64,000 nucleotides of DNA, from contig NZ_CP110644.1 in NCBI RefSeq assembly GCF_026153515.1, positions 1,517,501-1,581,500 of the forward strand, written 5' to 3'. Both the position numbers and the translations under genes were made by a program. Positions 1 to 64,000 of this stretch are shown here, in pieces. Under the pieces are notes generated by a model. The model was not told the origin of the DNA. It saw only the letters and a program-made list of their open reading frames with translations, and made no database searches. The stretch is from Pseudomonas sp. KU26590 (GTDB taxonomy: Bacteria > Pseudomonadota > Gammaproteobacteria > Pseudomonadales > Pseudomonadaceae). How positions within the stretch are numbered: the first letter of the stretch is position 1; every line of letters starts with the position of its first letter.

Positions 1-96
1 GCTGCACTGGAAGTGACGCGGCAAGCAGAAGGCGGCCCCGAAGCTTTGCTGCGTCTTGATGCGAGTGTCAGTACATCAGGGGCATGGAATGTTTAG
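1..96 (+). CDS. 3' end of an unidentified gene (partial)
   Basis: Frame 1 is open from the window edge to a TAG at 94-96. The last residues read roughly RLDASVSTSGAWNV. The stop lies 8 bp inside the next gene, which suggests translational coupling. Too little is visible to assign a family. The high-GC codon use and the overlap with a well-supported start are the only evidence that it is coding. Confidence 0.45.
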   Translation, partial: AALEVTRQAEGGPEALLRLDASVSTSGAWNV

Positions 97-880
97 TATT
101 GCTTCATGTTCAAGAACTACCGTGGCCTGTCTTCTGATATTCGGTTCCGTGGGTGGCTGCGCGAAAGACCTCAGCTTTTCTCCCACCCCGGGAGGCGAGA
201 AGGTGACTATTACGGTCAAGGTGCCCAAGGACCTGATAACTGACTCAATGCATGTCATGTACCGGTCCTCAATCTGTAAACGCATTGCGCACGACAGTAA
301 CGGGCGTCCCGAACCGCTTGATGGATACAACGGGTATGAGATGGAGCTCAAGCGTGCAGGAAATGACGACACCTTTACCGCACAGTTATTTGTTGACGGT
401 GGTGGTCCATGCGAGTGGCATTTAAGCAACGTAAGGTTCGGCGTTTCGTACCCTGTGCCCAATGTCTTGGGGGAGGACGTCATAGAGGGGGCAGGTGGGA
501 ACATCATTGTGGTGTTCGATCACAATAATCCTCAACTTCAAACGGGCTATTCCTGGACGGCAGAGGGGCCTGATCTGAATGTTGTGAAAGATTACTATCC
601 ATGGATACACGAAAGTTACATTCGGGGGCATCAGAAGTGGGCCATGCTTGCCGATGAGGAAGGAGGTACGTTTACCTACGAGGCACGTCAAGCTCGAAAC
701 ATATATTTCGAGCCCGTACTGCATAGAGACTATGTGGTGCGATCGGCGGAGCCCAAAAAACACAAAAGGGGTGATTACATCACTTTCGTTTATCCCGATG
801 GGACGAAGCAGTTCGACGGACGAGCGGTGCCTGACTTTGAAAAGATGCAGAAGGTTCGCCTGGGGGGCGACGGCAAATGA
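89..880 (+). CDS. predicted lipoprotein of unknown function (263 aa)
   Basis: I do not recognise this protein. The start at 89 is chosen because AGGGG lies about 7 nt upstream and because it yields a proper lipoprotein signal: a short polar N-terminus, the hydrophobic run VACLLIF and a lipobox-like GSVGGC with Cys at about residue 24. An earlier TTG/ATG at 56-61 would bury the signal. The mature part is soluble and probably beta-rich, with many Gly, Tyr and Asp and no membrane segment. It overlaps the preceding gene by 8 bp, so the two are probably co-expressed. Lipoproteins coupled like this sometimes serve as periplasmic immunity proteins to an upstream effector, but nothing in the sequence proves that here. 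It converges on the next gene. Confidence 0.75.
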   Translation: MFSIASCSRTTVACLLIFGSVGGCAKDLSFSPTPGGEKVTITVKVPKDLITDSMHVMYRSSICKRIAHDSNGRPEPLDGYNGYEMELKRAGNDDTFTAQLFVDGGGPCEWHLSNVRFGVSYPVPNVLGEDVIEGAGGNIIVVFDHNNPQLQTGYSWTAEGPDLNVVKDYYPWIHESYIRGHQKWAMLADEEGGTFTYEARQARNIYFEPVLHRDYVVRSAEPKKHKRGDYITFVYPDGTKQFDGRAVPDFEKMQKVRLGGDGK

Positions 881-929
881 ATGAGGTTTCTCATTGCACA
901 GCCGCCGCCTGGCCGCCGCATATCCCCAA

Positions 930-2027
930 TCAAACCAAATGCAGATGGTTGTCCCACAACCCTGCCGGCAGCTCCAGCGGTTTGGCGACCAGCACCGTCT
1001 CGCGGCAGTCATAGAAACGGCAGCGCCCTTGACCCGAGGTCACAACGAAGCCGTCCGGCACGGCGCCCACCCCCGCGCAGTCGGGCAGCGGTGCGTCGAG
1101 CTTCAGCGCACCGCTGTCCAGGTCCCAGATGAAGAATCGGTTGCCCCTCGGCGCGGTCAGCGCCACCAGCCGCAGGTCGTTGTGAATGGCGACGCTGGCC
1201 GTGTAATGCGCCATGGCCTGCAACTGTTGCTCCGCCACAGGGAAGGCCTGAAACGGCTGGCCCGGCCGCTTGATGGCGAGCAGCTCGGCGGATTCGTGGG
1301 AAGGCCCCATGAACTGCTGCCCCGCGACGATGGTGCCGTCGCTGGCGATCGCCATATGCCGCACGCTGTTCATCTGCTGCGACAACGTCTCTTTGCTCAG
1401 CAGCGTGCCGTCGCGTTGCATCAGCACCAGACTGGGCTCCATGGCGTTGAGGTTCATTTCAACGCGGCTCTCGGCTTCGGTGCGAATGCCGCCGTTGGCG
1501 ACTACAAGGGTTTCGCCGTCCGGCATCCATGACACCTGATGCGGCCCTACACCGTGGGTGGAAATTTCCCCGGTGCGTTGCAGCCGCTCATCCACGAATC
1601 GATAGATGCCCAACAGGCCGCGGCCCGGTTCCGTGGTGTCGTTTTCGGTGGCGTACAGCCATTCGCCATCCTTGTGAATGACCGCGTGGCCGTAGAAGTG
1701 TCGATGGGGTTGCGAGGTGATGGTCTGCAGCAGACGACCGTCGCGCAAGTCGATCAGGTAACTTTCGGTCCCCGGCCGGCGCGCGACGAACAGCGCGATC
1801 GGCAGGTTTGGGTGGTTGATGATGTCGTGACAGCGCTGGGCGACGGCGGTGGCAAACACCTGCGTGCCGTCGACGCGATAACCCACGGCAAAGTGCTGGC
1901 CATTGCCGTCGTCCCGGGCGGACAGCAGCAGCGGGCTTTCGCCTTTTTTCGCGAACAGCGTCCAGCCGCCAAACGTGACGGCGCTAAGCAGCAGGCTGCC
2001 CAGACCCAGAGCCTGACGTCGCAACAT
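930..2027 (-). CDS. DUF1513 family periplasmic protein
   Basis: The protein is about 365 aa and beta-propeller-like. In pseudomonads DUF1513 proteins are encoded with imelysins and di-haem oxidoreductases and are thought to act in periplasmic iron handling; their exact role is unknown. The N-terminus MLRRQALGLGSLLLSA resembles a Tat signal (twin Arg followed by a hydrophobic run). I place the start at 2027, 2 nt past the imelysin stop, with GGTGA upstream. In-frame ATGs at 2039 and 2042 would overlap the imelysin gene and are alternatives. Repeated motifs such as DLRDGRLL and DLDSGALKL fit a propeller. It is the last gene of the cluster. Confidence 0.88.
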   Translation of the reverse strand: MLRRQALGLGSLLLSAVTFGGWTLFAKKGESPLLLSARDDGNGQHFAVGYRVDGTQVFATAVAQRCHDIINHPNLPIALFVARRPGTESYLIDLRDGRLLQTITSQPHRHFYGHAVIHKDGEWLYATENDTTEPGRGLLGIYRFVDERLQRTGEISTHGVGPHQVSWMPDGETLVVANGGIRTEAESRVEMNLNAMEPSLVLMQRDGTLLSKETLSQQMNSVRHMAIASDGTIVAGQQFMGPSHESAELLAIKRPGQPFQAFPVAEQQLQAMAHYTASVAIHNDLRLVALTAPRGNRFFIWDLDSGALKLDAPLPDCAGVGAVPDGFVVTSGQGRCRFYDCRETVLVAKPLELPAGLWDNHLHLV

Positions 2028-2028
2028 A

Positions 2029-3093
2029 TCAGTCACCATCATTGGCGTTGAAGCCCAGTTGAATGCCCAGCGCTTTGGCCAGTTCGCCTTCGTGCAGGCG
2101 ATGGACCACGTTGAGGCTGTCGTAGAAAGCGTTGAGCTGCTGGCGGCCTTCTTCGGTGGCCAGCAGATCCGCGAGCGGCGGTTTCAGCGCGGCCAGTTGT
2201 CGATTGCTCTCAGCGTAGGCGGCGTCGATCTTCTCGGCCAAAGGCTTCTGCTCCTTCGGCAACAGCCCGCGCAAACCCTTGTTATCAACGCCGGCCCAGA
2301 CGGTCTGCGCACTGGCCAGACTCGCCTGCAAGCTGCTGAGCGAGGCCTTGCTGCGCCAGGCTTCGGCCTGAAACGGCTGGGGCACGCCCTTGGTGCCACG
2401 GCCGAGCGGGGTGCCGAGCTTTTTCTTCAACGAGTCCAGCGCGGTCACTTGCACGCGCAGCAACTCGGCAATGGCTTCGTGGGAGTCGGCGTAACGCTGA
2501 TTGGGAAACTTGCTCAACTGAGCGAGCATGCCGTCGTTGCTGTTCCAGCTGTTGAGGATGTCTTCGGCCAACGCCTTCTGACGCTCGCCGATGGCCACCA
2601 GCAGCGGGCAGTAACGGGCTTTCTGCTCGGCGTTGGCCATGTCGATGTCGGCGTCGAACAGAATGTATTCATACGCCGAGAGGCCCTGAACCACCACGCT
2701 GGATTTGCCCAGGGCGTCGGCGCTGATCTGCGGCTGTGCAGTGACCAGTTGTTCCACCTGACGACCGACGAGGTTTTTCTTGTCCGGCCAGAACTGAATC
2801 TGCCAGGCGCGATTGCCTTCGGCGAGTGGGCCGATCAGCAGCGGTTGCAGCTCGGCCCAGGCTTTTTGTGCGTGGAGGAAGTCCGCGCGGGCGGTGTCCA
2901 AGTCTGATTTGCCCTGGCAGTAGGAAAGCGCACTGATCGCCAGTTGCCGGTCGGCATCGACCCAACGGCTGTAGGTCGGGAGGATGACCTGACTGGCGAT
3001 GGCGGCAGACGTCACGGCTTGCGGGTCCGACGGCGCGCACGCGCCCAGTGCCAATGCGGCGAGGCTGGTGAGCAACAACTTGGGGCGGAACAT
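2029..3093 (-). CDS. imelysin-family lipoprotein (354 aa)
   Basis: This is an imelysin/peptidase M75-like protein (EfeO/IcmP fold), expected to sit in the periplasm on a lipid anchor and act in iron binding or uptake. The signal peptide ends in the lipobox LGAC, with Cys19. The usual imelysin HxxE metal motif is degenerate: the matching place reads SAYEYILFD (residues 139-147), with Ser where His is normal and Glu142 kept. It may therefore be a non-binding or altered partner of the canonical imelysin at 5496-6851. It lies 27 nt downstream of the di-haem oxidoreductase gene and touches the DUF1513 gene, so one transcript is likely. Confidence 0.92.
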   Translation of the reverse strand: MFRPKLLLTSLAALALGACAPSDPQAVTSAAIASQVILPTYSRWVDADRQLAISALSYCQGKSDLDTARADFLHAQKAWAELQPLLIGPLAEGNRAWQIQFWPDKKNLVGRQVEQLVTAQPQISADALGKSSVVVQGLSAYEYILFDADIDMANAEQKARYCPLLVAIGERQKALAEDILNSWNSNDGMLAQLSKFPNQRYADSHEAIAELLRVQVTALDSLKKKLGTPLGRGTKGVPQPFQAEAWRSKASLSSLQASLASAQTVWAGVDNKGLRGLLPKEQKPLAEKIDAAYAESNRQLAALKPPLADLLATEEGRQQLNAFYDSLNVVHRLHEGELAKALGIQLGFNANDGD

Positions 3094-3120
3094 GCCCGAC
3101 TCCTTATCTTCAGAAATACG

Positions 3121-4548
3121 TTAGAGAGAATTCAAGAACGCCAGCAGCGCCGCGCGTTGCTCGGCGTCGAAGGCCAGCACCTGACGTTGCGCCGGCAGCG
3201 CCTCGCCGCCGTGCCAAAGCACGGCCTCCATCAGGTTGCGGGCGCGCCCGTCGTGCAGAAACTGGGTGTGGCCACTGACGGCTTGCGTCAGGCCGATGCC
3301 CCACAAAGGCGGCGTACGCCACTGTTGGCCGCTGGCCTGAAATTCGCTGAGGTTGTCGGCCAGGCCTTCGCCCATGTCATGCAGCAGCAGATCGGTGTAG
3401 GGGCGGATGACCTGACTCGCCAGCTCAGGCTCGGCGGCGTCGGCGGAGGTGGTGAATTGCGGGGTGTGGCATTGCTGGCAGCCCGCTTTGAAAAACAGAT
3501 TCTTGCCCGCCAGCACCTGCGGCTCAGCCACGTCGCGACGCGCCGGAACGCCGAGGTTGCGCGTGTAGAAAGTGATCAGCCGCAGGATGTTGTCGCTGAC
3601 TTCCGGCTCACCGTTCGGGCCATTGCCGTTGGGCGCGGCAAGGCACGCGGTCTGTGACGGCGTGCAGTCGTCGACCGGCATCAGTGTGGACGTCAGGCCC
3701 ATGTCACCCGCCAGTGCGTGGGCATTCTGCTGTTTGATGCTCGGCTGCGAGGCTTTCCAGCCGAAACGGCCGAGGACGGATTTCTGCTGCGCGTCGTCCC
3801 AGACCCAGTTGGGTTTGCCGGTAATGCCGGTGCCCTGCTCATCGTTCGGGTTGGCGTTGGCCAGAATCGCTGCTTGTGGGATGGCTTCCAGAAGCCCGAG
3901 GCCGATCATCGGCGGAGCAATGCGCGCGGAAGCTCGCGTCTGCGGGTGCATCGGGCCGTAACCGGGCTGGGTGATCTGCAGGGTAGGGCGGCGCAGGTGC
4001 ACCGGGGTGCCGTCGCGAAAATGCACGGTCATCGAATCGTAGTCGACCCGCACCTTGCCCTCAGGCGTCACGCCGGGGATGGCCATGTCCTGGAGTTGCT
4101 TGCCGTAAACGGGCTCAGGCGTCAGGCCCAACTGCTTGATGTGCTCGGCGAATGCCGGGTCGTCGGGAATCGACAGGCGCACCAGCATCGACACGGCGTT
4201 GTCGGCGCCGGACTCGGGCGGGTGGCCGCGCCCGTCCTTGATGTGGCAGTTCTGGCAGGCGTTGGTGTTGAACAGCGGACCTAGACCGTCCCGCGCGGTG
4301 GTGGTCGAGGGGGCGATCACCCAGGGATTGCGAAAGAAACTGTTGCCGACGCTGAAGTCCAGCCGCCGGGTGGGCGACAGGTTGGCCGAAGGCAGGGAAA
4401 ACGCGTTGCGGTCGCTTTTGTTGACGGTGGTGGCGCCGCCAGAACGCGACTCGCCCGGCTCGGCGGCGGTGAAACGCGGGGCGTCATCGCACCCACTGAC
4501 GGCCAGCGCCATCAGCAGGAGAAACGAAGGACGGAGCCGCGCAGTCAT
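3121..4548 (-). CDS. di-haem oxidoreductase, DUF1111 (CcP/MauG-like) lipoprotein
   Basis: A 475-aa c-type cytochrome of the DUF1111 'thiol oxidoreductase' family. Two haem-binding CxxCH motifs are visible, CQNCH at residues 98-102 and CQQCH at 357-361. The N-terminus is a lipoprotein signal ending VSGC (Cys20). The family sits next to imelysins in pseudomonads, where it probably oxidises ferrous iron or passes electrons in periplasmic iron acquisition; that role is inferred from context. It heads the three-gene run DUF1111-imelysin-DUF1513. The 139 bp upstream separate it from the AP2 gene and show no convincing Fur box. Confidence 0.92.
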   Translation of the reverse strand: MTARLRPSFLLLMALAVSGCDDAPRFTAAEPGESRSGGATTVNKSDRNAFSLPSANLSPTRRLDFSVGNSFFRNPWVIAPSTTTARDGLGPLFNTNACQNCHIKDGRGHPPESGADNAVSMLVRLSIPDDPAFAEHIKQLGLTPEPVYGKQLQDMAIPGVTPEGKVRVDYDSMTVHFRDGTPVHLRRPTLQITQPGYGPMHPQTRASARIAPPMIGLGLLEAIPQAAILANANPNDEQGTGITGKPNWVWDDAQQKSVLGRFGWKASQPSIKQQNAHALAGDMGLTSTLMPVDDCTPSQTACLAAPNGNGPNGEPEVSDNILRLITFYTRNLGVPARRDVAEPQVLAGKNLFFKAGCQQCHTPQFTTSADAAEPELASQVIRPYTDLLLHDMGEGLADNLSEFQASGQQWRTPPLWGIGLTQAVSGHTQFLHDGRARNLMEAVLWHGGEALPAQRQVLAFDAEQRAALLAFLNSL

Positions 4549-4687
4549 ACAGGTCCTGCAAAGGGGTGGAAATCGGGGCGAGCAAGCTTACCAGCCCCGT
4601 GTTTGATGAATAAGAGAGATTAGCGTTTGAAGGTCCTCTCGTAACGTGTTGTTACCAAATCATCCGCAGGAAACGGGCCGGCAAAAC

Positions 4688-5227
4688 TCATGCACCGGCG
4701 ATCTCCAGGGCCGGGTTTTCCACGAGTAATTGCATCAGGCGCCGTTCGCCCTCGACCACCTTGAACGACCGGTAGTCGCCAATCCCGTCTAGTTGCCGTT
4801 CGCGTTCGCGGATCGCCAGCTCCTTGGCCCGCTCGTAGCCGTAATGCTCGACCCTGAACGACTTGGTGACACTGCTGCCGTTGCGCAGGGTGGTCCGCGC
4901 CACCCAATAGGCGATGCCGGTGTAGCAGCGGTAGTGCACCCCCGGATAGCCGCTGGTGTTGGTGGCGATGATGCGTTGACGGATGTCGCGGCTGAGCTTG
5001 GGCAAGTGGGCCAGCAGCAACTGGTCACGGCAGGCATCGGCGGCTTGGCGTGCCGGGTCTCGGCCGCCGTAGCGGGAGAAGGAAAACAGCCGGTTGAAGG
5101 TTCTGCCGTCGCGGTAGATGGTCACCTTCCAGGCACGCGGGCCCTTGATGCCGACCAACAGGTGGATACCGTAATCGTTGGCTTTGAGCTTACTGACGCG
5201 GCGCCTTTTATTGTTTCTCTTGGGCAC
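4688..5227 (-). CDS. tandem AP2-domain DNA-binding-like protein (179 aa)
   Basis: A GTG start at 5227 is chosen because AGGAGGAG lies just upstream; the longer open frame has no such signal. The N-terminus is very basic (PKRNNKRRRVSK). Two AP2-like units follow. The first, at about residues 18-75, has W-K-V-x-I-Y-R-D-G then FSRYGG and an Ala-rich helix. The second, at about 90-140, has SGYPGVHYR, YWVARTTLRNG and an AKELAIRERE helix. Bacterial AP2 domains usually accompany homing endonucleases or integrases, but no HNH or other nuclease motif is present. It probably binds DNA; regulator or former mobile-element passenger cannot be told apart. It interrupts the iron cluster. Confidence 0.8.
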   Translation of the reverse strand: MPKRNNKRRRVSKLKANDYGIHLLVGIKGPRAWKVTIYRDGRTFNRLFSFSRYGGRDPARQAADACRDQLLLAHLPKLSRDIRQRIIATNTSGYPGVHYRCYTGIAYWVARTTLRNGSSVTKSFRVEHYGYERAKELAIRERERQLDGIGDYRSFKVVEGERRLMQLLVENPALEIAGA

Positions 5228-5495
5228 TTTCTGTCTCCTCCTGGATAGGGTGGGGTCAAGGAAGTGCGCATGATCGGCGGCGGGGCAGGCGTGTTCAATC
5301 CGACAAGGAACGAACAGGAAACGCCCTACAAAGCTTACAGACCGGTCCCCGGATAAGGCCGTTTTGGTGGGGCTTTCCGGCGTCGATTGACGGAAAAAAT
5401 GCCGGCCCGTGGTCGGGTCGGCATTCGTTTGCAGCAGGGCCGACTTCACCCCAGAAGGGGCTGCCCCACGGGTGTTGAAGCGGACGAGGAGGGGA

Positions 5496-6851
5496 TCAGA
5501 ACTCGTGGTCGGCGTTGTCCGGGTTCAGGTCGGTGATGCCCAGCTTGCCGGCCGCCTGCTCGATGGCGCCGGTCTGTTTGACCAGCGCGGCGATGGCGTC
5601 GCGCACCACCTCGTTGCCTGCTGTATTGCCCGCCGCGATGAGCTGGTCGAAATGCTCGCCCTTGTTGGCGTGGTCGACGATGACCTGCAGTTTTGCCTGT
5701 GTCGCGTCGAGGTCGGCGCGCACGGTCTGGTCGGTAGCAGCGTCTGCCTTGGCCACCAGCGACGACAGGCTTGGGCCGGTCACTTTGCTGCCGTCGACGC
5801 GGGTGTATTCGCCCAGGTAGACGTTGCGGATGCCCAGGCCGTTATAGAAGTGCGAATTGTGGGTGTTGTCGCTGAAGCAATCGTGTTCGTCCTCGCTGGA
5901 ATTGGCCTCCAGCGCGACTTTCATGCGTTCGCCCGCCAGTTCACCCAGCGACAGGCTGCCCATGCCGAACAGCATTTTGCGCAGCCCGCTCTCGCCCGAT
6001 TCGGCTTCCAGCGTGGCGCGGTAATTGTCGGCAACGCCCGGCTTCCAGTTGTTGACCATTTCTTCAAGATCGCTGACCAGCAGGTCGGTGGCGGCTTTCA
6101 GGTAGGCGCGGCGGCGGTCGTTGTGGCCGCCGGTGCCGCCCTGGCCTTCGATGTAGTCGCTGGCCGGACGCTCGCCGGCGCCAGGGCCGGTGCCGTGCAG
6201 GTCCTGGCCCCAGAGCAGGAATTCGATGGCGTGATAACCGGTTGCTACGTTGGCTTCCGAACCGCCGAGTTCGTTCAGGCTGGCGAGTTTTTCAGGGGTG
6301 ATTTCCGTGACGTCGACTTTGTCCTCGCCCACCTGCACGGACTTGTTGGCGATGATGTTGGCGGTGGCGCCTGGGTTACCCAGCGTGTGCTGGTAATCCT
6401 TGGCGACATAGTCGATCAGGCCTTCGTCCAGTGGCCATGCGTTCACTTGGCCTTCCCAGTCGTCGATGAGGGTGTTGCCGAAGCGGAACACTTCGCTCTG
6501 CATGTACGGCACGCGCGCCGCCACCCACGCTGCACGCGCTGCTTTCAGGGTCTGGTCATTGGGTGTGGCGAGGAAAGCGTCGACGGCCGTGCTGAGGTTT
6601 TTGGCCGTGGATTCGGCGTCGCTGAAGACGGCAAATACCATGTTGGCGTAATTGGCGACCACGGCTTTGGTGGCGGCTTCGCTGGATTGGGCAGGCGCTG
6701 CGGCGGAGGTCGGCGCTGGCGCCGGGGCGGCGGCTGCGGCCGGTGCAGGGGCAGGCGCTGCAGCGGCGGGCTTGTCCTTGCCTTGATCACAACCGGCCAG
6801 AGCAATAGCGACAGCCAGCAGACTTGCGGTTGCCAGGGGCATACGAATCAT
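5496..6851 (-). CDS. icmP: imelysin-family lipoprotein, IcmP-like (451 aa)
   Basis: Orthologue by context of P. aeruginosa PA4370 (IcmP, described as an insulin-cleaving metalloproteinase outer-membrane protein); related imelysins bind iron. The start at 6851 follows AGGA and gives a lipoprotein signal ending LAGC (Cys21). A low-complexity Ala/Pro linker (about residues 28-55) precedes the imelysin domain. The family motif GYHAIEFLLWGQD is intact, with His207 and Glu210. A longer open frame starts further upstream but lacks the signal at its N-terminus. A Fur-like palindrome lies 63-81 bp upstream of the start, consistent with iron control. Whether it is a true protease is uncertain. Confidence 0.9.
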   Translation of the reverse strand: MIRMPLATASLLAVAIALAGCDQGKDKPAAAAPAPAPAAAAAPAPAPTSAAAPAQSSEAATKAVVANYANMVFAVFSDAESTAKNLSTAVDAFLATPNDQTLKAARAAWVAARVPYMQSEVFRFGNTLIDDWEGQVNAWPLDEGLIDYVAKDYQHTLGNPGATANIIANKSVQVGEDKVDVTEITPEKLASLNELGGSEANVATGYHAIEFLLWGQDLHGTGPGAGERPASDYIEGQGGTGGHNDRRRAYLKAATDLLVSDLEEMVNNWKPGVADNYRATLEAESGESGLRKMLFGMGSLSLGELAGERMKVALEANSSEDEHDCFSDNTHNSHFYNGLGIRNVYLGEYTRVDGSKVTGPSLSSLVAKADAATDQTVRADLDATQAKLQVIVDHANKGEHFDQLIAAGNTAGNEVVRDAIAALVKQTGAIEQAAGKLGITDLNPDNADHEF

Positions 6852-6913
6852 GACGGAATCCTGCATCGAGAAGAGGTGTGAACGGTGGCGAACGCCAAAA
6901 AATGCTGCGACAT

Positions 6914-6932
6914 AATGCGAAAGATTTGCATT
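6914..6932 (-). promoter_or_regulatory. candidate Fur box upstream of icmP
   Basis: A 19-bp imperfect palindrome with arms AATGC and GCATT and an A/T-rich centre matches its own reverse complement at 14 of 19 positions. Pseudomonas Fur sites often have AATGC-type arms. Its distance (63-81 bp before the ATG) fits a promoter operator. The call is by eye and unscored. Confidence 0.45.
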
Positions 6933-7065
6933 CTGTGTAAAGGCCATTTGCCCAGGCCGGCGACGGGAGATATTTCAAGCTGTTTCAGGGGAGGACCGCG
7001 TTGCGGCGTCAGAATGGCGAGGGGCAACTGCGCAACGGCTGCCTTCGTGTCGGAAGGCGGGTGTG

Positions 7066-9117
7066 CTACAGCGCCTCGCTATGAGTGCGCTGCGCCTGTT
7101 TCAGGTAGACCAGCAGCTCGCGCGCCGGAAGCGGCTTGCTGTAGAAATAGCCCTGACCTTCGTGGCAACCCTCGGAAATGATGTACGCCTCTTGCTCGGC
7201 GGTCTCAACGCCTTCGGCGATGACCTGCATGCCCAGGCTTTTGCCGAGCTGGATGATGGCGCGCACGATGGTCGCGTCGTCATCGTCATCGATCAGGTCC
7301 TGTACGAAGCTCTTGTCGATCTTGATCTTGTCCAGCGGCAGGCTTTTCAGATAGCTCAACGATGAATAACCGGTGCCGAAGTCATCAATGGCGATCAATG
7401 CCCCGGAGCGGCGCAGGCTCAGCAGGTGCTGCGCGGCGGTGGTGATGTCTTCCATCAGGCCGGTTTCCGTGACTTCCAGCTCCAGGCTTCGGGGCGGCAG
7501 GCGGTAGATCTGCAGCAGGTTGTTCACCACCCGCGGCAGTTCGGCGTGGTGCAGCTGGACGGTGGACAGGTTCACGGCCATGCGCAGGTCACTGAAGCCC
7601 TGATCGTGCCATTCGCGCAGCTGTTTGCAGGCCTGATCCAGCACCCACTCGCCGATGGCGATGATCGTGCCGTTCTGCTCGGCCAGCGGGATGAACAGGT
7701 CCGGCGGCACGAAGCCATGTTCCGGGTGAATCCAGCGGATCAACGCCTCGACACCGACCACGCTGTGATCGCGATAGCTGATCTGCGGCTGATAGACCAG
7801 ATGAAACTGCTCGCGGGCCATGGCTTCGCGCAGGTCTTTTTCCAGCTCGCGACGCCGACGCATCTCGCTGTCGACGCTGGCGATATAAAACTGATAGCGA
7901 TTGCGCGAGCGGGTCTTGGCCAGCGTCATGGTCTGTTCGGCTTTCTGCAGCAGCTTCTCGGTGCTGTCGCCATCTTCGGGGAACAGCGTGATGCCGATGG
8001 TGGCGCGCAGACGAATCTCTTGCTGATCGACGGCGAAGGGCGCTTCCAGATCGTCGAGGATGTTCTGCGCCAGCTCGGCGGCTTCGTAGGGCTGTTCGAT
8101 ATCGGCCTGAACCAGCGCGAACTGGTCGCCGCCCAGGCGGGCAAGGGCGCCGAGGCGTCCACTGTGGCTGCGCAGTCGATCGGCGAGGGCCAGCAGCAAC
8201 TGGTCGCCGGCCTGATAACTGAATTGTTCGTTGATGCCTTTGAAGTCATCCAGGCCGACGCACAACACCGCGACGCGGTGCTGCACCTTTCCGGAGTCGA
8301 CGAGGATTTTGTCCAGCTGCTTCTGCAGTTGCAGCCGGTTGGGCAAACCGGTGAGGAAGTCGTACTGGGCCATGCGCAGCAGGCTGGATTCCGCCTCGTG
8401 GCGCAGGGTGGTGTTGCGTTCGATGGACGCCAGCAGTTGATTGGCGGTGTTGACCCAGACCCCCAACTCGTTTTTTTCGTGACCTTTGAGCAAAGGCAGT
8501 TGGTGCTCGCTGGGGCGGTCGGGGTTGATGCTGGTCAGGTGCTCGATGATTCTGGACAGCGGTTTGGTCAGCAGCCAGTGATAAACCAGGTACAACACCA
8601 GCCCCATTGCCAGCGCGCGCAACACACCGGAGATGAAGATGATGAGGGAGTTTGTGAGGAAGGTTTCGCCGTAGGTGGCGGTGTCCAGGGTGATGCGCAG
8701 GTCGCCGTAATATTCGCTGTACGGGCTGCGGCCGACCAGTTGCGTGGTGAAGCTGCGTTCCTGGCCAAGGATCAGATCGGTCAGCCAGCGGGTGGGGGTG
8801 GCGTCGAGGTCGCGGGATTTCTCGGCGAGCACCGTCTCGTTGGGATGACCGATTGACGCCAGACGCACAGCTTTGTCCTGAAACAACCCTTCGATGACCT
8901 GCATGCCCATTTCCCGGTCCAGGCTATAGACGGCCTGCGTCGACGGGTCGCGAAACATGTCGAGGATACGCGCCGCATCCGAGGCAACGGCCTGGCGGGT
9001 TTTGTACGCGTCGTAGACGATCTGTGCGCAACTGAGCACGACCCCCACAATCAGCGCTGAAAGCAGCACAACGCGAAGCAGCTTCACCGACAAGCTGTGT
9101 TTGAGTTCCAGCTTCAA
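7066..9117 (-). CDS. bifA: cyclic-di-GMP phosphodiesterase BifA (degenerate GGDEF-EAL)
   Basis: BifA hydrolyses c-di-GMP and favours swarming over biofilm in P. aeruginosa (PA4367). The order is TM1 (about 13-34), a periplasmic sensor loop, TM2 (about 155-180), a HAMP-like linker, a GGDEF domain (about 250-405) and an EAL domain (about 430-675). The cyclase site is degenerate, GGDQF at 329-333, as in known BifA. The EAL site looks active: EAL at 457-459, a conserved NLS, and DDFGTGYSS at 578-586. The length (683 aa) is normal. Translation appears to start at TTG (9117), preceded by GAAGGA with 8 nt spacing; the nearest ATG is out of frame. sodB follows upstream as in P. aeruginosa. Confidence 0.95.
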   Translation of the reverse strand: MKLELKHSLSVKLLRVVLLSALIVGVVLSCAQIVYDAYKTRQAVASDAARILDMFRDPSTQAVYSLDREMGMQVIEGLFQDKAVRLASIGHPNETVLAEKSRDLDATPTRWLTDLILGQERSFTTQLVGRSPYSEYYGDLRITLDTATYGETFLTNSLIIFISGVLRALAMGLVLYLVYHWLLTKPLSRIIEHLTSINPDRPSEHQLPLLKGHEKNELGVWVNTANQLLASIERNTTLRHEAESSLLRMAQYDFLTGLPNRLQLQKQLDKILVDSGKVQHRVAVLCVGLDDFKGINEQFSYQAGDQLLLALADRLRSHSGRLGALARLGGDQFALVQADIEQPYEAAELAQNILDDLEAPFAVDQQEIRLRATIGITLFPEDGDSTEKLLQKAEQTMTLAKTRSRNRYQFYIASVDSEMRRRRELEKDLREAMAREQFHLVYQPQISYRDHSVVGVEALIRWIHPEHGFVPPDLFIPLAEQNGTIIAIGEWVLDQACKQLREWHDQGFSDLRMAVNLSTVQLHHAELPRVVNNLLQIYRLPPRSLELEVTETGLMEDITTAAQHLLSLRRSGALIAIDDFGTGYSSLSYLKSLPLDKIKIDKSFVQDLIDDDDDATIVRAIIQLGKSLGMQVIAEGVETAEQEAYIISEGCHEGQGYFYSKPLPARELLVYLKQAQRTHSEAL

Positions 9118-9375
9118 ATGGCCATTCCTTCATCCATGCTGATAGCGGCTTGACTGCGTTCAAACACTGTCAATGCAGGCATTCGTATCAGGCGCTTCTG
9201 GCTTGCGCGTGACCCCATCAATCGGGAAAACAGTTAATACGCAGACCACTCAGGCTATCGGCACTGTGTCGGTCATACCCTGGGAAAACTTGAGCCCAGC
9301 CGTTTGAATCAGCACGAAATTTGATAGTAGTCCGCTGCCGCTTCCAGACAATACATAAACGACAAACAGAAGGCG

Positions 9376-9407
9376 AAAAAAAACCCGGACGTGCCGGGCT
9401 TTTTTTT
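9376..9407. terminator. bidirectional intrinsic terminator after sodB
   Basis: A short CCCGG/CCGGG stem-loop is flanked by an A-run on one side and a run of eight T on the other. It lies 22 bp past the sodB stop on the minus strand. The rest of 9118-9375, upstream of bifA, shows no gene. Confidence 0.8.
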
Positions 9408-9428
9408 ATTCGAGCATTCAAGCATTTA

Positions 9429-10025
9429 TCAGGCGGTGAAGCTTTTGCCTTCGAACTGCTCGGCAACGAACTTCCAGTTGACCAGGTTCCAGAACGCCTC
9501 GACGTACTTTGGACGCAGGTTACGGTAGTCGATGTAGTAAGCGTGTTCCCAGACGTCGCAGGTCAGCAGCGGGGTGTCGCCGCTGGTGATCGGGTTGCCG
9601 GCGCCGATGGTGCTGGCCAGTGCCAGGGAGCCGTCAGCTTTCTTCACCAGCCAGCCCCAGCCGGAGCCGAAGGTGCCGATGGAAGTTTTGCTGAATTCTT
9701 CCTTGAACTTGTCGAAGGAGCCGAAAGCAGCGTTGATCGCGTCAGCCAGAGCGCCAGTCGGTTGGCCGCCGGCGTTTGGCGCCAGGCAGTTCCAGTAGAA
9801 CGTGTGGTTCCAGACTTGAGCGGCGTTGTTGAAGATACCGCCCGACGAGGTCTTGACGATTTCTTCCAGAGTCTTGCCTTCGAACTCGGTGCCTGGCACC
9901 AGGTTGTTCAGGTTCACGACATAGGTGTTGTGGTGCTTGTCGTGGTGGTATTCCAGAGTTTCCTTGGAGATGTGCGGTGCCAGAGCATCATGTGCGTACG
10001 GCAGCGGAGGCAATTCAAAAGCCAT
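9429..10025 (-). CDS. sodB: iron superoxide dismutase
   Basis: Cytoplasmic Fe-SOD that dismutates superoxide to oxygen and hydrogen peroxide. The metal ligands stand at the standard places: His27, His74, Asp157 and His161 (in CDVWEHAYY). The length of 198 aa is typical. The start at 10025 follows AGGAG with good spacing and gives the family N-terminus [10 protein letters not shown]; the longer open frame is not needed. It is monocistronic, with a terminator behind. In P. aeruginosa the next upstream gene is lysE (PA4365); here the accessory peptide operon lies between them. Confidence 0.98.
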
Positions 10026-10394
10026 GGTAATTCTCCTAATCAGGTCAGTTGCGGTTTGCGCAAGGCCGATCACGGGCGGCCAGACAGAACTTACGCTGGC
10101 GAGTTTGTACTCTTTGCAGCGCAGGGGCTGGATCATAGCACCGGCCCCTGACCTTAACCACGCAACAACTGTGTGGGATAGAGGTTCCAGAGCATTGCGC
10201 TGAAATGACCGAGTGCAGGCAGCGGTCGCTCTGGCCAACGGGTGGCACGGCCGCAACTGGGCAAAATTTCTCGGCACCCATCGGTATTTTGTTAAAAAGA
10301 TTGACGGGTCAAGAGTCGAGGGTGTTTCCCCGTCCTGCTGTTTCGCCTTGCGGGCGGGAGCGCAGCGCCCGTTATCGTGCCTGCTGGCCGGTGA
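10026..10394. other. intergenic region between sodB and the accessory operon
   Basis: 369 bp without a convincing gene. On the minus strand it holds the sodB leader: a strong AGGAG before the ATG and a possible -10 TATGAT at 10132-10137 with a weak -35 about 17 bp further up. A GC-rich hairpin near 10350-10370 follows the MFS gene's stop but has no T-run, so I do not call it a terminator. No integrase remnant or direct repeat marking the island edge was seen. Confidence 0.4.
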
Positions 10395-11618
10395 TTAATG
10401 TGAGGACCCCGCCTGTGGATCTACGAGAACCGGACCGTCGGGGACACCCCATTTGTTGAGCGCATAGCCAAGCGCAGTAGCAATTAAAATGAAAATTGAA
10501 AGGCTTTCCAGAGGGGGCAGTGGTGCGTTGGAGAGGATCACGCTGACTGACCCGGCAGTCACGAACATGATGGTGCCGCCCGCTGCAGAAGACGCCCCCG
10601 CTTTTTCGCTGAACATCTCCATTGCGCGCGAGGCCGCTGCTGGCCTGACGAGGGTAGTTCCAATCGTGCAGATAATCATTGGGATGGCGACCGTGGCAAT
10701 CGAAAGCTGAAGTTGAATCATGCTGACCATGATCAACCCGGACAGCCCCGAGATCGCCAACCCTATCTTTATCTGGGCATCGATGACCAAGGTCCTGGAT
10801 AGCCGTGTAGCGACCAATCCCCCTACCACATACGCGGCTCCATAAAGTAACAGCACAAGCGCGTAGGCAAGAGACGATACCTGCAGTGTATCCAGGAAAA
10901 TAATGGGGGAGACGGCGATAAAGCCGAAGTGGCAAGAGAATGCCAGCGCGGACGTTAACCAGGAACATACAAAGGGCCTGAAGGTAACAATGTCTGCGTA
11001 GCGCGCCACGATATTGAGTTTCTCGTCTCGAGCGGATAACGGCAGATCCTGCAAGTTAGGAAAATAGAAGATGATCTGGCCTAGAAGAATGAACGCCAGG
11101 GTTGCAAATAAGTAAAAACTTCCCTGCCAGTCCAGCGCATATTGCAGATACGTCCCGAGCAAAGGTGAGAAGGAGATGCAGATGCCGCTTAAGGAAAGCA
11201 AATAGATACGAATTCTTTGCCGGTCTTCGACAGTGAATACATCCTGGACGATGGCCTGGGCTAGCACAAAGCACCCGCACCCAGCGCCTTGCACGACCCG
11301 CGCTATGGCGAAGGCGGTTTGAGTGTTTGAAAGTAGGCATCCCATAACACCCATCAGTGATATCACAAGCCCGATTTTCAACATGATGGGCCGTCCATAC
11401 TTATCTGAAAGAGGCCCGATCAAAATTTGTGAACCGGAGAACCCCACTGCGAACATTGCAACAAAAAGCGTCACCTCATTTATCTTCATTCCAAAGGCAT
11501 TTGCCAGTGCAGGGTAGGAGGGGAGCATCACATCAAGGGGGAACATGCCCAGCACAACCATTAACGAAAGCAGAAACAATGCAGACTTTTTTGAGGACGG
11601 TCCGGCCGGTTTGTTCAT
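10395..11618 (-). CDS. MFS transporter, DHA1 (Bcr/CflA-like), exporter of the peptide cluster
   Basis: A 407-aa protein with about 12 hydrophobic segments and the DHA1 motif A-like PLSDKYGRPIMLK after TM2, plus the motif C-like GICISFSPLLG stretch. It resembles the Bcr/CflA drug-efflux group, so proton-driven export of a small molecule is the likely activity. It starts 7 nt after the diiron oxygenase stop and is the last gene of a tight operon. The inferred role is export of, or self-protection against, the product made by the peptide, SagB and AurF-like genes. Base composition is AT-richer than the flanking core genes. Confidence 0.85.
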   Translation of the reverse strand: MNKPAGPSSKKSALFLLSLMVVLGMFPLDVMLPSYPALANAFGMKINEVTLFVAMFAVGFSGSQILIGPLSDKYGRPIMLKIGLVISLMGVMGCLLSNTQTAFAIARVVQGAGCGCFVLAQAIVQDVFTVEDRQRIRIYLLSLSGICISFSPLLGTYLQYALDWQGSFYLFATLAFILLGQIIFYFPNLQDLPLSARDEKLNIVARYADIVTFRPFVCSWLTSALAFSCHFGFIAVSPIIFLDTLQVSSLAYALVLLLYGAAYVVGGLVATRLSRTLVIDAQIKIGLAISGLSGLIMVSMIQLQLSIATVAIPMIICTIGTTLVRPAAASRAMEMFSEKAGASSAAGGTIMFVTAGSVSVILSNAPLPPLESLSIFILIATALGYALNKWGVPDGPVLVDPQAGSSH

Positions 11619-11625
11619 GGTCTAT

Positions 11626-12600
11626 TCAACTGTCGTTTAGTGAGAGAAGTCCAGCATCAACGAAGCGTTCTACATTCTGAGTGTCTTTAAAAAAACCGCT
11701 GCGCTTCATTGCCGTTATTGTCGCGGTGCAGCCCGCTTTTGCTCTGACTCGGTGTGGCAAAGCTCCTTGTTGCCGTTCATGGATAATCCGCGCGCTGGTA
11801 TCGTCAATGCCCACACATCTAAGGGTTTCATACAGCCATGATGTATGCAGTCTAAAAAACTCGTAAATGGCGTGGATGATGAAGGTTGAAATGAACGTCT
11901 GCTGAGCAGTCGACGCGCGTTGCCAGACAATGCTAAACAGATTGGAAAAATAGAGAGAGTGTTTTAGTTCATCCTCTAGGTGGTCACGAAGCATCAGGTA
12001 GACGGGTTGGTATATAGTTGCCTTGGAGATTTTGAGGAATTCTTTGGTGATCACGGTCTCTGAGACGAAGCCGATGATGAACCAGGCCAGTTCAGTGTGG
12101 ACCGGGTCAACGGTGCGTGCCAGTGCACGAATATTCTGAACACGCTCAGACGCTATCTCGCGGTTCTCGATACGGTAAACAGTGCATACTTGATTAGCCA
12201 CGGCTGCTGAAATCACGGCATGGTAGGCTTCATCTGCATACAATTTCAGCCCTGTCAGCTTCAGCGCCGGAGATAATCCAAAACCGACTCGATCATGGGC
12301 GATTGAGAGAATCGAGCGATTGACAATCCGAGTCTCCAGTTCAGTTGTATAGTCTAAAAACATCACTAGATACCTCGCCAGCAATGCCTGCCTGACCTCT
12401 TCTCCGCGGGAGTGAACGGCTTCGTCAGCCAGCCAGGGAAGCGCGGTTGGCACAAACCAGTCCTTGCGGAGTTCTCCTTCCCGTGTCCAGCCTGAAAGGT
12501 CATAGGCATAAGGTTGCGAGCGTACGGTAGAAGCCTTGTCCCAGTCTCCAAAGACCATCAGCGCGTCGCGTTCAGTCTTGGCACAGCTGTTAATCATCAT
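11626..12600 (-). CDS. AurF-type diiron N-oxygenase-like protein
   Basis: Resembles the AurF family of non-haem diiron oxygenases, which turn amines into hydroxylamines or nitro groups. The ligand pattern of that family is visible: Glu89 (or Glu87) in TTELETR, ExxH at Glu124/His127 (YADEAYH), Glu181 in FVSETV, His207, and ExxH at Glu211/His214 (LEDELKH). The length of 324 aa is normal. Its ATG overlaps the SagB-like stop (ATGA), so the two are translationally coupled. Its substrate is unknown; the genetic link suggests that it acts on the 26-aa peptide or a piece of it. AurF-like enzymes also occur in Pseudomonas mangotoxin and leudiazen loci, but the NRPS partners of those are absent here. 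Confidence 0.85.
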   Translation of the reverse strand: MMINSCAKTERDALMVFGDWDKASTVRSQPYAYDLSGWTREGELRKDWFVPTALPWLADEAVHSRGEEVRQALLARYLVMFLDYTTELETRIVNRSILSIAHDRVGFGLSPALKLTGLKLYADEAYHAVISAAVANQVCTVYRIENREIASERVQNIRALARTVDPVHTELAWFIIGFVSETVITKEFLKISKATIYQPVYLMLRDHLEDELKHSLYFSNLFSIVWQRASTAQQTFISTFIIHAIYEFFRLHTSWLYETLRCVGIDDTSARIIHERQQGALPHRVRAKAGCTATITAMKRSGFFKDTQNVERFVDAGLLSLNDS

Positions 12601-13688
12601 TGGGTACTCTCCCCGTTGGCGTGCAGTTCTTCCAGGGCTGTCGGCATATCCCGGCCAGTGCTGACGCCGGCACCGACAAACAGAAGGGGTGCTGACCGGT
12701 CGAGATGATTCATGACTGGCTCCAGACAGGATTCATCAATCGCTGCAGAGACCCACGTACCAAGACCCAATGAAGTCGAGACGAGCTGCACGGTTTGCGA
12801 TATATGACCTGCATCAAGAAGCGCTACGCGGTAGGCTCTTGAATGAGGATACTTCCACCAGAGGCGGTCGAACTGGCAGGTTAGAAAGATTCCGAAGGGG
12901 ATGTCCTCTGCGAAAAACTGTCCATTGAGTGCTCTACCTATACTAAAGTCACGGTCGCTGCTGATTAACTCCAAACGGTGGCACGCAGGATTGTAGTAAT
13001 AGAACCCTGCAGGAATCTCTGCCACGTTTCTGATGTAAACGTATCCGTCGATCGAGTTGAGCCCACCGCCTGAGGGACTGCTCCTGCGATCTCGCAGCCC
13101 CTCGGGACACAGCTTACTAACGTCGGCAGACCGCGAAGGTAAGTAAGCGAGGGAGTAATAAAGTATCGACTCAAGTTGTTTTTTTGTGATCGCCTCCTGC
13201 AGGAACTCTCTTACGCTGCGACGTTGGAGTAATGTCTGTTGCAGGTCATGGGTTTGAGCGGTGCCAGGGACATCCAACTCAATGCTATTTATTATCTTCC
13301 TGCCTTGAGCTTCATGCCTTAATTTTGGAACAGGCACTTCGACTGCGTTGTCGCAGGCAGCCTGGTACGCAATTGCCCACTCCCGAGTGTTGTTTGGCTG
13401 CTCTGCATAGTCGATACGACTTGTCCCAAAATGGAAAATCTTGGAAAGATCATCCCACCCCCAATCAACCACGGGAAATGAATGCTCCGCCAACAGACCC
13501 GTCGCGAGCAGGTCATGATCGATTGCATGATCCTTGTCCGGATCTTCATGGGGATTCTGACTGAGGTGCAATAACCGTGAAAGGTACGCTTGGGGAATGG
13601 AATACTGCTTGTGCGCAGCGTAGTCCCATAGCACCAGTTGGTTGTTCTTGATCAGGAAAAAAATGGTTGAGCTGATATAGGATGGCAC
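12597..13688 (-). CDS. SagB/ThcOx-type flavin-dependent peptide dehydrogenase
   Basis: A 363-aa nitroreductase-fold protein of the SagB type. These FMN enzymes oxidise azolines to azoles in thiazole/oxazole-modified peptides. Visible signatures are RRSVREF (156-162), SPSGGGLNS (204-212), YRVALLDAGHISQT (286-299) and GLGTW (308-312). The N-terminal 140 residues are more variable. No YcaO cyclodehydratase or docking protein is present, so azole formation is unlikely, and the enzyme may dehydrogenate another bond. It lies directly after the peptide gene and its terminator and overlaps the AurF-like gene by 4 bp. Whether it acts before or after the diiron enzyme cannot be told. Confidence 0.87.
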   Translation of the reverse strand: MPSYISSTIFFLIKNNQLVLWDYAAHKQYSIPQAYLSRLLHLSQNPHEDPDKDHAIDHDLLATGLLAEHSFPVVDWGWDDLSKIFHFGTSRIDYAEQPNNTREWAIAYQAACDNAVEVPVPKLRHEAQGRKIINSIELDVPGTAQTHDLQQTLLQRRSVREFLQEAITKKQLESILYYSLAYLPSRSADVSKLCPEGLRDRRSSPSGGGLNSIDGYVYIRNVAEIPAGFYYYNPACHRLELISSDRDFSIGRALNGQFFAEDIPFGIFLTCQFDRLWWKYPHSRAYRVALLDAGHISQTVQLVSTSLGLGTWVSAAIDESCLEPVMNHLDRSAPLLFVGAGVSTGRDMPTALEELHANGESTQ

Positions 13689-13711
13689 TGTTCTCTTCCA
13701 TGAGGCACTTT

Positions 13712-13746
13712 AAAAGAAAAAAAGCCCGGAAGTATCACTTCCGGGC
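13712..13746 (-). terminator. intrinsic terminator/attenuator between the peptide gene and the enzyme genes
   Basis: On the minus strand a perfect 10-bp stem (GCCCGGAAGT with its complement) and a 3-nt loop are followed by a U-rich run. It starts a few bases after the peptide stop and ends about 25 bp before the SagB-like start. Such partial terminators are common after precursor-peptide genes: they give much peptide mRNA and less enzyme mRNA by read-through. Confidence 0.85.
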
Positions 13747-13753
13747 CCGCACG

Positions 13754-13834
13754 TCACTTGCTCGGCGTTTTCACCGGGCTTGCAAGTTGAGTCCAGTTTG
13801 CCAAGGCTTTAGATTCAAGATTGATAACGGTCAT
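13754..13834 (-). CDS. 26-aa peptide, candidate modified-peptide precursor
   Basis: A small gene starting at 13834 with a textbook ribosome site (TAAGGA, 7 nt spacing). The peptide begins MTVINLESK, has a central NWTQL and ends in ASPVKTPSK, with no cysteine. A strong intrinsic terminator follows at once, then a SagB-type dehydrogenase, an AurF-type oxygenase and an exporter. This layout is typical of RiPP clusters. The Lys/Ser/Thr/Pro-rich tail is the likely core, with Lys side chains as possible N-oxygenation targets; that is inference. A longer version with in-frame upstream ATGs (48 or 60 aa) is possible, but those starts lack ribosome sites. I know of no described family for it. Confidence 0.65.
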   Translation of the reverse strand: MTVINLESKALANWTQLASPVKTPSK

Positions 13835-13880
13835 GGTGCTTTCCTTATCTAATTGACGGGCCGAACCATTCGGCAGCGCT

Positions 13881-13909
13881 AGATTTGAATATATTTCCAT
13901 GTGTGTCAA
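13881..13909 (-). promoter_or_regulatory. candidate promoter of the peptide operon
   Basis: A perfect -35 TTGACA lies at 13904-13909 (minus strand). At 17 bp spacing the -10 is only AAATCT (13881-13886), a weak match. The stretch 13835-14130 is conspicuously AT-rich and is otherwise empty apart from the open frame discussed among the findings. Confidence 0.4.
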
Positions 13910-14130
13910 CAATGTAATTAGAAAGTTTAAATTCATATTTTGGTGCGTTGCGGGTGCGCGGTGCACAATCGAGGTGCTTGAACTTTATGCCATCGGTAGG
14001 TGGTTGTTGATGTTCAATATTTTTGTGCGCCAAGTGAGTGCGGGGGTTATAAGCAACTCTCTTGCGACAGAAATATACGGCCGGATTGTCAGGTCAGTGA
14101 TGTCATGCCCGGTGTTGGCGAGAAGCCTGA

Positions 14131-14733
14131 TTACGCCGTTCTGATCAACTGCACCGCCACGCTGAACATCATCATCGCGACCATCAGGTCCAGCAGGCGC
14201 CAAGTAGTGGGGCGTGCCAGCCACGGGGCCAGCCAGGCAGCGCCGATCGCCAGCGTCGAAAACCACAACACTGAAGCGCTGGCCGCCCCGGCCACATAGG
14301 CGCCGGGCACTGCTTGCTGTGCGCCAAGCGAGCCGATCAGCAGCACCGTATCGAGATAAACGTGCGGGTTCAGCAAGGTCACCGCCAGGGCGGTCAGCAG
14401 TACCGCGCGGCGTGAGCGCTGGCCGTTGATATCGCCCTGAGCGAGGCTCTGCGGCGACAACGCGCGGCGCAAGGCCATGGCGCCGTACCACAGCAGAAAC
14501 ACCACGCCGCCCCAGCGCGCCACCGCCAGCAGCGTGGGGTTATGGGCCAGCACATTGGCCAGCCCGAACACGCCGGCGGCCACCAACAGGGCGTCGCACA
14601 CGATGCACAGCAAGGCCACGGAAAGGTGGTGTTCGCGACGCAGACTTTGCGCCAGCACGTAGGCGTTCTGGGTGCCGATGGCCATGATCAGCCCGAGGGA
14701 AACCAGCAGGCCGTTGAGGTAGCTTTGCCACAT
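14131..14733 (-). CDS. LysE/ArgO-family amino-acid exporter
   Basis: A 200-aa inner-membrane protein with about six hydrophobic segments. LysE/ArgO proteins export basic amino acids (Lys, Arg and analogues). The family features AIGTQNAYVL near the N-terminus and TLLNPHVYLDT in the middle are present. It lies 36 nt downstream of an ACT-domain gene, and both are divergent from an ArgP-type LysR regulator, the classic pairing in which ArgP switches on the exporter when internal basic amino acids rise. It matches PA4365 in context. Confidence 0.92.
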   Translation of the reverse strand: MWQSYLNGLLVSLGLIMAIGTQNAYVLAQSLRREHHLSVALLCIVCDALLVAAGVFGLANVLAHNPTLLAVARWGGVVFLLWYGAMALRRALSPQSLAQGDINGQRSRRAVLLTALAVTLLNPHVYLDTVLLIGSLGAQQAVPGAYVAGAASASVLWFSTLAIGAAWLAPWLARPTTWRLLDLMVAMMMFSVAVQLIRTA

Positions 14734-14769
14734 GATGTCGGGCCTCGTTCAGTTCAGGGGTGGACGCGA

Positions 14770-15168
14770 TCAGGCGCTCGTGGCCAGTGTGCGCAAGGTG
14801 GTCATGGCCTTCTGCGCGTCGTCCTTACCCACGAAAAGGTGGTCGTGGTAAAAGCCCGCGACTACGTTGCAACTGATGCCCGCCTGGCCCAGTGCGCTGG
14901 CGAACGCTGCGGTCAGCCCGACTGCCGCCAGTGAGGAATGCACGGTCAGGGTGATCCAGGCCATGACGTAATCGCAGTCCAGGCCCAGTCGCTGTGCCTG
15001 GCTGCGTTCGAGGATGATGGTCAGGCCCTCGCGCTCCCGGAAGCTGCCGATCACCTCGACGCCCTGCACCTGGCTGCCGTCAGCCACTGTGCAGAACACG
15101 TAGTCACCGTCGTTCAGTTCGGGGTCCATGCTGCGCAGCAATGCGTTGAGAGAGGTTTCGCCAGTCAT
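14770..15168 (-). CDS. ACT-domain protein (132 aa)
   Basis: A small cytoplasmic protein of the ACT/DUF2241-like type. ACT modules bind amino acids and regulate partners. Conserved stretches include DGDYVFCTV, FREREGLT and, in the ACT core, LAAVGLTAAFASALGQAGISCNV (shortened here: LTAAFASALG then GISCNVV). I choose the ATG at 15168; in-frame ATGs 18 and 81 bp upstream are alternatives, and none has a strong ribosome site. It is transcribed with lysE, so a role as amino-acid sensor or modulator of export is plausible but unproven. Confidence 0.85.
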   Translation of the reverse strand: MTGETSLNALLRSMDPELNDGDYVFCTVADGSQVQGVEVIGSFREREGLTIILERSQAQRLGLDCDYVMAWITLTVHSSLAAVGLTAAFASALGQAGISCNVVAGFYHDHLFVGKDDAQKAMTTLRTLATSA

Positions 15169-15277
15169 TGTTAGTTCGCCGTTCATTGAGGGTGTGCCGT
15201 GAATCAGTGTTGGCGATTGTTGCTCTACACCGAGTATAAGAAAAACCAATAAAACTCATCACCCATTAGAGAAACTG

Positions 15278-16177
15278 ATGTTCGACTACAAACTGCTTTC
15301 CGCGCTGGCGGCGGTGATCGAGCAAGCCGGCTTCGAGCGTGCCGCTCAGGTGCTCGGCCTATCGCAGTCGGCGGTATCCCAACGTATCAAGCTGCTGGAG
15401 GCGCGGGTCGGTCAGCCAGTGCTTGTCCGGGCGACGCCGCCCACGCCGACAGAGATCGGCCGCAGGCTGCTCAACCATGTGCAGCAGGTGCGCTTGCTGG
15501 AGCGGGATCTGCAGAGCGTGGTGCCGGCGCTGGATGAAGGCGGCATGCCCGAACGTTTGCGCATCGCGCTGAATGCCGACAGCCTGGCCACCTGGTGGGC
15601 CCTCGCGGTCGGGGACTTCTGTGCCGAGCATCAATTGCTCACGGATCTCGTGGTCGAGGATCAGGACGTCGGCCTCAAACGCATGCGCGCCGGTGAAGTG
15701 GCCGCGTGTCTGTGTGGCAGTGAACGGCCGGTGGCGGGGGCGCGGAGTGTATTGCTCGGGGCCATGCGTTATCGGGCGTTGGCCAGCCCTGACTTTATTG
15801 ACCGGCATTTCCCACAGGGCGTGACGCCGCAGGCGGTGGCCGGATCGCCCGCGCTGGTGTTCGGCCCGGATGATTTCCTGCAGCACCGCTACCTCGCTTC
15901 CCTGGGGGTCGAAGGCGGTTTCGAGCATCATTTGTGTCCTTCTTCCGAAGGTTTCACGCGCATGGTCGAAGCCGGAATGGGCTGGGGCCTGGTGCCGGAA
16001 TTGCAGGTCCGTGGGCAATTGGCGAGCGCTCAGTTGGTCGAGTTGCTCGCCGATCACTGCATCGATGTGCCCCTGTACTGGCATCATTGGCGCAATGGCG
16101 GTCGGTTGCTCACAGAGCTGACGGACCATCTGGTGAAAAAAGCAGGGCAGTGGCTGGTGCCGTTGCAAGCCAAGTGA
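15278..16177 (+). CDS. argP: LysR-family regulator ArgP (IciA)
   Basis: A 299-aa LysR-type transcription factor. The N-terminal winged helix-turn-helix is clear (residues about 3-60: FERAAQVLGLSQSAVSQRIK), followed by a periplasmic-binding-like effector domain. ArgP controls argO/lysE in response to Arg and Lys. The divergent position, 109 bp from the ACT-lysE pair, supports the assignment; the shared region is AT-rich. It matches PA4363. Confidence 0.93.
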   Translation: MFDYKLLSALAAVIEQAGFERAAQVLGLSQSAVSQRIKLLEARVGQPVLVRATPPTPTEIGRRLLNHVQQVRLLERDLQSVVPALDEGGMPERLRIALNADSLATWWALAVGDFCAEHQLLTDLVVEDQDVGLKRMRAGEVAACLCGSERPVAGARSVLLGAMRYRALASPDFIDRHFPQGVTPQAVAGSPALVFGPDDFLQHRYLASLGVEGGFEHHLCPSSEGFTRMVEAGMGWGLVPELQVRGQLASAQLVELLADHCIDVPLYWHHWRNGGRLLTELTDHLVKKAGQWLVPLQAK

Positions 16178-16264
16178 GCGTCAACAGGCGACGCAGCAGA
16201 TTGTGGGATCGTTGCAGAACAGCCGCGGCGATCACAGGCAAAAGAAGATTAATCGGAGCAGGCA

Positions 16265-17263
16265 ATGAAAATTCTGGTCACCGGCGCAGGCGGCTTCATC
16301 GGCGGACGTTTCGCGCGTTTCGCGCTGGAGCAAGGCTTGAGCGTCCGGGTCAACGGCCGCCGCGCTGAGGGTGTCGAGCATCTGGTACGGCGCGGCGCCG
16401 AGTTCATTCAGGGCGATCTCTGCGATCCGGAGCTTGTTCACGCGCTGTGTGACGACGTCGAAGCCGTGGTCCATTGCGCGGGGGCGGTCGGCACATGGGG
16501 ACGGCGTCAGGACTTCCATCAGGGCAATGTTCAGGTCACCGAAAACGTCGTGGAAGCATGCCTGAAACAAAGCGTCCGGCGGCTGGTGCACCTGTCGTCG
16601 CCGTCGATCTATTTCGATGGCCGATCGCACCTCGATATCCGTGAGGAGCAAGTGCCCAAGCGCTTCGGCAATCACTATGCCGCGACCAAATATATGGCCG
16701 AGCAGAAGGTGTTTGGTGCCGAGGAGTTCGGTCTGGAAGTCATCGCCTTGCGCCCGCGTTTTGTGACGGGCGCGGGTGACACGAGCATTTTCCCGCGACT
16801 GCTGCAGATGCAGCAGAAGAAGCGCCTGTCGATCATCGGCAACGGCTTGAACAAGGTCGACTTCACCAGCATTCAAAACCTCAATGAAGCGCTGCTCAGC
16901 AGTCTGCTTGCCGCAGGGTCAGCGCTGGGCAAGGTTTACAACATCAGTAATGGCGCGCCGGTCCCGCTCTGGGACGTGGTCAATTACGTCATGCGCCAGA
17001 TGGAATTGCCGCCGGTGAGGCGTTATCGGTCTTACGGCCTGGCGTACACCGCCGCAGCCATGAACGAGGCAGCGTGCCTGATTTGGCCGGGGCAACCTGA
17101 ACCGACGCTGTCGCGCATCGGGATGCAGGTGATGAGCCGGGATTTCACGCTTGATATCAGTCGCGCCAGGCATTATCTGGATTACCAGCCTGACGTCAGC
17201 GTGTGGACCGCCCTCGACGAGTTCTGCGGCTGGTGGAAAGCCCAGCACGGCGTCGCGTTGTAA
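16265..17263 (+). CDS. NAD(P)-dependent epimerase/dehydratase (extended SDR)
   Basis: A 332-aa extended short-chain dehydrogenase. The Rossmann motif TGAGGFIGG is at residues 6-14 and the catalytic YxxxK at YAATK (about 138-142), with an upstream SSPS serine. It resembles the 3-beta-hydroxysteroid-dehydrogenase-like group. The substrate is unknown. The start at 16265 follows CGGAG with good spacing. It stands between argP and a coiled-coil membrane protein, as in P. aeruginosa (PA4361 region). Confidence 0.9.
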   Translation: MKILVTGAGGFIGGRFARFALEQGLSVRVNGRRAEGVEHLVRRGAEFIQGDLCDPELVHALCDDVEAVVHCAGAVGTWGRRQDFHQGNVQVTENVVEACLKQSVRRLVHLSSPSIYFDGRSHLDIREEQVPKRFGNHYAATKYMAEQKVFGAEEFGLEVIALRPRFVTGAGDTSIFPRLLQMQQKKRLSIIGNGLNKVDFTSIQNLNEALLSSLLAAGSALGKVYNISNGAPVPLWDVVNYVMRQMELPPVRRYRSYGLAYTAAAMNEAACLIWPGQPEPTLSRIGMQVMSRDFTLDISRARHYLDYQPDVSVWTALDEFCGWWKAQHGVAL

Positions 17264-17330
17264 GAGACGTCAACATCCGTGGTTATACTGCGAGCCATTC
17301 AGATTCAGCGGTTTTTTCAAAGGTAGACCC

Positions 17331-18188
17331 ATGCGCAAAGATCCCTATGACGACGTCGACGACGTCCCGAGCCTCAGCGCCAAAGACGATGACGATGATT
17401 TTCTGCCGCCGCCCGGCGCCCGCGAGCGCACGACCGTGTATTCCCGCGATACGCCGGTGGTGAAGGTGAAGGCGCCCGGTACCGGTGCGTTGTGGGCGTT
17501 GATCTGTGTGCTGTTTATCGCGTTCTGCGGCCTGGGCTGGTGGAGTTTTCAACAGGTCTCGTTGATGGAGCAGCAACTGGTGGCGACGCAGGAAAGCTTC
17601 GCGCGGATCAGTGAGGAGGCGGCCGGGCGCTTGCAGGATATTTCCGGCAAGGTGGTGGCGACGGAGTCGATGGCGAGCAGCAGTGAGGCGTTGAAAGCGC
17701 AGATCAAGCAGTTGCAGGATCAGTTGGCTGATCAAGGCAAGCAGCAGCAGGGTGTGGCGGGTTTGCAGGGCGGGCTGGACAAGCGGCTGGAGCAGATCAG
17801 TACGCAGAGTGCACAGCAGCAGGCGGTCAATCAGCAGTTGCAGGATCAGTTGAAGGCGGTGGCGACTGAGCTGGCGGCGTTGAAGGCGGCGGTTCCGGAT
17901 GGTAAGTCGGTGCAGTCGAGCCAGGATCGTCTGGACAATGAGCTCAAGAGCCTCAGCGCTGATGTGGCGAATCTGAAGAAGAGCAACAACAGCCAGGCCA
18001 TCGAGCGTCTGGAGCAGGACATGATTGTGCTCAAGAGCGAGCAGGATAATCGTCCCGCGGCAGCGGCTTCGTCTGGTGCCAGCACGGCGGAGTTTGATGC
18101 GTTTCGTGGTCAGATGACGCGGACGATCAATACGTTGCAGAGTCAGATTCAGACGTTGTCGCAGCAGATGAGTGCGCGGGGGCAATGA
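17331..18188 (+). CDS. single-pass membrane coiled-coil protein (285 aa)
   Basis: No enzyme motif is present. The protein starts with a very acidic cytoplasmic tail (runs of Asp, about residues 4-22), has one membrane segment (LWALICVLFIAFCGLGWW, about 52-70) and then a long Gln/Leu-rich coiled coil to the C-terminus, presumably periplasmic. The start at 17331 follows AAAGG; the longer open frame overlaps the preceding gene. Its function is unknown; such proteins may scaffold or span the periplasm. The conserved neighbour of the SDR gene in Pseudomonas is of this type. Confidence 0.88.
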   Translation: MRKDPYDDVDDVPSLSAKDDDDDFLPPPGARERTTVYSRDTPVVKVKAPGTGALWALICVLFIAFCGLGWWSFQQVSLMEQQLVATQESFARISEEAAGRLQDISGKVVATESMASSSEALKAQIKQLQDQLADQGKQQQGVAGLQGGLDKRLEQISTQSAQQQAVNQQLQDQLKAVATELAALKAAVPDGKSVQSSQDRLDNELKSLSADVANLKKSNNSQAIERLEQDMIVLKSEQDNRPAAAASSGASTAEFDAFRGQMTRTINTLQSQIQTLSQQMSARGQ

Positions 18189-18763
18189 TTCGGGTAGTCC
18201 TGGGTGACGGCGTGTATATCCATCATCTCGGTGTTGCTGAGTGTGGTTCCGCCCTTACGGCGGGTCACTTTTTCCAAGAGCCGAAAAAGTAACCAAAAAG
18301 GCCCTGCTCCTGGTTGGGCCCGACTTCGTCGGGTTCCTTCACTCCTGTCTCGCTCCGTGGGCCCGCGCCGAACGGACATCCCTGTCCTGACGGCGCTCTC
18401 GCCGCATCCATGCGGCTCGGCCCACTGCGCGAAACCTGCGTTCAGCCTGCACCCAAGTCGCGATCGGCGGTGTCTGGGCTTTTTGCGCAGGAAGATCAAA
18501 AGCAGATCAAGAGCTTCCCGGCTGAAGCCGGTCCTACTGGTTGTACGGGGCTTTGCATGCTGATTGTTCCCACGCTCCGCGTGGGCATCATCCCGTGACG
18601 CTCCGCGTCACCTGAAGCCGGGCCCACTGACTGCACGCATCGCTTTTCGTGGGACCGGCTTTAGCCGGGAAGGGGCCAGTGAGTGCGCCATCAGTTTTAT
18701 TGTTAAAACCGGCCTGACGCTCTGCGCGGGAATGCATCCCGTGACGCTCTGCGTCCTTCCCGC
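18189..18763. repeat. repeat-rich intergenic region
   Basis: 575 bp without a gene. It starts with a block typical of Pseudomonas intergenic DNA (around 18240-18480, including AAAAAGTAACCAAAAAGG). Then come GC hairpins near 18567-18610 (CCCACGCTCCGCGTGGG; GTGACGCTCCGCGTCAC) and a REPIN at 18514-18672. Open frames here are artefacts of repeat content. Confidence 0.75.
18514..18672. repeat. REPIN: two REP elements in inverted orientation
   Basis: A REP unit at 18514-18537 (CTTCCCGGCTGAAGCCGGTC...) and its near-complement at 18649-18672 (...ACCGGCTTTAGCCGGGAAG) face each other about 110 bp apart. Such pairs are moved by RAYT transposases, none of which is in the window. Confidence 0.8.
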
Positions 18764-19813
18764 TTACAGCGTCGGGTAATCCAGATAGCCTTCGGCGCCT
18801 TTGGCGTAGAAGGTTTCAGGATGAGGCTCGTTCAGCGGGGCATCTTTGGCCAGACGTGCCGGCAGGTCGGGGTTGGCGATGAAGGGCACACCGAAGGCGA
18901 CGGCGTCGGCTTTGCCGCTGGCGAGCCAGGCGTTGGCGCTTTCTTTGGTGAATTTCTCGTTGGCGATGAACACGCCGCCGAAGGCTTCTTTCAGGCGTGG
19001 GCCCAGGCTGTCGTCGAGTTCACGTTCGCGGGCGCAGATGAAGGCGATGCCGCGTTTGCCGAGCTCGCGGGCAACATAGGTGAAGGTCTCTGCCAGGTTG
19101 GCGTCGCCCATGTCGTGGGCATCAGCGCGGGGTGCCAGGTGCACGCCGACGCGGCCAGCGCCCCAGACTTCAACGGCGGCGTCGGTCACTTCCAGCAGCA
19201 GACGCGCGCGGTTTTCCAGCGAACCGCCGTAAGCATCGGTGCGGGTGTTGGTGCTCGTTTGCAGGAACTGGTCGAGCAGGTAACCGTTGGCGCCGTGGAT
19301 CTCGACGCCGTCAAAGCCGGCAGCCTTGGCGTTTTCGGCACCGACGCGGTAGGCGTCGACGATTTCTTCGATTTCCGCCAGTTCCAGCGCACGCGGGGTG
19401 ACGAAGTCAGACAGCGGACGCACCAGGCTCACGTGGCCTTTTGGCTGTATGGCGCTCGGTGCAACCGGGGTTTCGCCGTTCAGGTAGGTCGGGTGGGAAA
19501 CGCGACCCACGTGCCACAGTTGCAGCACGATCTTGCCGCCGGCCGCGTGCACGGCTTTGGTGATGTTGGACCATCCGCGCACTTGATCATTGGACCAGAT
19601 GCCCGGGGTGTCGGGGTAGCCAACGCCCATCGGCATGACCGACGTGGCTTCGCTGATGATCAGACCGGCCGAGGCGCGCTGAACGTAATACTCGGCCATC
19701 ATCGCGTTGGGTACGCGGCCTTCGTCGGCGCGGCAACGGGTCAGCGGCGCCATGACGATGCGGTTTGCCAGTTCCAGGTCACCCATCTTGATCGGGTCAA
19801 AAATCGTGGTCAT
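18764..19813 (-). CDS. xenB: xenobiotic reductase / alkene reductase (Old Yellow Enzyme)
   Basis: An FMN-dependent OYE that reduces activated alkenes, nitro-esters and nitroaromatics with NAD(P)H. The TIM-barrel signatures are intact: MAPLTRCRA near the N-terminus, HVGRVSHP, and HGANGYLLDQFLQ with the substrate-anion His/Asn pair. The length of 349 aa equals known XenB. The start at 19813 gives MTTIFDPIKMG; the upstream extension is unsupported. It is the last gene of ArsR-MFS-xenB, the same order as PA4354-PA4356, so it is probably derepressed when the ArsR protein senses its signal. Confidence 0.95.
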   Translation of the reverse strand: MTTIFDPIKMGDLELANRIVMAPLTRCRADEGRVPNAMMAEYYVQRASAGLIISEATSVMPMGVGYPDTPGIWSNDQVRGWSNITKAVHAAGGKIVLQLWHVGRVSHPTYLNGETPVAPSAIQPKGHVSLVRPLSDFVTPRALELAEIEEIVDAYRVGAENAKAAGFDGVEIHGANGYLLDQFLQTSTNTRTDAYGGSLENRARLLLEVTDAAVEVWGAGRVGVHLAPRADAHDMGDANLAETFTYVARELGKRGIAFICARERELDDSLGPRLKEAFGGVFIANEKFTKESANAWLASGKADAVAFGVPFIANPDLPARLAKDAPLNEPHPETFYAKGAEGYLDYPTL

Positions 19814-19871
19814 CGTGAAATCCTCAGTGCAGTCGGTAAAAGGTGGATCCGCAGGTTTCAAATTCGGTAAA

Positions 19872-21038
19872 TCAGTTCGTCGCAGGGGCCATTTCGGCAT
19901 CGCTGCGCTGACGGAAATTGATCAGCGTGACCAGCAGCGCGAGTACCGCCAGTGCGCCGGCTGCCAGCGGCACGGTGGTCAGGCCGAAACCGTGGGCGAT
20001 GACGCTGCCGCCGACCCAGGCGCCCAGCGCGTTGCCGACGTTAAAGGCGCCGATGTTCAGAGTGGACACCAGATTGGGCGCGGCCTTGCCGAAGGTCACC
20101 ACGTTGATCTGCAGGGCAGGCACGGCGGCGAACGCGGCAGTGGCCCAGAGGAACAGGGTGATCTCAGCCGGAATCAGCGCCGTGCTGGTCCAGCTCAGCA
20201 CCGTGGAGATCACCGCCATGGCGATGAATACGCCGATGAGCGTGGCGGCCAGTCGGCGGTCGGCGAGTTTGCCGCCGATGATGTTGCCCAGGGTCAGGCC
20301 GAGGCCGATGAGCATCAGCGTCCAGGTCACGCCCAGCGGTGAGACGCCGGTGACTTCGCCCAGCAACGGCGCGACGTAGGTGAACAGCGCGAACACGGAA
20401 GCCGCGAACAGCGCGGTCATGCTCAGCGACAGCCAGATGCCCACGCCTTTGAGCGCAGCCAGTTCGGCACGCATGTCGAGTTTCTCTTCATCGCGTTTGC
20501 TCGGCAGGAAGCGAATCAGGCCGATGAACGCGATGACGCCAATCACCGTGACCGCGTAGAACGTCGAGCGCCAACCGGCTTGTTGCCCCAGTGCGGTGCC
20601 CAGCGGCACGCCGAGTACGTTGGCCAGGGTCAGGCCGGTGAACATCAGCGCGACGGCCGAGGCGCGGCGATTGGCCGGGACCAGGCCCGCTGCTACCACC
20701 GAGCCGATGCCGAAGAACGCGCCGTGGCACAGCGCGGTGACCACCCTGGCGAACATCAGGATGTTGTAGTCCGCCGCCACAGCGCAGAGCAGGTTGCCGA
20801 TGATGAAGATGCCCATCAAGGTGACCAATGCGCCTTTGCGCGGCAGCCTGGCGGTGGCCATCGCCATGAATGGCGCGCCGATCGCGACGCCCAGGGCGTA
20901 GCCAGTCACCAGCCAGCCGGCGCCGGGAATACTGACGCCCAGGTCGCTGGCGACGTCGGGGAGCAGGCCCATGATGACGAACTCGGTCGTCCCGATAGCG
21001 AAGGCACTCAGGGCCAGAATGAGGAGTGAAAGGGGCAC
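19872..21038 (-). CDS. MFS transporter (AraJ/PbuE-like DHA)
   Basis: A 388-aa protein with 12 hydrophobic segments. The N-terminus FAIGTTEFVIMGLLPDVA is the hallmark of the AraJ/YdhP-type drug:proton antiporters. It lies between an ArsR regulator (37 nt gap) and xenB (58 nt gap), so efflux of an electrophilic or xenobiotic compound handled by XenB is a reasonable inference. It matches PA4355. Confidence 0.92.
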   Translation of the reverse strand: MPLSLLILALSAFAIGTTEFVIMGLLPDVASDLGVSIPGAGWLVTGYALGVAIGAPFMAMATARLPRKGALVTLMGIFIIGNLLCAVAADYNILMFARVVTALCHGAFFGIGSVVAAGLVPANRRASAVALMFTGLTLANVLGVPLGTALGQQAGWRSTFYAVTVIGVIAFIGLIRFLPSKRDEEKLDMRAELAALKGVGIWLSLSMTALFAASVFALFTYVAPLLGEVTGVSPLGVTWTLMLIGLGLTLGNIIGGKLADRRLAATLIGVFIAMAVISTVLSWTSTALIPAEITLFLWATAAFAAVPALQINVVTFGKAAPNLVSTLNIGAFNVGNALGAWVGGSVIAHGFGLTTVPLAAGALAVLALLVTLINFRQRSDAEMAPATN

Positions 21039-21075
21039 GTTGGGTCTCCTGAAAGGCGGGTATGTGGCGAAGGGC

Positions 21076-21384
21076 TTAAAGCCGCTGCGTCAGTTGCTGC
21101 AAGAACGTCTGAATGACGTCTTCGTTGCGCTTGAAAAAATGCCACTGGCCGTGTTTGTGGCTGGTGATCAATCCCGCTCGTTGAAGCGTTGCCAGGTGAG
21201 CTGAGATGGTCGACTGCGACAGACCGGCGCGCTGGTCGATCTGGCCGGCACAGACACCGTTGTCGATCATGTGTCGCTGATCGGGGAAGGTCGTGGCAGG
21301 GTCTTTGAGCCAGTCCAGAATCTGCCGGCGAACCGGGTGGGCCAGGGCTTTGATGATGTCGTCAATGTCGATGTCGGTAGGCAT
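21076..21384 (-). CDS. ArsR-family transcriptional repressor (102 aa)
   Basis: A small winged-helix repressor. The sequence has IKALAHPVRRQILDWL, then a recognition helix in LSQSTISAHLATLQRAGLI and a wing ending HGQWHFFKRN. The start at 21384 gives the family N-terminus; the longer open frame runs through promoter-like DNA. No CxC metal site of the metal-sensing ArsR group is seen, so a non-metal or thiol signal is likely. It heads the MFS-xenB operon, and palindromes stand just upstream. Confidence 0.92.
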   Translation of the reverse strand: MPTDIDIDDIIKALAHPVRRQILDWLKDPATTFPDQRHMIDNGVCAGQIDQRAGLSQSTISAHLATLQRAGLITSHKHGQWHFFKRNEDVIQTFLQQLTQRL

Positions 21385-21428
21385 GTCGTTCTCAGTGCAG
21401 GTGCGCTGTATCGCGATGGGGCGAACCT

Positions 21429-21450
21429 TATATCTGTAAATCGCGATATA
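21429..21450. promoter_or_regulatory. inverted repeat, candidate ArsR operator
   Basis: TATATC (21429-21434) and GATATA (21445-21450) form an inverted repeat about 45-66 bp upstream of the ArsR start in an AT-rich patch, where the promoter should be. Confidence 0.4.
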
Positions 21451-21481
21451 CAAATATGAATAGGTGCTTAGCACTGGCTAA

Positions 21482-21505
21482 ATCGTTATATCGGGTTATA
21501 ACGAT
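21482..21505. promoter_or_regulatory. second, perfect inverted repeat near the ArsR promoter
   Basis: ATCGTTATA (21482-21490) and TATAACGAT (21497-21505) are exact complements with a 6-nt spacer. It lies about 100 bp upstream of the ArsR start and about 160 bp before the divergent acpH gene, so it could serve either side. Confidence 0.45.
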
Positions 21506-21663
21506 AGGGTGCTGGCTTGATCTATGGGTGGAGCGTTCACAGGCAATCGCGCTTTACAGGCGCAGGGAATGTGGCGACTGTACGAGCGTCATTGCGAATG
21601 ACTCCCCGCACATGCAGCGGAATCCGTCGCGAAAAGAAGACCCGCAGCAATAAGGCAAGCACC

Positions 21664-22260
21664 ATGAATTACCTCGCACACCTGCACCTGGGCGGTCAGG
21701 CGCCGGCGCAATTGCTGGGCAGCCTGTACGGCGATTTTGTCAAAGGGCTGCTGCCCGGGCGTTTCCCGGCCGACATCGAGAGCGCGATACGTCTGCATCG
21801 GCGAATCGACGCATTCACCGATTCGCACCCGCTGATCAAGCAAGCACTGGGGCGCTTTCCCGATGGCCGTCGGCGTTATGCCGGCATCGCGCTGGATGTG
21901 TTTTTCGACCATTGCCTGGCGCGGGACTGGCACGTGTATTCCGACGAGCCGCTGGATACCTTCACCCGCAAGGTTTACCGCGTGCTGGCCGACGAGCCCG
22001 CGTTGCCGGAGCGTCTGGCGCTGATTGCGCCGCGCATGGCAGCGCAAGACTGGCTGGGTTCGTACCGTGAATTTGCGGTGGTGGGCGATGCGCTGGCTGG
22101 CATCTCGCGACGCCTGTCACAGCCGGAAGGGCTGGCCGGCGTCTATCAGGAACTGCACGCGCTGTATCGACCGCTTAGTGACGACTTCAGCGCGTTTTAC
22201 CCTGAGCTTCGGGCGTTTGCTCAAGCGGCTTTGGCGGCGGAACGTACCATCGCCGGTTGA
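21664..22260 (+). CDS. acpH: acyl-carrier-protein phosphodiesterase (AcpH, DUF479)
   Basis: A 198-aa HD-like hydrolase that removes the 4'-phosphopantetheine arm from ACP. The family N-terminus MNYLAHLHLG, the motif GSLYGDFVKG, the stretch IRLHRRIDAFTD and the metal-site-like DVFFDHCLA are all present. The start at 21664 gives the family N-terminus, with AAGGCAAGC upstream. Its 3' end overlaps the convergent olsA by 40 bp. It matches PA4353 in context. Confidence 0.93.
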   Translation: MNYLAHLHLGGQAPAQLLGSLYGDFVKGLLPGRFPADIESAIRLHRRIDAFTDSHPLIKQALGRFPDGRRRYAGIALDVFFDHCLARDWHVYSDEPLDTFTRKVYRVLADEPALPERLALIAPRMAAQDWLGSYREFAVVGDALAGISRRLSQPEGLAGVYQELHALYRPLSDDFSAFYPELRAFAQAALAAERTIAG

Positions 22261-23009
22261 ACCGTCTCGCCGAACAGCGCGACCTGCACCGCCTGCTGGG
22301 CTTCGAACGCCAGTGCCGCGCGTTCTTTACCTTGGGACGCGATGGGCGAGAGCAGCTGGATGTGCACCTCACTGACCTCATTGGCAAACAACCGACGCAG
22401 GTGCGAGAGGAGGTCATCGTCGCCAATGAACGGCGCAATCTGATCCGGCTGGCCGTCACGCACATATTGAATGGCAACCGGCTGCACCGGCACGGCGGTT
22501 TCAATCGCGCTGGACAGCAGGCGCCCGTGAAACGTACGCAAACTGCGGCCGTCCGTGGTGGTGCCTTCCGGGAAGAGCACCAGCGAATGCTTGCCGAGCA
22601 AGTGCTGGCCCATCTGCTTCTGAATCAGCTTGCTGTCGCCCGAGCCTCTGCGGATGAACAGTGTCCCGGCTTTCAACGCCAGCCAGCCCGCCACCGGCCA
22701 GGTGCGCACTTCGGCTTTGGACAGAAACGACAGTGGTGCCAGCATGCCCAGCAGCGGGATGTCGGTCCACGACACGTGATTGCTCACCCACAGCATCGGC
22801 TCGCTCGGCAGCTTGCCGCTGACTTTCACGCGAAACGGCAGCGCGGCACTCAGGCGCGCCATGAACCAGGCGGTCCAGCGCTGGCGACGGACCATGGAAT
22901 TACCGATACGCAGGCGCTCCATCAGGGCAAAGGTGCCGGCGATGCTCAGGCCCAGCGCAATGACCCACAGCACCCGCATCACGCGCGCATGACTGCGCCA
23001 CGTGCTCAT
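22221..23009 (-). CDS. olsA: 1-acylglycerol-3-phosphate / lyso-ornithine-lipid O-acyltransferase OlsA
   Basis: A 262-aa PlsC-type membrane acyltransferase. The HX4D motif appears as NHVSWTDIP and the second conserved block as FPEGTTTDG. The N-terminus has a hydrophobic segment. In P. aeruginosa OlsA (PA4351) adds the second acyl chain to lyso-ornithine lipid. Its ATG shares one base with the stop of olsB (TGATG), so the two are coupled. Membrane ornithine lipids can replace phospholipids under phosphate limitation. Confidence 0.93.
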   Translation of the reverse strand: MSTWRSHARVMRVLWVIALGLSIAGTFALMERLRIGNSMVRRQRWTAWFMARLSAALPFRVKVSGKLPSEPMLWVSNHVSWTDIPLLGMLAPLSFLSKAEVRTWPVAGWLALKAGTLFIRRGSGDSKLIQKQMGQHLLGKHSLVLFPEGTTTDGRSLRTFHGRLLSSAIETAVPVQPVAIQYVRDGQPDQIAPFIGDDDLLSHLRRLFANEVSEVHIQLLSPIASQGKERAALAFEAQQAVQVALFGETVQPAMVRSAAKAA

Positions 23010-23764
23010 CACACCGCTGCCTTGAAGTGGCGGGCGTAGCGGGGGCACAAGTCGTCACGTTTGAGCAGGATGAAGACGTCGGCGACCTGGAAATCTTCGT
23101 CCCAGCACGGTTCGCCGCAGATCTTCGCGCCCAGGCGCATGTAGGCCTTGAGCAGCGGCGGCATCTCGCAGATTACGTTGTTGGGCAGGTCCAGCGTCGG
23201 CAGGGGATTCTTCGGTTCGGCGCGCAGGTGCTCGGTGCACAGATAACGTTCGCGCAGGCGTTGCATGATCGCGTGGGCCTGAATGCCGCCGTCCTGCATC
23301 GGAATGCTGGCGCAGCCCATCAGGTAGCTGTAGCCGCCTTCGTTGAGGATCTCGGCCAGTTCGCTCCACAACACGGCGATGGTGCCGCCATTGCGGTAGG
23401 ACGGATCAACGCAGGTCCGACCCAACTCCAGGATTGGGCCCTGCAAATGCCGCAGGCCGTGCAGGCTGAATTCTTCTTCGCTGTAGAATTTGCCCAGGGT
23501 GCTGGCGGCCTTGTGGTCCAGCAAACGGGTGGTGGCGACCAGGCGACCGCTGCTCAGGTCTCGCACGCCGATGTGCATGCAGTGAACGTCGTAATCATCG
23601 ATATCCAGGCCCAGCTCGGCCCCCTTGAGCTTGGCGTTGAATTCACCACTGAACACACTGAAGCGCAAAGCCTGTGCTTCCTGCAGGGCCTTCTCACCGA
23701 CCAGGCGTTCTGCCTGCAGGCGACGTTCGGTTCGGGTGTCTCGAATGCTGGCGATCTGAGTCAT
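23009..23764 (-). CDS. olsB: L-ornithine N-alpha-acyltransferase OlsB
   Basis: A 251-aa GNAT-like enzyme that transfers a 3-hydroxyacyl chain from acyl-ACP to ornithine, the first step of ornithine lipid synthesis. The family pattern is clear: [17 protein letters not shown], then [24 protein letters not shown] and YLMGCASIP. The start at 23764 is the ATG that gives MTQIASIRD; the frame upstream is not homologous-looking. It is followed at once by olsA. The 195 bp upstream is shared with a divergent hydrolase gene and shows no clear Pho box. Confidence 0.94.
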
Positions 23765-23959
23765 GCGGCATCTCCGTAATCCAGCCTTCGTCCAGGCGGG
23801 TCGACTGATTGTTCGAGCATTGCTGTCCGAATTCAGGCTAGGGAGAGGCCGTGTCACCACTATTAAACTTTGGTGATGGTTGCGTGACAGGGGTTTGGGT
23901 TCCCTGAGCTGTCATTTTTGACTGCTAAGGTTGCCTTCATCCGAGCCCGAGACCCTTCC

Positions 23960-25054
23960 ATGACCCGTCTGCTGTTTGCCCTCGCGTTGTCGCTCGTCAC
24001 CTGTGCTGCTGCCGCCGAAACCTGGCCCTCACAGGACTGGTCGACGCAACCGGTCAGTCGAAACGCTGCCGTGGGTGCCCTCGAGACTTACGCCTTCCCG
24101 CCCCGCGACGAGGTTGAACGCAAGGGCGTGCGCACAGACGCGCTGCTGATCATTCACGACGGCGAAGTGGTGTATGAACGCTATGGCGGCGTGACCCGGG
24201 CAGACACCCCGCACCTGACCTGGTCGATCAGCAAAAGCATCCTGGCCAGCGTGCTGGGCGTCGCCTTTGGTGAAGGCCGTTTCAAACTTGAAGACCCCGT
24301 CGCCCGGTTCTACCCGCCGTTCGGCGCGCATCCGGATATCAAACTTCAGGACCTGCTGCACTGGGCTTCTGGGCTGGACTGGCAGGAAGATTACGAATAC
24401 GCGCCGCTCAACTCGTCAGTCGTGGCGATGCTTTACACCCTAGGTCGCGGTGACATGGCGCGATACACCGCCGAACACGTTGCCGCTAGTGCGCCCGGCA
24501 CTTCATACCGCTATTCCAGCGGCGACAGCACAGTGCTCGCCGCTGCGCTGAAAGGCATGGTCGGCGACAGCGCTTACGCGGATTACCCGTGGACTGCGTT
24601 GTTCGACCCGCTGGGCATCACCAGCGCCACATGGGAGCGTGACGCCACCGGCACTTTTGTCGGGTCGTCCTACGCGTACATGACGGCCCGTGACCTGGCG
24701 CGCATTGGCCTGCTGATGGAACGCGGCGGGCGCTGGCAAGACCGCCAGTTGCTGCCCAGGGCCTGGGTTGATTTCAACCTCACGCCGTTCAAATCCCTCA
24801 CCCCGACCCCAACCGATGAAGCCCCCGGCGGTCAGTGGTGGCTGAACAAGACTGCCGATGGCAAACCTGGCCCGTGGCCAGACGCACCGGCCGACACCTT
24901 TGCCGCCCTCGGGCATTGGGGGCAGGCGCTTTACGTGATTCCCAGCGCAGGACTGGTGATCGTTCGGTACGCCGACGATCGCGACGGCAGCTATGACCAC
25001 AACCAGCTGCTCAAGCTGGCGCTGAAGGCGGTGACCGGGGAGGGTGATCAATGA
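23960..25054 (+). CDS. secreted serine hydrolase, class C beta-lactamase-like fold
   Basis: A 364-aa exported protein with a signal peptide (MTRLLFALALSLVTCAAAAE, cleavage near residue 20). The nucleophile motif SxxK is Ser89-Ile-Ser-Lys92 in TWSISKS; a Tyr/Ser motif occurs in YRYSSGDS; and the KTG-like position reads HWGQ near the C-terminus. The family covers esterases, D-Ala peptidases and true lactamases; the substrate is unknown. The start at 23960 is chosen for the signal peptide. It overlaps the next gene by 4 bp (ATGA). Confidence 0.9.
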   Translation: MTRLLFALALSLVTCAAAAETWPSQDWSTQPVSRNAAVGALETYAFPPRDEVERKGVRTDALLIIHDGEVVYERYGGVTRADTPHLTWSISKSILASVLGVAFGEGRFKLEDPVARFYPPFGAHPDIKLQDLLHWASGLDWQEDYEYAPLNSSVVAMLYTLGRGDMARYTAEHVAASAPGTSYRYSSGDSTVLAAALKGMVGDSAYADYPWTALFDPLGITSATWERDATGTFVGSSYAYMTARDLARIGLLMERGGRWQDRQLLPRAWVDFNLTPFKSLTPTPTDEAPGGQWWLNKTADGKPGPWPDAPADTFAALGHWGQALYVIPSAGLVIVRYADDRDGSYDHNQLLKLALKAVTGEGDQ

Positions 25055-25389
25055 ACGCTCGTAAAGCATTTATCCGACGCCGCCCGTTCAGCAGTCTCGG
25101 CCTATTGGTGCTGCTGATCATTGCCGTCCTGATCTGGAACTGGCGCGTTCAACTGCAGGTGTTCCCCAGCATCATCAGCGCCTACACCGCCAAGGAATAT
25201 TGCTCGTGTCGCTTCGTCATGAACAACCCGGCGGAGTACTGCCACAGCTACGTCAAACAGTGGTTGCCCAGCACGATCAACGAGGACGCCCTGAACAAGC
25301 GCATCACCGCCACCGGGCTTGGTCGGGAGAGCGAAGCGCGCTGGGAAGGCCAGCGCCAGGGCTGCCGGTTGTCATCGCCGGTGCCGTAG
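25051..25389 (+). CDS. small membrane-anchored protein (112 aa), partner of the serine hydrolase
   Basis: One N-terminal membrane segment (about residues 15-30, LGLLVLLIIAVLIWNW) is followed by a short periplasmic domain with four or five cysteines (YCSC, YCHS, QGCRL) that could form disulfides. No known motif is recognised. Translational coupling with the hydrolase (ATGA overlap) suggests joint function. Confidence 0.8.
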   Translation: MNARKAFIRRRPFSSLGLLVLLIIAVLIWNWRVQLQVFPSIISAYTAKEYCSCRFVMNNPAEYCHSYVKQWLPSTINEDALNKRITATGLGRESEARWEGQRQGCRLSSPVP

Positions 25390-25538
25390 AACGTTGAAGT
25401 TTGCCTGCGGTCAGACAGCCGGATAGGGTTGCGTATCGCACCCTCTGGAGTCTGCATGTCCATTCGCATTCCATCCTCGCCTGCCCGCGCGGCAAGCGCT
25501 GCTCAAGCCCGCCTATTGATCGCCACGGCGAGCCGCCC

Positions 25539-26696
25539 ATGAGGGGCGCGATTTTCCCGTGGCGCGAAGAAAACCAGTTCAACCTGCTGATCGACGGTCC
25601 TGCTTTTTTTCCGCGCATGATCGCCGCGATCGAAGGCGCGCAACAGCAGATCGAGCTCGAACTGTATCTGGTGGAAGCCGGCGCCTGCGCCGAAGCGATC
25701 GTGCAGGCGCTGGTCAGTGCGGCGAGTCGCGGGGTCATCGTGCGTTGTCTGTTCGATGGCTTCGGCGCAGCGGCTTTCACGCTCAGCCTGCGCAAGCAAC
25801 TGACCGACGCCGGGGTGATCCTGCGCTTCTATAACCCTGTGCATTGGCGGCGGGGCTTTCGCAACCTCTACCGCGACCACCGCAAACTGCTGCTGGTCGA
25901 CAAAGAACTGGCAGTGGTGGGTGGAACGGGGGTCACCGATGAATTCTGGCGGCCGGACCTGAACACCAGTGAGTGGCATGAAGTGATGGTCGAGATTCGT
26001 GGCCCACTGGTGATCGACTGGCAAGCGCTGTTCGACCGCCAGTTTCACGCCAACCCTCGCCGACGGGCGTGGCGCCCAGCGGAAAACTTCGGTCTGCCGC
26101 GCTTGCCCGAGGCGCCCGACGGCGGGCAGGGTCTGGGCCGTGTGGCCTACGCCGATTCCCGTCAGCATCGGGACATCGTGCAGTCGCTGGTGCGCGCGCT
26201 GAACACCAGCAGGACGCGTATCTGGCTGGCGACCCCGTATTTCCTGCCGACTTGGAAAGTTCGCCGCGCCTTGCGTCGAGCGGCCTCGCGGGGCGTCGAT
26301 GTGCGCTTGTTGCTCACAGGGCCGCGCACCGATCACCCGTCGGTTCGCTACGCCGGCCACCGTTATTACCCGCGCTTGCTCAAGGCCGGGGTGAACATCT
26401 TCGAATACCAGCCGTGCTTCCTGCACCTTAAGATGGTGCTGATCGACGACTGGGTCAGCGTAGGCTCCTGCAACTTCGATCACTGGAACCTGCGCTTCAA
26501 CCTGGAAGCCAACCTCGAAGCCATTGACCCCGCGCTGACCGACGCGGTGGCGGCCAGCTTCACCAAGGACTTTGCCGTCAGCAGTGAAATTACGCTGGAG
26601 GGCTGGAAATCCAGGCCGCTGTGGCGACGGGCCCAGGAGCGGGTCTGGGGGTGGCTGGATCGATTGGTGGTGAATGTGCTGGATCGGCGGGGATAA
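25539..26696 (+). CDS. clsB: cardiolipin synthase B-like phospholipase D protein
   Basis: A 385-aa PLD-superfamily protein with two HKD motifs: HRKLLLVD at His114 and HLKMVLID at His296, each followed by the usual Gly/Ser-Asn-F-D block (SVGSCNFDHWN). It condenses phospholipids to cardiolipin or hydrolyses them, at the inner membrane; no signal peptide is seen. The start at 25539 gives MRGAIFPWRE, but its ribosome site is weak and the exact start is unsure. Overall it resembles ClsB more than ClsA, since the two N-terminal membrane segments are missing. Confidence 0.88.
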   Translation: MRGAIFPWREENQFNLLIDGPAFFPRMIAAIEGAQQQIELELYLVEAGACAEAIVQALVSAASRGVIVRCLFDGFGAAAFTLSLRKQLTDAGVILRFYNPVHWRRGFRNLYRDHRKLLLVDKELAVVGGTGVTDEFWRPDLNTSEWHEVMVEIRGPLVIDWQALFDRQFHANPRRRAWRPAENFGLPRLPEAPDGGQGLGRVAYADSRQHRDIVQSLVRALNTSRTRIWLATPYFLPTWKVRRALRRAASRGVDVRLLLTGPRTDHPSVRYAGHRYYPRLLKAGVNIFEYQPCFLHLKMVLIDDWVSVGSCNFDHWNLRFNLEANLEAIDPALTDAVAASFTKDFAVSSEITLEGWKSRPLWRRAQERVWGWLDRLVVNVLDRRG

Positions 26697-26722
26697 GCGC
26701 CTTGCATTGATGTCGCCCACAA

Positions 26723-26750
26723 AAAAGCCCGACACGCAGGTCGGGCTTTT
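26723..26750. terminator. bidirectional intrinsic terminator between clsB and fumarase
   Basis: An 11-bp stem (AAAAGCCCGAC and its complement) with a 6-nt loop and T-runs on both strands serves two convergent genes. Confidence 0.9.
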
Positions 26751-26771
26751 CCGTTTTAGCGTTTGAAACGC

Positions 26772-28295
26772 TTACTGCACTTCTACCGCCAGGCTTTCAC
26801 TGATCTTCTTCTGCCAGATGGCGGGACCGGTGATGTGAACCGACTCGCCCTTGCTGTCGACTGCAACAGTGACCGGCATGTCTTTGACCTCGAACTCGTA
26901 GATCGCTTCCATGCCCATTTCAGGGAAGGCCAGCACTTGCGACTTCTTGATTGCCTGAGCGACCAGATAAGCGGCGCCGCCGACGGCCATCAGGTAAACG
27001 GCCTTATGGTCCTTGATCGCTTCGATGGCGGTCGGGCCGCGCTCGGATTTGCCGATCATGCCCAACAGGCCGGTCTGCTCGAGGATCTGGCGGGTGAACT
27101 TGTCCATCCGCGTCGCAGTGGTAGGACCGGCAGGCCCCACCACTTCATCACCGACCGGATCGACCGGGCCGACGTAATAGATGAAGCGACCCTTCAGGTC
27201 CACCGGCAGGGTTTCGCCCTTGTTGAGCATCTCGACCATGCGCTTGTGCGCCGCGTCGCGACCGGTGAGCATTTTGCCGTTGAGCAGGACAGTTTCGCCC
27301 GGCTTCCAGCTCTGTACGTCTTCCGGCGTCAGGGTGTCGAGGTTGACGCGACGAGCCGACGGGCCGGCTTCCCAGACGATCTCGGGGTAGGCGTCCAGCG
27401 GCGGTGCTTCCAGCGAAGCCGGGCCGGAGCCGTCGAGCACGAAGTGGGCGTGACGGGTGGCGGCGCAATTAGGGATCATGCACACCGGCAAGGACGCTGC
27501 GTGGGTCGGGTAATCCATGATCTTGACGTCGAGCACGGTGGTCAGACCGCCCAGGCCCTGGGCGCCGATGCCCAGCTGATTGACCTTCTCGAACAGCTCG
27601 ATGCGCATTTCTTCAATACGGCTGGATGGACCACGCTTGATCAGCTCGTGGATGTCAATGGATTCCATCAAGACTTCCTTGGCCATGACCGCGGCTTTCT
27701 CGGCGGTACCGCCGATTCCGATGCCGAGCATGCCCGGTGGGCACCAGCCAGCGCCCATGGTCGGCACGGTTTTGAGCACCCAGTCGACGATCGAATCGGA
27801 CGGGTTGAGCATCGCCATTTTCGATTTGTTTTCCGAGCCGCCGCCCTTGGCCGCCACGTCCACTTCCACGGTATTGCCCGGAACGATGGAGTAGTGAATG
27901 ACCGCCGGGGTGTTGTCCTTGGTGTTTTTGCGGGCGCCGGCCGGATCGGCAAGGATCGAGGCGCGCAGGACGTTTTCCGGCAGATTGTAGGCGCGACGCA
28001 CGCCTTCGTTGATCATGTCGTCCAGGCCCATGGTCGCGCCATCCCAGCGCACGTCCATGCCGACGCGGACGAACACGGTAACAATACCGGTGTCCTGGCA
28101 GATCGGCCGATGGCCGGTGGCGCACATGCGCGAGTTGATCAGAATCTGAGCCATGGAATCCCGTGCGGCAGGGGATTCTTCACGCAGGTAGGCCTCGTGC
28201 ATGGCCTGAATGAAATCAACGGGGTGGTAATAGGAGATGAACTGCAGCGCGTCGGCGACGCTCTGGATCAGGTCATCCTGCTTGATCACGGTCAT
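26772..28295 (-). CDS. fumA: class I fumarate hydratase (4Fe-4S)
   Basis: A 507-aa oxygen-sensitive fumarase of the TCA cycle that interconverts fumarate and malate. The family-typical sequences ICQDTG, GTAEKAAVMAKE, CMIPNCAATRHAHF (with cluster cysteine candidates) and the C-terminal GEAIYEFEV-like block are present. The start is at 28295 with AGGAGA upstream. It matches PA4333, which in P. aeruginosa is next to sadC (PA4332); here the Rhs block separates them. Confidence 0.96.
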   Translation of the reverse strand: MTVIKQDDLIQSVADALQFISYYHPVDFIQAMHEAYLREESPAARDSMAQILINSRMCATGHRPICQDTGIVTVFVRVGMDVRWDGATMGLDDMINEGVRRAYNLPENVLRASILADPAGARKNTKDNTPAVIHYSIVPGNTVEVDVAAKGGGSENKSKMAMLNPSDSIVDWVLKTVPTMGAGWCPPGMLGIGIGGTAEKAAVMAKEVLMESIDIHELIKRGPSSRIEEMRIELFEKVNQLGIGAQGLGGLTTVLDVKIMDYPTHAASLPVCMIPNCAATRHAHFVLDGSGPASLEAPPLDAYPEIVWEAGPSARRVNLDTLTPEDVQSWKPGETVLLNGKMLTGRDAAHKRMVEMLNKGETLPVDLKGRFIYYVGPVDPVGDEVVGPAGPTTATRMDKFTRQILEQTGLLGMIGKSERGPTAIEAIKDHKAVYLMAVGGAAYLVAQAIKKSQVLAFPEMGMEAIYEFEVKDMPVTVAVDSKGESVHITGPAIWQKKISESLAVEVQ

Positions 28296-28545
28296 GGGCG
28301 TTCTCCTCTCTCAGGCGGGAACTTTGAATAGGGCTGTTCGCGCAGGGTGTGATGGACACTCGCGCGAACGGCCTTTGGCCCGGCTGCCCATCAGGCGCCG
28401 TGGCAGGAAAAGGCGCGGCAGTATAGCGCCTGACCGCCGGCGCGACACCCTGCCGCAGGGTAAACATTGGTATTAACAGCAGGGGGCTCTGAATGGCAAG
28501 GTGCCGGCGCTGCTTCAGCCACTGCAGCGCTGCGGCGCCGGCGAG

Positions 28546-30930
28546 TCAAGCGGGAGAATAGGTCCGCGGCGTGGCGAATCCGTAATTCGGGCCTAAGTGA
28601 AAACCCTGATCTCTTCCGCCTTTCAACCGTTTGAGGGGCAGGGTAGTCACGATGCCTGTATGGGTTTGGTGGTACCCAAACGATCCAATATGGCTGGGAC
28701 CGCCAACGTAAATGACCTCGTCGTAGCCGATGACCGGCCTGCGCAGTACGTTGGCGATTTCCTGTGCGGCGCCGCTGGATCCACCCTCGCACGCCAACAA
28801 CACAAGTGGCCGGTGAGCCTCGTATTCGGCCAGACGAGGCGCGATCTCCCGTTTTGCGACATTGGCAGCCGGCTCGAAGATCCCCTTGGCGTTCATCAGG
28901 TAGCCTTCTGGCGTGCCGTGTGTTTCAAAGCCCTTTAAATCACTCTCTCCCCAGAGTGCTTTATGAAACGTCACATCATGTTCGCCGCGGGTTTTTTCAA
29001 AGAGTACTTCAGCGCTGGACTCTCGACGCACTGCCGCCGAAGGCCCGCCGGGTTTGCGCCCTCCGATCCTGGCGACCGATCCGGCGAGGCCGCTCAGCGC
29101 GCCAGCCGCCAGCCCTGTCCCAAACGAAACCCAGCCCAACACGTTGCCGACGCTCTCATCCGCGCCGGTGGCCTGGCTTATCAGCCCTGCAACCCCTGTG
29201 GCGACGGACGCGACGTCCAGGGCGCCCGCGCCGATGATCATCGCTGCACTCGGCGTCAGGGCGGCCCACCCGGCATAACCAAATGAGGCGATGACCGTGG
29301 ACGCCGCTCCAAAGCTGGCGACCGCTGCAGCGATACCCATCGCCAGACCTGCCCCCGCCAAGAGGTAATTGACCCAGCTGTGGCCATCAGGATCGATCCG
29401 ATTCACCGGATCCCCCGCACAATAAGCGTAAGGGTGGATGCCGCCCTTGCCGAAAGGGCTTTCGCTGTCGGGGCTTAAAAAGCACATCAGCACCGGATCG
29501 TAAGGACGATAGTCCCCCAGAATCTGTATGCCGGTCAGCGGTTCGTGGCGCTGGCCTGCGTAGCCGAATGGCACCGCGTGCGTATTTCGGGCCTCGACAC
29601 CGTAAGCGTTGTAGCGGCGTGTTTGCACGGTGCTACGGGACTCAAGGCGCACGCTTCCCTGCCCATCTGCTCCCAGCAACGTGGTTTCGCGCAGAGCCGC
29701 AGTGACTTTACTGACGGCAAACAGGCCCGTTTCACCGGAGTTGAATTGCAGGCTGACGTCGCCCGTCATTTCGTGGGTCAGTTCTTCGCCGCTGTAAAAG
29801 CTGCGGCTCAGCGTGCCGTCGACCGTGCGATCGACCAGACGGCCGTGAGCCGTGTAGCCGTACTGGCAGGATCGGCCATCCTGGCGGATTTCAATCAGAC
29901 GATCATGGGCGTTCCAGACCATGCGACGTCCCAGGCTGTCACTGACGACGCGCCCGCAGTCGTCATAGTTGAGCTTCACTTCCCTGGGCCATGACGGGTG
30001 GGTATGGGTGACCACCTCCAGCTGAACCGGGTTGTGGGTGGCGTAGGTGAAGCGGGCCTCATCGACGCTGGTGTCGGCATAGGTGGTCACCACCTTTTCA
30101 TGACCGTTGAGCGAGTTGTAAGTGAAGGCCTGGCTGACGATGGGATTGCCGAAAGGGTCTTGCGGGGCTGCGTCTGCGGCAAAGGCGACCAGGCGGCCCC
30201 TGATGTCGTACTCGAAGGTTTCCTTAAGGGTCCGGGAGTCTTCGGTCCAGGTGCGCGAGGTGATCTGGTCCAGCGCCGAATAGCTCAATGTCTGAGTGCA
30301 GGTGTGCGACTGGCCGTCGGTCGTCACGGCGGTGAAGGTCCGCGTGTGCTCGCGTCCCAGACTGTCGTACGTCAGTGCGGTGGTCAGTTTTCCCGCGTCG
30401 AGCTGATCCTTGACGGAGATTTCAGCGAGGCGGGAAAGGGCGTCGTAGCGATAGCAGGTAACGAGATTACCGACCCGTGTTTCCGAAACTCGGCCATGGC
30501 TGTCGAAACTGCGCCGATGTGGCGTGCCCATCGCGTCATCGAACCCTTGAAGCAAACCGTTCAGCGAATAATGCCAGCGGGTCCCATGACGGGCATCTCC
30601 AACGGTCCACGTGTCCTGATCGGGCTGCCCGGACGGGGTAAAACCGAAGGACTCGGCGCCCAGCGCACCGCTTGCCGAGGCGGGCATGCCCAAAGGGTGA
30701 TAGGCGATGGTCTGCGCTGGCTGGTCGTGAGGGGTGACACTGAGCAAACGGTTGTTCAATTCCGGCTCGTAGGTGAATTCGACGCGCTTGCCGTCGGCCA
30801 AGGTGTTGGCCGTCGGCGCAAGTTGTCCTTTCGCGTAATGAAAGCGCGTGAGACAGCCCGCTGCTTCCACCGAAAGCTGACGACCCAGGCCGTCGAAGGT
30901 CTGACGACCAATGATGAGAGTAGGGGTCAT
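28546..30930 (-). CDS. Rhs/Tc-like C-terminal shell half with toxin tail, copy 1 (794 aa)
   Basis: The start at 30930 follows GAGGGATTGG and gives MTPTLIIGRQTFDGLGRQLS. Residues to about 517 are YD/RHS repeats ending in the core PYDPVLMCFLSPDSESPFG...NRIDPDGH. A long Gly/Ala-rich hydrophobic stretch (about 521-624) follows, then a soluble tail (634-794). The tail has ETHG (His671) and, 43 residues on, LLACEGG (Cys714), the spacing and context expected of a clan CD-like Cys peptidase; this is inference. As a whole it corresponds to the C-terminal half of the roughly 1,650-aa Rhs proteins of Pseudomonas. It needs the N-terminal half encoded at 33512-36145. No immunity gene follows. Confidence 0.85.
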   Translation of the reverse strand: MTPTLIIGRQTFDGLGRQLSVEAAGCLTRFHYAKGQLAPTANTLADGKRVEFTYEPELNNRLLSVTPHDQPAQTIAYHPLGMPASASGALGAESFGFTPSGQPDQDTWTVGDARHGTRWHYSLNGLLQGFDDAMGTPHRRSFDSHGRVSETRVGNLVTCYRYDALSRLAEISVKDQLDAGKLTTALTYDSLGREHTRTFTAVTTDGQSHTCTQTLSYSALDQITSRTWTEDSRTLKETFEYDIRGRLVAFAADAAPQDPFGNPIVSQAFTYNSLNGHEKVVTTYADTSVDEARFTYATHNPVQLEVVTHTHPSWPREVKLNYDDCGRVVSDSLGRRMVWNAHDRLIEIRQDGRSCQYGYTAHGRLVDRTVDGTLSRSFYSGEELTHEMTGDVSLQFNSGETGLFAVSKVTAALRETTLLGADGQGSVRLESRSTVQTRRYNAYGVEARNTHAVPFGYAGQRHEPLTGIQILGDYRPYDPVLMCFLSPDSESPFGKGGIHPYAYCAGDPVNRIDPDGHSWVNYLLAGAGLAMGIAAAVASFGAASTVIASFGYAGWAALTPSAAMIIGAGALDVASVATGVAGLISQATGADESVGNVLGWVSFGTGLAAGALSGLAGSVARIGGRKPGGPSAAVRRESSAEVLFEKTRGEHDVTFHKALWGESDLKGFETHGTPEGYLMNAKGIFEPAANVAKREIAPRLAEYEAHRPLVLLACEGGSSGAAQEIANVLRRPVIGYDEVIYVGGPSHIGSFGYHQTHTGIVTTLPLKRLKGGRDQGFHLGPNYGFATPRTYSPA

Positions 30931-30974
30931 GGTTCCAATCCCTCGAGATAATGTCAGACAAGTCTGTCCACGAT

Positions 30975-33419
30975 TCAACCTGCGACTACTGTGCCGTCAG
31001 GGTGATAAATATTGGATTTCGCCGCCTTGTAAGTGGTCTTCAAGGCTTTGAAAGGGTTGCCCGTCGCACGCATCCGCTCCAGGTAGGAGGTGGCTTGGGT
31101 GGGTATATTTGCCGCGTTAGGGTTCAATTGGAGATTGGCGAAGCCTTTGACGAACACCTTCCCAGTGAATCCTTGAACGGGGCGGCCCAGCTCCTTGGCA
31201 ATCTCCAGCGCAGCACCGTTCTTCCCGCCCCAGCACGACAGCAACACGAAGGTGTCATCAGCCCCAGTGCCAAGCGCTTGGAGTCGGGGGGCTATGACCT
31301 CTCTTGCAACGTCGGCTGCTCGCATTGTTTTACCATCAGGCCCCATCAGCAGCGCGCGTTTCAGATCTCCGTGCGTCAGGAGGGCGGCGCGGTTGCTGCC
31401 CAGATAGGTATCGATGAAACCGACGTCCACTCCTCTGGATGTGTGTTGCGCAAGCAACTCTCCACTGCCAAGACGACCAGGTTTGGGCAAGGTCCAGCCC
31501 TGCTTGATGTCCATTGCCTTGAGCCTGCTCCCTGCATTTTTCAGCGTAAACAGTTTCAGGCCGATTCCTGCCCCGGCAAGGCTGGCGACCATGGAAACGC
31601 CGCCTAAAATGCCGGATGCGGCGCCGTCAGCGCCGGTCGCTTCCAGGGCCAGGCTGGCAACGCCCGTCGCCATGCCGACGATGTCCAGCGCCACACCGAC
31701 AAGTCCCGCTATTTGCCCGGTCGTCAGCAGGGCTGCCCCGGAACTGATCAACGCACCTGCCACGGGCAAGGCAGCGATTACCGCGGGAATCACCGCGACA
31801 AGCCCCAATGCCAGCCCGGCGCCGGCGATGGCGTAGTTCACCCAGCTATGGCCGTCAGGGTCCACACGATTGACCGGATCCCCGCCACACCATGCGTATG
31901 GATTGATGCCGCCCGGCCCGAACGGACTGTCGGTGTCAGGTGCGAGAAAGCACATTAGTATCGGGTCATAAGGTCGATTGCCGCCCGGAATGCAAAGGCC
32001 AGACAAGGGTTCGAGCTGCTCGCCCGTATAGCCGAATGCAAGGTCGCCAACGTCTGATGCCTGGGCGCCGTGGGCGGTGTAGCGCCGTGTGCGCACTGTG
32101 CTGCCGGCCTCAATGCGCAGGCTGCCTTGTGCGTCGGTGCCAAGCAGGAGGGTCTGGCGGATGCCTCCTGTCACTTTGTTCACGGCAAACAACGCGCTGA
32201 GGTCGGAGATCAGTTCGATGCTGTCTTTGCCGCAACATTGATGGGTGAGTTGATCGGCGCTGTAGAAATCCCGGGTCAGGACGCCGTCCACTTCACGGTC
32301 AGTGAGTTGCCCACTGGGGTCGTAGCGGTACTTGCAGGTGCCTGAGGGTGAACGGACTTCAGTCAGTCGTCCCTGGGCGTTCCAGTGCAGGTGGCGGCCA
32401 AGGCTGTCGTTGATCACGCGACCACATGCGTCATAACCCAGCGTGACCTCTGCTGGCCAGGCCGGATGGGTGTGGGTGACTTTAACCGGACGGGTAGGGT
32501 CGTCGACGGCATAGGTGAAACGGGCTTCGTCGCAGGTCCCGTCAGCGTAGGTGCTCACCACCTTCTCATGGCCGTTACAGGCATTGAAGGTGAACACCTG
32601 CTCGACGATGAGGTTGCCGTAGGGATCTGGTGCCGCCGCGTGCTCATCCGCGAGGTAACGCACCAGTCTGTCGCGCACATCGTATTCGAAGCGCTCCTCG
32701 CTGCACGCTGCGCCTTCGGCCCAGGTTCGAGAAGCAATCTGGTCCAGTCCTGTGTAAGCAAGGGTCTGGGTGATCGTTCGAACGTCGGTTTTTTCCTCCT
32801 CGCCCGTTTGCGTGATCGTGAAGGTGCGCGTGTGCTCACGTCCAACGGCGTCGTAGGTAATCGCGGTGGTCAGGACTCTGCCGCTTTCCGGGACACTCAC
32901 ACTGACGGTCGCCGGTCGAGACAGGGCGTCATAGGTATAGGTGGTGTCCACCTCGCCAACGCGGGTAGCGCTCACTCGACCAGACGAATCGAACTGGCGC
33001 CGATGAGCAATACCCTTGGCATCGTGAAAGCCTTGCAGCAGGCCGCTGAACGAGTAGCGCCATGCGGTGGTGTGGGTCTGCCCGTCGACAGTCCAGCCGT
33101 CTTTGGTCGCCTGGCCTCCCGGGCTGAATGCAAAGGCCTGGCTGCCCAGTTCACCGGCGATCGTCGAAGGGTGCCCGAATTGTGCATGCCGGGTTATTTC
33201 CGTCGGGGCCTCTCCATCGGCTTCGACCCCGAGCAGGTGATTGTTCAGGTCCTTCTCATAAGTGAATCGGACCTCCTTGCCGTCGGCGAGCCTGGTCGAG
33301 GAGGGCGGTAGCTGCCCAACGCGGTATTGAAAGCGGGAGGTATGGCCTCCGACGCTGACTGACAGCTGACGACCCAGGCCGTCGAAGGTCTGACGACCGA
33401 TTATCGTGGCGTTGTTCAT
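30975..33419 (-). CDS. Rhs/Tc-like C-terminal shell half with toxin tail, copy 2 (814 aa)
   Basis: A paralogue of the next gene downstream. It starts at 33419 after AAGGA and begins MNNATIIGRQTFDGLGRQLS. RHS repeats run to the core ending NRVDPDGH at about 516-523, then a hydrophobic Gly/Ala segment (about 527-625), then a toxin-like tail (about 640-814). The tail has LLTHGD (His683) and, 46 residues on, FVLLSCWGG (Cys729), followed by GAALEIAKELGRPVQG, clearly related to copy 1 but diverged; beyond about residue 760 the two tails differ. A cysteine-peptidase effector is a reasonable guess. It lies 44 nt before copy 1 and 92 nt after the N-half gene. Confidence 0.85.
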   Translation of the reverse strand: MNNATIIGRQTFDGLGRQLSVSVGGHTSRFQYRVGQLPPSSTRLADGKEVRFTYEKDLNNHLLGVEADGEAPTEITRHAQFGHPSTIAGELGSQAFAFSPGGQATKDGWTVDGQTHTTAWRYSFSGLLQGFHDAKGIAHRRQFDSSGRVSATRVGEVDTTYTYDALSRPATVSVSVPESGRVLTTAITYDAVGREHTRTFTITQTGEEEKTDVRTITQTLAYTGLDQIASRTWAEGAACSEERFEYDVRDRLVRYLADEHAAAPDPYGNLIVEQVFTFNACNGHEKVVSTYADGTCDEARFTYAVDDPTRPVKVTHTHPAWPAEVTLGYDACGRVINDSLGRHLHWNAQGRLTEVRSPSGTCKYRYDPSGQLTDREVDGVLTRDFYSADQLTHQCCGKDSIELISDLSALFAVNKVTGGIRQTLLLGTDAQGSLRIEAGSTVRTRRYTAHGAQASDVGDLAFGYTGEQLEPLSGLCIPGGNRPYDPILMCFLAPDTDSPFGPGGINPYAWCGGDPVNRVDPDGHSWVNYAIAGAGLALGLVAVIPAVIAALPVAGALISSGAALLTTGQIAGLVGVALDIVGMATGVASLALEATGADGAASGILGGVSMVASLAGAGIGLKLFTLKNAGSRLKAMDIKQGWTLPKPGRLGSGELLAQHTSRGVDVGFIDTYLGSNRAALLTHGDLKRALLMGPDGKTMRAADVAREVIAPRLQALGTGADDTFVLLSCWGGKNGAALEIAKELGRPVQGFTGKVFVKGFANLQLNPNAANIPTQATSYLERMRATGNPFKALKTTYKAAKSNIYHPDGTVVAG

Positions 33420-33450
33420 GTTTTCGATCCTTCGAAATGTCCCATCCAGT

Positions 33451-33480
33451 GGGAAGCCTGCGATTTGCCGCAGGCTTCCC
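33451..33480 (-). other. intercistronic stem-loop between the Rhs halves
   Basis: A perfect 12-bp stem (GGGAAGCCTGCG with its complement) and a 6-nt loop sit in the 92-nt gap. No T-run follows on the minus strand, so it is more likely an mRNA-stabilising or processing element than a terminator. Confidence 0.55.
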
Positions 33481-33511
33481 GTTCATGACTTCGGGTGCTC
33501 GGATGCCGTGC

Positions 33512-36145
33512 TCAAGACGCCAGGGTGACGAGGGGCGCAGTGACGGCGATTGACTCAGGGTGGTTGTCATCGCTGTGAGCGGCGAAGGTCCAGTTCACGA
33601 CCGTGTCGTCAGCCAGCCGCTGCTCGACGATGCGCCCGTATGCGTCCAGCTCAACGCACGTCACGCGATCTGCCTCGCCAGGTACCCGGAGGGTTGTTCG
33701 GGTAATACGGTCCAGTCCGTCCCGCTGCCATTCCTTGGTCCGAATCAACACACCGTCGGCGTCGTGCAGCTGTTCCTTGATCGCGCTGCCAGCCGCATTG
33801 TGCTGCGTGAGCGTACTTGGCCCCTTGAGTGATCCACCCTGTTGCCAGCTGTTGGCAGTGAGGCTCACCGGATTGTGCTCGGTATGACTCTCGACACCAT
33901 CGGGGGTAATGCTCAGGCTTGCCTGGCCCCAGTCATCGTAGTGCGTCCGGGTCGTCAGTCCGAGTGCGGTCACGATCGCCGGATCCTCGGGATCGCGCAG
34001 CCAGTCCTGTTGCGTTTCGCTGACGGTGCGGCCTTCGGCGTCGAACACACAGCAGGCAATTTCACGGAACACGTCAGGGGCGTGGTCGATGTCTTCAAGC
34101 TCCACGCGGACAGTGCGGCCCTCGCCATCGAGCCATTGGCGGCGACGCTGACCCGTCGAATGACGATGCTCGATCATCAGCGGATTCTCGTTCCCGGTCC
34201 TGCAATCGTGTGCTTTCTGATCGTTCACATGGTAGGTGGAAGTGCGCCGGGCTTCGTAGCGGCTGTCATCGGCGGTCACCGCAAGCGTCACGCGACCGAG
34301 CACATCGTAGGCGTAACGCGAGACGACGCCAGCCTGATTCCGTTCCCGTGTGAGCCTTCCCGTAAGGAGCGATCGGGCGCCGCTTTGAGTCGCGCGCACG
34401 AGTTCGGTGTTCTCGAAACCGGTGAGAGTGGTGTGCGTACCCAGCTCGTCCTCGCTCAGCTCATAGCGGAAGCTCGTCGTGGTGGCTTTGCCATTGAGTG
34501 TCGTGACTTTGCTGTCGAGACGCCCATAGTGCGGTCCCGGTTCAGTCGCGTAGGTCTGAGTGGTGGTTTCCAGCAGGCGACCATGGCTCTCTTCCCGAAC
34601 GGTCTCGCTGTTCACCACGACAAACGCGGGTCCGCCTTCAAGCTTTGAGGCCAGCGCTTCGTAGGTGTAGGTGGTGGAGATGACGGGCGCGCCGCCGTAA
34701 GTGCCGTCATCGAGGCGCGCAGGTTTGATGGTCTTCTTCTTCAGATGCCGGACCAAGCCCAATGCGTTGGGCGGACAACCGGTGCCATCGGCCGAAGCGG
34801 GAATGCCTTCGGCGGGGTAATACTCGCTGTGCTCTTCTACACCGGCGGGCGATCGGGTGAATATGAGGTTGCCCGACACGTCGTAGCGATAGTCGGTTTG
34901 CTCGCTGCGTTGCAGACCTGCGCGACTATGGTCGATGTAGGTGACGGTCTGCTGATGCGGCAGCTGGTACCACGCGGGCTGGCCGTCCCAGTCGGCCTCG
35001 GGGTCAAGGCCGAAAGTGGTTTCGATACGGCTCTCGGCGCTGCCCCGGCGTGTTACTTCGCGGGTCATTAAGTGGAAGCGGTTCCACGTCCGGGTGAGGG
35101 TCGCAAGTGTGTCACCGTGGGGGCCGGCCAGGGTTTCAACCACTTCGTACTCGTAATCCTGGTCGACTTGATAGAGGTTGTCGCGGCCTTGCTGCCAGTC
35201 GAATGCCTGTTCGCTGCCGAACCCCAGGAAGTTATGGGCGCCGGACCATTCGTAGGCGCGGGTGAGCGCGGTAGCGTCCGTTCCCGCTGAATGAGTCCAC
35301 TCCAGAACCCGGGGCAATACCTCGAAGGGTGCACCGGGCGGCAGACGATGGCCTTCTTCGCCGGTGGCCCAGATCACTGAATCGGTCGTGCCCAACGGGC
35401 TGGAAAGGCGGGTTGGCAGCAGAAGGTGGTTCTGGGCGTCGAGGGCATGATGGTCGTAGACAATGGAGAAGGGCGTCTCGATTCCAGGCAGGTAGATGTC
35501 ACTCAGTTTGTCGTTGGCCAGTTGCAGGCGCACCGTCTCGTCCTCGCGTCCCGGCACCGAAAATACGACTTCGGCTCCATCGGTTTTCACCTCGAGCAGA
35601 ACCCGGGCTTCATCGCGGATCGTTTCAAGGATGAAATCGTCATTGCCATGAGGCGCCCATTCGACGAATACGCGATTGCCTTCCGGGCTTCGCAGCTCGG
35701 TGGTCAGGTAGCGCGCGCTGTCGTGCTGTCGGGTGAGTATTTCGGTCTGACCGTTTTTCTGATCCACGCGGAACCCATCTTCCTGCTCGCACGTCACCAC
35801 CATGGATTTGAGTTTGGCGTCGAACAGCTTGAGCTCAGTGCCCGGCGTGAAAGTGGTGTCGTCCAGGTCGACGGCGAACTGTTCACCCGTCGACAGGCGC
35901 AACGACGGCGCATCCTGTTGCAGATCGAGTTCGCTCAAGTCCAGCGACCAGCCCAGTCCGAACCCTTTGTTGCGGGTTGAGCCGAGTACACCGAAAGTGA
36001 GGGTGGGCGTGAGAGCGGGGCCGGCCAGATTGTTGGCCGGCAATAGAGGCAGTTTGAAAACGACAGTGAATTGTCCGGTGCGGACATCGACACCCGTCTT
36101 TATACAGTCCATGAAGTTGCTGGCTTGGGTATGAATGCTGGACAT
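33512..36145 (-). CDS. Rhs/Tc-like N-terminal shell half (877 aa)
   Basis: It begins with the pattern common to Pseudomonas Rhs toxins (GVDVRTGQFTVVFKLPLL, then GFGLGWSLDLS) and carries many YD-type repeats (YRYDVSGNL, YAYDVLGRVT). It stops where a full-length Rhs would continue into GRQTFDGLGRQL, the exact start of both downstream proteins. The summed length (877 + about 800) equals an unsplit Rhs. The split looks genuine: there is a clean stop, a 92-nt gap and a fresh ribosome site. By analogy with Tc TcB/TcC, the halves probably assemble into one hollow cage. No SpvB domain, PAAR or signal peptide is visible. Confidence 0.85.
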   Translation of the reverse strand: MSSIHTQASNFMDCIKTGVDVRTGQFTVVFKLPLLPANNLAGPALTPTLTFGVLGSTRNKGFGLGWSLDLSELDLQQDAPSLRLSTGEQFAVDLDDTTFTPGTELKLFDAKLKSMVVTCEQEDGFRVDQKNGQTEILTRQHDSARYLTTELRSPEGNRVFVEWAPHGNDDFILETIRDEARVLLEVKTDGAEVVFSVPGREDETVRLQLANDKLSDIYLPGIETPFSIVYDHHALDAQNHLLLPTRLSSPLGTTDSVIWATGEEGHRLPPGAPFEVLPRVLEWTHSAGTDATALTRAYEWSGAHNFLGFGSEQAFDWQQGRDNLYQVDQDYEYEVVETLAGPHGDTLATLTRTWNRFHLMTREVTRRGSAESRIETTFGLDPEADWDGQPAWYQLPHQQTVTYIDHSRAGLQRSEQTDYRYDVSGNLIFTRSPAGVEEHSEYYPAEGIPASADGTGCPPNALGLVRHLKKKTIKPARLDDGTYGGAPVISTTYTYEALASKLEGGPAFVVVNSETVREESHGRLLETTTQTYATEPGPHYGRLDSKVTTLNGKATTTSFRYELSEDELGTHTTLTGFENTELVRATQSGARSLLTGRLTRERNQAGVVSRYAYDVLGRVTLAVTADDSRYEARRTSTYHVNDQKAHDCRTGNENPLMIEHRHSTGQRRRQWLDGEGRTVRVELEDIDHAPDVFREIACCVFDAEGRTVSETQQDWLRDPEDPAIVTALGLTTRTHYDDWGQASLSITPDGVESHTEHNPVSLTANSWQQGGSLKGPSTLTQHNAAGSAIKEQLHDADGVLIRTKEWQRDGLDRITRTTLRVPGEADRVTCVELDAYGRIVEQRLADDTVVNWTFAAHSDDNHPESIAVTAPLVTLAS

Positions 36146-36226
36146 GCGAATTCTCTTTAGTGGTAAGCCATTAAGTGAAAAAAGCGCGTCAAGAGGGGCG
36201 ATATGACGCGCTGGCGCAAGTTCGAC

Positions 36227-37234
36227 TTACATGTCATGCATGATGAAATCTATCTCGTTGCCCGAATTCTTTTGGGTCATTTCAATGCCGTGCCAATTAC
36301 CAAATTGGTCAAACACTATCCAGCGCTTAGGACCGTACGCCGGGGCGTCGGGCGCCAAACCGGCAGGACCGATCAGCTCCATGCGTAAAAAGCTCATCGC
36401 CCCGGGACGACTGTTTATTGCGACGGAAACATTTTGATAGCTGAAGTCTCGTGCAGCTCCAGGTTTGAATCCATAGTGAAACTGGGTTTCGTTGTAGTGG
36501 ATGCCGGTGAGTGAAAAAAGCGGGTCGGCGCTTTTCCAGTCTTCGTAATAATAAGTGCTCTGGTCGCCATCCAGCGGGACGGCGTGGACAATCCGCAACG
36601 TCCGCTCCGCAAACTGCAAGTAATAGACGTCGATGTCTACGGCGGTCTTCTCGTTGTCGGTGGAGCCTTCGAAAGCATGGACTCGCTCCAGCGTAAAGTC
36701 GGTGCGTCTGCGGCGCGGGGAGCTGACGGTCTCCAGTTCTACATGCGAGTTGAAACGTGACGTGCTGGTAGCGTACTGAACCCCCTCTTCTTTCATGATT
36801 GCCGCATAAATCTTGTAACGTTCGCCACCATGGGCCAGTGTGGAGATATAGAAATCCCGGCTCCGCGCTGCGGATTCAAGCAGATTGTGAGGCGCAAAAC
36901 CCGACGCGGCGTAGTATTCAAACTGTGTATTCTTTTTGAGCGATACCCTGAAAAAATCTTCCGGCTCGGCGTTATTGTTATTCGCCCATTCTGAACGCCC
37001 GGCACCTTGGCCGAAGCCACCGCCCAGATCGCGATAGTCGCTGCCGTCCTTTATCAGGAAGATCCAGATGCTGTCCATCTGTTGATTGGTAATTTCCTGG
37101 CCTTTGATCGGTGTCAGGCTGACCGTGACTTTGACTTGCTGATTGCCATTGTTGTAAAGCTTGTTCGAGTTGGACGTGACGTCAATCTTGAATTTGCTCA
37201 GCCATTTGGCGTCATCTTTGAATTCGATTCGCAT
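36227..37234 (-). CDS. unknown 335-aa protein heading the Rhs operon
   Basis: I do not recognise a family. It is a soluble, beta-rich protein with many aromatic residues, Asn and Arg, no signal peptide and no membrane segment. It starts with MRIEFKDDAKWLSKFKID after GGAAGG, and the end reads WHGIEMTQKNSGNEIDFIMHDM (split here: WHGIEMTQKN then GNEIDFIMHDM). It is AT-richer than its neighbours, which suggests transfer. First in the operon, 81 nt before the Rhs N-half gene, it may be a chaperone, adaptor or delivery partner of the cage. This is based on position only. Confidence 0.8.
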   Translation of the reverse strand: MRIEFKDDAKWLSKFKIDVTSNSNKLYNNGNQQVKVTVSLTPIKGQEITNQQMDSIWIFLIKDGSDYRDLGGGFGQGAGRSEWANNNNAEPEDFFRVSLKKNTQFEYYAASGFAPHNLLESAARSRDFYISTLAHGGERYKIYAAIMKEEGVQYATSTSRFNSHVELETVSSPRRRRTDFTLERVHAFEGSTDNEKTAVDIDVYYLQFAERTLRIVHAVPLDGDQSTYYYEDWKSADPLFSLTGIHYNETQFHYGFKPGAARDFSYQNVSVAINSRPGAMSFLRMELIGPAGLAPDAPAYGPKRWIVFDQFGNWHGIEMTQKNSGNEIDFIMHDM

Positions 37235-37561
37235 GGGTAACCTTCCGTGGTTGTTGGGTGCAACCTGAGGTTACGCGTATGAGTCGTCCGCGTTGGCATA
37301 AATATATATTGGGTACGTCACGAGGTTTAACGTGATGTTTCGTAGGGAAGTCGCCCCCAACCGGACACGGTCGCGTCGAGTCGTACCAGATTCCTTACAC
37401 TCAAACGGAAGTATCTTCGCGTCGGGCGACGGGCGCGTTGGCGAAACGCGCCGTTTCCTCTACATTGGCACTCTTCCCGGATGATCGAAGCGTTCGCTGA
37501 ACATCTTCGACCAGCGGCGCGAAGCAGGCCCCTGTGGCCGGACAGGACGAAACCCTACACG
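37235..37561. other. divergent promoter region of the Rhs operon and sadC
   Basis: 327 bp without a gene. An AT-rich patch (TAAATATATATTGG near 37299-37312) is the likely promoter of the Rhs operon on the minus strand. A 10-bp motif TGGCATAAAT at 37294-37303 recurs upstream of the delta-60 protein gene. Nothing recognisable marks the sadC promoter. Confidence 0.4.
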
Positions 37562-38683
37562 ATGACCAACCAGCCTCTTTTAGACGGATCTATCCAACGC
37601 TTGCGCCTAAAGCGTTTTGGCCTGGCAACCGGCACCTACGTGCTACTGATCGTGCTCGTCATGGTTGCGTATTGCACCGGCTACTATCACGCGACTTTTT
37701 TTGGCGTCTGGCTCGCCAGTGTGTCTGTGCTTCTGATGCAGGCCGTGCTGAGCCTGGTGTTCTTCTGCGGCTACAACCAGCGTTTCAAAGATCCCAGCCT
37801 GACCGAATTTCAAGTGCTGATGGGACTGGCCTGGCAGACGTTTGTGCTCGCCCATATGGATTCGGCCCGAGGCACGTTTCTGGTGTTCTATGTGCTGGTC
37901 TTGCTGTTCGGTCTCTTTCACTTGAGGCCGAAAGTCTTCCTCCGCTGCTCAGTGCTCGCCTTGCTGGGTTTCATAGGGCTGAACCTGTGGGATGCCGCGC
38001 ACGGCCATCTCGACGATCCGGGGCTCGCCGCGCTGCAGACCTGCGCGCTGTTCATCATTTTCTCCTGGCTGTGCCTGTTCGCGCGCTTCGTCCAGAACTC
38101 GCGCAACCGCATGCACCAGCGCCGGATCACCCTGCAGGCGCATCAGGAAACCTTGCGCGGCATGATGTTGCAGCTCGAAGAGCTGGCGTCCACCGACGAG
38201 CTCACCAACCTCTATAACCGCCGGCACTTCCTGCGCATCGCCACCCGCGAACTCGAGCTTATGAACGGCAACTACACCGCAGGCCTGGCGCTGATCGACC
38301 TGGACCACTTCAAGCGAGTCAACGATCTTCATGGTCATGCTGCGGGCGACCGGGTGCTGCAGATCTTTGGCCAAACCGCCGCTCAGTGCCTGCGGGCCGA
38401 TGACATTCTGGCCCGCTATGGCGGTGAAGAGTTCGTGTTGCTCATTCCGCGCTGTACCCGCGCTCAACTGATCGACTGCTGCGAACGCATCCGCCTGGCC
38501 TTCACCCACGTCACGCTGCCTGAATTTCCAGAGCTGGATCTGAGCCTGTCGATCGGCATGGCTATCATTGAGCGCGGTGACCGCATGGACCGCGCTTTAC
38601 AGCGTGCCGATCAGTCGCTGTATCGCGCCAAGCACCAAGGCCGCAATCGCTGCCACGGCGCCTGGGATTACGCCGATGCCTGA
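37562..38683 (+). CDS. sadC: diguanylate cyclase SadC
   Basis: Makes c-di-GMP from GTP. Five or six hydrophobic segments (about residues 22-180) precede a C-terminal GGDEF domain. The active site is GGEEF at 287-291, and the feedback I-site RADD stands at 278-281, so product inhibition is expected. The length of 373 aa is a little below that of P. aeruginosa SadC (PA4332). The start at 37562 is chosen among several; its ribosome site is weak. The next gene overlaps its end by 8 bp. SadC counteracts BifA in the surface-attachment switch. Confidence 0.92.
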   Translation: MTNQPLLDGSIQRLRLKRFGLATGTYVLLIVLVMVAYCTGYYHATFFGVWLASVSVLLMQAVLSLVFFCGYNQRFKDPSLTEFQVLMGLAWQTFVLAHMDSARGTFLVFYVLVLLFGLFHLRPKVFLRCSVLALLGFIGLNLWDAAHGHLDDPGLAALQTCALFIIFSWLCLFARFVQNSRNRMHQRRITLQAHQETLRGMMLQLEELASTDELTNLYNRRHFLRIATRELELMNGNYTAGLALIDLDHFKRVNDLHGHAAGDRVLQIFGQTAAQCLRADDILARYGGEEFVLLIPRCTRAQLIDCCERIRLAFTHVTLPEFPELDLSLSIGMAIIERGDRMDRALQRADQSLYRAKHQGRNRCHGAWDYADA

Positions 38684-39614
38684 GTTGCAAGTCGGCGACC
38701 GGAAATGGTCGGTTGCACCCGGGACTCATTTGCTCGACGCCTTGAACGACGCCGGTCTGTCCGTCCCCTACAGCTGCCGTGCCGGCAGTTGCCATGCCTG
38801 CATGGTGCGCTGCGTCAGCGGTGAGCCTCTGGATGCACAACCTGAAGCACTGGACCCGGCGAGGCGCGGCCAGGGCTGGCGGCTGTCGTGCCAGTGTCAG
38901 GTGGTTGGCGATCTGACGGTGGAAGTCTTCGACCCGTTGCGCGATGGCCTGCCAGCGACCGTCGTCGGTGCGGACTGGCTGAGTCCGTCGGTGCTGCGCC
39001 TGCGACTAGACCCCGAACGATCGTTGCGCTATCGCGTCGGCCAGCATCTGGTGCTGTGGACCGAGAGCGGCGTAGCGCGACCTTACTCGTTGGCGAGCGT
39101 GCCAGGGGACGATCCCTTTTTGGAGTTTCATATCGATTGCCAGCGCCCGGGCGCTTTCACTGATGTGGCGCGTACGCTGAAAAACGGCGATCCGGTCCGC
39201 CTCGGCGAACTGCAGGGCAGCGCGCTGCGTTACGACCCCGACTGGCAGGACCGGCCGTTATGGCTGTTGGCGGCGGGTACCGGATTAGCGCCGTTGTGGG
39301 GAGTGCTGCGCGAAGCGTTGCGGCAGGATCATCAGGGAGACATTCGCGTCCTGCATCTGGCGCGCGATGCTCAGGAGCATTACCTGACGGACGCCTTGAG
39401 CGAGCTGGCGGCCCGGCACTCAAATCTTTACGTGGAGTCGATCGAACTGTCAGCCTTTGCGGCTGTGCTGGGCGGATTGCGCGTGACATCACGCCAGACC
39501 ATCGCGCTGGTGTGCGGGTCGCCTGTCAGCGTCGAGGCGTTTTCGAAACGGCTGTTTATCACGGGGTTGCCCCGTGGTCAGGTGCTCTCTGACGAGTTTG
39601 TCGAGAGAGGCTGA
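38676..39614 (+). CDS. 2Fe-2S ferredoxin / FAD-NAD(P) reductase fusion protein
   Basis: A 312-aa electron-transfer protein. The N-terminal plant-type ferredoxin domain has CRAGSCHAC (about residues 34-42) and a fourth Cys in WRLSCQC. Then comes an FAD-binding barrel with RPYSLAS and a NAD(P) domain with LLAAGTGLAPLWG. The build is that of CDP-6-deoxy-glucoseen reductase or phenol-hydroxylase reductase components; the partner oxygenase is unknown. The start at 38676 overlaps sadC by 8 bp. It matches PA4331. Confidence 0.9.
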   Translation: MPELQVGDRKWSVAPGTHLLDALNDAGLSVPYSCRAGSCHACMVRCVSGEPLDAQPEALDPARRGQGWRLSCQCQVVGDLTVEVFDPLRDGLPATVVGADWLSPSVLRLRLDPERSLRYRVGQHLVLWTESGVARPYSLASVPGDDPFLEFHIDCQRPGAFTDVARTLKNGDPVRLGELQGSALRYDPDWQDRPLWLLAAGTGLAPLWGVLREALRQDHQGDIRVLHLARDAQEHYLTDALSELAARHSNLYVESIELSAFAAVLGGLRVTSRQTIALVCGSPVSVEAFSKRLFITGLPRGQVLSDEFVERG

Positions 39615-39652
39615 AGTCCGCCAACCGTTTGCCGGCTCGTCACACCATTCGC

Positions 39653-40885
39653 TCAGGCGAGAATACGCGTGACGAAGCTGCCGCCGGCTACCAGAATCCT
39701 TTCATCGACGGCTTTTACGTCATACGGAGTTGAAGACTCGGGTATGCCGGGGTAGTCGAGGCGTACCCAGCCTGAATCGGTCCCGAAGGCACGATCGAGA
39801 GAGCCATCCGTGTTGTAGCGCGCGACAATGAGGTAGCGGGGGTTAGACGTATGCCCTGCGGCGACGAGTTTGTCTCCGTCGTACGCTGCACTGAGCCATT
39901 GGAACAGATCGGGGACTGGGTCGGGGTTAAACGACTCATCAATTCTACCGTCCTTATCAAGACCAATAAGCGCTGCATTGCCGTTTGCACCCCGACCGCA
40001 AATAATCAGGTTCCCCTCCGTTGTTTCAACGCAGGCGCTCACACGAAAACCGGCATAGTCCTGCAGTGGAAGTTCTATGAAACCGCTTCCGCCATTTCCA
40101 AATCCAACATCCAATGCCCCCGTGTCGGTGTACCTGACCAAAAACGGATAGAAGTCGCCGGATTCACTTCTATGCTCGCCGACGGCCAAGACCTTTCCCG
40201 ACGCCAAGACTAATAACGCACCCAGTGAGCTGGACCCCAGCGCCTCAGGGTAATGCACGTAGCCCACCTCATTGAAGGAAGTGTCCAGTTGGCCGGTGTC
40301 ATTAATCCGGTAAATAACCGTTCTTTTCTCGACGGAGTACCACCAACCGACTATGAGCTTGCCAGAGGGTGTTAATCCGGTTCGCATGGGTGACGGGAGT
40401 GAATAACGTTGGCCTTCAACATCCGGCATAGGGTCGTTATCCGGTATTCCGTCGTTGCTTAGGGTGCCAGGATAAGGGAGCTGCATGATGCCGCCTTGTC
40501 CATAGTCCGGGTCCAGGGTGCCGTCGTGTGAGTATCGCGTTGCACAGGGAATAATCGGGCTACCAAGGGTCGTGGTGGTCACCACAATTAACGTCTTATC
40601 CTGTTCGACCTCGAAAGCGCCGATTGCCACAGATCTCTGTTGCGCCATGACCTGATCTTGAATAACGCCGTTTTTGCCGAAGCTGGCGTCAACGGTGCCA
40701 GTGTTCAGCAAGCGCGTTACAAGAAACTTCCCTTCTTCAGTACTTGAAGAGCCCGCAACCGATGGGCTAATCCCAGGCGCCCACGTCAAATTGCCTGCAT
40801 ATCCCATGGAAGCCGGTAAGTTGGCCAGTCCATCAGTACCAAAGTCCGGATCCGGCCCTCCACTGACAAGTGCGTCCTTGTTCAT
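39653..40885 (-). CDS. delta-60 repeat (beta-propeller) protein (410 aa)
   Basis: About seven copies of the delta-60 motif are visible, for example VDASFGKNG, LDPDYGQGG, LDTSFNEVG, LDVGFGNGG, IDESFNPDP and LDRAFGTDSG, spaced about 50-60 residues. They should form a propeller. The start at 40885 follows GGAAGGGG; the open frame further upstream includes a piece of duplicated pykA DNA and is not part of the gene. No signal peptide is seen. The function is unknown; such proteins in pseudomonads are accessory and sometimes lie near Rhs loci. It is on the opposite strand to sadC and separated from the Rhs block by it. Confidence 0.85.
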   Translation of the reverse strand: MNKDALVSGGPDPDFGTDGLANLPASMGYAGNLTWAPGISPSVAGSSSTEEGKFLVTRLLNTGTVDASFGKNGVIQDQVMAQQRSVAIGAFEVEQDKTLIVVTTTTLGSPIIPCATRYSHDGTLDPDYGQGGIMQLPYPGTLSNDGIPDNDPMPDVEGQRYSLPSPMRTGLTPSGKLIVGWWYSVEKRTVIYRINDTGQLDTSFNEVGYVHYPEALGSSSLGALLVLASGKVLAVGEHRSESGDFYPFLVRYTDTGALDVGFGNGGSGFIELPLQDYAGFRVSACVETTEGNLIICGRGANGNAALIGLDKDGRIDESFNPDPVPDLFQWLSAAYDGDKLVAAGHTSNPRYLIVARYNTDGSLDRAFGTDSGWVRLDYPGIPESSTPYDVKAVDERILVAGGSFVTRILA

Positions 40886-41283
40886 TTGATTTCCCCTTCC
40901 GATGGCGTTTTGAAAACTTGACTGTAGGCCTGTGCCTGTGCCGAATCTACTGGCATAAATGACAGTCGAAAGCGCGTGTCTGAACTGACTTTTGCTCAAC
41001 CAGACCGCGCTTGACCAGTTCGTGTACAGGCTGCCCAGAGGCCAAGCGCCTGCTGATGCCTTCATCAAGAAAGCATGACGGTTTGAGGGGATTGATAGTT
41101 CACGACGCAATTAATAACTGATCTCTTATTTCGGCATTGTCACTATTTCTTAAATATTCGACCATTGGTCGGCGTGGGGGGCGAATTGTTCTTCGTGAAT
41201 CGCAAGTAAGCGATGAGTGACTATAGTGAGCGCCAGGCGCGGCTTGTTTGGCACCTCAAGTTTTACTAAGGAGAATCGATGTT
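40886..41283. other. intergenic region with a pykA fragment
   Basis: 398 bp between divergent accessory genes. It holds the 32-bp pykA-identical stretch (40992-41023), a TGGCATAAAT motif (40951-40960) 66 bp upstream of the delta-60 gene start, and AT-rich DNA at 41100-41160 that may carry promoters. No gene was found. Confidence 0.5.
40992..41023. repeat. 32-bp direct repeat of a pykA segment (copy outside the gene)
   Basis: Identical base for base to 42129-42160 inside pykA and in the same orientation. The flanks match only loosely. Confidence 0.9.
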
Positions 41284-41859
41284 ATGGAAAATAAAAACCA
41301 GTTTGTTTGTCCGATACAGCTTGGCAGCTCAAATATCGATTGGGCGCTAAGTACTGAAAATTTCGATGGGGCATCGAGCGGAATAATAGTTATAAAAGTG
41401 ACATACCAGTATCTATTGTCAGATGATTCTAGTTTGGCTAATCCCCATGTCTGGATGATGCTCAATCCTCAAGAGGAGGAGGACCTACTCCTCAAAATCC
41501 CTTATGCCTTGGATAAGGATTCATCCCCCTCAGAAGGTGATGACTTGACAGTGGTGCCCCTTAGGGAGGACCCACTCTTCGCAATCCCTTATTTCGAGCA
41601 TAAGTATTCAGCTCCTTCAGTGACCAAAGGTGACAAATTCACGTTGGAACTCGTTGTCGATACTCGGTCTATTGATTTCTCGGGCAGGAACATTGTATTC
41701 CGTCCGCAATTTCGGACGGTTGGATCCACGCGCCCTGTGTCCGCGCACAACTCACAAATTCCGTTTAAATCCTTTGAGATTAAATGCGAAGAGGTTCAAT
41801 GCCAGGTTGAGGGGGTGCACTCAAAAGTCTATGCGTGTCACAGACCAAATAAACCCTGA
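41284..41859 (+). CDS. unknown 191-aa protein
   Basis: I do not recognise a family. It has AAGGAG 10 nt before the ATG at 41284. The sequence starts MENKNQFVCPIQLGSSNIDW and is acidic and beta-rich, with a C-terminal cysteine cluster (KCEEVQCQVEG...YACHR). No signal or membrane segment is seen. Base composition is much AT-richer than the core genes. A pair of identical 32-bp repeats (40992-41023 and 42129-42160) flanks it. It probably came in with the delta-60 gene. Confidence 0.7.
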   Translation: MENKNQFVCPIQLGSSNIDWALSTENFDGASSGIIVIKVTYQYLLSDDSSLANPHVWMMLNPQEEEDLLLKIPYALDKDSSPSEGDDLTVVPLREDPLFAIPYFEHKYSAPSVTKGDKFTLELVVDTRSIDFSGRNIVFRPQFRTVGSTRPVSAHNSQIPFKSFEIKCEEVQCQVEGVHSKVYACHRPNKP

Positions 41860-41981
41860 GCGCCACTTGATTGCTGCATGGGACGTTGTTCATGCCCATG
41901 AACGCTGGCAGTAAAAAAAATAATTCTGCTAGTGCTCACAGCGCGCCGGCGTATCAGTGAGCGACTATCACGACAGCAATA

Positions 41982-42016
41982 AAAAAGCCCCGCACTCTCA
42001 CGAGGCGGGGCTTTTT
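41982..42016. terminator. bidirectional terminator after pykA
   Basis: A 12-bp stem (AAAAAGCCCCGC and its complement) with an 11-nt loop lies 17 bp past the pykA stop; A- and T-runs stand on both sides. It may also stop the 191-aa gene. Confidence 0.9.
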
Positions 42017-42032
42017 GGTGTTGCGGTGCCGC

Positions 42033-43484
42033 TTAAACCATTGGGTCGCCGACGTGCAGGATCTTCATGCCGTTGGTGCCGCCGATGGTGTGATAGCTGT
42101 CGCCCTTGGTCAGGATGACCCAGTCGCCTTGCTCAACCAGACCGCGCTTGACCAGTTCGTCCACAGCCGACTGGCTGACCTGACCTGGCGGCAATGCCGC
42201 CGGGTCGAACGGAATGGTGTAAACGCCACGGAACATCGCCGCGCGCGCCTGGGTGCCGCGGTGCGGGGAGAACGCGTAGATCGGTACCGAGGAACGAATC
42301 CGCGACATGATCAGCGGGGTGTAGCCGCTTTCGGTCAGCGCGATGATCGCTTTCACGCCAGGGAAGTGGTTGGCGGTGTACATGGCGGCCAGCGCGATGC
42401 TTTCGTCACAACGGGTGAAGGAGTGACCGACGCGGTGGCTGGAGGTCTTGCCGGTCGGATGACGTTCAGCGCCGACGCAGATGCGCGCCATCGCCTCAAC
42501 GGCTTCAACAGGATAAGAGCCAGCGGCACTTTCAGCGGACAGCATCACGGCGTCGGTGTAGTCGAGCACGGCGTTGGCCACGTCGGACACTTCAGCGCGG
42601 GTTGGCATCGGGCTGGAAATCATCGATTCCATCATCTGCGTAGCAACGATCACCGCCTTGTTATGGCGACGTGCGTGCAGGATGATTTTCTTCTGGACGC
42701 CCACCAGCTCGGCATCGCCGATTTCCACGCCCAGGTCGCCACGGGCAACCATGACCGCGTCACTGGCGCGGATCAGCGCATCGAGGGTTTCGTCGTTGGC
42801 GACGGCTTCGGCGCGTTCGATCTTCGCCACCAGCCAGGCCGTGCCGCCGGACTCGTCACGCAGCTTGCGCGCGTATTCCATGTCGGCCGCATCACGCGGG
42901 AACGAGACGGCCAGGTAGTCCAGGTCCATTTCGGCAGCGAGTTTGATGTCCTGCTTGTCTTTCTCGGTCAGCGCCGGAGCTGTGAGGCCGCCGCCGCGAC
43001 GGTTTATGCCTTTGTGATCCGACAGCGGGCCGCCGATGGTCACGGTGCAATGCAGTGCATCGGCGGTTTGCGTGTCGACGCGCATGACCACACGCCCATC
43101 GTCCAGCAGCAGCTCGTCGCCGACGCCGCAGTCCTTGACCAGATCGGGGTAATCGATACCCACGATGTCCTGGTTGCCGTCGGTCAGAGGATGGCTGGTG
43201 GAGAAGATGAACTTGTCACCTACCTTCAGCTCGATCTTCTTGTTGACGAATTTGGCGATGCGGATTTTCGGGCCTTGAAGGTCACCCAGCAACGCGACGA
43301 ACCGGCCGTTCTTGGCGGCGATGTCGCGGATCAGCTTCGCGCGAGCCTTGTGCTCGTCGGGCGTGCCGTGGGAGAAGTTCAGGCGGGCGACGTCCAGGCC
43401 AGCAAGAATCAGCTTCTCGATGACTTCTGGCGAATTACTGGCAGGGCCCAGTGTGGCTACGATTTTGGTGCGGCGAACGGTCAT
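42033..43484 (-). CDS. pykA: pyruvate kinase II
   Basis: A 483-aa glycolytic enzyme that converts PEP and ADP to pyruvate and ATP. The N-terminus MTVRRTKIVATLGPASNSPE and the later MVARGDLGVEIG and ATQMMESMISSPMPTRAEVSDVANAV (here ATQMMESM then TRAEVSDVANAV) are diagnostic. The start at 43484 is chosen; an in-frame ATG two codons earlier is less typical. A 32-bp stretch near its 3' part recurs outside the gene. It matches PA4329. Confidence 0.97.
   Translation of the reverse strand: MTVRRTKIVATLGPASNSPEVIEKLILAGLDVARLNFSHGTPDEHKARAKLIRDIAAKNGRFVALLGDLQGPKIRIAKFVNKKIELKVGDKFIFSTSHPLTDGNQDIVGIDYPDLVKDCGVGDELLLDDGRVVMRVDTQTADALHCTVTIGGPLSDHKGINRRGGGLTAPALTEKDKQDIKLAAEMDLDYLAVSFPRDAADMEYARKLRDESGGTAWLVAKIERAEAVANDETLDALIRASDAVMVARGDLGVEIGDAELVGVQKKIILHARRHNKAVIVATQMMESMISSPMPTRAEVSDVANAVLDYTDAVMLSAESAAGSYPVEAVEAMARICVGAERHPTGKTSSHRVGHSFTRCDESIALAAMYTANHFPGVKAIIALTESGYTPLIMSRIRSSVPIYAFSPHRGTQARAAMFRGVYTIPFDPAALPPGQVSQSAVDELVKRGLVEQGDWVILTKGDSYHTIGGTNGMKILHVGDPMV
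42129..42160. repeat. 32-bp direct repeat (copy inside pykA)
   Basis: Same sequence as 40992-41023. Together the two copies bracket the 191-aa gene and the pykA terminator. Confidence 0.9.
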
Positions 43485-43663
43485 GCACAAACTCCTTAAA
43501 TGAAGCGCAGCGAGAGGCTACTACTGTATTGCTCTGTAGTCATTGTTCCTTTGCACTACCTGACCCCCATATCGCTGGGCAATCGGCAGGCCGGCGGGGC
43601 TCAAATCGGCCTTGAAGAAATCCCGGAATACGCCGATACAAGGGCTGAGCACAGGAGACTCTC

Positions 43664-44038
43664 ATGCGAATCGTGATGATATTAGTAGCGCTGCTTGCCT
43701 TGGGTGGTTGCACCCGCTGGGCAATGAACAGCCATTTGAACAATGCCAACCGCGCCTACGCCCAGGGCGACTGTGACGCGGTGATGTACAACCTGTCGAA
43801 AGTCGATCGGGAGAGCCGTTCGCGTCGCTACGTGCAGCCCGAAGTGTCGATGTTGCGTGGTCAGTGCCTGGAGCGCCAGAAGTTCTACATGGATGCGGTG
43901 CAGACCTACCAGTACATCATCATCCAGTTCCCGGAAAGCGAGTATGCGTTCCGTGCCAAGGCCCGCCTGGACACCCTGCATCAGCTGGGCCATGACAACC
44001 TGGCCCCGCCCGCCACACCGCGCGCTGCTTCACGCTAG
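43664..44038 (+). CDS. small lipoprotein with TPR-like helices (124 aa)
   Basis: The signal peptide ends LALGGC (Cys16). The rest looks like tetratricopeptide-type helices (ANRAYAQGDCDAVMYNLSKV; then AVQTYQYIIIQFPESEYA), as in YfgL/BamD-like outer-membrane lipoproteins, but only about two units are present. The start follows CAGGAGA. Its role is unknown; TPR lipoproteins often scaffold envelope complexes. It matches the conserved Pseudomonas gene after pykA. Confidence 0.88.
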   Translation: MRIVMILVALLALGGCTRWAMNSHLNNANRAYAQGDCDAVMYNLSKVDRESRSRRYVQPEVSMLRGQCLERQKFYMDAVQTYQYIIIQFPESEYAFRAKARLDTLHQLGHDNLAPPATPRAASR

Positions 44039-44352
44039 ATACACCCGAGTGGATATGCGGTCACGTTCGCGAGTGGATATCGCCCAAACCTGAGCTAGGC
44101 TGGGATGAGTAGGGACCTAAGTGTTTTGACGAAGGCGGCAGCGCCACTGATCCGAAAGCCAGGGCGATAAGCGTGATTAGCGCCGACTGGCCACGTGGAT
44201 CAGTGACTTTTGCCAGTGCCGAATGAGTCAGATGTCGTCATCGGTTTTTCCACTGATGGATTCTGGCAATACGGGTCTGGCAGTTCCGTGCAACCGAATC
44301 CCAAAGCACTAGCGCGGCCATGCTCAATGGTCATCTCAGGGCGAGTGTCCGA
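44039..44352. other. intergenic region upstream of the PilZ gene
   Basis: About 310 bp. An ATG at 44320 could extend the PilZ protein by 11 residues. I see no RNA gene, repeat or clear promoter. Confidence 0.4.
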
Positions 44353-44712
44353 ATGCTTAATGAAAGACGAATAGAACGTCACCAACTGCCTTACTACCTG
44401 CAAGTGTTCAACCGGTACACCGATAAACCGTTGGGTTGCCTGGGGAACGTGTCAGAGCAGGGCTTGATGCTGATCAGCGATCTGCCCATTCTGGTGGGGG
44501 CCGATTTTCAGCTGCGCCTTAAAGTGCCCGACGGCAAGAACGGCCTCTACAACATCGATATCGACGCCAGCTGTCTGTGGTGTCATGAGGACGAAACCCC
44601 GCGCATCTTCGATTCCGGCTTCCGCCTGCAAGCGGCGCCTGCGGAATACTTCGTTCTCATTCAGGCCTTGCAGCACTACTTCAGTTTCTATCCGCTGGAA
44701 GCGTCCGCCTGA
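44353..44712 (+). CDS. PilZ-domain c-di-GMP receptor protein (119 aa)
   Basis: A small cytoplasmic protein that is a lone PilZ domain. The ligand motifs are RxxxR in ERRIERHQLP and [D/N]xSxxG in LGNVSEQGLML, both intact, so it should bind c-di-GMP. I favour the ATG at 44353, which starts MLNERRIERH as in relatives; 44320 is possible. Its output partner is unknown. It may read signals produced by SadC or the GGDEF protein at 47453-49120. Confidence 0.9.
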   Translation: MLNERRIERHQLPYYLQVFNRYTDKPLGCLGNVSEQGLMLISDLPILVGADFQLRLKVPDGKNGLYNIDIDASCLWCHEDETPRIFDSGFRLQAAPAEYFVLIQALQHYFSFYPLEASA

Positions 44713-44723
44713 AGCCAGTCGCC

Positions 44724-46079
44724 CTACAGGGCGCCGGCTTTTTTCCAGCTCATGTATCGGCTCACCAGCTCTGGCCCCAACTCCCTGGGGCGCACATCCA
44801 GCACAGGGATTCCATGGGCGATCAAACGCTCGTGCAGTCCGCTGCGTGCGTTGAGCAGGTCGACCGTTCCACAATAGTCAACGGCCTGTTGCCAGATCTG
44901 CACCGGCGTTTGACGAAGATCGTCCAGCACGGCCTCCCGCAGGCTGGCAATCAGCACCCGGTGATGGCGACTCAGCTGTTTTACCGCTTCCAGTAACTGC
45001 TCGTCATCCTCGTCCCGCAGGTTGGTGATCAACACCACCAACGCCCGGCGCTTCTGCCGCGCGAGGATGTTTCGCATCGCCACCGCGTAATCGGCGGGGC
45101 GCTGGGTCGCGTGGACGTTGTAGAGGTGATTCAACAGCACGTTCAGCTGGCTGGCGCCTTTGGCGGGCGGCAGATGTCGGTCCTGTGCGCCCGCGAAGGT
45201 GGAAAGACCGACCGCATCGCCCTGACGCAAGGCCACGTAGCTCAGCAGCAGACAAGCGTTCAGCCCGTGGTCGAAGTGGGTCAGCTCCCCGTCGTGGCTG
45301 CGCATGCGTCGGCCACAGTCGAGCATGAACAGGATTTGCTGATCGCGCTCATCCTGATATTCCCGCGCAATGGGCGCACGATGCCGGGCCGTGGCCTTCC
45401 AGTCGATCTGCCGCAGGCTGTCGCCTTCACGAAATTCACGCAGTTGATGAAATTCCAAGCCCAGTCCCCGACGCGGTTGCTGGCGAATGCCGATCTGCCT
45501 GAGCCAGTTCTCGACGCCCAGCAGTTGCCCGTTCTGCAAACGCGCGAAGTCCGGGTACACCCGCACGACGTCATGGTTGGGCACATAGCGCCGGGATGAC
45601 CACAGGCGCAACGGGCTTCGCATGAGGACCTCGGTCCGTTCGAAGGTGAAATCCCCCCGACTGGCCGGGCGCAGTCGATAGGTCAACTGGGCCGTGCGTT
45701 GCGGGCGCAGCACGACGTCCTGAGGCAGACTTTCGGTTTCATAGCGGGCGTCCGGCTCTGAGGGGCCATGATCAAAAAGAGTTATGTGCAGCGCGCGGGG
45801 TGAATCGTGTTCCAGCTCGACCCGCACCTCGCTCCAGCGTCCCATTCCCAGACTGCCGGTCAAGTGCCGCTTGACTCGAGGGGAGGGCAGGCGCCACAGC
45901 CAGGCCGCATCCAGCCCCGCAAGGGCAGCCATTCCCCACAGCAGGGTCCAGAAAAGGCCGTCCAGCCGCGCAATGGGACCTCGTCCCAATGCCTGCAGAA
46001 TACCGAGCAGCACCGAGACGCCGAGCAGAACGGCCAGCCACCAGAGCATCCGTGTCGACGGCTTGAGCAGTTGCTTCAT
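44724..46079 (-). CDS. DUF58 / von Willebrand-A-like protein
   Basis: A 451-aa membrane protein with two N-terminal membrane segments and a C-terminal vWA-like DUF58 domain (motif EFHQLREFREGDSLRQIDWKATAR, here EFHQLREFREGD then RQIDWKATARH; then FMLDCGRRM). It starts at 46079, overlapping the MoxR stop (ATGA). MoxR ATPases and DUF58 proteins are known partners that remodel or mature metal-binding complexes. It matches PA4323. Confidence 0.93.
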   Translation of the reverse strand: MKQLLKPSTRMLWWLAVLLGVSVLLGILQALGRGPIARLDGLFWTLLWGMAALAGLDAAWLWRLPSPRVKRHLTGSLGMGRWSEVRVELEHDSPRALHITLFDHGPSEPDARYETESLPQDVVLRPQRTAQLTYRLRPASRGDFTFERTEVLMRSPLRLWSSRRYVPNHDVVRVYPDFARLQNGQLLGVENWLRQIGIRQQPRRGLGLEFHQLREFREGDSLRQIDWKATARHRAPIAREYQDERDQQILFMLDCGRRMRSHDGELTHFDHGLNACLLLSYVALRQGDAVGLSTFAGAQDRHLPPAKGASQLNVLLNHLYNVHATQRPADYAVAMRNILARQKRRALVVLITNLRDEDDEQLLEAVKQLSRHHRVLIASLREAVLDDLRQTPVQIWQQAVDYCGTVDLLNARSGLHERLIAHGIPVLDVRPRELGPELVSRYMSWKKAGAL

Positions 46080-47197
46080 CGACGCGGCGCTGCCACCTGA
46101 TCCAGCAATTGCTTGAGCACTTGATCCACCGACAACCCTTCGATGTCCAGCTCCGGCGCAAGCCTCACGCGATGACACAGCACCGCCAGGGCACAGCCTT
46201 TGACGTCGTCGGGCACCACGAACTCGCCGCCACGCAACAGTGCCCGCGCACGGGCTCCCCGAATCAGTGCGATGGACGCACGCGGCCCTGCGCCGAGTGT
46301 CAGGCCCGGCCAGGTGCGGGTGGCGCGGGCCAGCCGCACGGCGTAATCAAGGACCTGTTCATCCACCGGCAGATCGCCAGCGATGCGTTGCAGCGCCAGC
46401 ACATCTTTTGCCTGCATCAAGGTTCGCAGGGGCTGGACGTCGAGCATGTCGGAGCGCGTCGAACGGGTGACCTGGCGGACCATATCCAGCTCTTGATCAG
46501 CCTGGGGATAATCCATACGCACTTTGAGCATGAAGCGGTCGAGCTCGGCTTCGGGCAGTGGGTAAGTGCCTTCCTGCTCGATCGGGTTCTGCGTCGCGAG
46601 CACCATGAACGGTTGCGGCACGGGCAGCGCGCGGCCCTCCAGGGTGACCTGACGTTCCTGCATCGCCTCAAGCAGCGCGGCCTGAGTCTTGGCCGGTGCG
46701 CGGTTGATCTCGTCCGCGAGCAGCAGATGGGTAAACAGCGGCCCCTTGCGCAGCTTGAACTGTTCGCTCTGCATGTCGTACACGGCATGGCCGGTGACAT
46801 CGCTGGGCATCAGGTCGGGGGTGAACTGAATGCGCGCGAACTCGCCGCCGAAACACCGGGCGAGCGCCCGCACCAGCAGCGTCTTGCCCAGCCCGGGCAC
46901 GCCTTCCAACAACACATGGCCACCGCCGATCAGCGCCGTCAGGACATCATCAATGACGGCGTCCTGGCCGATGACCGCTTTTTGCAACTCGTGCCGCACC
47001 GCCTGCGCCAGGTGAATCGCACGCTGGCGCTGCTGCGCCGGATGGCTGCCCGAAGCGGTGGCCGGCTCGCTGTGCTTGTGGTCCACGGCTGCGGGTTCAG
47101 GGATGGGAAGGTGATTGGCCGCGTGGCCTGGCTCGGTCGGTTGATCGCTCAGCGATTCCCGAACCGTGCCGACGGTTGAATCTGTTTTATCTGTCAT
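46076..47197 (-). CDS. MoxR-family AAA+ ATPase
   Basis: A 373-aa cytoplasmic chaperone ATPase. Walker A is GVPGLGKT (99-106), Walker B LLADEINRAPAKTQ, and sensor 1 LATQNPIEQEGTYPLPEAELDRF (here LATQNPIEQ). A poorly conserved 55-residue N-terminal tail is present. It is coupled to DUF58. In other pseudomonads it follows DUF4350; here a divergent cyclase gene separates the two halves of the operon, so this half must have its own promoter within about 47198-47450. Confidence 0.94.
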   Translation of the reverse strand: MTDKTDSTVGTVRESLSDQPTEPGHAANHLPIPEPAAVDHKHSEPATASGSHPAQQRQRAIHLAQAVRHELQKAVIGQDAVIDDVLTALIGGGHVLLEGVPGLGKTLLVRALARCFGGEFARIQFTPDLMPSDVTGHAVYDMQSEQFKLRKGPLFTHLLLADEINRAPAKTQAALLEAMQERQVTLEGRALPVPQPFMVLATQNPIEQEGTYPLPEAELDRFMLKVRMDYPQADQELDMVRQVTRSTRSDMLDVQPLRTLMQAKDVLALQRIAGDLPVDEQVLDYAVRLARATRTWPGLTLGAGPRASIALIRGARARALLRGGEFVVPDDVKGCALAVLCHRVRLAPELDIEGLSVDQVLKQLLDQVAAPRR

Positions 47198-47452
47198 TGA
47201 TCAGGTGCTTACCTAATTCAGCGGGTTTTGAGAGTGTAATCGCACTTTATCAACGCAATCCGAAATACCACGCGGCATCACTCGAACCCGCCGCGAATTT
47301 ACTGATTGCACGGTGTAGGCAGAAGCGCGACCGATGGGCGTGCCGATCAGCCTCCACCGCCACCCCTCCAGAAGCCCGGTTTGCAGCCGATACTGTGTAG
47401 AAGACTGCCTAAGGACGGCGGCCCTTCCGATCTCCGGTACGGTGTAAACGCG

Positions 47453-49120
47453 ATGATTCTTGCTTCTCTCCATAGTTTACGGGCGCAGGTCGCTATCGTC
47501 GTGGCCATCCTCGTGCTTGTCCTGAGCTGCATATTTGGCGCCGTCATCGGTGAATCCTCGATTTCCAGTCTGAAGGAGCAGACCGGGTTGCAGCTCACCG
47601 AGTCAGCGTATTTGATGGTAGATCGTCTCGACTACGACATGAGCGCCCGTGCCAAAGAGCTTGCAGTGCTCAGTGACCTGGAAGCGCTTCGTGACCCTGC
47701 ACGCGCCGGCCAGGCGCGCAAGCTTTTGAATAGCCTCAGCGACAACTTTCCCAGTTATTCCTGGATCGGTCTTACCGATGCGCACGGCACGGTGGTCGCG
47801 TCTACCGACAGCGTGCTGGAGGGCGTTAACATTTCGAAGCGACCCGTTTTCGCCAATGGTCTCGAAAAGACCTTTGTCGGCGATGTTCATGATGCGGTAA
47901 TGCTCGCAAAACTCCTTCCCAATCCCTCCGGGGAAGCCATGAAGTTTGTCGACATCAGTATGCCGGTGCGGGATGAGACCGGACGGCTTGCAGGTGTTCT
48001 CGCCACGCACCTGTCCTGGAATTGGGCCTATGAAGTGGGGAGAACGCTACTGGAGCCTTTGCAGCAACGCTTGCCGAGTCTGGAGTTCCTGGTCATTGGC
48101 GAGGACGGAACAGTGTTGCTCGGGCCCAAGCAACTGATTGGCAAACCCCTTGGCCTCCAGCTCCCACGGGTGGTCAGCAAAAGCGGCTCGGTTGAAACCT
48201 GGCCGGACGGTATCCAATACCTGACCGGCGCCGCCAAAAGTGTGGGAATTGGCGATTATCCCGGCCTGGGCTGGACTGTCATTGCCAGGCAACCGGTGTC
48301 CGTTGCGTTTGCCGAAGCCCTGAAGGTTCGCAGTGAAATCTTTGCCTGGGGCAGTGCCCTCTCCATCGCTTTTGCGGTCATCGGCTGGTTTGCAGCAGGC
48401 ATGATCACCAAGCCGGTCAACAAAATTGCCGACGCCGCTGCTCGCCTTTCTGAGGGCGCCAATGTGCGTATTCCGTTACTCCACGGTTCGCGGGAAGTAG
48501 AGACACTGAGTGTCGCGATCCGCCACCTCGTCGACAGTCTGACGTCGAAGAGAAGCCAGTTGGCGATGGTTGAAGGCATTGCCTACCGAGATGGGGTGAC
48601 CGGCCTGCCTAACCGAGCGGCGCTGGAAAAATATGTCGAGGCGGTGCGCAGCGAATGGAGGGACGGACTTAGCTACGGCGTTCTGTGTCTGGACCTGGAC
48701 GGATTCAAGTCCGTCAACGACCGTTTCGGGCATGCCATGGGTGATGCGCTGCTTCAGCAAGTCGGGATGAGGCTTTTGGCCACGGTACGTGATGGGGACA
48801 TTGCCGTGCGTCACGGTGGCGACGAATTCGTGCTTCTCCTGGCCTTGCGCCCAGGTGAGTCCTTATCCAGCGTTCAGCGCGCCGCTCAGCGGGTGATAGC
48901 GAAACTTGAGGAACCGATGACGCTCACTGGCGAGGTCATTAACGTCAGTTGCAGCGTGGGCGGGGCGATCTGGACCGGCGGTGCTTTTGCCGACGTTCTG
49001 GCGCAGTCGGATGAGGCGCTCTATCGGGCCAAACGTGCAGGAAAAGCTCAGGCGCAGTTTTACGATATCACCGGCCTTTCTGATTTCCGATGCGTAAAAC
49101 GCTTAGATGGCCTTTCCTGA
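47453..49120 (+). CDS. membrane diguanylate cyclase (Cache-HAMP-GGDEF)
   Basis: A 555-aa protein with TM1 (about 12-33), a periplasmic dCache-type sensor (about 40-285, with SYSWIGLTDAHGTVVAST and FVDISMPVRDETGRLAGVL typical of PAS-like folds), TM2 (about 297-317), HAMP (about 318-370) and GGDEF (about 375-540). The active site is GGDEF at 455-459, and an I-site RDGD at 446-449 is in the right place. It should make c-di-GMP under control of an extracellular ligand. It stands on the opposite strand inside the MoxR/DUF operon, unlike P. aeruginosa. The start at 47453 is by fit. Confidence 0.92.
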   Translation: MILASLHSLRAQVAIVVAILVLVLSCIFGAVIGESSISSLKEQTGLQLTESAYLMVDRLDYDMSARAKELAVLSDLEALRDPARAGQARKLLNSLSDNFPSYSWIGLTDAHGTVVASTDSVLEGVNISKRPVFANGLEKTFVGDVHDAVMLAKLLPNPSGEAMKFVDISMPVRDETGRLAGVLATHLSWNWAYEVGRTLLEPLQQRLPSLEFLVIGEDGTVLLGPKQLIGKPLGLQLPRVVSKSGSVETWPDGIQYLTGAAKSVGIGDYPGLGWTVIARQPVSVAFAEALKVRSEIFAWGSALSIAFAVIGWFAAGMITKPVNKIADAAARLSEGANVRIPLLHGSREVETLSVAIRHLVDSLTSKRSQLAMVEGIAYRDGVTGLPNRAALEKYVEAVRSEWRDGLSYGVLCLDLDGFKSVNDRFGHAMGDALLQQVGMRLLATVRDGDIAVRHGGDEFVLLLALRPGESLSSVQRAAQRVIAKLEEPMTLTGEVINVSCSVGGAIWTGGAFADVLAQSDEALYRAKRAGKAQAQFYDITGLSDFRCVKRLDGLS

Positions 49121-49170
49121 AGATGGATTCGTGGGCCGATGGTGTTGGAGTTGATGTCCCAGGCGCCCGC

Positions 49171-50391
49171 TCATAAGGCATTTCTCAGGGTTTGCAGGTA
49201 GGCAACCTGACGGGTGAATTCGCTGCTGGACAGGCGCTGCTCCGGCCGGGGTCGCAGCGCCTGGCCGATGTTGCTGGTGGACTGACGCGTCATGCGTGCC
49301 AGCGTTTGCCACTGCTCGGTAACGGCGAGGGTTTCAAAACCGGGATGCCGTTGCCGGGCGCGGCGCAGTATGTCCTGCTGCAAGGCGCGCAACGCGGCGT
49401 GCTGACCCTCGCGGCGGAGCATGAAGTCGGCGCTTGCGCGCAGGTGTTCGCTGAGCTGACGGCGGCCGCGCGACAGGATTGGCAGCATCGGGCCATGGCG
49501 AATGCCTGCATGCCACAGCGTCGCGATCAGGCACAGCGCCAGGGCGAGCAGGGCCTGTGGGAAGTATTTCCAGAGCAGCCCGAACAGGTTGTCGTGTTCA
49601 GTGCGCAGCACCATCGTCACGGTGCTGTCCTGGCTCAGGTACCAGAGCAGCCAGGCATTATCGTATTCGCCGATGGCGTGGGTTTTCCAGAGGTCGGCGT
49701 CGGTGACGACGGTGATCAATCCAGAGCCGTACACCATTTGCAGCAAGTGCGTGGCGTCAGCGCTGTTGGCCCATGACTGTGCATGGTCCTCGGGGTCATC
49801 CAGGTGGAAGGCGGGGTCGAAGCTCATGTAGGCGGGGTCGTTTTCGTTTTGCACGAACATCCGGGTCAATTCTGGCCATGGCGTTTCTGGGCCTTGAATG
49901 TCCGGCGTGCTCAGCGGGATGACCGGCTTGAGCTGTTCGCGTTGCCGTTCGCGGTCCTGCTCTTGCAGATCCTGGGTGAGGAATTGATGAATCTGCAATT
50001 GATCCAGCAACAGGTCGCCGCTGCTTCCCTTGGTTGGGTCCCACAACTGTTCGGCAACAAACAGAAGCCGGCCACCTGAGCGGGTCCAGGCCAGCAAGCG
50101 CTTTACCTCGGACGGCGTCATCTTCTCGCGGAAATCCAGCAGCATGAGCGTTTGCGGCTGGTCTTGGATGTCAGGGAGAGTGGCGAGCGTTTCAACCGTC
50201 TTCACCTGAATGTTTCGCTGACGCAGGAAGGTCTGAGCGGCGAGGTAAGGGTTGGCCAGCGCTTCAGGCGAAGGGCCCTGGTCGACAGTTTCCTGATAAC
50301 GCTCGAGCCGCTTCAGCACGGGCACACTGGCGATGACGATGCTCACCAGCATCAGCGCGGCGACCAGCCCGATGATCCACCGCCGGCTCAT
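49171..50391 (-). CDS. DUF4350 membrane protein
   Basis: A 406-aa protein with an N-terminal membrane segment, a periplasmic/GATase-like DUF4350 domain (NPYLAAQTFL, then LLFVAEQLWDP) and a second membrane segment near residue 285. It belongs to the MoxR-associated set (PA4321 in P. aeruginosa). The start at 50391 overlaps the DUF4129 stop by 4 bp. The role is unknown beyond membership of this envelope complex. Confidence 0.9.
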   Translation of the reverse strand: MSRRWIIGLVAALMLVSIVIASVPVLKRLERYQETVDQGPSPEALANPYLAAQTFLRQRNIQVKTVETLATLPDIQDQPQTLMLLDFREKMTPSEVKRLLAWTRSGGRLLFVAEQLWDPTKGSSGDLLLDQLQIHQFLTQDLQEQDRERQREQLKPVIPLSTPDIQGPETPWPELTRMFVQNENDPAYMSFDPAFHLDDPEDHAQSWANSADATHLLQMVYGSGLITVVTDADLWKTHAIGEYDNAWLLWYLSQDSTVTMVLRTEHDNLFGLLWKYFPQALLALALCLIATLWHAGIRHGPMLPILSRGRRQLSEHLRASADFMLRREGQHAALRALQQDILRRARQRHPGFETLAVTEQWQTLARMTRQSTSNIGQALRPRPEQRLSSSEFTRQVAYLQTLRNAL

Positions 50392-52046
50392 GCGCCTGCC
50401 CCCGGCGCGAACAACTTACGCCAGCCTGAACACAGCGTCTGTCGCGCCTGATCCGGCGGCACTTGGTGACCGTAGGCGAGGTTCTGCCAGTGGCGCGTCA
50501 GCTCATGGCTGAAGTCATCGAGGGATGACTGCTTGAGCTCGGCGATACGCGCCAGTATCTGGCCCTCGGTGTCTGCGCTTTTCAGCGGCAAGTGGTAATC
50601 GGTCAACAGGCGGCTCAGCAGTGCGCGGTAAAGCAGACTCAATGCCTCGCGCGGTGACTGCTGCCACAGCCTCTCCGCAGCATCGGCGACATCCGCCGGC
50701 AGGCTTTCAGCGCGGACTTGTAAGCCAAAGAGTTGGTGAGGCATGTCTTGTGGTGCAGGTGCCTTGGGTGGGCTTTTACTTACGAAGGTGGCGAACCAGG
50801 CCCGATAACGCCAGATCACCCACCCAACCGTGAGGCCGAGCAGCGTCCATAGCAACGCGCCAAATAGCGTCGACAGGGTCTTGCCCACGTTGAGCGCGCC
50901 GACCACCAGCTGCGCCAGCCAGTTCGGTGTCTCGGCTGACTTGGCATCATGCTTGGCGTCATGCTTGGCATCGTAAGTGGGCTGGGCGATGCGCCACCCG
51001 GACACTGGTTTGGGATTTTTGAACGGCGGTTGTTCAAGCACGGCATCGATGGCGCTCTGCGACGCCTGGCTGGTCAGCGGCTGGTTAAGCAGGCGTGGTG
51101 AGTCGGGCGGTGCAACGTCTTCGTCAGTCTGCGGGTTGTCCAGCGGCGGCAGCGGGCAGCTGTTGCCCGACTCGCTGGGGATTTCGTCCGCCATCGACTG
51201 ATCTGTCATCGACTGGTTTGCGGTCGACTCTGCCATGGCTGAAGACGGCAGAAACGCCAGCGCCAAGACGCCCCCCAGTAACAACGCCAGTGCGCTGCCC
51301 AGCACACGCTGACGCAGCTTGCGCAAACCCAGTTCGATGTCCCACGCCTCCAATGCGGTTCGGCGATTGAGGTACAGCGCAAACCCGCACGACACATACA
51401 CTGGCCCCCACACGATCAGCACCAGGGCATAAAACCCGTTGGTCAGATGCTCCAGCCAGTTCCACTCACCCTCGATGTCCAGCAGGCTGCGCCATGACCA
51501 GTCGGCTTCGATCTGCGGCGGAATCATGGCGTAGAACAGCACCATCAGGCCGATCCAGAAGGTCATTTCAAGGGTGCTGCCCAGCGCGGTCAGCAGACGC
51601 GCCGCCCGGGAATCCTTCTGGCCAAGCACGGCGATCCGTTGCGCGCGAGGCAGCCCGTCTAGCCCCTCTAATTGCTGCACCGGCTGGTAGAAGCTGCGGC
51701 TAAGACTCAGACGCCGCCAGGTCAGGGTCGCTATCAGCTGCGGTTTGAGTGCGGACGGAAGGCTTTTCAGTGCCTGCCTGAGCGAAGGTGCCGGGCCGAA
51801 CAGCGCCTGGGACAGAATCAGCAGCGGCAGCCGTTCGTAGGCTGGCTTCAGCCACCAGAACACAAGCACTGCCACTGACGGGTAATCCCACAGCAGCAGG
51901 GTCAAGAGCGCGAAGATAGGCAAGGTGACGATCGCCCAACTGGTCATCAGCAAGGCGCGGTGCCGTTGCGCCAGGAGAACGCCCAGGTCGATGGCCTCCC
52001 AGTTCGTACGTGGGCGTATGACAACGCTGGCGTCAGTCAGGCGCAT
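50388..52046 (-). CDS. DUF4129 membrane protein
   Basis: A 552-aa protein with about six membrane segments and a C-terminal DUF4129 domain (SPREALSLLYRALLSRL, then LKSADTEGQILARI). The start at 52046 gives MRLTDASVVIRPRTNWEA and overlaps the SpoIIM-like gene by 14 bp. A histidine/aspartate-rich stretch near residues 350-370 (KHDAKHDAK) could bind metal. It is PA4320-like, of unknown function. Confidence 0.9.
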   Translation of the reverse strand: MRLTDASVVIRPRTNWEAIDLGVLLAQRHRALLMTSWAIVTLPIFALLTLLLWDYPSVAVLVFWWLKPAYERLPLLILSQALFGPAPSLRQALKSLPSALKPQLIATLTWRRLSLSRSFYQPVQQLEGLDGLPRAQRIAVLGQKDSRAARLLTALGSTLEMTFWIGLMVLFYAMIPPQIEADWSWRSLLDIEGEWNWLEHLTNGFYALVLIVWGPVYVSCGFALYLNRRTALEAWDIELGLRKLRQRVLGSALALLLGGVLALAFLPSSAMAESTANQSMTDQSMADEIPSESGNSCPLPPLDNPQTDEDVAPPDSPRLLNQPLTSQASQSAIDAVLEQPPFKNPKPVSGWRIAQPTYDAKHDAKHDAKSAETPNWLAQLVVGALNVGKTLSTLFGALLWTLLGLTVGWVIWRYRAWFATFVSKSPPKAPAPQDMPHQLFGLQVRAESLPADVADAAERLWQQSPREALSLLYRALLSRLLTDYHLPLKSADTEGQILARIAELKQSSLDDFSHELTRHWQNLAYGHQVPPDQARQTLCSGWRKLFAPGAGA

Positions 52047-53013
52047 GGGGCGTGCGTCCGGCAAGAGTGAGGTAGGCGCCGACCAGCAGCCACAACGAAG
52101 CGCCGACCCCATATTTGGCCGTGGCTGGCGGCCAGCTCATCGAAGACCAGTACGCTTCAATGAATGCAGCCATGAGCAGGAAGATCATGACCCCGGCAAT
52201 CAGTCGCACGCTGATCTGTGCAGCGCGGCGAAGCGCTTCGCCTCGACGCAGTCTACCGGGAGCAACCAGCGCCCAACCGAGCTTCAGCCCCGCCGCACCC
52301 GCCAGCATGATGCCGGTCAGCTCGAAGGCGCTGTGCCCGACCACGAACGGCCAGAAGGTTGCGCCCATGCCTGCGTCAGTGAGATGGCCCGCAACCGCGC
52401 CAATCATCAGCCCGTTGAAGAACAGAAAAAACAGACTGCCGACACCGAAGAACAGGCCGCTGGCGAAGGTCTGGAAAGCAATGCCGACGTTGTGCATGAC
52501 GTAGTAGCCGAACATCAGCCAGTCAGTGCTCGATGCGCGCTCGGTCGTCTGCCCGATGCGCCGTGCGGCGGGCTCGTACATCGCGTGCATGTCGGCGACA
52601 TCGGCGGGGCTGACGACGCTGTACACCAAGTCCGGATAGCCGTAGACCAGCAGCGCCATGAGCGTCAGGCTGCCAAAAAACAGCAGGCCGGCGAGGGCGA
52701 CCCATCGCCATTCAGCACGCACCAGCCGTGGAAAGTCTGCCAGCACAAAGCTCAACAATTGTGCAGTGAACTGGCTTCGGTGGCGATACAACTGCTGGTG
52801 GCCGCGCATCGCAAGCTGTTGCAGTTGCTCGACCAGATGACTGGCGTACCCACGGTCAATCGCCAGCGCAAGGTGTTGGCAGATCTGACGGTATTCGCGG
52901 CTGAAGCCCGCGCAGGATTCGCTTTTACCGCGGTTCCCTTCCAGCGCCTCAAGACGCGTTGCAAAACGCTGCCAGTCTTCTGCATGACGTTGTTCGAACA
53001 GGCTCTGCTTCAT
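52033..53013 (-). CDS. stage II sporulation protein M-like membrane protein
   Basis: A 326-aa polytopic protein of the SpoIIM family. In non-sporulating bacteria it is part of the MoxR/DUF58/DUF4129 set rather than of sporulation. At least five hydrophobic segments are seen, with FEQRHAEDWQRFATRLEAL as a cytoplasmic N-terminus and the conserved HSAFELTGIMLAGAAGLKLGW (here HSAFELTGIML). It overlaps both neighbours by a few bases. Confidence 0.92.
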   Translation of the reverse strand: MKQSLFEQRHAEDWQRFATRLEALEGNRGKSESCAGFSREYRQICQHLALAIDRGYASHLVEQLQQLAMRGHQQLYRHRSQFTAQLLSFVLADFPRLVRAEWRWVALAGLLFFGSLTLMALLVYGYPDLVYSVVSPADVADMHAMYEPAARRIGQTTERASSTDWLMFGYYVMHNVGIAFQTFASGLFFGVGSLFFLFFNGLMIGAVAGHLTDAGMGATFWPFVVGHSAFELTGIMLAGAAGLKLGWALVAPGRLRRGEALRRAAQISVRLIAGVMIFLLMAAFIEAYWSSMSWPPATAKYGVGASLWLLVGAYLTLAGRTPHAPD

Positions 53014-53747
53014 GACGAACCGGCCAGGCTGCGGGCTATGCCATTCAATTGCCGGACCGGAGAGTGCGGGTCTGGCGATGCAGACAACTGCAAGGGCTGC
53101 GTGACGATGGCGGCGAGTTCCTGAGCCCTCGCCGGAGAAAGTGTGTTTTGCCGCTCGGCAAAGGCCTGTATGGCGCGCTGCTCCTCCAGCAAGAGGGGCA
53201 GCGGCGGATTGATCGCGGTGGCTTCAGCCAGTGGCGGCCGCTGCGGGGGAAGATCCCGATAGATGACCAGCGTGCCGGCGGCGAGATCCCCAAGCCGCTT
53301 GAACAGCGGGTGCTGCAAACAGGTAAACGCGCCAACGCAGTAGCCGAACGGCAACATGTCGACAAAGCGCAGCAGGTTGCGCAGCACTGAGGCCGACCAG
53401 CCAATCGGCGTGCCGTCATCGTGAATGACCCGCAGCCCCATGATCTGTTTCCCCGGCGTGCGTCCTTGGTGCAGCACCTCGAAGAGCACCATATAGCCCC
53501 AGGTCCCGATAAACAGCGCGAGCATGAACAACCCGGTGCCGAAGTCGCCCAGTGTGCCCAGCACAAAAAACAGCGCACCCAGCAATACGCCACGAATCAT
53601 CAGGTCGATGCCGAAAGCAATTGAACGGGACAGTAAGCCGGCGGGGCGCAGGATGAGGTCTATACCTTCGGGCGTTTCCATGCGCACACGAGTGTCCAGC
53701 AGGGCAAGCGGTGCAGCACATCCTGGCTCTGCATGGGAAAGGGACAT
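53010..53747 (-). CDS. RDD-family membrane protein
   Basis: A 245-aa RDD-domain protein with three or four membrane segments. The family's R-D-D signature region reads SRSIAFGIDLMIRG, with an Asp in the first segment, and GKQIMGLRV in the middle. It heads the operon RDD-SpoIIM-DUF4129-DUF4350 on the minus strand. It resembles PA4318. The whole set probably builds an envelope complex whose client is unknown. Confidence 0.92.
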   Translation of the reverse strand: MSLSHAEPGCAAPLALLDTRVRMETPEGIDLILRPAGLLSRSIAFGIDLMIRGVLLGALFFVLGTLGDFGTGLFMLALFIGTWGYMVLFEVLHQGRTPGKQIMGLRVIHDDGTPIGWSASVLRNLLRFVDMLPFGYCVGAFTCLQHPLFKRLGDLAAGTLVIYRDLPPQRPPLAEATAINPPLPLLLEEQRAIQAFAERQNTLSPARAQELAAIVTQPLQLSASPDPHSPVRQLNGIARSLAGSS

Positions 53748-53982
53748 AAGGAAAGGTACGCCGGTGAAAGAGGTTTGATGCTAGCCACGCCTGAGTCGCT
53801 AAGCAACAGGATGATTCTGGACACTATGTGGGAAGGGTCCTGTTACAACTTGCTGCCCATCGACGGCCGACACTTTCGCACAAACTGTGTCGCAGTATCC
53901 CGGGTCGTAGGGTGTATTCGCTGGCATCAGACGCGCAAGGGCATCTGTTAAACTCGCCCGGTCTTTTGTTCAGGATCAGCCC

Positions 53983-55413
53983 GTGACTTCCAGCATCTTC
54001 TGGTACGACTACGAAACCACCGGGATCAATCCACGCAACGACCGCCCGCTGCAAGTGGCGGGCATTCGTACGGACGATCAGCTCAACGAGATCGGCGAAC
54101 CGATCAACCTCTATTGCCAGCCCGGCGATGACATCCTGCCCCATCCGGCGGCGTGTCTGGTAACAGGCATCACGCCTGACCGGCTCGCGGAAAAGGGGCT
54201 GTGTGAAGCAGATTTCATGACGCGATTGCACGCGCAGATGTCTCTCGCCGGCACCTGCAGCGCGGGTTACAACACGTTGCGTTTCGACGATGAGATGACC
54301 CGCTACAGTTTTTACCGAAACTTCTTCGATCCCTACGCCCGCGAATGGCAGGGCGGTAACAGCCGCTGGGATCTGATCGACGTGGTGCGCACGGCTTATG
54401 CGTTGCGTCCGGAGGGCATTGTCTGGCCGGAAGAAGAGGGACGGGTCACGCTGAAGCTCGAGCGGCTGACGGCGGCCAACGGCATTGATCATGGCCATGC
54501 CCACGACGCGCTCTCCGATGTCCGCGCAACCATCGCGCTGGCGCGTCTGGTCCGCGATAAGCAACCCAAACTTTACGATTACCTTTTTGAATTGCGCTTC
54601 AAGCACAAGGTGCAGGATCAGATTCGATTGATGCAGCCGCTTGTGCATATATCGGGTCGGTTCTCCGCGGCCCGAAGTTACGTGAGCGTCGTACTCCCGC
54701 TGGCCTGGCATCCGGTCAACCGGAACGCATTGATTGTCTGTGACCTGTTCCATGACCACAGCCCGTTGCTGGACGAAGACGGCGAGACCTTGCGTCAGCG
54801 TCTATATACCCGTCGCGAAGATCTGCTCGAAGGCCAGTTACCGGTCCCGCTCAAATTGCTGCATGTTAATAAATGCCCGGTCATTGCCCCGCTGAGTGTG
54901 CTCCGGGAGGAGGACCGCCAGCGTCTGCAACTGGACATGAGTGTTTATAAAATGCGCGTCGCCGCATTGAACGAAGGGCAGACGAACTGGCAGGACAAGT
55001 TGAAAAGCGTGTACGCCAACGACAACTTCGCCACCAGTGAGGATCCGGAGCAGCAGTTATACGATGGCTTCATCAATGATCGGGACCGTCGTCTCTGCGA
55101 GCAGGTGCGAATTGCAGAGCCGCAGCAACTGGCTACCGATGTCTGGCCGTTCGATGATCCCCGGCTGCCTGAGTTGTTATTCCGGTACCGCGCCCGCAAC
55201 TTTGCCGAAACCCTGAGTGTTGCAGAGCAACAGCGCTGGTTGGCGTTTTGTCAGTTGCGCCTGAGCGATCCTCAGGCCGGCGCGCCCAATACGCTCAAGG
55301 CGTTCAGCCGTGCGCTGGTCGAACGCTCGCTGAACGCCACACCCGAGCAACTCAAGGTGCTCGCCCAGTGGCAGGAATACTCGCTGGTGTTGAAACAGCG
55401 CCTGGGGCTTTAA
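53983..55413 (+). CDS. sbcB: exodeoxyribonuclease I
   Basis: A 476-aa 3'-5' ssDNA exonuclease for recombination and mismatch repair. The DEDDh exonuclease motifs are present: FWYDYETTGINP (Asp, Glu), then an Asp in GYNTLRFDDEM, and HAHDALSDVRA (His, Asp). The SH3-like and helical C-terminal parts have normal length. It starts with GTG at 53983 after AGGA. It is convergent with mvaT. It matches PA4316. Confidence 0.95.
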   Translation: MTSSIFWYDYETTGINPRNDRPLQVAGIRTDDQLNEIGEPINLYCQPGDDILPHPAACLVTGITPDRLAEKGLCEADFMTRLHAQMSLAGTCSAGYNTLRFDDEMTRYSFYRNFFDPYAREWQGGNSRWDLIDVVRTAYALRPEGIVWPEEEGRVTLKLERLTAANGIDHGHAHDALSDVRATIALARLVRDKQPKLYDYLFELRFKHKVQDQIRLMQPLVHISGRFSAARSYVSVVLPLAWHPVNRNALIVCDLFHDHSPLLDEDGETLRQRLYTRREDLLEGQLPVPLKLLHVNKCPVIAPLSVLREEDRQRLQLDMSVYKMRVAALNEGQTNWQDKLKSVYANDNFATSEDPEQQLYDGFINDRDRRLCEQVRIAEPQQLATDVWPFDDPRLPELLFRYRARNFAETLSVAEQQRWLAFCQLRLSDPQAGAPNTLKAFSRALVERSLNATPEQLKVLAQWQEYSLVLKQRLGL

Positions 55414-55436
55414 GCCGCGGGGCAATTGTCGGCCAA

Positions 55437-55467
55437 TAAAAAACGCCAGCGTAAGCTGGCGTCTTTT
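55437..55467. terminator. bidirectional terminator between sbcB and mvaT
   Basis: A stem ACGCCAGC/GCTGGCGT (55443-55450, 55455-55462) with a 4-nt loop and A/T runs on both sides. Confidence 0.85.
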
Positions 55468-55511
55468 TGGGTCGAACATCTCTGCACGACGGCTGACTCT
55501 AAACCCGGGAA

Positions 55512-55889
55512 TTAACCCAGCAGAGTTGCCCAGCCTTCAACCTCGTCGCCGCCCCACTTGGCTTTCCACTCTTTCAGCGTCTTGTGATTGCCGCCTTTGG
55601 TTTCGATGATTTCACCGTTGTGCGGGTTCTTGTATTGCTTGACCTTGCGAGCGCGCTTGGTGCCGACCGGCTTTACAGCAGCGCCACGTGGCGCCTTCAT
55701 TTTGGACTCTGGATCCAACAGCGCGATGATGTCGCGCAGGGACTTTTGATATTCGCCCATCAACGTGCGCAGTTTGCCTTCGAACTCAAGTTCTTTCTGC
55801 AGTTTGTCGTCTTGTTGCAGGTTTTGCAGGCGGGCTTGCAGTTCTTTGATAGCTTCTTCTGTTGCGCGGTATTCGTTGATCAGTGACAT
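55512..55889 (-). CDS. mvaT: H-NS-like xenogeneic silencer MvaT
   Basis: A 125-aa nucleoid protein that binds AT-rich, often foreign, DNA and silences it. The N-terminal coiled coil for oligomerisation covers about residues 3-60. The C-terminal DNA-binding part contains YKNPHNGEIIETKGGNHKTL with the KGGN loop that enters the minor groove. It probably represses the AT-rich accessory loci of this window, such as the peptide operon. Its own promoter is clear (see next entry). It matches PA4315. Confidence 0.96.
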   Translation of the reverse strand: MSLINEYRATEEAIKELQARLQNLQQDDKLQKELEFEGKLRTLMGEYQKSLRDIIALLDPESKMKAPRGAAVKPVGTKRARKVKQYKNPHNGEIIETKGGNHKTLKEWKAKWGGDEVEGWATLLG

Positions 55890-56234
55890 GGGGGTTACCT
55901 ATGTTGTGATGGACATGATGCGATGGCGCATAATAATCAGAGTATTTGCGCAAGTAAACATTTAAGAAAAGTTTTATCCGTAGCATTTTGAAATAGCCGC
56001 AGACATACCCTCGATTTAGATACACATGTTGCGTTATAGAACGCCAATCACCGTGCCGTTTTTAGTGAAGTGTCTGGCGTCGAGTTTCCGTCGCCGATGA
56101 CCCGATCCGGCACTTGCGCATTAATCCCGCCGGGTGCGCTTTTTTGCCGCCTGAAATGAGCAGCATACGGGTACTGCACAGTCCTCAGGTAATCGCTAGA
56201 ATGGCGGCCTTTGCGAAGTTCTGGAGTTTTTCAC
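55890..56234. promoter_or_regulatory. mvaT promoter and intergenic region
   Basis: On the minus strand -35 TTTACT (55953-55958) and -10 TATTAT (55930-55935) are separated by exactly 17 bp, about 41 bp before the mvaT ATG. The region is AT-rich, as is common for H-NS-like genes, which often autoregulate. Nothing else is recognised up to purU. Confidence 0.6.
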
Positions 56235-57086
56235 ATGCGCACTTTTCGTCTGGTGATTGCTTGCCCGGACCGTGTCGGTATCGTTGCCAAGGTCAGTAAC
56301 TTTCTGGCGTCGTACAGCGGCTGGATTACCGAAGCGAGCCATCACTCTGACAATCTCAGCGGCTGGTTTTTCATGCGTCATGAAATGCGCGCGGACACCC
56401 TGCCTTTCGACCTCGAAGGTTTCCGTGAAGCCTTTGCGCCCATCGCCGAAGAGTTTTCGATGGACTGGCGCATTACTGATTCCGCGCAGAAAAAGCGCGT
56501 CGTGCTCATGGCAAGCCGGGAGTCCCATTGCCTGGCTGACCTGTTGCACCGCTGGCACAGCGACGAACTGGACTGCGAAATCGCCTGCGTGATATCCAAC
56601 CACCAGGACCTGCGCAGCATGGTCGAGTGGCACAACATTCCTTATTACCACGTACCGGTTGATCCCCAAGACAAAGAGCCTGCGTTCGCCGAAGTCTCGC
56701 GTCTGGTCAAACACCACGAAGCCGACGTTGTTGTGCTGGCGCGTTACATGCAGATCCTCCCGCCGCAACTGTGCCGGGAGTACGCGCACCAGGTCATTAA
56801 CATTCACCACAGCTTCCTGCCTTCGTTTGTCGGCGCCAAGCCGTATCACCAAGCCTCGCTGCGTGGCGTGAAACTCATCGGCGCAACTTGCCACTATGTC
56901 ACTGAAGAACTGGACGCCGGTCCGATCATCGAGCAGGACGTGGTGCGCGTCAGCCATCGCGACAGCATCGAAAACATGGTGCGTTTCGGTCGCGACGTGG
57001 AAAAGATGGTGCTCGCTCGCGGCCTGCGCGCTCACCTGGAAGACCGCGTGCTGGTGCATGACAACAAGACTGTTGTATTTGATTAA
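56235..57086 (+). CDS. purU: formyltetrahydrofolate deformylase
   Basis: A 283-aa enzyme that splits 10-formyl-THF to THF and formate, balancing one-carbon pools. An N-terminal ACT domain (about 4-80: RLVIACPDRVGIVAKVSNFL) is followed by a formyltransferase domain with INIHHSFLPSFVGAKPYHQA and the catalytic Asn/His/Asp set (HHSF, then YVTEELDAGPII). The start at 56235 follows GGAG-like bases; the short upstream extension is not needed. It matches PA4314. Confidence 0.95.
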   Translation: MRTFRLVIACPDRVGIVAKVSNFLASYSGWITEASHHSDNLSGWFFMRHEMRADTLPFDLEGFREAFAPIAEEFSMDWRITDSAQKKRVVLMASRESHCLADLLHRWHSDELDCEIACVISNHQDLRSMVEWHNIPYYHVPVDPQDKEPAFAEVSRLVKHHEADVVVLARYMQILPPQLCREYAHQVINIHHSFLPSFVGAKPYHQASLRGVKLIGATCHYVTEELDAGPIIEQDVVRVSHRDSIENMVRFGRDVEKMVLARGLRAHLEDRVLVHDNKTVVFD

Positions 57087-57179
57087 TCGGTTTGGGTGAG
57101 CCGCTGAAGTTCAGCGGCTTACCGCAACACGATTGTCTGCGAACAGTGAAGCTTCTCCGGCAAGACAGGCGCAATCACC

Positions 57180-57368
57180 ATGACCGACCCCCTCGACAAA
57201 GCCACATCCAAAGCCCCGCCGACCCTTGGCGAGGGATGCCTGAGCCGTTATGACGTTGATGCAATGTCGCCGGAAGACGGCACGGACTTCGAGGGGGCCG
57301 AAGCGTTATGGAAGGAACTGACGTCTGCCCAACGGCAAGACGAATCAGACAGTCTTGATCCGCAGTAA
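57180..57368 (+). CDS. small hypothetical protein (62 aa)
   Basis: A short, acidic open frame with GC-rich third positions and a start 94 bp after purU. It reads MTDPLDKATSKAPPT at the start and has no signal or membrane segment. Its last 24 bp overlap the convergent LPG-synthase-like gene. The function is unknown, and coding status rests on codon use and position alone. The inverted repeat AGCCGCTGAA/TTCAGCGGCT at 57099-57119 between it and purU lacks a T-run. Confidence 0.5.
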   Translation: MTDPLDKATSKAPPTLGEGCLSRYDVDAMSPEDGTDFEGAEALWKELTSAQRQDESDSLDPQ

Positions 57369-58340
57369 CTTGTTCAACAGAGGGCGCCCGACCATCAACA
57401 GGAACACCGGACCGCCCGCCACCAGATAGAAGTAATAGGTGACGATCCGCCAGATGAGGATCGCCGCCGCTGCCGTCGACTTGCCCACCATCGGCGCCAA
57501 CAGAGCGGCCGACGTCAACTCCGCCGCTCCGGCACCGCCCGGCGACAGGCTGAACTGCCCGGCGCTCAGCGACAGCATCTGCACCAGGAACGTCCACGCC
57601 CAGTCGATATTCACGCCCAACCCTTGCAGCGCCAGGTACAGCACGCTGTAACGCAAACTCCAGTGCACACAGGTCAGCGCAAACACTTGCAGCAGAATGC
57701 GGTGCGGCATCTTCCATGTTTCAGCCAGCGCGTCGCGAAAATGCAGCAGCTTGCGCGCCCAGCGAATACGCGTGCTGTTCTTGCGCTTCAGGCGCTTGAG
57801 CACCCGGCCGTTGAACAGAATGATGCGTCGGTGATACCGCGCGAACCCGGCGCAGGCGCAAAGCCCGGCGCCGATCAGCAGGGCGCTGGCAATGAGCATC
57901 CACTCGAGGTTTTCGCTGAGTTGATGGAACACCGCGTAAATCAGAATGCCGATCAGTGCGAGCAGGAAAAACACCAGATCCATCAACTGGTCGGTGGCGA
58001 AGGCCGCAGTGCTTTTCGCCGGGCCGATGCCGCTGCGCGAGAGCAGTGCCACCAGCGTCAACGGGGCGCCGCTGCCCCCGGGCGTCGCGCAGTAGGCGAA
58101 CTCCGTGGCCATCACCACAGCGAGGCTTTTGCGCATGCCGAGCCCGCTGGCGGCCTCGCCGAGCAACAGGCGCAAGCGCATCGTGTTCATGCACCAGCCC
58201 ACCAACACCATGACGAACATGCCGATCAGGAGCATTACCGGGAAATTGCGCAGGCGATGGAACATGTCCGCGCCGCCCATGAAGAACGGGATCAACAGGG
58301 CGAGTATCAGTGCTGCTGCGAGCCAGCCAAGTCGCCTCAC
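57345..58340 (-). CDS. lysylphosphatidylglycerol synthase TM-domain / UPF0104 protein
   Basis: A 331-aa polytopic membrane protein with about eight segments, corresponding to the flippase-like TM region of MprF without the aminoacyltransferase domain. Motifs include EFAYCATPGGSGAPLTLVALL and the later SPGGAGAAELTSAALLAP. It is the last gene of a three-gene operon with a deacetylase and a glycosyltransferase, so it may flip a lipid-linked sugar. It overlaps the deacetylase by 4 bp. Confidence 0.92.
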   Translation of the reverse strand: MRRLGWLAAALILALLIPFFMGGADMFHRLRNFPVMLLIGMFVMVLVGWCMNTMRLRLLLGEAASGLGMRKSLAVVMATEFAYCATPGGSGAPLTLVALLSRSGIGPAKSTAAFATDQLMDLVFFLLALIGILIYAVFHQLSENLEWMLIASALLIGAGLCACAGFARYHRRIILFNGRVLKRLKRKNSTRIRWARKLLHFRDALAETWKMPHRILLQVFALTCVHWSLRYSVLYLALQGLGVNIDWAWTFLVQMLSLSAGQFSLSPGGAGAAELTSAALLAPMVGKSTAAAAILIWRIVTYYFYLVAGGPVFLLMVGRPLLNKLLRIKTV

Positions 58341-59116
58341 GCCGCGGACCTGGCGGCATTCAGACCCTGTAGCCAGGCAAATTTGCTGGTCGGCGTACGG
58401 CCGTCGTTCAGCAAGCGCTCAAGGGCTTGCAGCCAGTAACGACGGGAAAAGTCGTGGCGCATGTCTACAGGGTGCAGACCCAGACGAATAGTTGCGGCGT
58501 TGTGCAATTGAGCCTCACGGTGGTTGCTGACGATTTTCGATACCCCCCGGCGCCAGGCGCTGCGAGCGCTCCAGACGATACCGGGTGCATCGATCTCGGA
58601 AAAGTCCGGCAGACGATACAAGTGTTGGGCATCACTTGTGTAGTCCAATGGCAATTTTCGCAGAGCATTGCGCGTGCCTTCACTCATCAGCCAGGCCGGG
58701 GCGACGAATCCGTGAAGCGGCCAGCCGTTGCGCCGGAACACCTCCATGCCGGCTTCGAGCCGCCGCATCGCCTGCTGCTCGTCAAGGGTGTAGAACTCGC
58801 CTTCCCAGGTGTAAATGCGCCGCATGAAAAAATCCTGTGGCGTGCGCGGGGCAGGGCTGTCGTCGCAATGGTAATAACCGTGCAGCGCCAGTTCATCGCC
58901 CCGTGCCAGACGGTCGTGCATCAACTGCTGGAAATCCGGGTTGGCCTCGATCGGGTCATGCTTGTGAAAGTCTGGCACCACCAGCCAGGTGATGGGGACG
59001 TTTCCCAGCGCATCGACGGCTTGTACAAACGGACGATAATCCGGCCAGGTCTGTGGTGCCACGTCGTGGAGCACCAGCATCAGGCTGCGCTGCGTGATTG
59101 CGGCAATCTCAACCAT
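58337..59116 (-). CDS. DUF2334 / polysaccharide deacetylase-like protein
   Basis: A 259-aa carbohydrate-esterase-fold protein. Metal-site motifs are LHDVAPQTW near the N-terminus and LHGYYHCDD (HxxxH/D type) in the middle; MRHDFSRRY is near the end. It probably removes acetyl groups from a sugar made by the upstream glycosyltransferase. The start at 59116 gives MVEIAAITQRSLMLVLHDV and overlaps the glycosyltransferase by 8 bp. Confidence 0.88.
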   Translation of the reverse strand: MVEIAAITQRSLMLVLHDVAPQTWPDYRPFVQAVDALGNVPITWLVVPDFHKHDPIEANPDFQQLMHDRLARGDELALHGYYHCDDSPAPRTPQDFFMRRIYTWEGEFYTLDEQQAMRRLEAGMEVFRRNGWPLHGFVAPAWLMSEGTRNALRKLPLDYTSDAQHLYRLPDFSEIDAPGIVWSARSAWRRGVSKIVSNHREAQLHNAATIRLGLHPVDMRHDFSRRYWLQALERLLNDGRTPTSKFAWLQGLNAARSAA

Positions 59117-60221
59117 GGGCGTACACCGGCTGGTGGGCGCCGAGCACCGCCTGGTAATGGCCGAGCAAGCTGGCGACCACGGTGTCCCACGCGTACTGCG
59201 CCTCGACATGACGCCGCCCATGTGCACCTCGGCGTGCCGCATTCTCGGCAAACAGCTGACGCACCGCTGCCGCCATGGCCAGCGGATCATTGGGCTCGCA
59301 CAGCAGGCCGCAGTGCTCGGGGATGATTTCGCGGAACGCGCCGGCATCCACGGCGACCACCGGAATACCGCTGGCCATGGCTTCGATCACCACCAGGCCG
59401 AAGGTTTCCTGATCCCCGGCATGCACCAGCGCATCAGCGCTCGCCAATAGGCGCGCGACTTCGGCGGCAGGGCGGAATTTATCCACAATCGTCACGTTGG
59501 CCGGCACGCCGGTTGGCATATGAGAACCCACCAGCATCAGGTGGTAATCCGCGCCCAGCGCCTTCATGCAGTCGAGCAGAACGGTCAGGTTCTTCTCTTT
59601 CGAGCCTCGGCCCGCAAAGACAAGCAGGTACGTTTCATCTGTCAGGCCCAGCTCGGCCTTAAGCCCAGGATCCCGACGAGAAGGATGAAACGTCTGCAGA
59701 TCAACCCCCAACTGTTGCACATGAACGTTCTTCACGCCCAGCCGGATCAGCTTGTCCGCCATCGCCGCGCTCGGCGCCAGCACCCGGTCAAAGTTGCCGT
59801 AGAGCTTGCTCACGTAATTCTCGACGTTGGCGCCCAGCCAGGTGCCGATGCGGTTGCGCACCAGCAGCGGCAGGTCGGAGTGGTAGAAGCCAATCACCGG
59901 CACGTCCAGTTGCCGTCGCGCATCCAGTGCGGCCCAAGCCGTCAGGTAAGGATCGCCGACTTCAATGAGGTCCGGCCGCAGACTTCGCAGGGCATCTCGC
60001 CAGGGACCGACGCGCAGCGGAAACCGATAGCCGTTGCCAAACGGCACGGGCGGTGCCGGCACGCGGTACACGCCGTCCTCATGGCTGCTTTGCGGCCCGG
60101 GAATCAGCAGGCTGTGTCGCACGCCCGGGTAAAGCGCGAGGCGACGGTGTTTGGCGTCCAGGTACGTGCGCACGCCGCCGCTGGCAGGGGCGTAGAACAT
60201 GGTCATGTCAGCGATATGCAC
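59109..60221 (-). CDS. GT4-family glycosyltransferase
   Basis: A 370-aa retaining glycosyltransferase (GT-B). The acceptor domain begins VHIADMTMFYAPASGGVRTY; the donor domain has LVFAGRGSKEKN and the EX7E motif in ETFGLVVIEAMASGIPVVA. I place the start at GTG 60221, which has GGAG with 7 nt spacing; the longer ATG frames upstream (60293, 60302, 60446) run toward the divergent gene and are not family-like. It makes a glycan or glycolipid processed by the two genes behind it. Confidence 0.9.
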   Translation of the reverse strand: MHIADMTMFYAPASGGVRTYLDAKHRRLALYPGVRHSLLIPGPQSSHEDGVYRVPAPPVPFGNGYRFPLRVGPWRDALRSLRPDLIEVGDPYLTAWAALDARRQLDVPVIGFYHSDLPLLVRNRIGTWLGANVENYVSKLYGNFDRVLAPSAAMADKLIRLGVKNVHVQQLGVDLQTFHPSRRDPGLKAELGLTDETYLLVFAGRGSKEKNLTVLLDCMKALGADYHLMLVGSHMPTGVPANVTIVDKFRPAAEVARLLASADALVHAGDQETFGLVVIEAMASGIPVVAVDAGAFREIIPEHCGLLCEPNDPLAMAAAVRQLFAENAARRGAHGRRHVEAQYAWDTVVASLLGHYQAVLGAHQPVYAHG

Positions 60222-60433
60222 AGTAAGGCTCCGTCCGGTGGTCGGTACTTGCGGTTGACCATCCACTGGTACAGATGTTCTGTTGCAGATCATCGCACCC
60301 ATGCGCACGGGTGAGCGTTGCGCCGCTTGCGCTAGAGTAGGGAGGTGGCCTGAGGGCTGATCAGGATTGGCGGTCCATTCGGGCCGTGCCGCCGTCCCCT
60401 CGGGAATATCAAATGCGACGCTTGGGTGAACGG

Positions 60434-61924
60434 ATGCCTGACTCACAACAGATTCTTATTGGCGCTGACCAAAAGGGCCAGCCGATCGGGCAGGCGATGC
60501 GTCTGGCCAACCGTCACGGGCTGGTGGCCGGCGCGACCGGCACCGGAAAAACCGTCACGTTGCAGCGCCTGGCGGAGGTCTTCAGCGATGCTGGCGTGGC
60601 GGTGTTCGCGGCGGACATCAAGGGTGATCTCTGTGGGCTCGGTGCTGCGGGTGAACCTCAAGGCAAGATCGCCGAGCGCATCGCCGGCATGCCCTGGCTG
60701 CACCATAAACCTCAGGGCTATCCGGTGACACTATGGGATGTGCACGGTGAAGCGGGCCATCCGTTGCGCACGACCTTGTCTGAAATGGGGCCGCTGTTGC
60801 TGGGAAGCTTGCTGGAATTGACGGACAGCCAGCAGTCGGCGCTCTACGCCGCGTTCAAGGTGGCGGATCGGGAAGGGTTGTTGTTGCTGGACATCAAGGA
60901 CCTAAAAGCGCTGCTCAATCATCTGCGTGACAACCCCGAAGTGCTCGGCGACGACCGCGCGTTGATGACCACGGGTTCGAGTCAGGCGCTGCTGCGTCGG
61001 CTGGCGGTACTAGAGCAGCAAGGCGCCGAGGCCTTGTTCGGCGAGCCGGCGCTGCAACTGGAAGACATTTTGCAGCCCGCGAGCGACGGCCGCGGGCAAA
61101 TTCATTTGCTTGATGCCAGCCGGCTGGTGCACGAGTCGCCGAAGGTCTATGCCACCTTCCTGCTGTGGCTGCTGGCTGAGCTGTTCGAGCAATTGCCTGA
61201 GCGCGGCGATGCCGATAAACCCGTGCTGGCGCTGTTCTTCGACGAAGCGCATTTGCTGTTCGCCGATACGCCGAAAGCGCTGCAGGAGCGTCTGGAACAA
61301 GTGGTGCGGCTGATTCGCTCGAAAGGCGTTGGTGTGTATTTTGTCACCCAGTCGCCGGGGGATCTGCCGGACACCATTCTGGCGCAGCTCGGTTTGCGCA
61401 TTCAGCATGGTTTGCGCGCGTTCACCAGCAAGGAGCAACGATCGCTGAAGGCCGTTGCGGATGGTTTCCGCCCCAACCCCGAGTTCGATGCGCTCTCGGT
61501 GCTCACCGAGCTGGGTATTGGTGAGGCGCTGGTGGGCACGCTGCAGGAGAAGGGCACGCCTGAAATCGTCCAGCGCGTATTGGTCGCGCCGCCCCAATCG
61601 CGCATCGGGCCGTTGACCCAGGCTGAACGTGCCGCGCTGATCGCCCGGTCACCACTGGCCGGTCGCTACGACAAACCCGTGGATCGCGAATCGGCTTATG
61701 AAATGCTGCTGGCGCGCAAAGGCGCATCGGTAGATCCCGCAGAAAAACCTGCCGCTGAGAAGGAATCAGAAGGCGGCTTTGCCGACATGGCCGGTGGTTT
61801 TCTGGGCGGGCTGGCGGGGCAGGCGGTCAAGAGCGCGATGCGCCAGGCCGCTACCCAGATCGGTCGCGAACTGGTGCGGGGGTTGATGGGTTCATTGCTG
61901 GGCGGTAGCAAAAAACGCCGCTAG
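60434..61924 (+). CDS. HerA-like ATPase (DUF853)
   Basis: A 496-aa ATPase of the HerA/FtsK superfamily. Walker A is GATGTGKT (residues 33-40), Walker B LALFFDEAHLLF, and an arginine-finger-type block YFVTQSPGDLPDTIL follows. The C-terminus is Gly-rich and amphipathic (GGFLGGLAGQAVKSAMRQA). DUF853 proteins are widely conserved and poorly understood, possibly DNA translocases. The start is uncertain (60413 and 60386 are in frame); 60434 gives MPDSQQILIGAD, as in relatives. Confidence 0.9.
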   Translation: MPDSQQILIGADQKGQPIGQAMRLANRHGLVAGATGTGKTVTLQRLAEVFSDAGVAVFAADIKGDLCGLGAAGEPQGKIAERIAGMPWLHHKPQGYPVTLWDVHGEAGHPLRTTLSEMGPLLLGSLLELTDSQQSALYAAFKVADREGLLLLDIKDLKALLNHLRDNPEVLGDDRALMTTGSSQALLRRLAVLEQQGAEALFGEPALQLEDILQPASDGRGQIHLLDASRLVHESPKVYATFLLWLLAELFEQLPERGDADKPVLALFFDEAHLLFADTPKALQERLEQVVRLIRSKGVGVYFVTQSPGDLPDTILAQLGLRIQHGLRAFTSKEQRSLKAVADGFRPNPEFDALSVLTELGIGEALVGTLQEKGTPEIVQRVLVAPPQSRIGPLTQAERAALIARSPLAGRYDKPVDRESAYEMLLARKGASVDPAEKPAAEKESEGGFADMAGGFLGGLAGQAVKSAMRQAATQIGRELVRGLMGSLLGGSKKRR

Positions 61925-61947
61925 GGAATTCAACTGATCTCTAATCC

Positions 61948-62034
61948 GTAGGAGCGCGCTTGCCCGCGAACGCATCCTGACAGGTGACATCTGGATCACA
62001 GGCATACCGCAATCGCGGGCAAGCGCGCTCCTAC
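61948..62034. repeat. REPIN with perfect 22-bp arms
   Basis: Arms at 61948-61969 (GTAGGAGCGCGCTTGCCCGC...) and 62013-62034 are exact inverse complements around a 43-bp spacer. This is a typical Pseudomonas REPIN of a different family from that at 18514. Confidence 0.9.
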
Positions 62035-62055
62035 AATGGACCTCGTCGGGCAATA

Positions 62056-62082
62056 AAAAGCCCATTCAAGGAATGGGCTTTT
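62056..62082. terminator. bidirectional terminator after pit
   Basis: A 12-bp stem (AAAAGCCCATTC and its complement) with a 3-nt loop. It serves the two convergent genes, pit and the HerA-like gene. Confidence 0.9.
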
Positions 62083-62104
62083 CAGGTCAGGCGGTGCAGT
62101 CAGG

Positions 62105-63577
62105 TCAGGCCAGCGCTTTGGACGCCAACCAGAACAATCCTGCTGACAGCGCGACCGTTGCGGGCAGGGTCAACACCCATGCCAGCAGAATGTTGCGAAC
62201 CGTGCCGCCCTGCAGGCCGCTCTTGTTCGCCACCATGGTCCCGGCCACGCCGGACGACAGGATGTGAGTCGTCGAAACCGGCAGGCTGAACACGTTGGCC
62301 AGCGCAATGGCGCTCGCGGTGGTGATCTGCGCGGACATGCCCTGAGCGTAGGTCATGCCTTGCTTCCCGATCTTCTCGCCGATGGTCAGCACGACGCGTT
62401 TCCAGCCGACCATGGTGCCAATACCCAGCGCCAGTGCAACGGCGAAGATGACCCAGAACGGCGCGTATTCAGTGGTCGCGGTCAGGTCCTTGCGCAGCTT
62501 ATCCAGATCCGATTTTTCACGGGCATCCAGGGCTGGCAGCTTGCCGACTTTGCGTGCCGTGTCGTCCAGGCACAGCAGGTAGCGACGCACTTCGATGCGA
62601 CGCTCCGGTGCGAGGCTGTGGTAGTCGTTGACACCCTTGAGGTTGTTCAACAGAGCATCAATGGTCGGCTCGGTCTGCTCAGGGTTGCAGCTGAAGCGCT
62701 CGGGCAAGTCGCCTGCCGCCGATTTGCCCAGTGCCAGGTACTCGCCCAGCGTCGCGTTGTTGCGCTGATAAAACTGGCTCAGGTGCTGGGTGGCGTCGCG
62801 GGTGCGTTCGATCTGGTAGGTCGTGGTGCTCAGGTCCAGCACGAACTGCGCGGGGACGATACCGATCAGTACCAGCATGATCAGGCCTATGCCTTTCTGA
62901 CCATCGTTGGAGCCGTGCACAAAACTCACCGCCATCGCCGAGATCACCAGCACCAGACGATTCCAGAACGGCGGGTGTTTCTTGTCATCGAGCTTGCGGC
63001 GCTGTTCCGGGGTCTTGTGCATCTTGGACAGGGGACGCCAGGCTTTCAGCGCCAACAGGACCAGACCTGCCACGATGAAACCGGCCAGTGGCGAGAACAC
63101 CAGCGAAGCGCCGATATCGATCGCTTTCTGCCAGTTAACGCCTTCGGCCAACGGAATGTTATTGATCAGTGCATTGGCCAGGCCTACACCCAGAATCGAA
63201 CCAATCAACGTGTGGGAGCTGGACGCCGGGATACCGAAGTACCAGGTGCCGAGGTTCCAGGTGATGGCCGCAGCCAACAGCGAGAAGACCATGGCCAGAC
63301 CATGACCGGTGTTGACGTTGATCAACAACTCGACCGGCAGCAGATGGACGATGGCATACGCCACGCCGACGCCACCCAGGAGCACTCCGAGGAAATTGAA
63401 CACACCCGAGAAAAATACCGCCAGATGGGGCGGCATGGCCTTGGTGTAAATGACTGTCGCCACCGCGTTGGCAGTGTCATGAAAGCCGTTGATGAACTCG
63501 AAGGTGAGGACAAACGCCAGGGCGAGCAGCAGGCTCACAATCACCCAAGCATCCAGTCCGCTGAATAGATCGATCAT
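62105..63577 (-). CDS. pit: inorganic phosphate transporter, PiT family
   Basis: A 490-aa low-affinity phosphate/metal-phosphate symporter of the inner membrane. The PiT signature occurs twice: GFHDTANAVATVIYTKAM near the N-terminus and HGSNDGQKGIGLIML in the middle. About ten hydrophobic segments are seen with a hydrophilic central loop. The start at 63577 gives MIDLFSGLDAW. It matches PA4292. Only half a Pho-box-like CTGTCAT is visible upstream, so I make no Pho claim. Confidence 0.96.
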   Translation of the reverse strand: MIDLFSGLDAWVIVSLLLALAFVLTFEFINGFHDTANAVATVIYTKAMPPHLAVFFSGVFNFLGVLLGGVGVAYAIVHLLPVELLINVNTGHGLAMVFSLLAAAITWNLGTWYFGIPASSSHTLIGSILGVGLANALINNIPLAEGVNWQKAIDIGASLVFSPLAGFIVAGLVLLALKAWRPLSKMHKTPEQRRKLDDKKHPPFWNRLVLVISAMAVSFVHGSNDGQKGIGLIMLVLIGIVPAQFVLDLSTTTYQIERTRDATQHLSQFYQRNNATLGEYLALGKSAAGDLPERFSCNPEQTEPTIDALLNNLKGVNDYHSLAPERRIEVRRYLLCLDDTARKVGKLPALDAREKSDLDKLRKDLTATTEYAPFWVIFAVALALGIGTMVGWKRVVLTIGEKIGKQGMTYAQGMSAQITTASAIALANVFSLPVSTTHILSSGVAGTMVANKSGLQGGTVRNILLAWVLTLPATVALSAGLFWLASKALA

Positions 63578-63821
63578 GGAAGGTTTTCTGACCCGGTCTT
63601 AAGGGGGCGGGATTATGACAGAAAAAAAACTGCGCGATAGGCGCGCGGCTCATTGGTAGCAGCCTGCAACGAAATTTCTGTCCCGCCTGCCCATTGACTT
63701 CCTGTCTTGAAGTCGAGTGCAAATCACCCTTTAACCATAAACGAGTCTGTAAACCTGGCCTTTGAAGCACTTAAAACGCTTGCCGTCTGCTGTTTGAGTC
63801 AGCGACACGCAAGCGAGCGGC

Positions 63822-64000
63822 TCAAGGCTCTTCCTTGAGTTCTTCTTCCATCTTTTGCAGCTCTTGCTTGAAAGCCTGGTCGAGCAGGCTGGCACGTTTG
63901 CGCCAGGGCTTGCGCTCTGGCTCGGGCTGAGCGGCGTATGTTGTCACTTCGCCGCCATACACTTCCTTGTAACGGTGTTCCTGGCGCTCTAATTCTGCGC
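63822..64000 (-). CDS. hypothetical protein, C-terminal end (partial)
   Basis: An open frame enters from the right edge and ends at TGA 63822-63824. The visible 58 residues are highly charged (LERQEHRYKEVYGGEV, then FKQELQKMEEELKEEP) and helical. In context it matches the small gene next to pit in P. aeruginosa (PA4291 region). The start lies outside the window. Confidence 0.7.
   Translation of the reverse strand, partial: AELERQEHRYKEVYGGEVTTYAAQPEPERKPWRKRASLLDQAFKQELQKMEEELKEEP

Follow-up and report, generated by a model that had tools for sequence, protein, structure and literature searches.

A conserved short peptide gene upstream of a SagB-AurF-exporter operon in Pseudomonas: a candidate YcaO-independent peptide-modification pathway

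Introduction

What is the substrate of a SagB-type flavoenzyme whose gene stands beside that of an AurF-type diiron enzyme and downstream of a gene of 26 codons? The question is raised by an operon in a stretch of 64,000 nucleotides from Pseudomonas sp. KU26590 (contig NZ_CP110644.1, positions 1,517,501 to 1,581,500), which is called the window below and to which all coordinates refer. To our knowledge, the substrates of the known AurF/CmlI members are amines, either free or bound to a carrier. We know of no AurF-type enzyme that acts on a ribosomal peptide; the present one would be the first, if its proposed role is true. SagB-type dehydrogenases occur in azole-forming pathways, according to passages of PMC7726476 and PMC8795117.

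The operon and its genomic setting

The operon occupies positions 10395 to 13834 of the minus strand, the right end being the first base of the peptide start codon. It is composed of the 26-codon gene, a hairpin and the tightly packed genes for SagB, AurF and an MFS exporter (Table 1). The last three genes overlap or nearly touch, the start of the AurF gene overlapping the end of the SagB gene by 4 nt. The sequence AAGGA precedes the ATG of the peptide gene by about 7 nt. The G+C content of the operon, 0.51-0.52, is lower than that of the adjoining 2-kb steps (0.58 and 0.63), and the operon was therefore probably acquired. Its flanks carry a gene for an Fe/Mn superoxide dismutase and a gene for a LysE-type exporter. 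The same four genes, 85-90% identical, are present in the relative G347.

Table 1. Features of the operon, in window coordinates
Feature	Position	Strand	Description	Evidence
Peptide gene, proposed precursor	13754..13834	-	26 codons plus stop, MTVINLESKALANWTQLASPVKTPSK	Sequence, homologues, Cupriavidus copy
Ribosome binding site of the peptide gene	13842..13846	-	AAGGA	Sequence; SD-like site in homologues
Hairpin between peptide and SagB genes	13722..13748	-	GC-rich, 12 pairs, with T run	Shuffle test, homologous gaps
SagB/ThcOx-type FMN dehydrogenase	12597..13688	-	363 aa, GTG start	Pfam, TIGR03605, model
AurF-type diiron oxygenase	11626..12600	-	324 aa	PF11583, ligand alignment
MFS exporter	10395..11618	-	407 aa, Bcr/CflA-like	PF07690

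An Rfam search of positions 9000-15500 gave no match to a known RNA element at gathering scores. A Pfam scan of the operon and seven neighbouring genes found no LanB, radical SAM or typical processing-protease domains, and no protease gene lies within the operon. One of the seven scanned neighbours is an imelysin, which Pfam names 'Peptidase_M75'. A YcaO search of the complete genome (6.18 Mb) gave no match; of 14 control genomes, 5 were positive.

The modifying enzymes and the exporter

The SagB protein scores 67.2 bits with the Pfam Nitroreductase family (cut-off 23.5) and 111.1 bits with NCBIfam TIGR03605 (cut-off 78.4), and has the same FMN oxidase domain as the SagB, McbC, ThcOx and BmdC enzymes of TOMM and cyanobactin pathways. 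Its C-terminal 200 residues also match TIGR04511, a putative peptide maturation dehydrogenase, at 117.8 bits, which is below the cut-off of 240. The structural model consists of an N-terminal RRE-like part (residues ~9-90) and the oxidase domain (~135-345), and it superposes on the RRE-plus-oxidase part of full-length ThcOx. The model thus speaks for an RRE-like leader-binding domain, a feature that the protein would have in common with ThcOx and BmdC. Comparison of the N-terminus with a PqqD profile, for which the PqqD frames were chosen by a crude rule, gave P 0.031 and a probability of 1.6%, against P 0.45 and 0.68 for control pieces of SagB. This comparison is weak, so the RRE-like assignment rests on the model. 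Most of the structural matches cover one domain (143-348), and the absence of stand-alone RRE chains among them is therefore uninformative.

The AurF-type protein passes PF11583 (47.7 bits, cut-off 29.6) and shares the fold and seven ligand positions of the diiron N-oxygenases AurF and CmlI. The putative ligands are E89, E124, H127, E181, H207, E211 and H214. These seven residues align with positions that we take to be the diiron ligands of AurF itself, and none of them varies among 25 sequences. The exporter passes PF07690; it is nearest to Bcr/CflA, though below the cut-off of that model (159.1 against 200.9).

The earlier note on this DNA, made from the sequence, had described a tiny gene with a strong ribosome site followed by a tight operon for SagB, an AurF-type enzyme with a full ligand set and an exporter, with no YcaO, LanB or radical SAM gene. 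All of this has held. The four genes are present on the minus strand, the ligand set is complete, YcaO is missing genome-wide and the other two are missing from the operon and its seven neighbours. The SagB-AurF-MFS operon with its upstream peptide gene is real.

Distribution

Strong matches to AurF (E below 1e-20) were found at 105 places in 103 of 398 Pseudomonas genomes, the window included, so that about a quarter of the sampled genomes carry the operon. In the fetched DNA, the MFS gene is present at all 105 places and SagB at 102. The three that are omitted from the 102 are L047, which meets a contig end and has its SagB and peptide on L134, L054, which is decayed and lacks SagB, and L133, where SagB gives a short C-terminal match only. 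An unbroken match of at least 320 residues to SagB is obtained at 96 of the 102 loci; for AurF, 99 of the 105 copies give an unbroken match of at least 280 residues. SagB itself is found at E below 1e-20 in 119 of the 398 genomes, several of the weakest matches being pieces or domains of longer proteins.

At the phylum level SagB matches at E 1e-40 in 9 of 398 genomes, five of which are Pseudomonas. Among the four others only G440 has a near-full-length SagB; the 9 kb of its locus contain neither a class A peptide nor AurF, and it is the one genome of 297 in its family that has SagB at E 1e-50. A plasmid collection gave no SagB match at E 1e-40, and a phage collection no AurF match at E 1e-10. 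Cupriavidus basilensis has the peptide MKKITLETAKMANWTQIAAPKKK before its own SagB-AurF-MFS genes. By eye this peptide is the closest to the window's core, and the Cupriavidus SagB groups with that of the window with a support of 0.975. A scan of named genomes with the Cupriavidus AurF as query yielded 11 loci. At seven of these a complete or partial SagB lies upstream and a peptide is present (two of the seven, L139 and L141, seem to duplicate contigs L046 and L052). The remaining four (L140, L142, L143 and L144) have AurF without SagB and served for gene context alone. AurF relatives that are 27-32% identical to the query occur without SagB in other contexts.

The peptide

The window peptide has a leader-like start, MxxINLE, and a core-like remainder that contains Asn13. 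A peptide of 21-26 residues is encoded just upstream of SagB at all 102 loci, 101 found by script and one by eye, and the family motif is M-K-x-I-x-L-E-x3-I-A-N. The script accepted an open reading frame upstream of SagB that fits M-(1-3 residues)-[IVL]-x-[LMI]-E. In the peptide of the locus matched by eye (L128), which is otherwise the same, Gln replaces Glu7, and SagB there matches in three pieces. Glu7 is thus kept in 101 of 102 peptides and Asn13 in every one. Position 12 is Ala in 100 of 101, position 17 is Leu in 97 of 101 and position 14 is Leu in 95 of 101, with Trp in the window and its sister. Outside the start and Glu7, Ala12, Asn13, Leu14 and Leu17 the peptide is variable.

Both Asn codons and four Ala codons are used among the homologues, and pN/pS over codons 2-17 is 0.48 for 97 distinct sequences, where the synonymous differences are large (0.43). 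These values point to a mild constraint at the protein level. An SD-like site, loosely defined, precedes 99 of 101 homologues. When every start codon on both strands is counted, the window has 881 short reading frames of 18-30 aa. Just one of them, the peptide gene itself, fits the strict motif, which was derived from the peptide family. The short peptide and the genes for the modifying enzymes are conserved as a pair at 102 of 102 loci. That the peptide belongs with the SagB and AurF enzymes is well supported by sequence comparison, and a precursor role is suggested.

The earlier note had named SagB-AurF pairs without a conserved short upstream peptide as the finding that would speak against it; the pairs in other genomes do have one. 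Its example of a Lys-rich core as the target has fared less evenly. All 101 peptides have Lys after position 7, with Lys21 in 85 and Lys10 in 73, but no Lys position is invariant and, as shown below, Lys does not follow AurF. Position 5 is Ser, Thr or Cys in 67 of 101 peptides and position 8 in 65 of 101, and no conserved Cys, Ser or Thr position exists among residues 1-20 of the 101. Cys is absent from the window peptide and occurs in 21 of 101.

Loci with other enzyme sets

The DNA of thirteen places that match SagB but lack a strong AurF match was examined. Seven of them (L062-L068) have the peptide, SagB and MFS and lack AurF. Their peptides fall into class B (four loci, e.g. MEKIKLEQAVSAGHHALLGTSK) and class C (three loci, e.g. 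MNAIFLESKALAAFALIGMPK; Ala at position 13). The start is kept in both classes, whereas Asn13 is found in none of the seven. These peptides also end in Lys, and thus it is Asn13, not Lys, that tracks AurF. A Pfam match to ilvD, named on one cluster member, lies within the fetched stretch at all seven loci and at 20 of 34 long class A loci. In a tree of 116 SagB sequences rooted on classes D and E, classes B and C form one clade (0.99), which is nested inside the AurF-bearing SagBs (0.98, 0.97), although the deeper nodes are weak (0.33, 0.79). A single loss of AurF would therefore explain the AurF-less loci.

At six more distant loci (classes D and E), SagB is accompanied by members of a carbamoyltransferase cluster and of an MFS cluster, and in class E by a TPR-methyltransferase as well; these domains were named on representatives. 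Their peptides are 33 and 55-58 residues long, with starts like MKRVTIE or MRKINLQ. Across the classes the N-terminal MKxIxLE is the most constant part of the peptide. The start is shared while the core varies by class, which suggests that the peptide start goes with SagB and the remainder with the tailoring enzymes.

Decay of the enzymes often leaves the peptide unchanged, and this counts against over-reading Asn13. Six of the 102 loci give no unbroken SagB match of 320 residues, and five of these six still have both Glu7 and Asn13. Asn13 is likewise kept in five of the six (out of 105) where AurF lacks a one-piece match of 280 residues, no peptide having been found for the sixth. At a decayed locus of Pseudomonas sp. 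SDI, where SagB and AurF match in parts only, position 13 is Lys. One event in the tree and one decayed locus thus suggest a link between AurF and Asn13.

The hairpin

The hairpin between the peptide and SagB genes has z = -3.56 against shuffles. A strong hairpin is present in 90 of 101 homologous gaps compared to 28 of 101 shuffled gaps, and in only 7 of 101 loci is it directly followed by a T run. The 5' arm of the hairpin pairs with the peptide coding sequence at -11.1 kcal/mol against -10.9 kcal/mol for shuffled sequences (n = 90). The coding sequence, the part tested, thus gives no pairing signal for an antiterminator. The scarcity of T runs and the missing antiterminator signal make a stoichiometry or stability element a better fit than classical attenuation; the hairpin probably sets the ratio of precursor to enzymes. 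An arrest-peptide mechanism may also operate.

The proposed pathway and its alternatives

We consider it likely, at a probability of roughly three in four, that the operon encodes a YcaO-independent, RiPP-like pathway in which SagB binds the leader, AurF oxidises the core and the product is exported. Sequence comparison shows that the peptide and the gene order are conserved, that the enzymes belong to these families with all ligands in place and that Asn13 is absent from AurF-less loci, and modelling adds the architecture of SagB; from these we infer the binding, the reaction, the order of the steps, the trimming, the export and the biological role. The short gene would encode the precursor, whose first seven residues (M-K-x-I-x-L-E) would be the recognition part and the remainder the substrate. 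The RRE-like domain of SagB would bind the peptide start and deliver the peptide to the flavin, which would dehydrogenate a residue. The AurF-type enzyme would then oxidise the core, and the site would most likely be the invariant Asn13 or a residue adjoining it. By analogy with other AurF enzymes the target would most likely be a nitrogen, but Lys may be the target instead, or a carbon may be hydroxylated. Host peptidases would trim the product, and the MFS protein would export it as a small molecule or a short peptide. The earlier reading of a peptide pathway is thus strengthened by the conserved upstream peptide and by a genome free of YcaO, whereas action of the enzymes on the peptide is the part that we infer.

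Another reading makes the peptide a regulatory leader that senses a small molecule by arrest or attenuation, with SagB, AurF and the exporter acting on a free metabolite. The position and size of the peptide gene, its strong ribosome site, the window hairpin with its T run and the exporter at the end of the operon would suit such a leader. We regard it as unlikely, given the rarity of T runs across the loci and a hairpin arm that pairs with the coding sequence no better than shuffled sequence. Furthermore, the N-terminal MKxIxLE is the most constant part, the core differs from one enzyme set to the next, and the SagB model contains an RRE-like part. It is very unlikely, in our estimate, that the substrate of SagB and AurF is a free amino acid or other small molecule while the peptide has a separate role, e.g. 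as an immunity factor or enzyme subunit. The peptide has a different core with each set of enzymes, and it varies freely outside its few conserved positions, although AurF relatives without SagB do exist, such as the one of Cellulomonas that adjoins a likely PEP mutase, recognised by eye.

An ordinary thiazole or oxazole pathway served by a YcaO encoded at another site of the genome would agree with the known azole-forming pathways of SagB-type dehydrogenases (passages of PMC7726476 and PMC8795117) and with the frequent Ser, Thr or Cys at positions 5 and 8. The absence of YcaO from the genome, the few Cys residues and the lack of a conserved Ser, Thr or Cys among residues 1-20 make it extremely improbable, and for Pseudomonas sp. 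KU26590 it is ruled out unless an unrecognised cyclodehydratase is present.

A YcaO-independent pathway of this kind, if true, brings AurF-type oxidation into ribosomal peptide chemistry and reveals a function of SagB in the absence of azolines. Many species would then be expected to export a small molecule derived from a peptide gene short enough for ordinary gene finding to miss. A wider claim, which we advance tentatively and at slightly less than even odds, is that of a new RiPP class common in Pseudomonas, with a leader-binding SagB without YcaO, an AurF that oxidises an invariant Asn, and reuse of SagB and leader with other enzyme sets. These sets, if the claim is true, are none, carbamoyltransferase, and carbamoyltransferase plus methyltransferase, and a family of products would result. 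The natural AurF-less loci of classes B and C let the roles of SagB and AurF be separated.

Relation to known systems

The SagB described here differs from those of TOMM and cyanobactin pathways in the absence of YcaO and of a conserved core Cys, Ser or Thr, and in having a diiron enzyme as its neighbour or an exporter as its sole companion. The window AurF, unlike the members known to us, is tied to a ribosomal peptide. Among the matches listed for the open-access literature, the part of the literature that was covered as distinct from subscription papers, there is no description of SagB, AurF and a peptide together. Passages of PMC8064604, PMC7726476, PMC12710340, PMC8719888 and PMC8795117 describe no such system, and the RiPP passages of the Pseudomonas pan-genome study (PMC8719888) name no such cluster.

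As far as these passages go, Os1348-Os1351 of Pseudomonas sp. Os17 (PMC7726476) comes nearest among the described SagB clusters of Pseudomonas, yet it is a different one. It encodes an 85-residue nitrile-hydratase-like peptide, an acetyltransferase, an HExxH protein and a SagB-type protein of 650 residues, and its authors found no SagC/D homologue. It shares a small peptide and a SagB-type protein with the window operon, but no AurF is named in the passages on it. The words 'SagB' and 'dehydrogenase' are absent from the main text of the paper on the FVG gvg cluster of P. fluorescens WH6 (PMC8064604). According to passages of that paper, the cluster contains small open reading frames of less than 50 residues and a carbamoyltransferase, two features that it has in common with the class D and E loci.

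Related operons with a carbamoyltransferase

The operons of L071, L072 and L073, three of six distant loci that pair SagB with a carbamoyltransferase, would constitute a peptide pathway of greater complexity that is kin to that of the main operon. Their peptides begin with MRKINLQTRLTALSNNAYNTLI, those of the other three loci with MKRVTIEPTLNNQSNDAYQTPHF, and the motif SN[DN]AY is common to both sets. The SagB of L074 is split into two pieces.

Loci pairing SagB with a carbamoyltransferase (domains named on representatives)
Loci	Organism	Position	Content
L071, L072, L073	Pseudomonas	whole operons, about 1000-6900	33-aa peptides, SagB, TPR-methyltransferase, NodU-type carbamoyltransferase, MFS
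L069, L070, L074			55-58-aa peptides, SagB, NodU-type carbamoyltransferase, MFS

AurF relatives and genomic setting

An AurF relative of Cellulomonas iranensis (L142, 5470-8915) adjoins genes that, judged by eye, are PEP mutase-, phosphonopyruvate decarboxylase- and aldehyde dehydrogenase-like; the locus might encode a phosphonate pathway with an N-oxygenase. The window's own genome contains, at another place, a second AurF relative (L002, G000:C1:540897-541469, 25% identity), and weak AurF matches resembling it are found in many of the 398 Pseudomonas genomes.

In genome G188 (L053, L047, L134) the system is present twice, on a 2.1-Mb contig and on a 51-kb contig. The latter carries peptide-SagB at one end and AurF-MFS of the same copy at the other, which suggests that it is a circular element.

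The G+C content is 0.50-0.54 at positions 10001-14000 of the window, the one such stretch that the analysis covered, and at 36001-38000 and 40001-42000, compared to about 0.6 for most of it. These stretches are possibly acquired islands.
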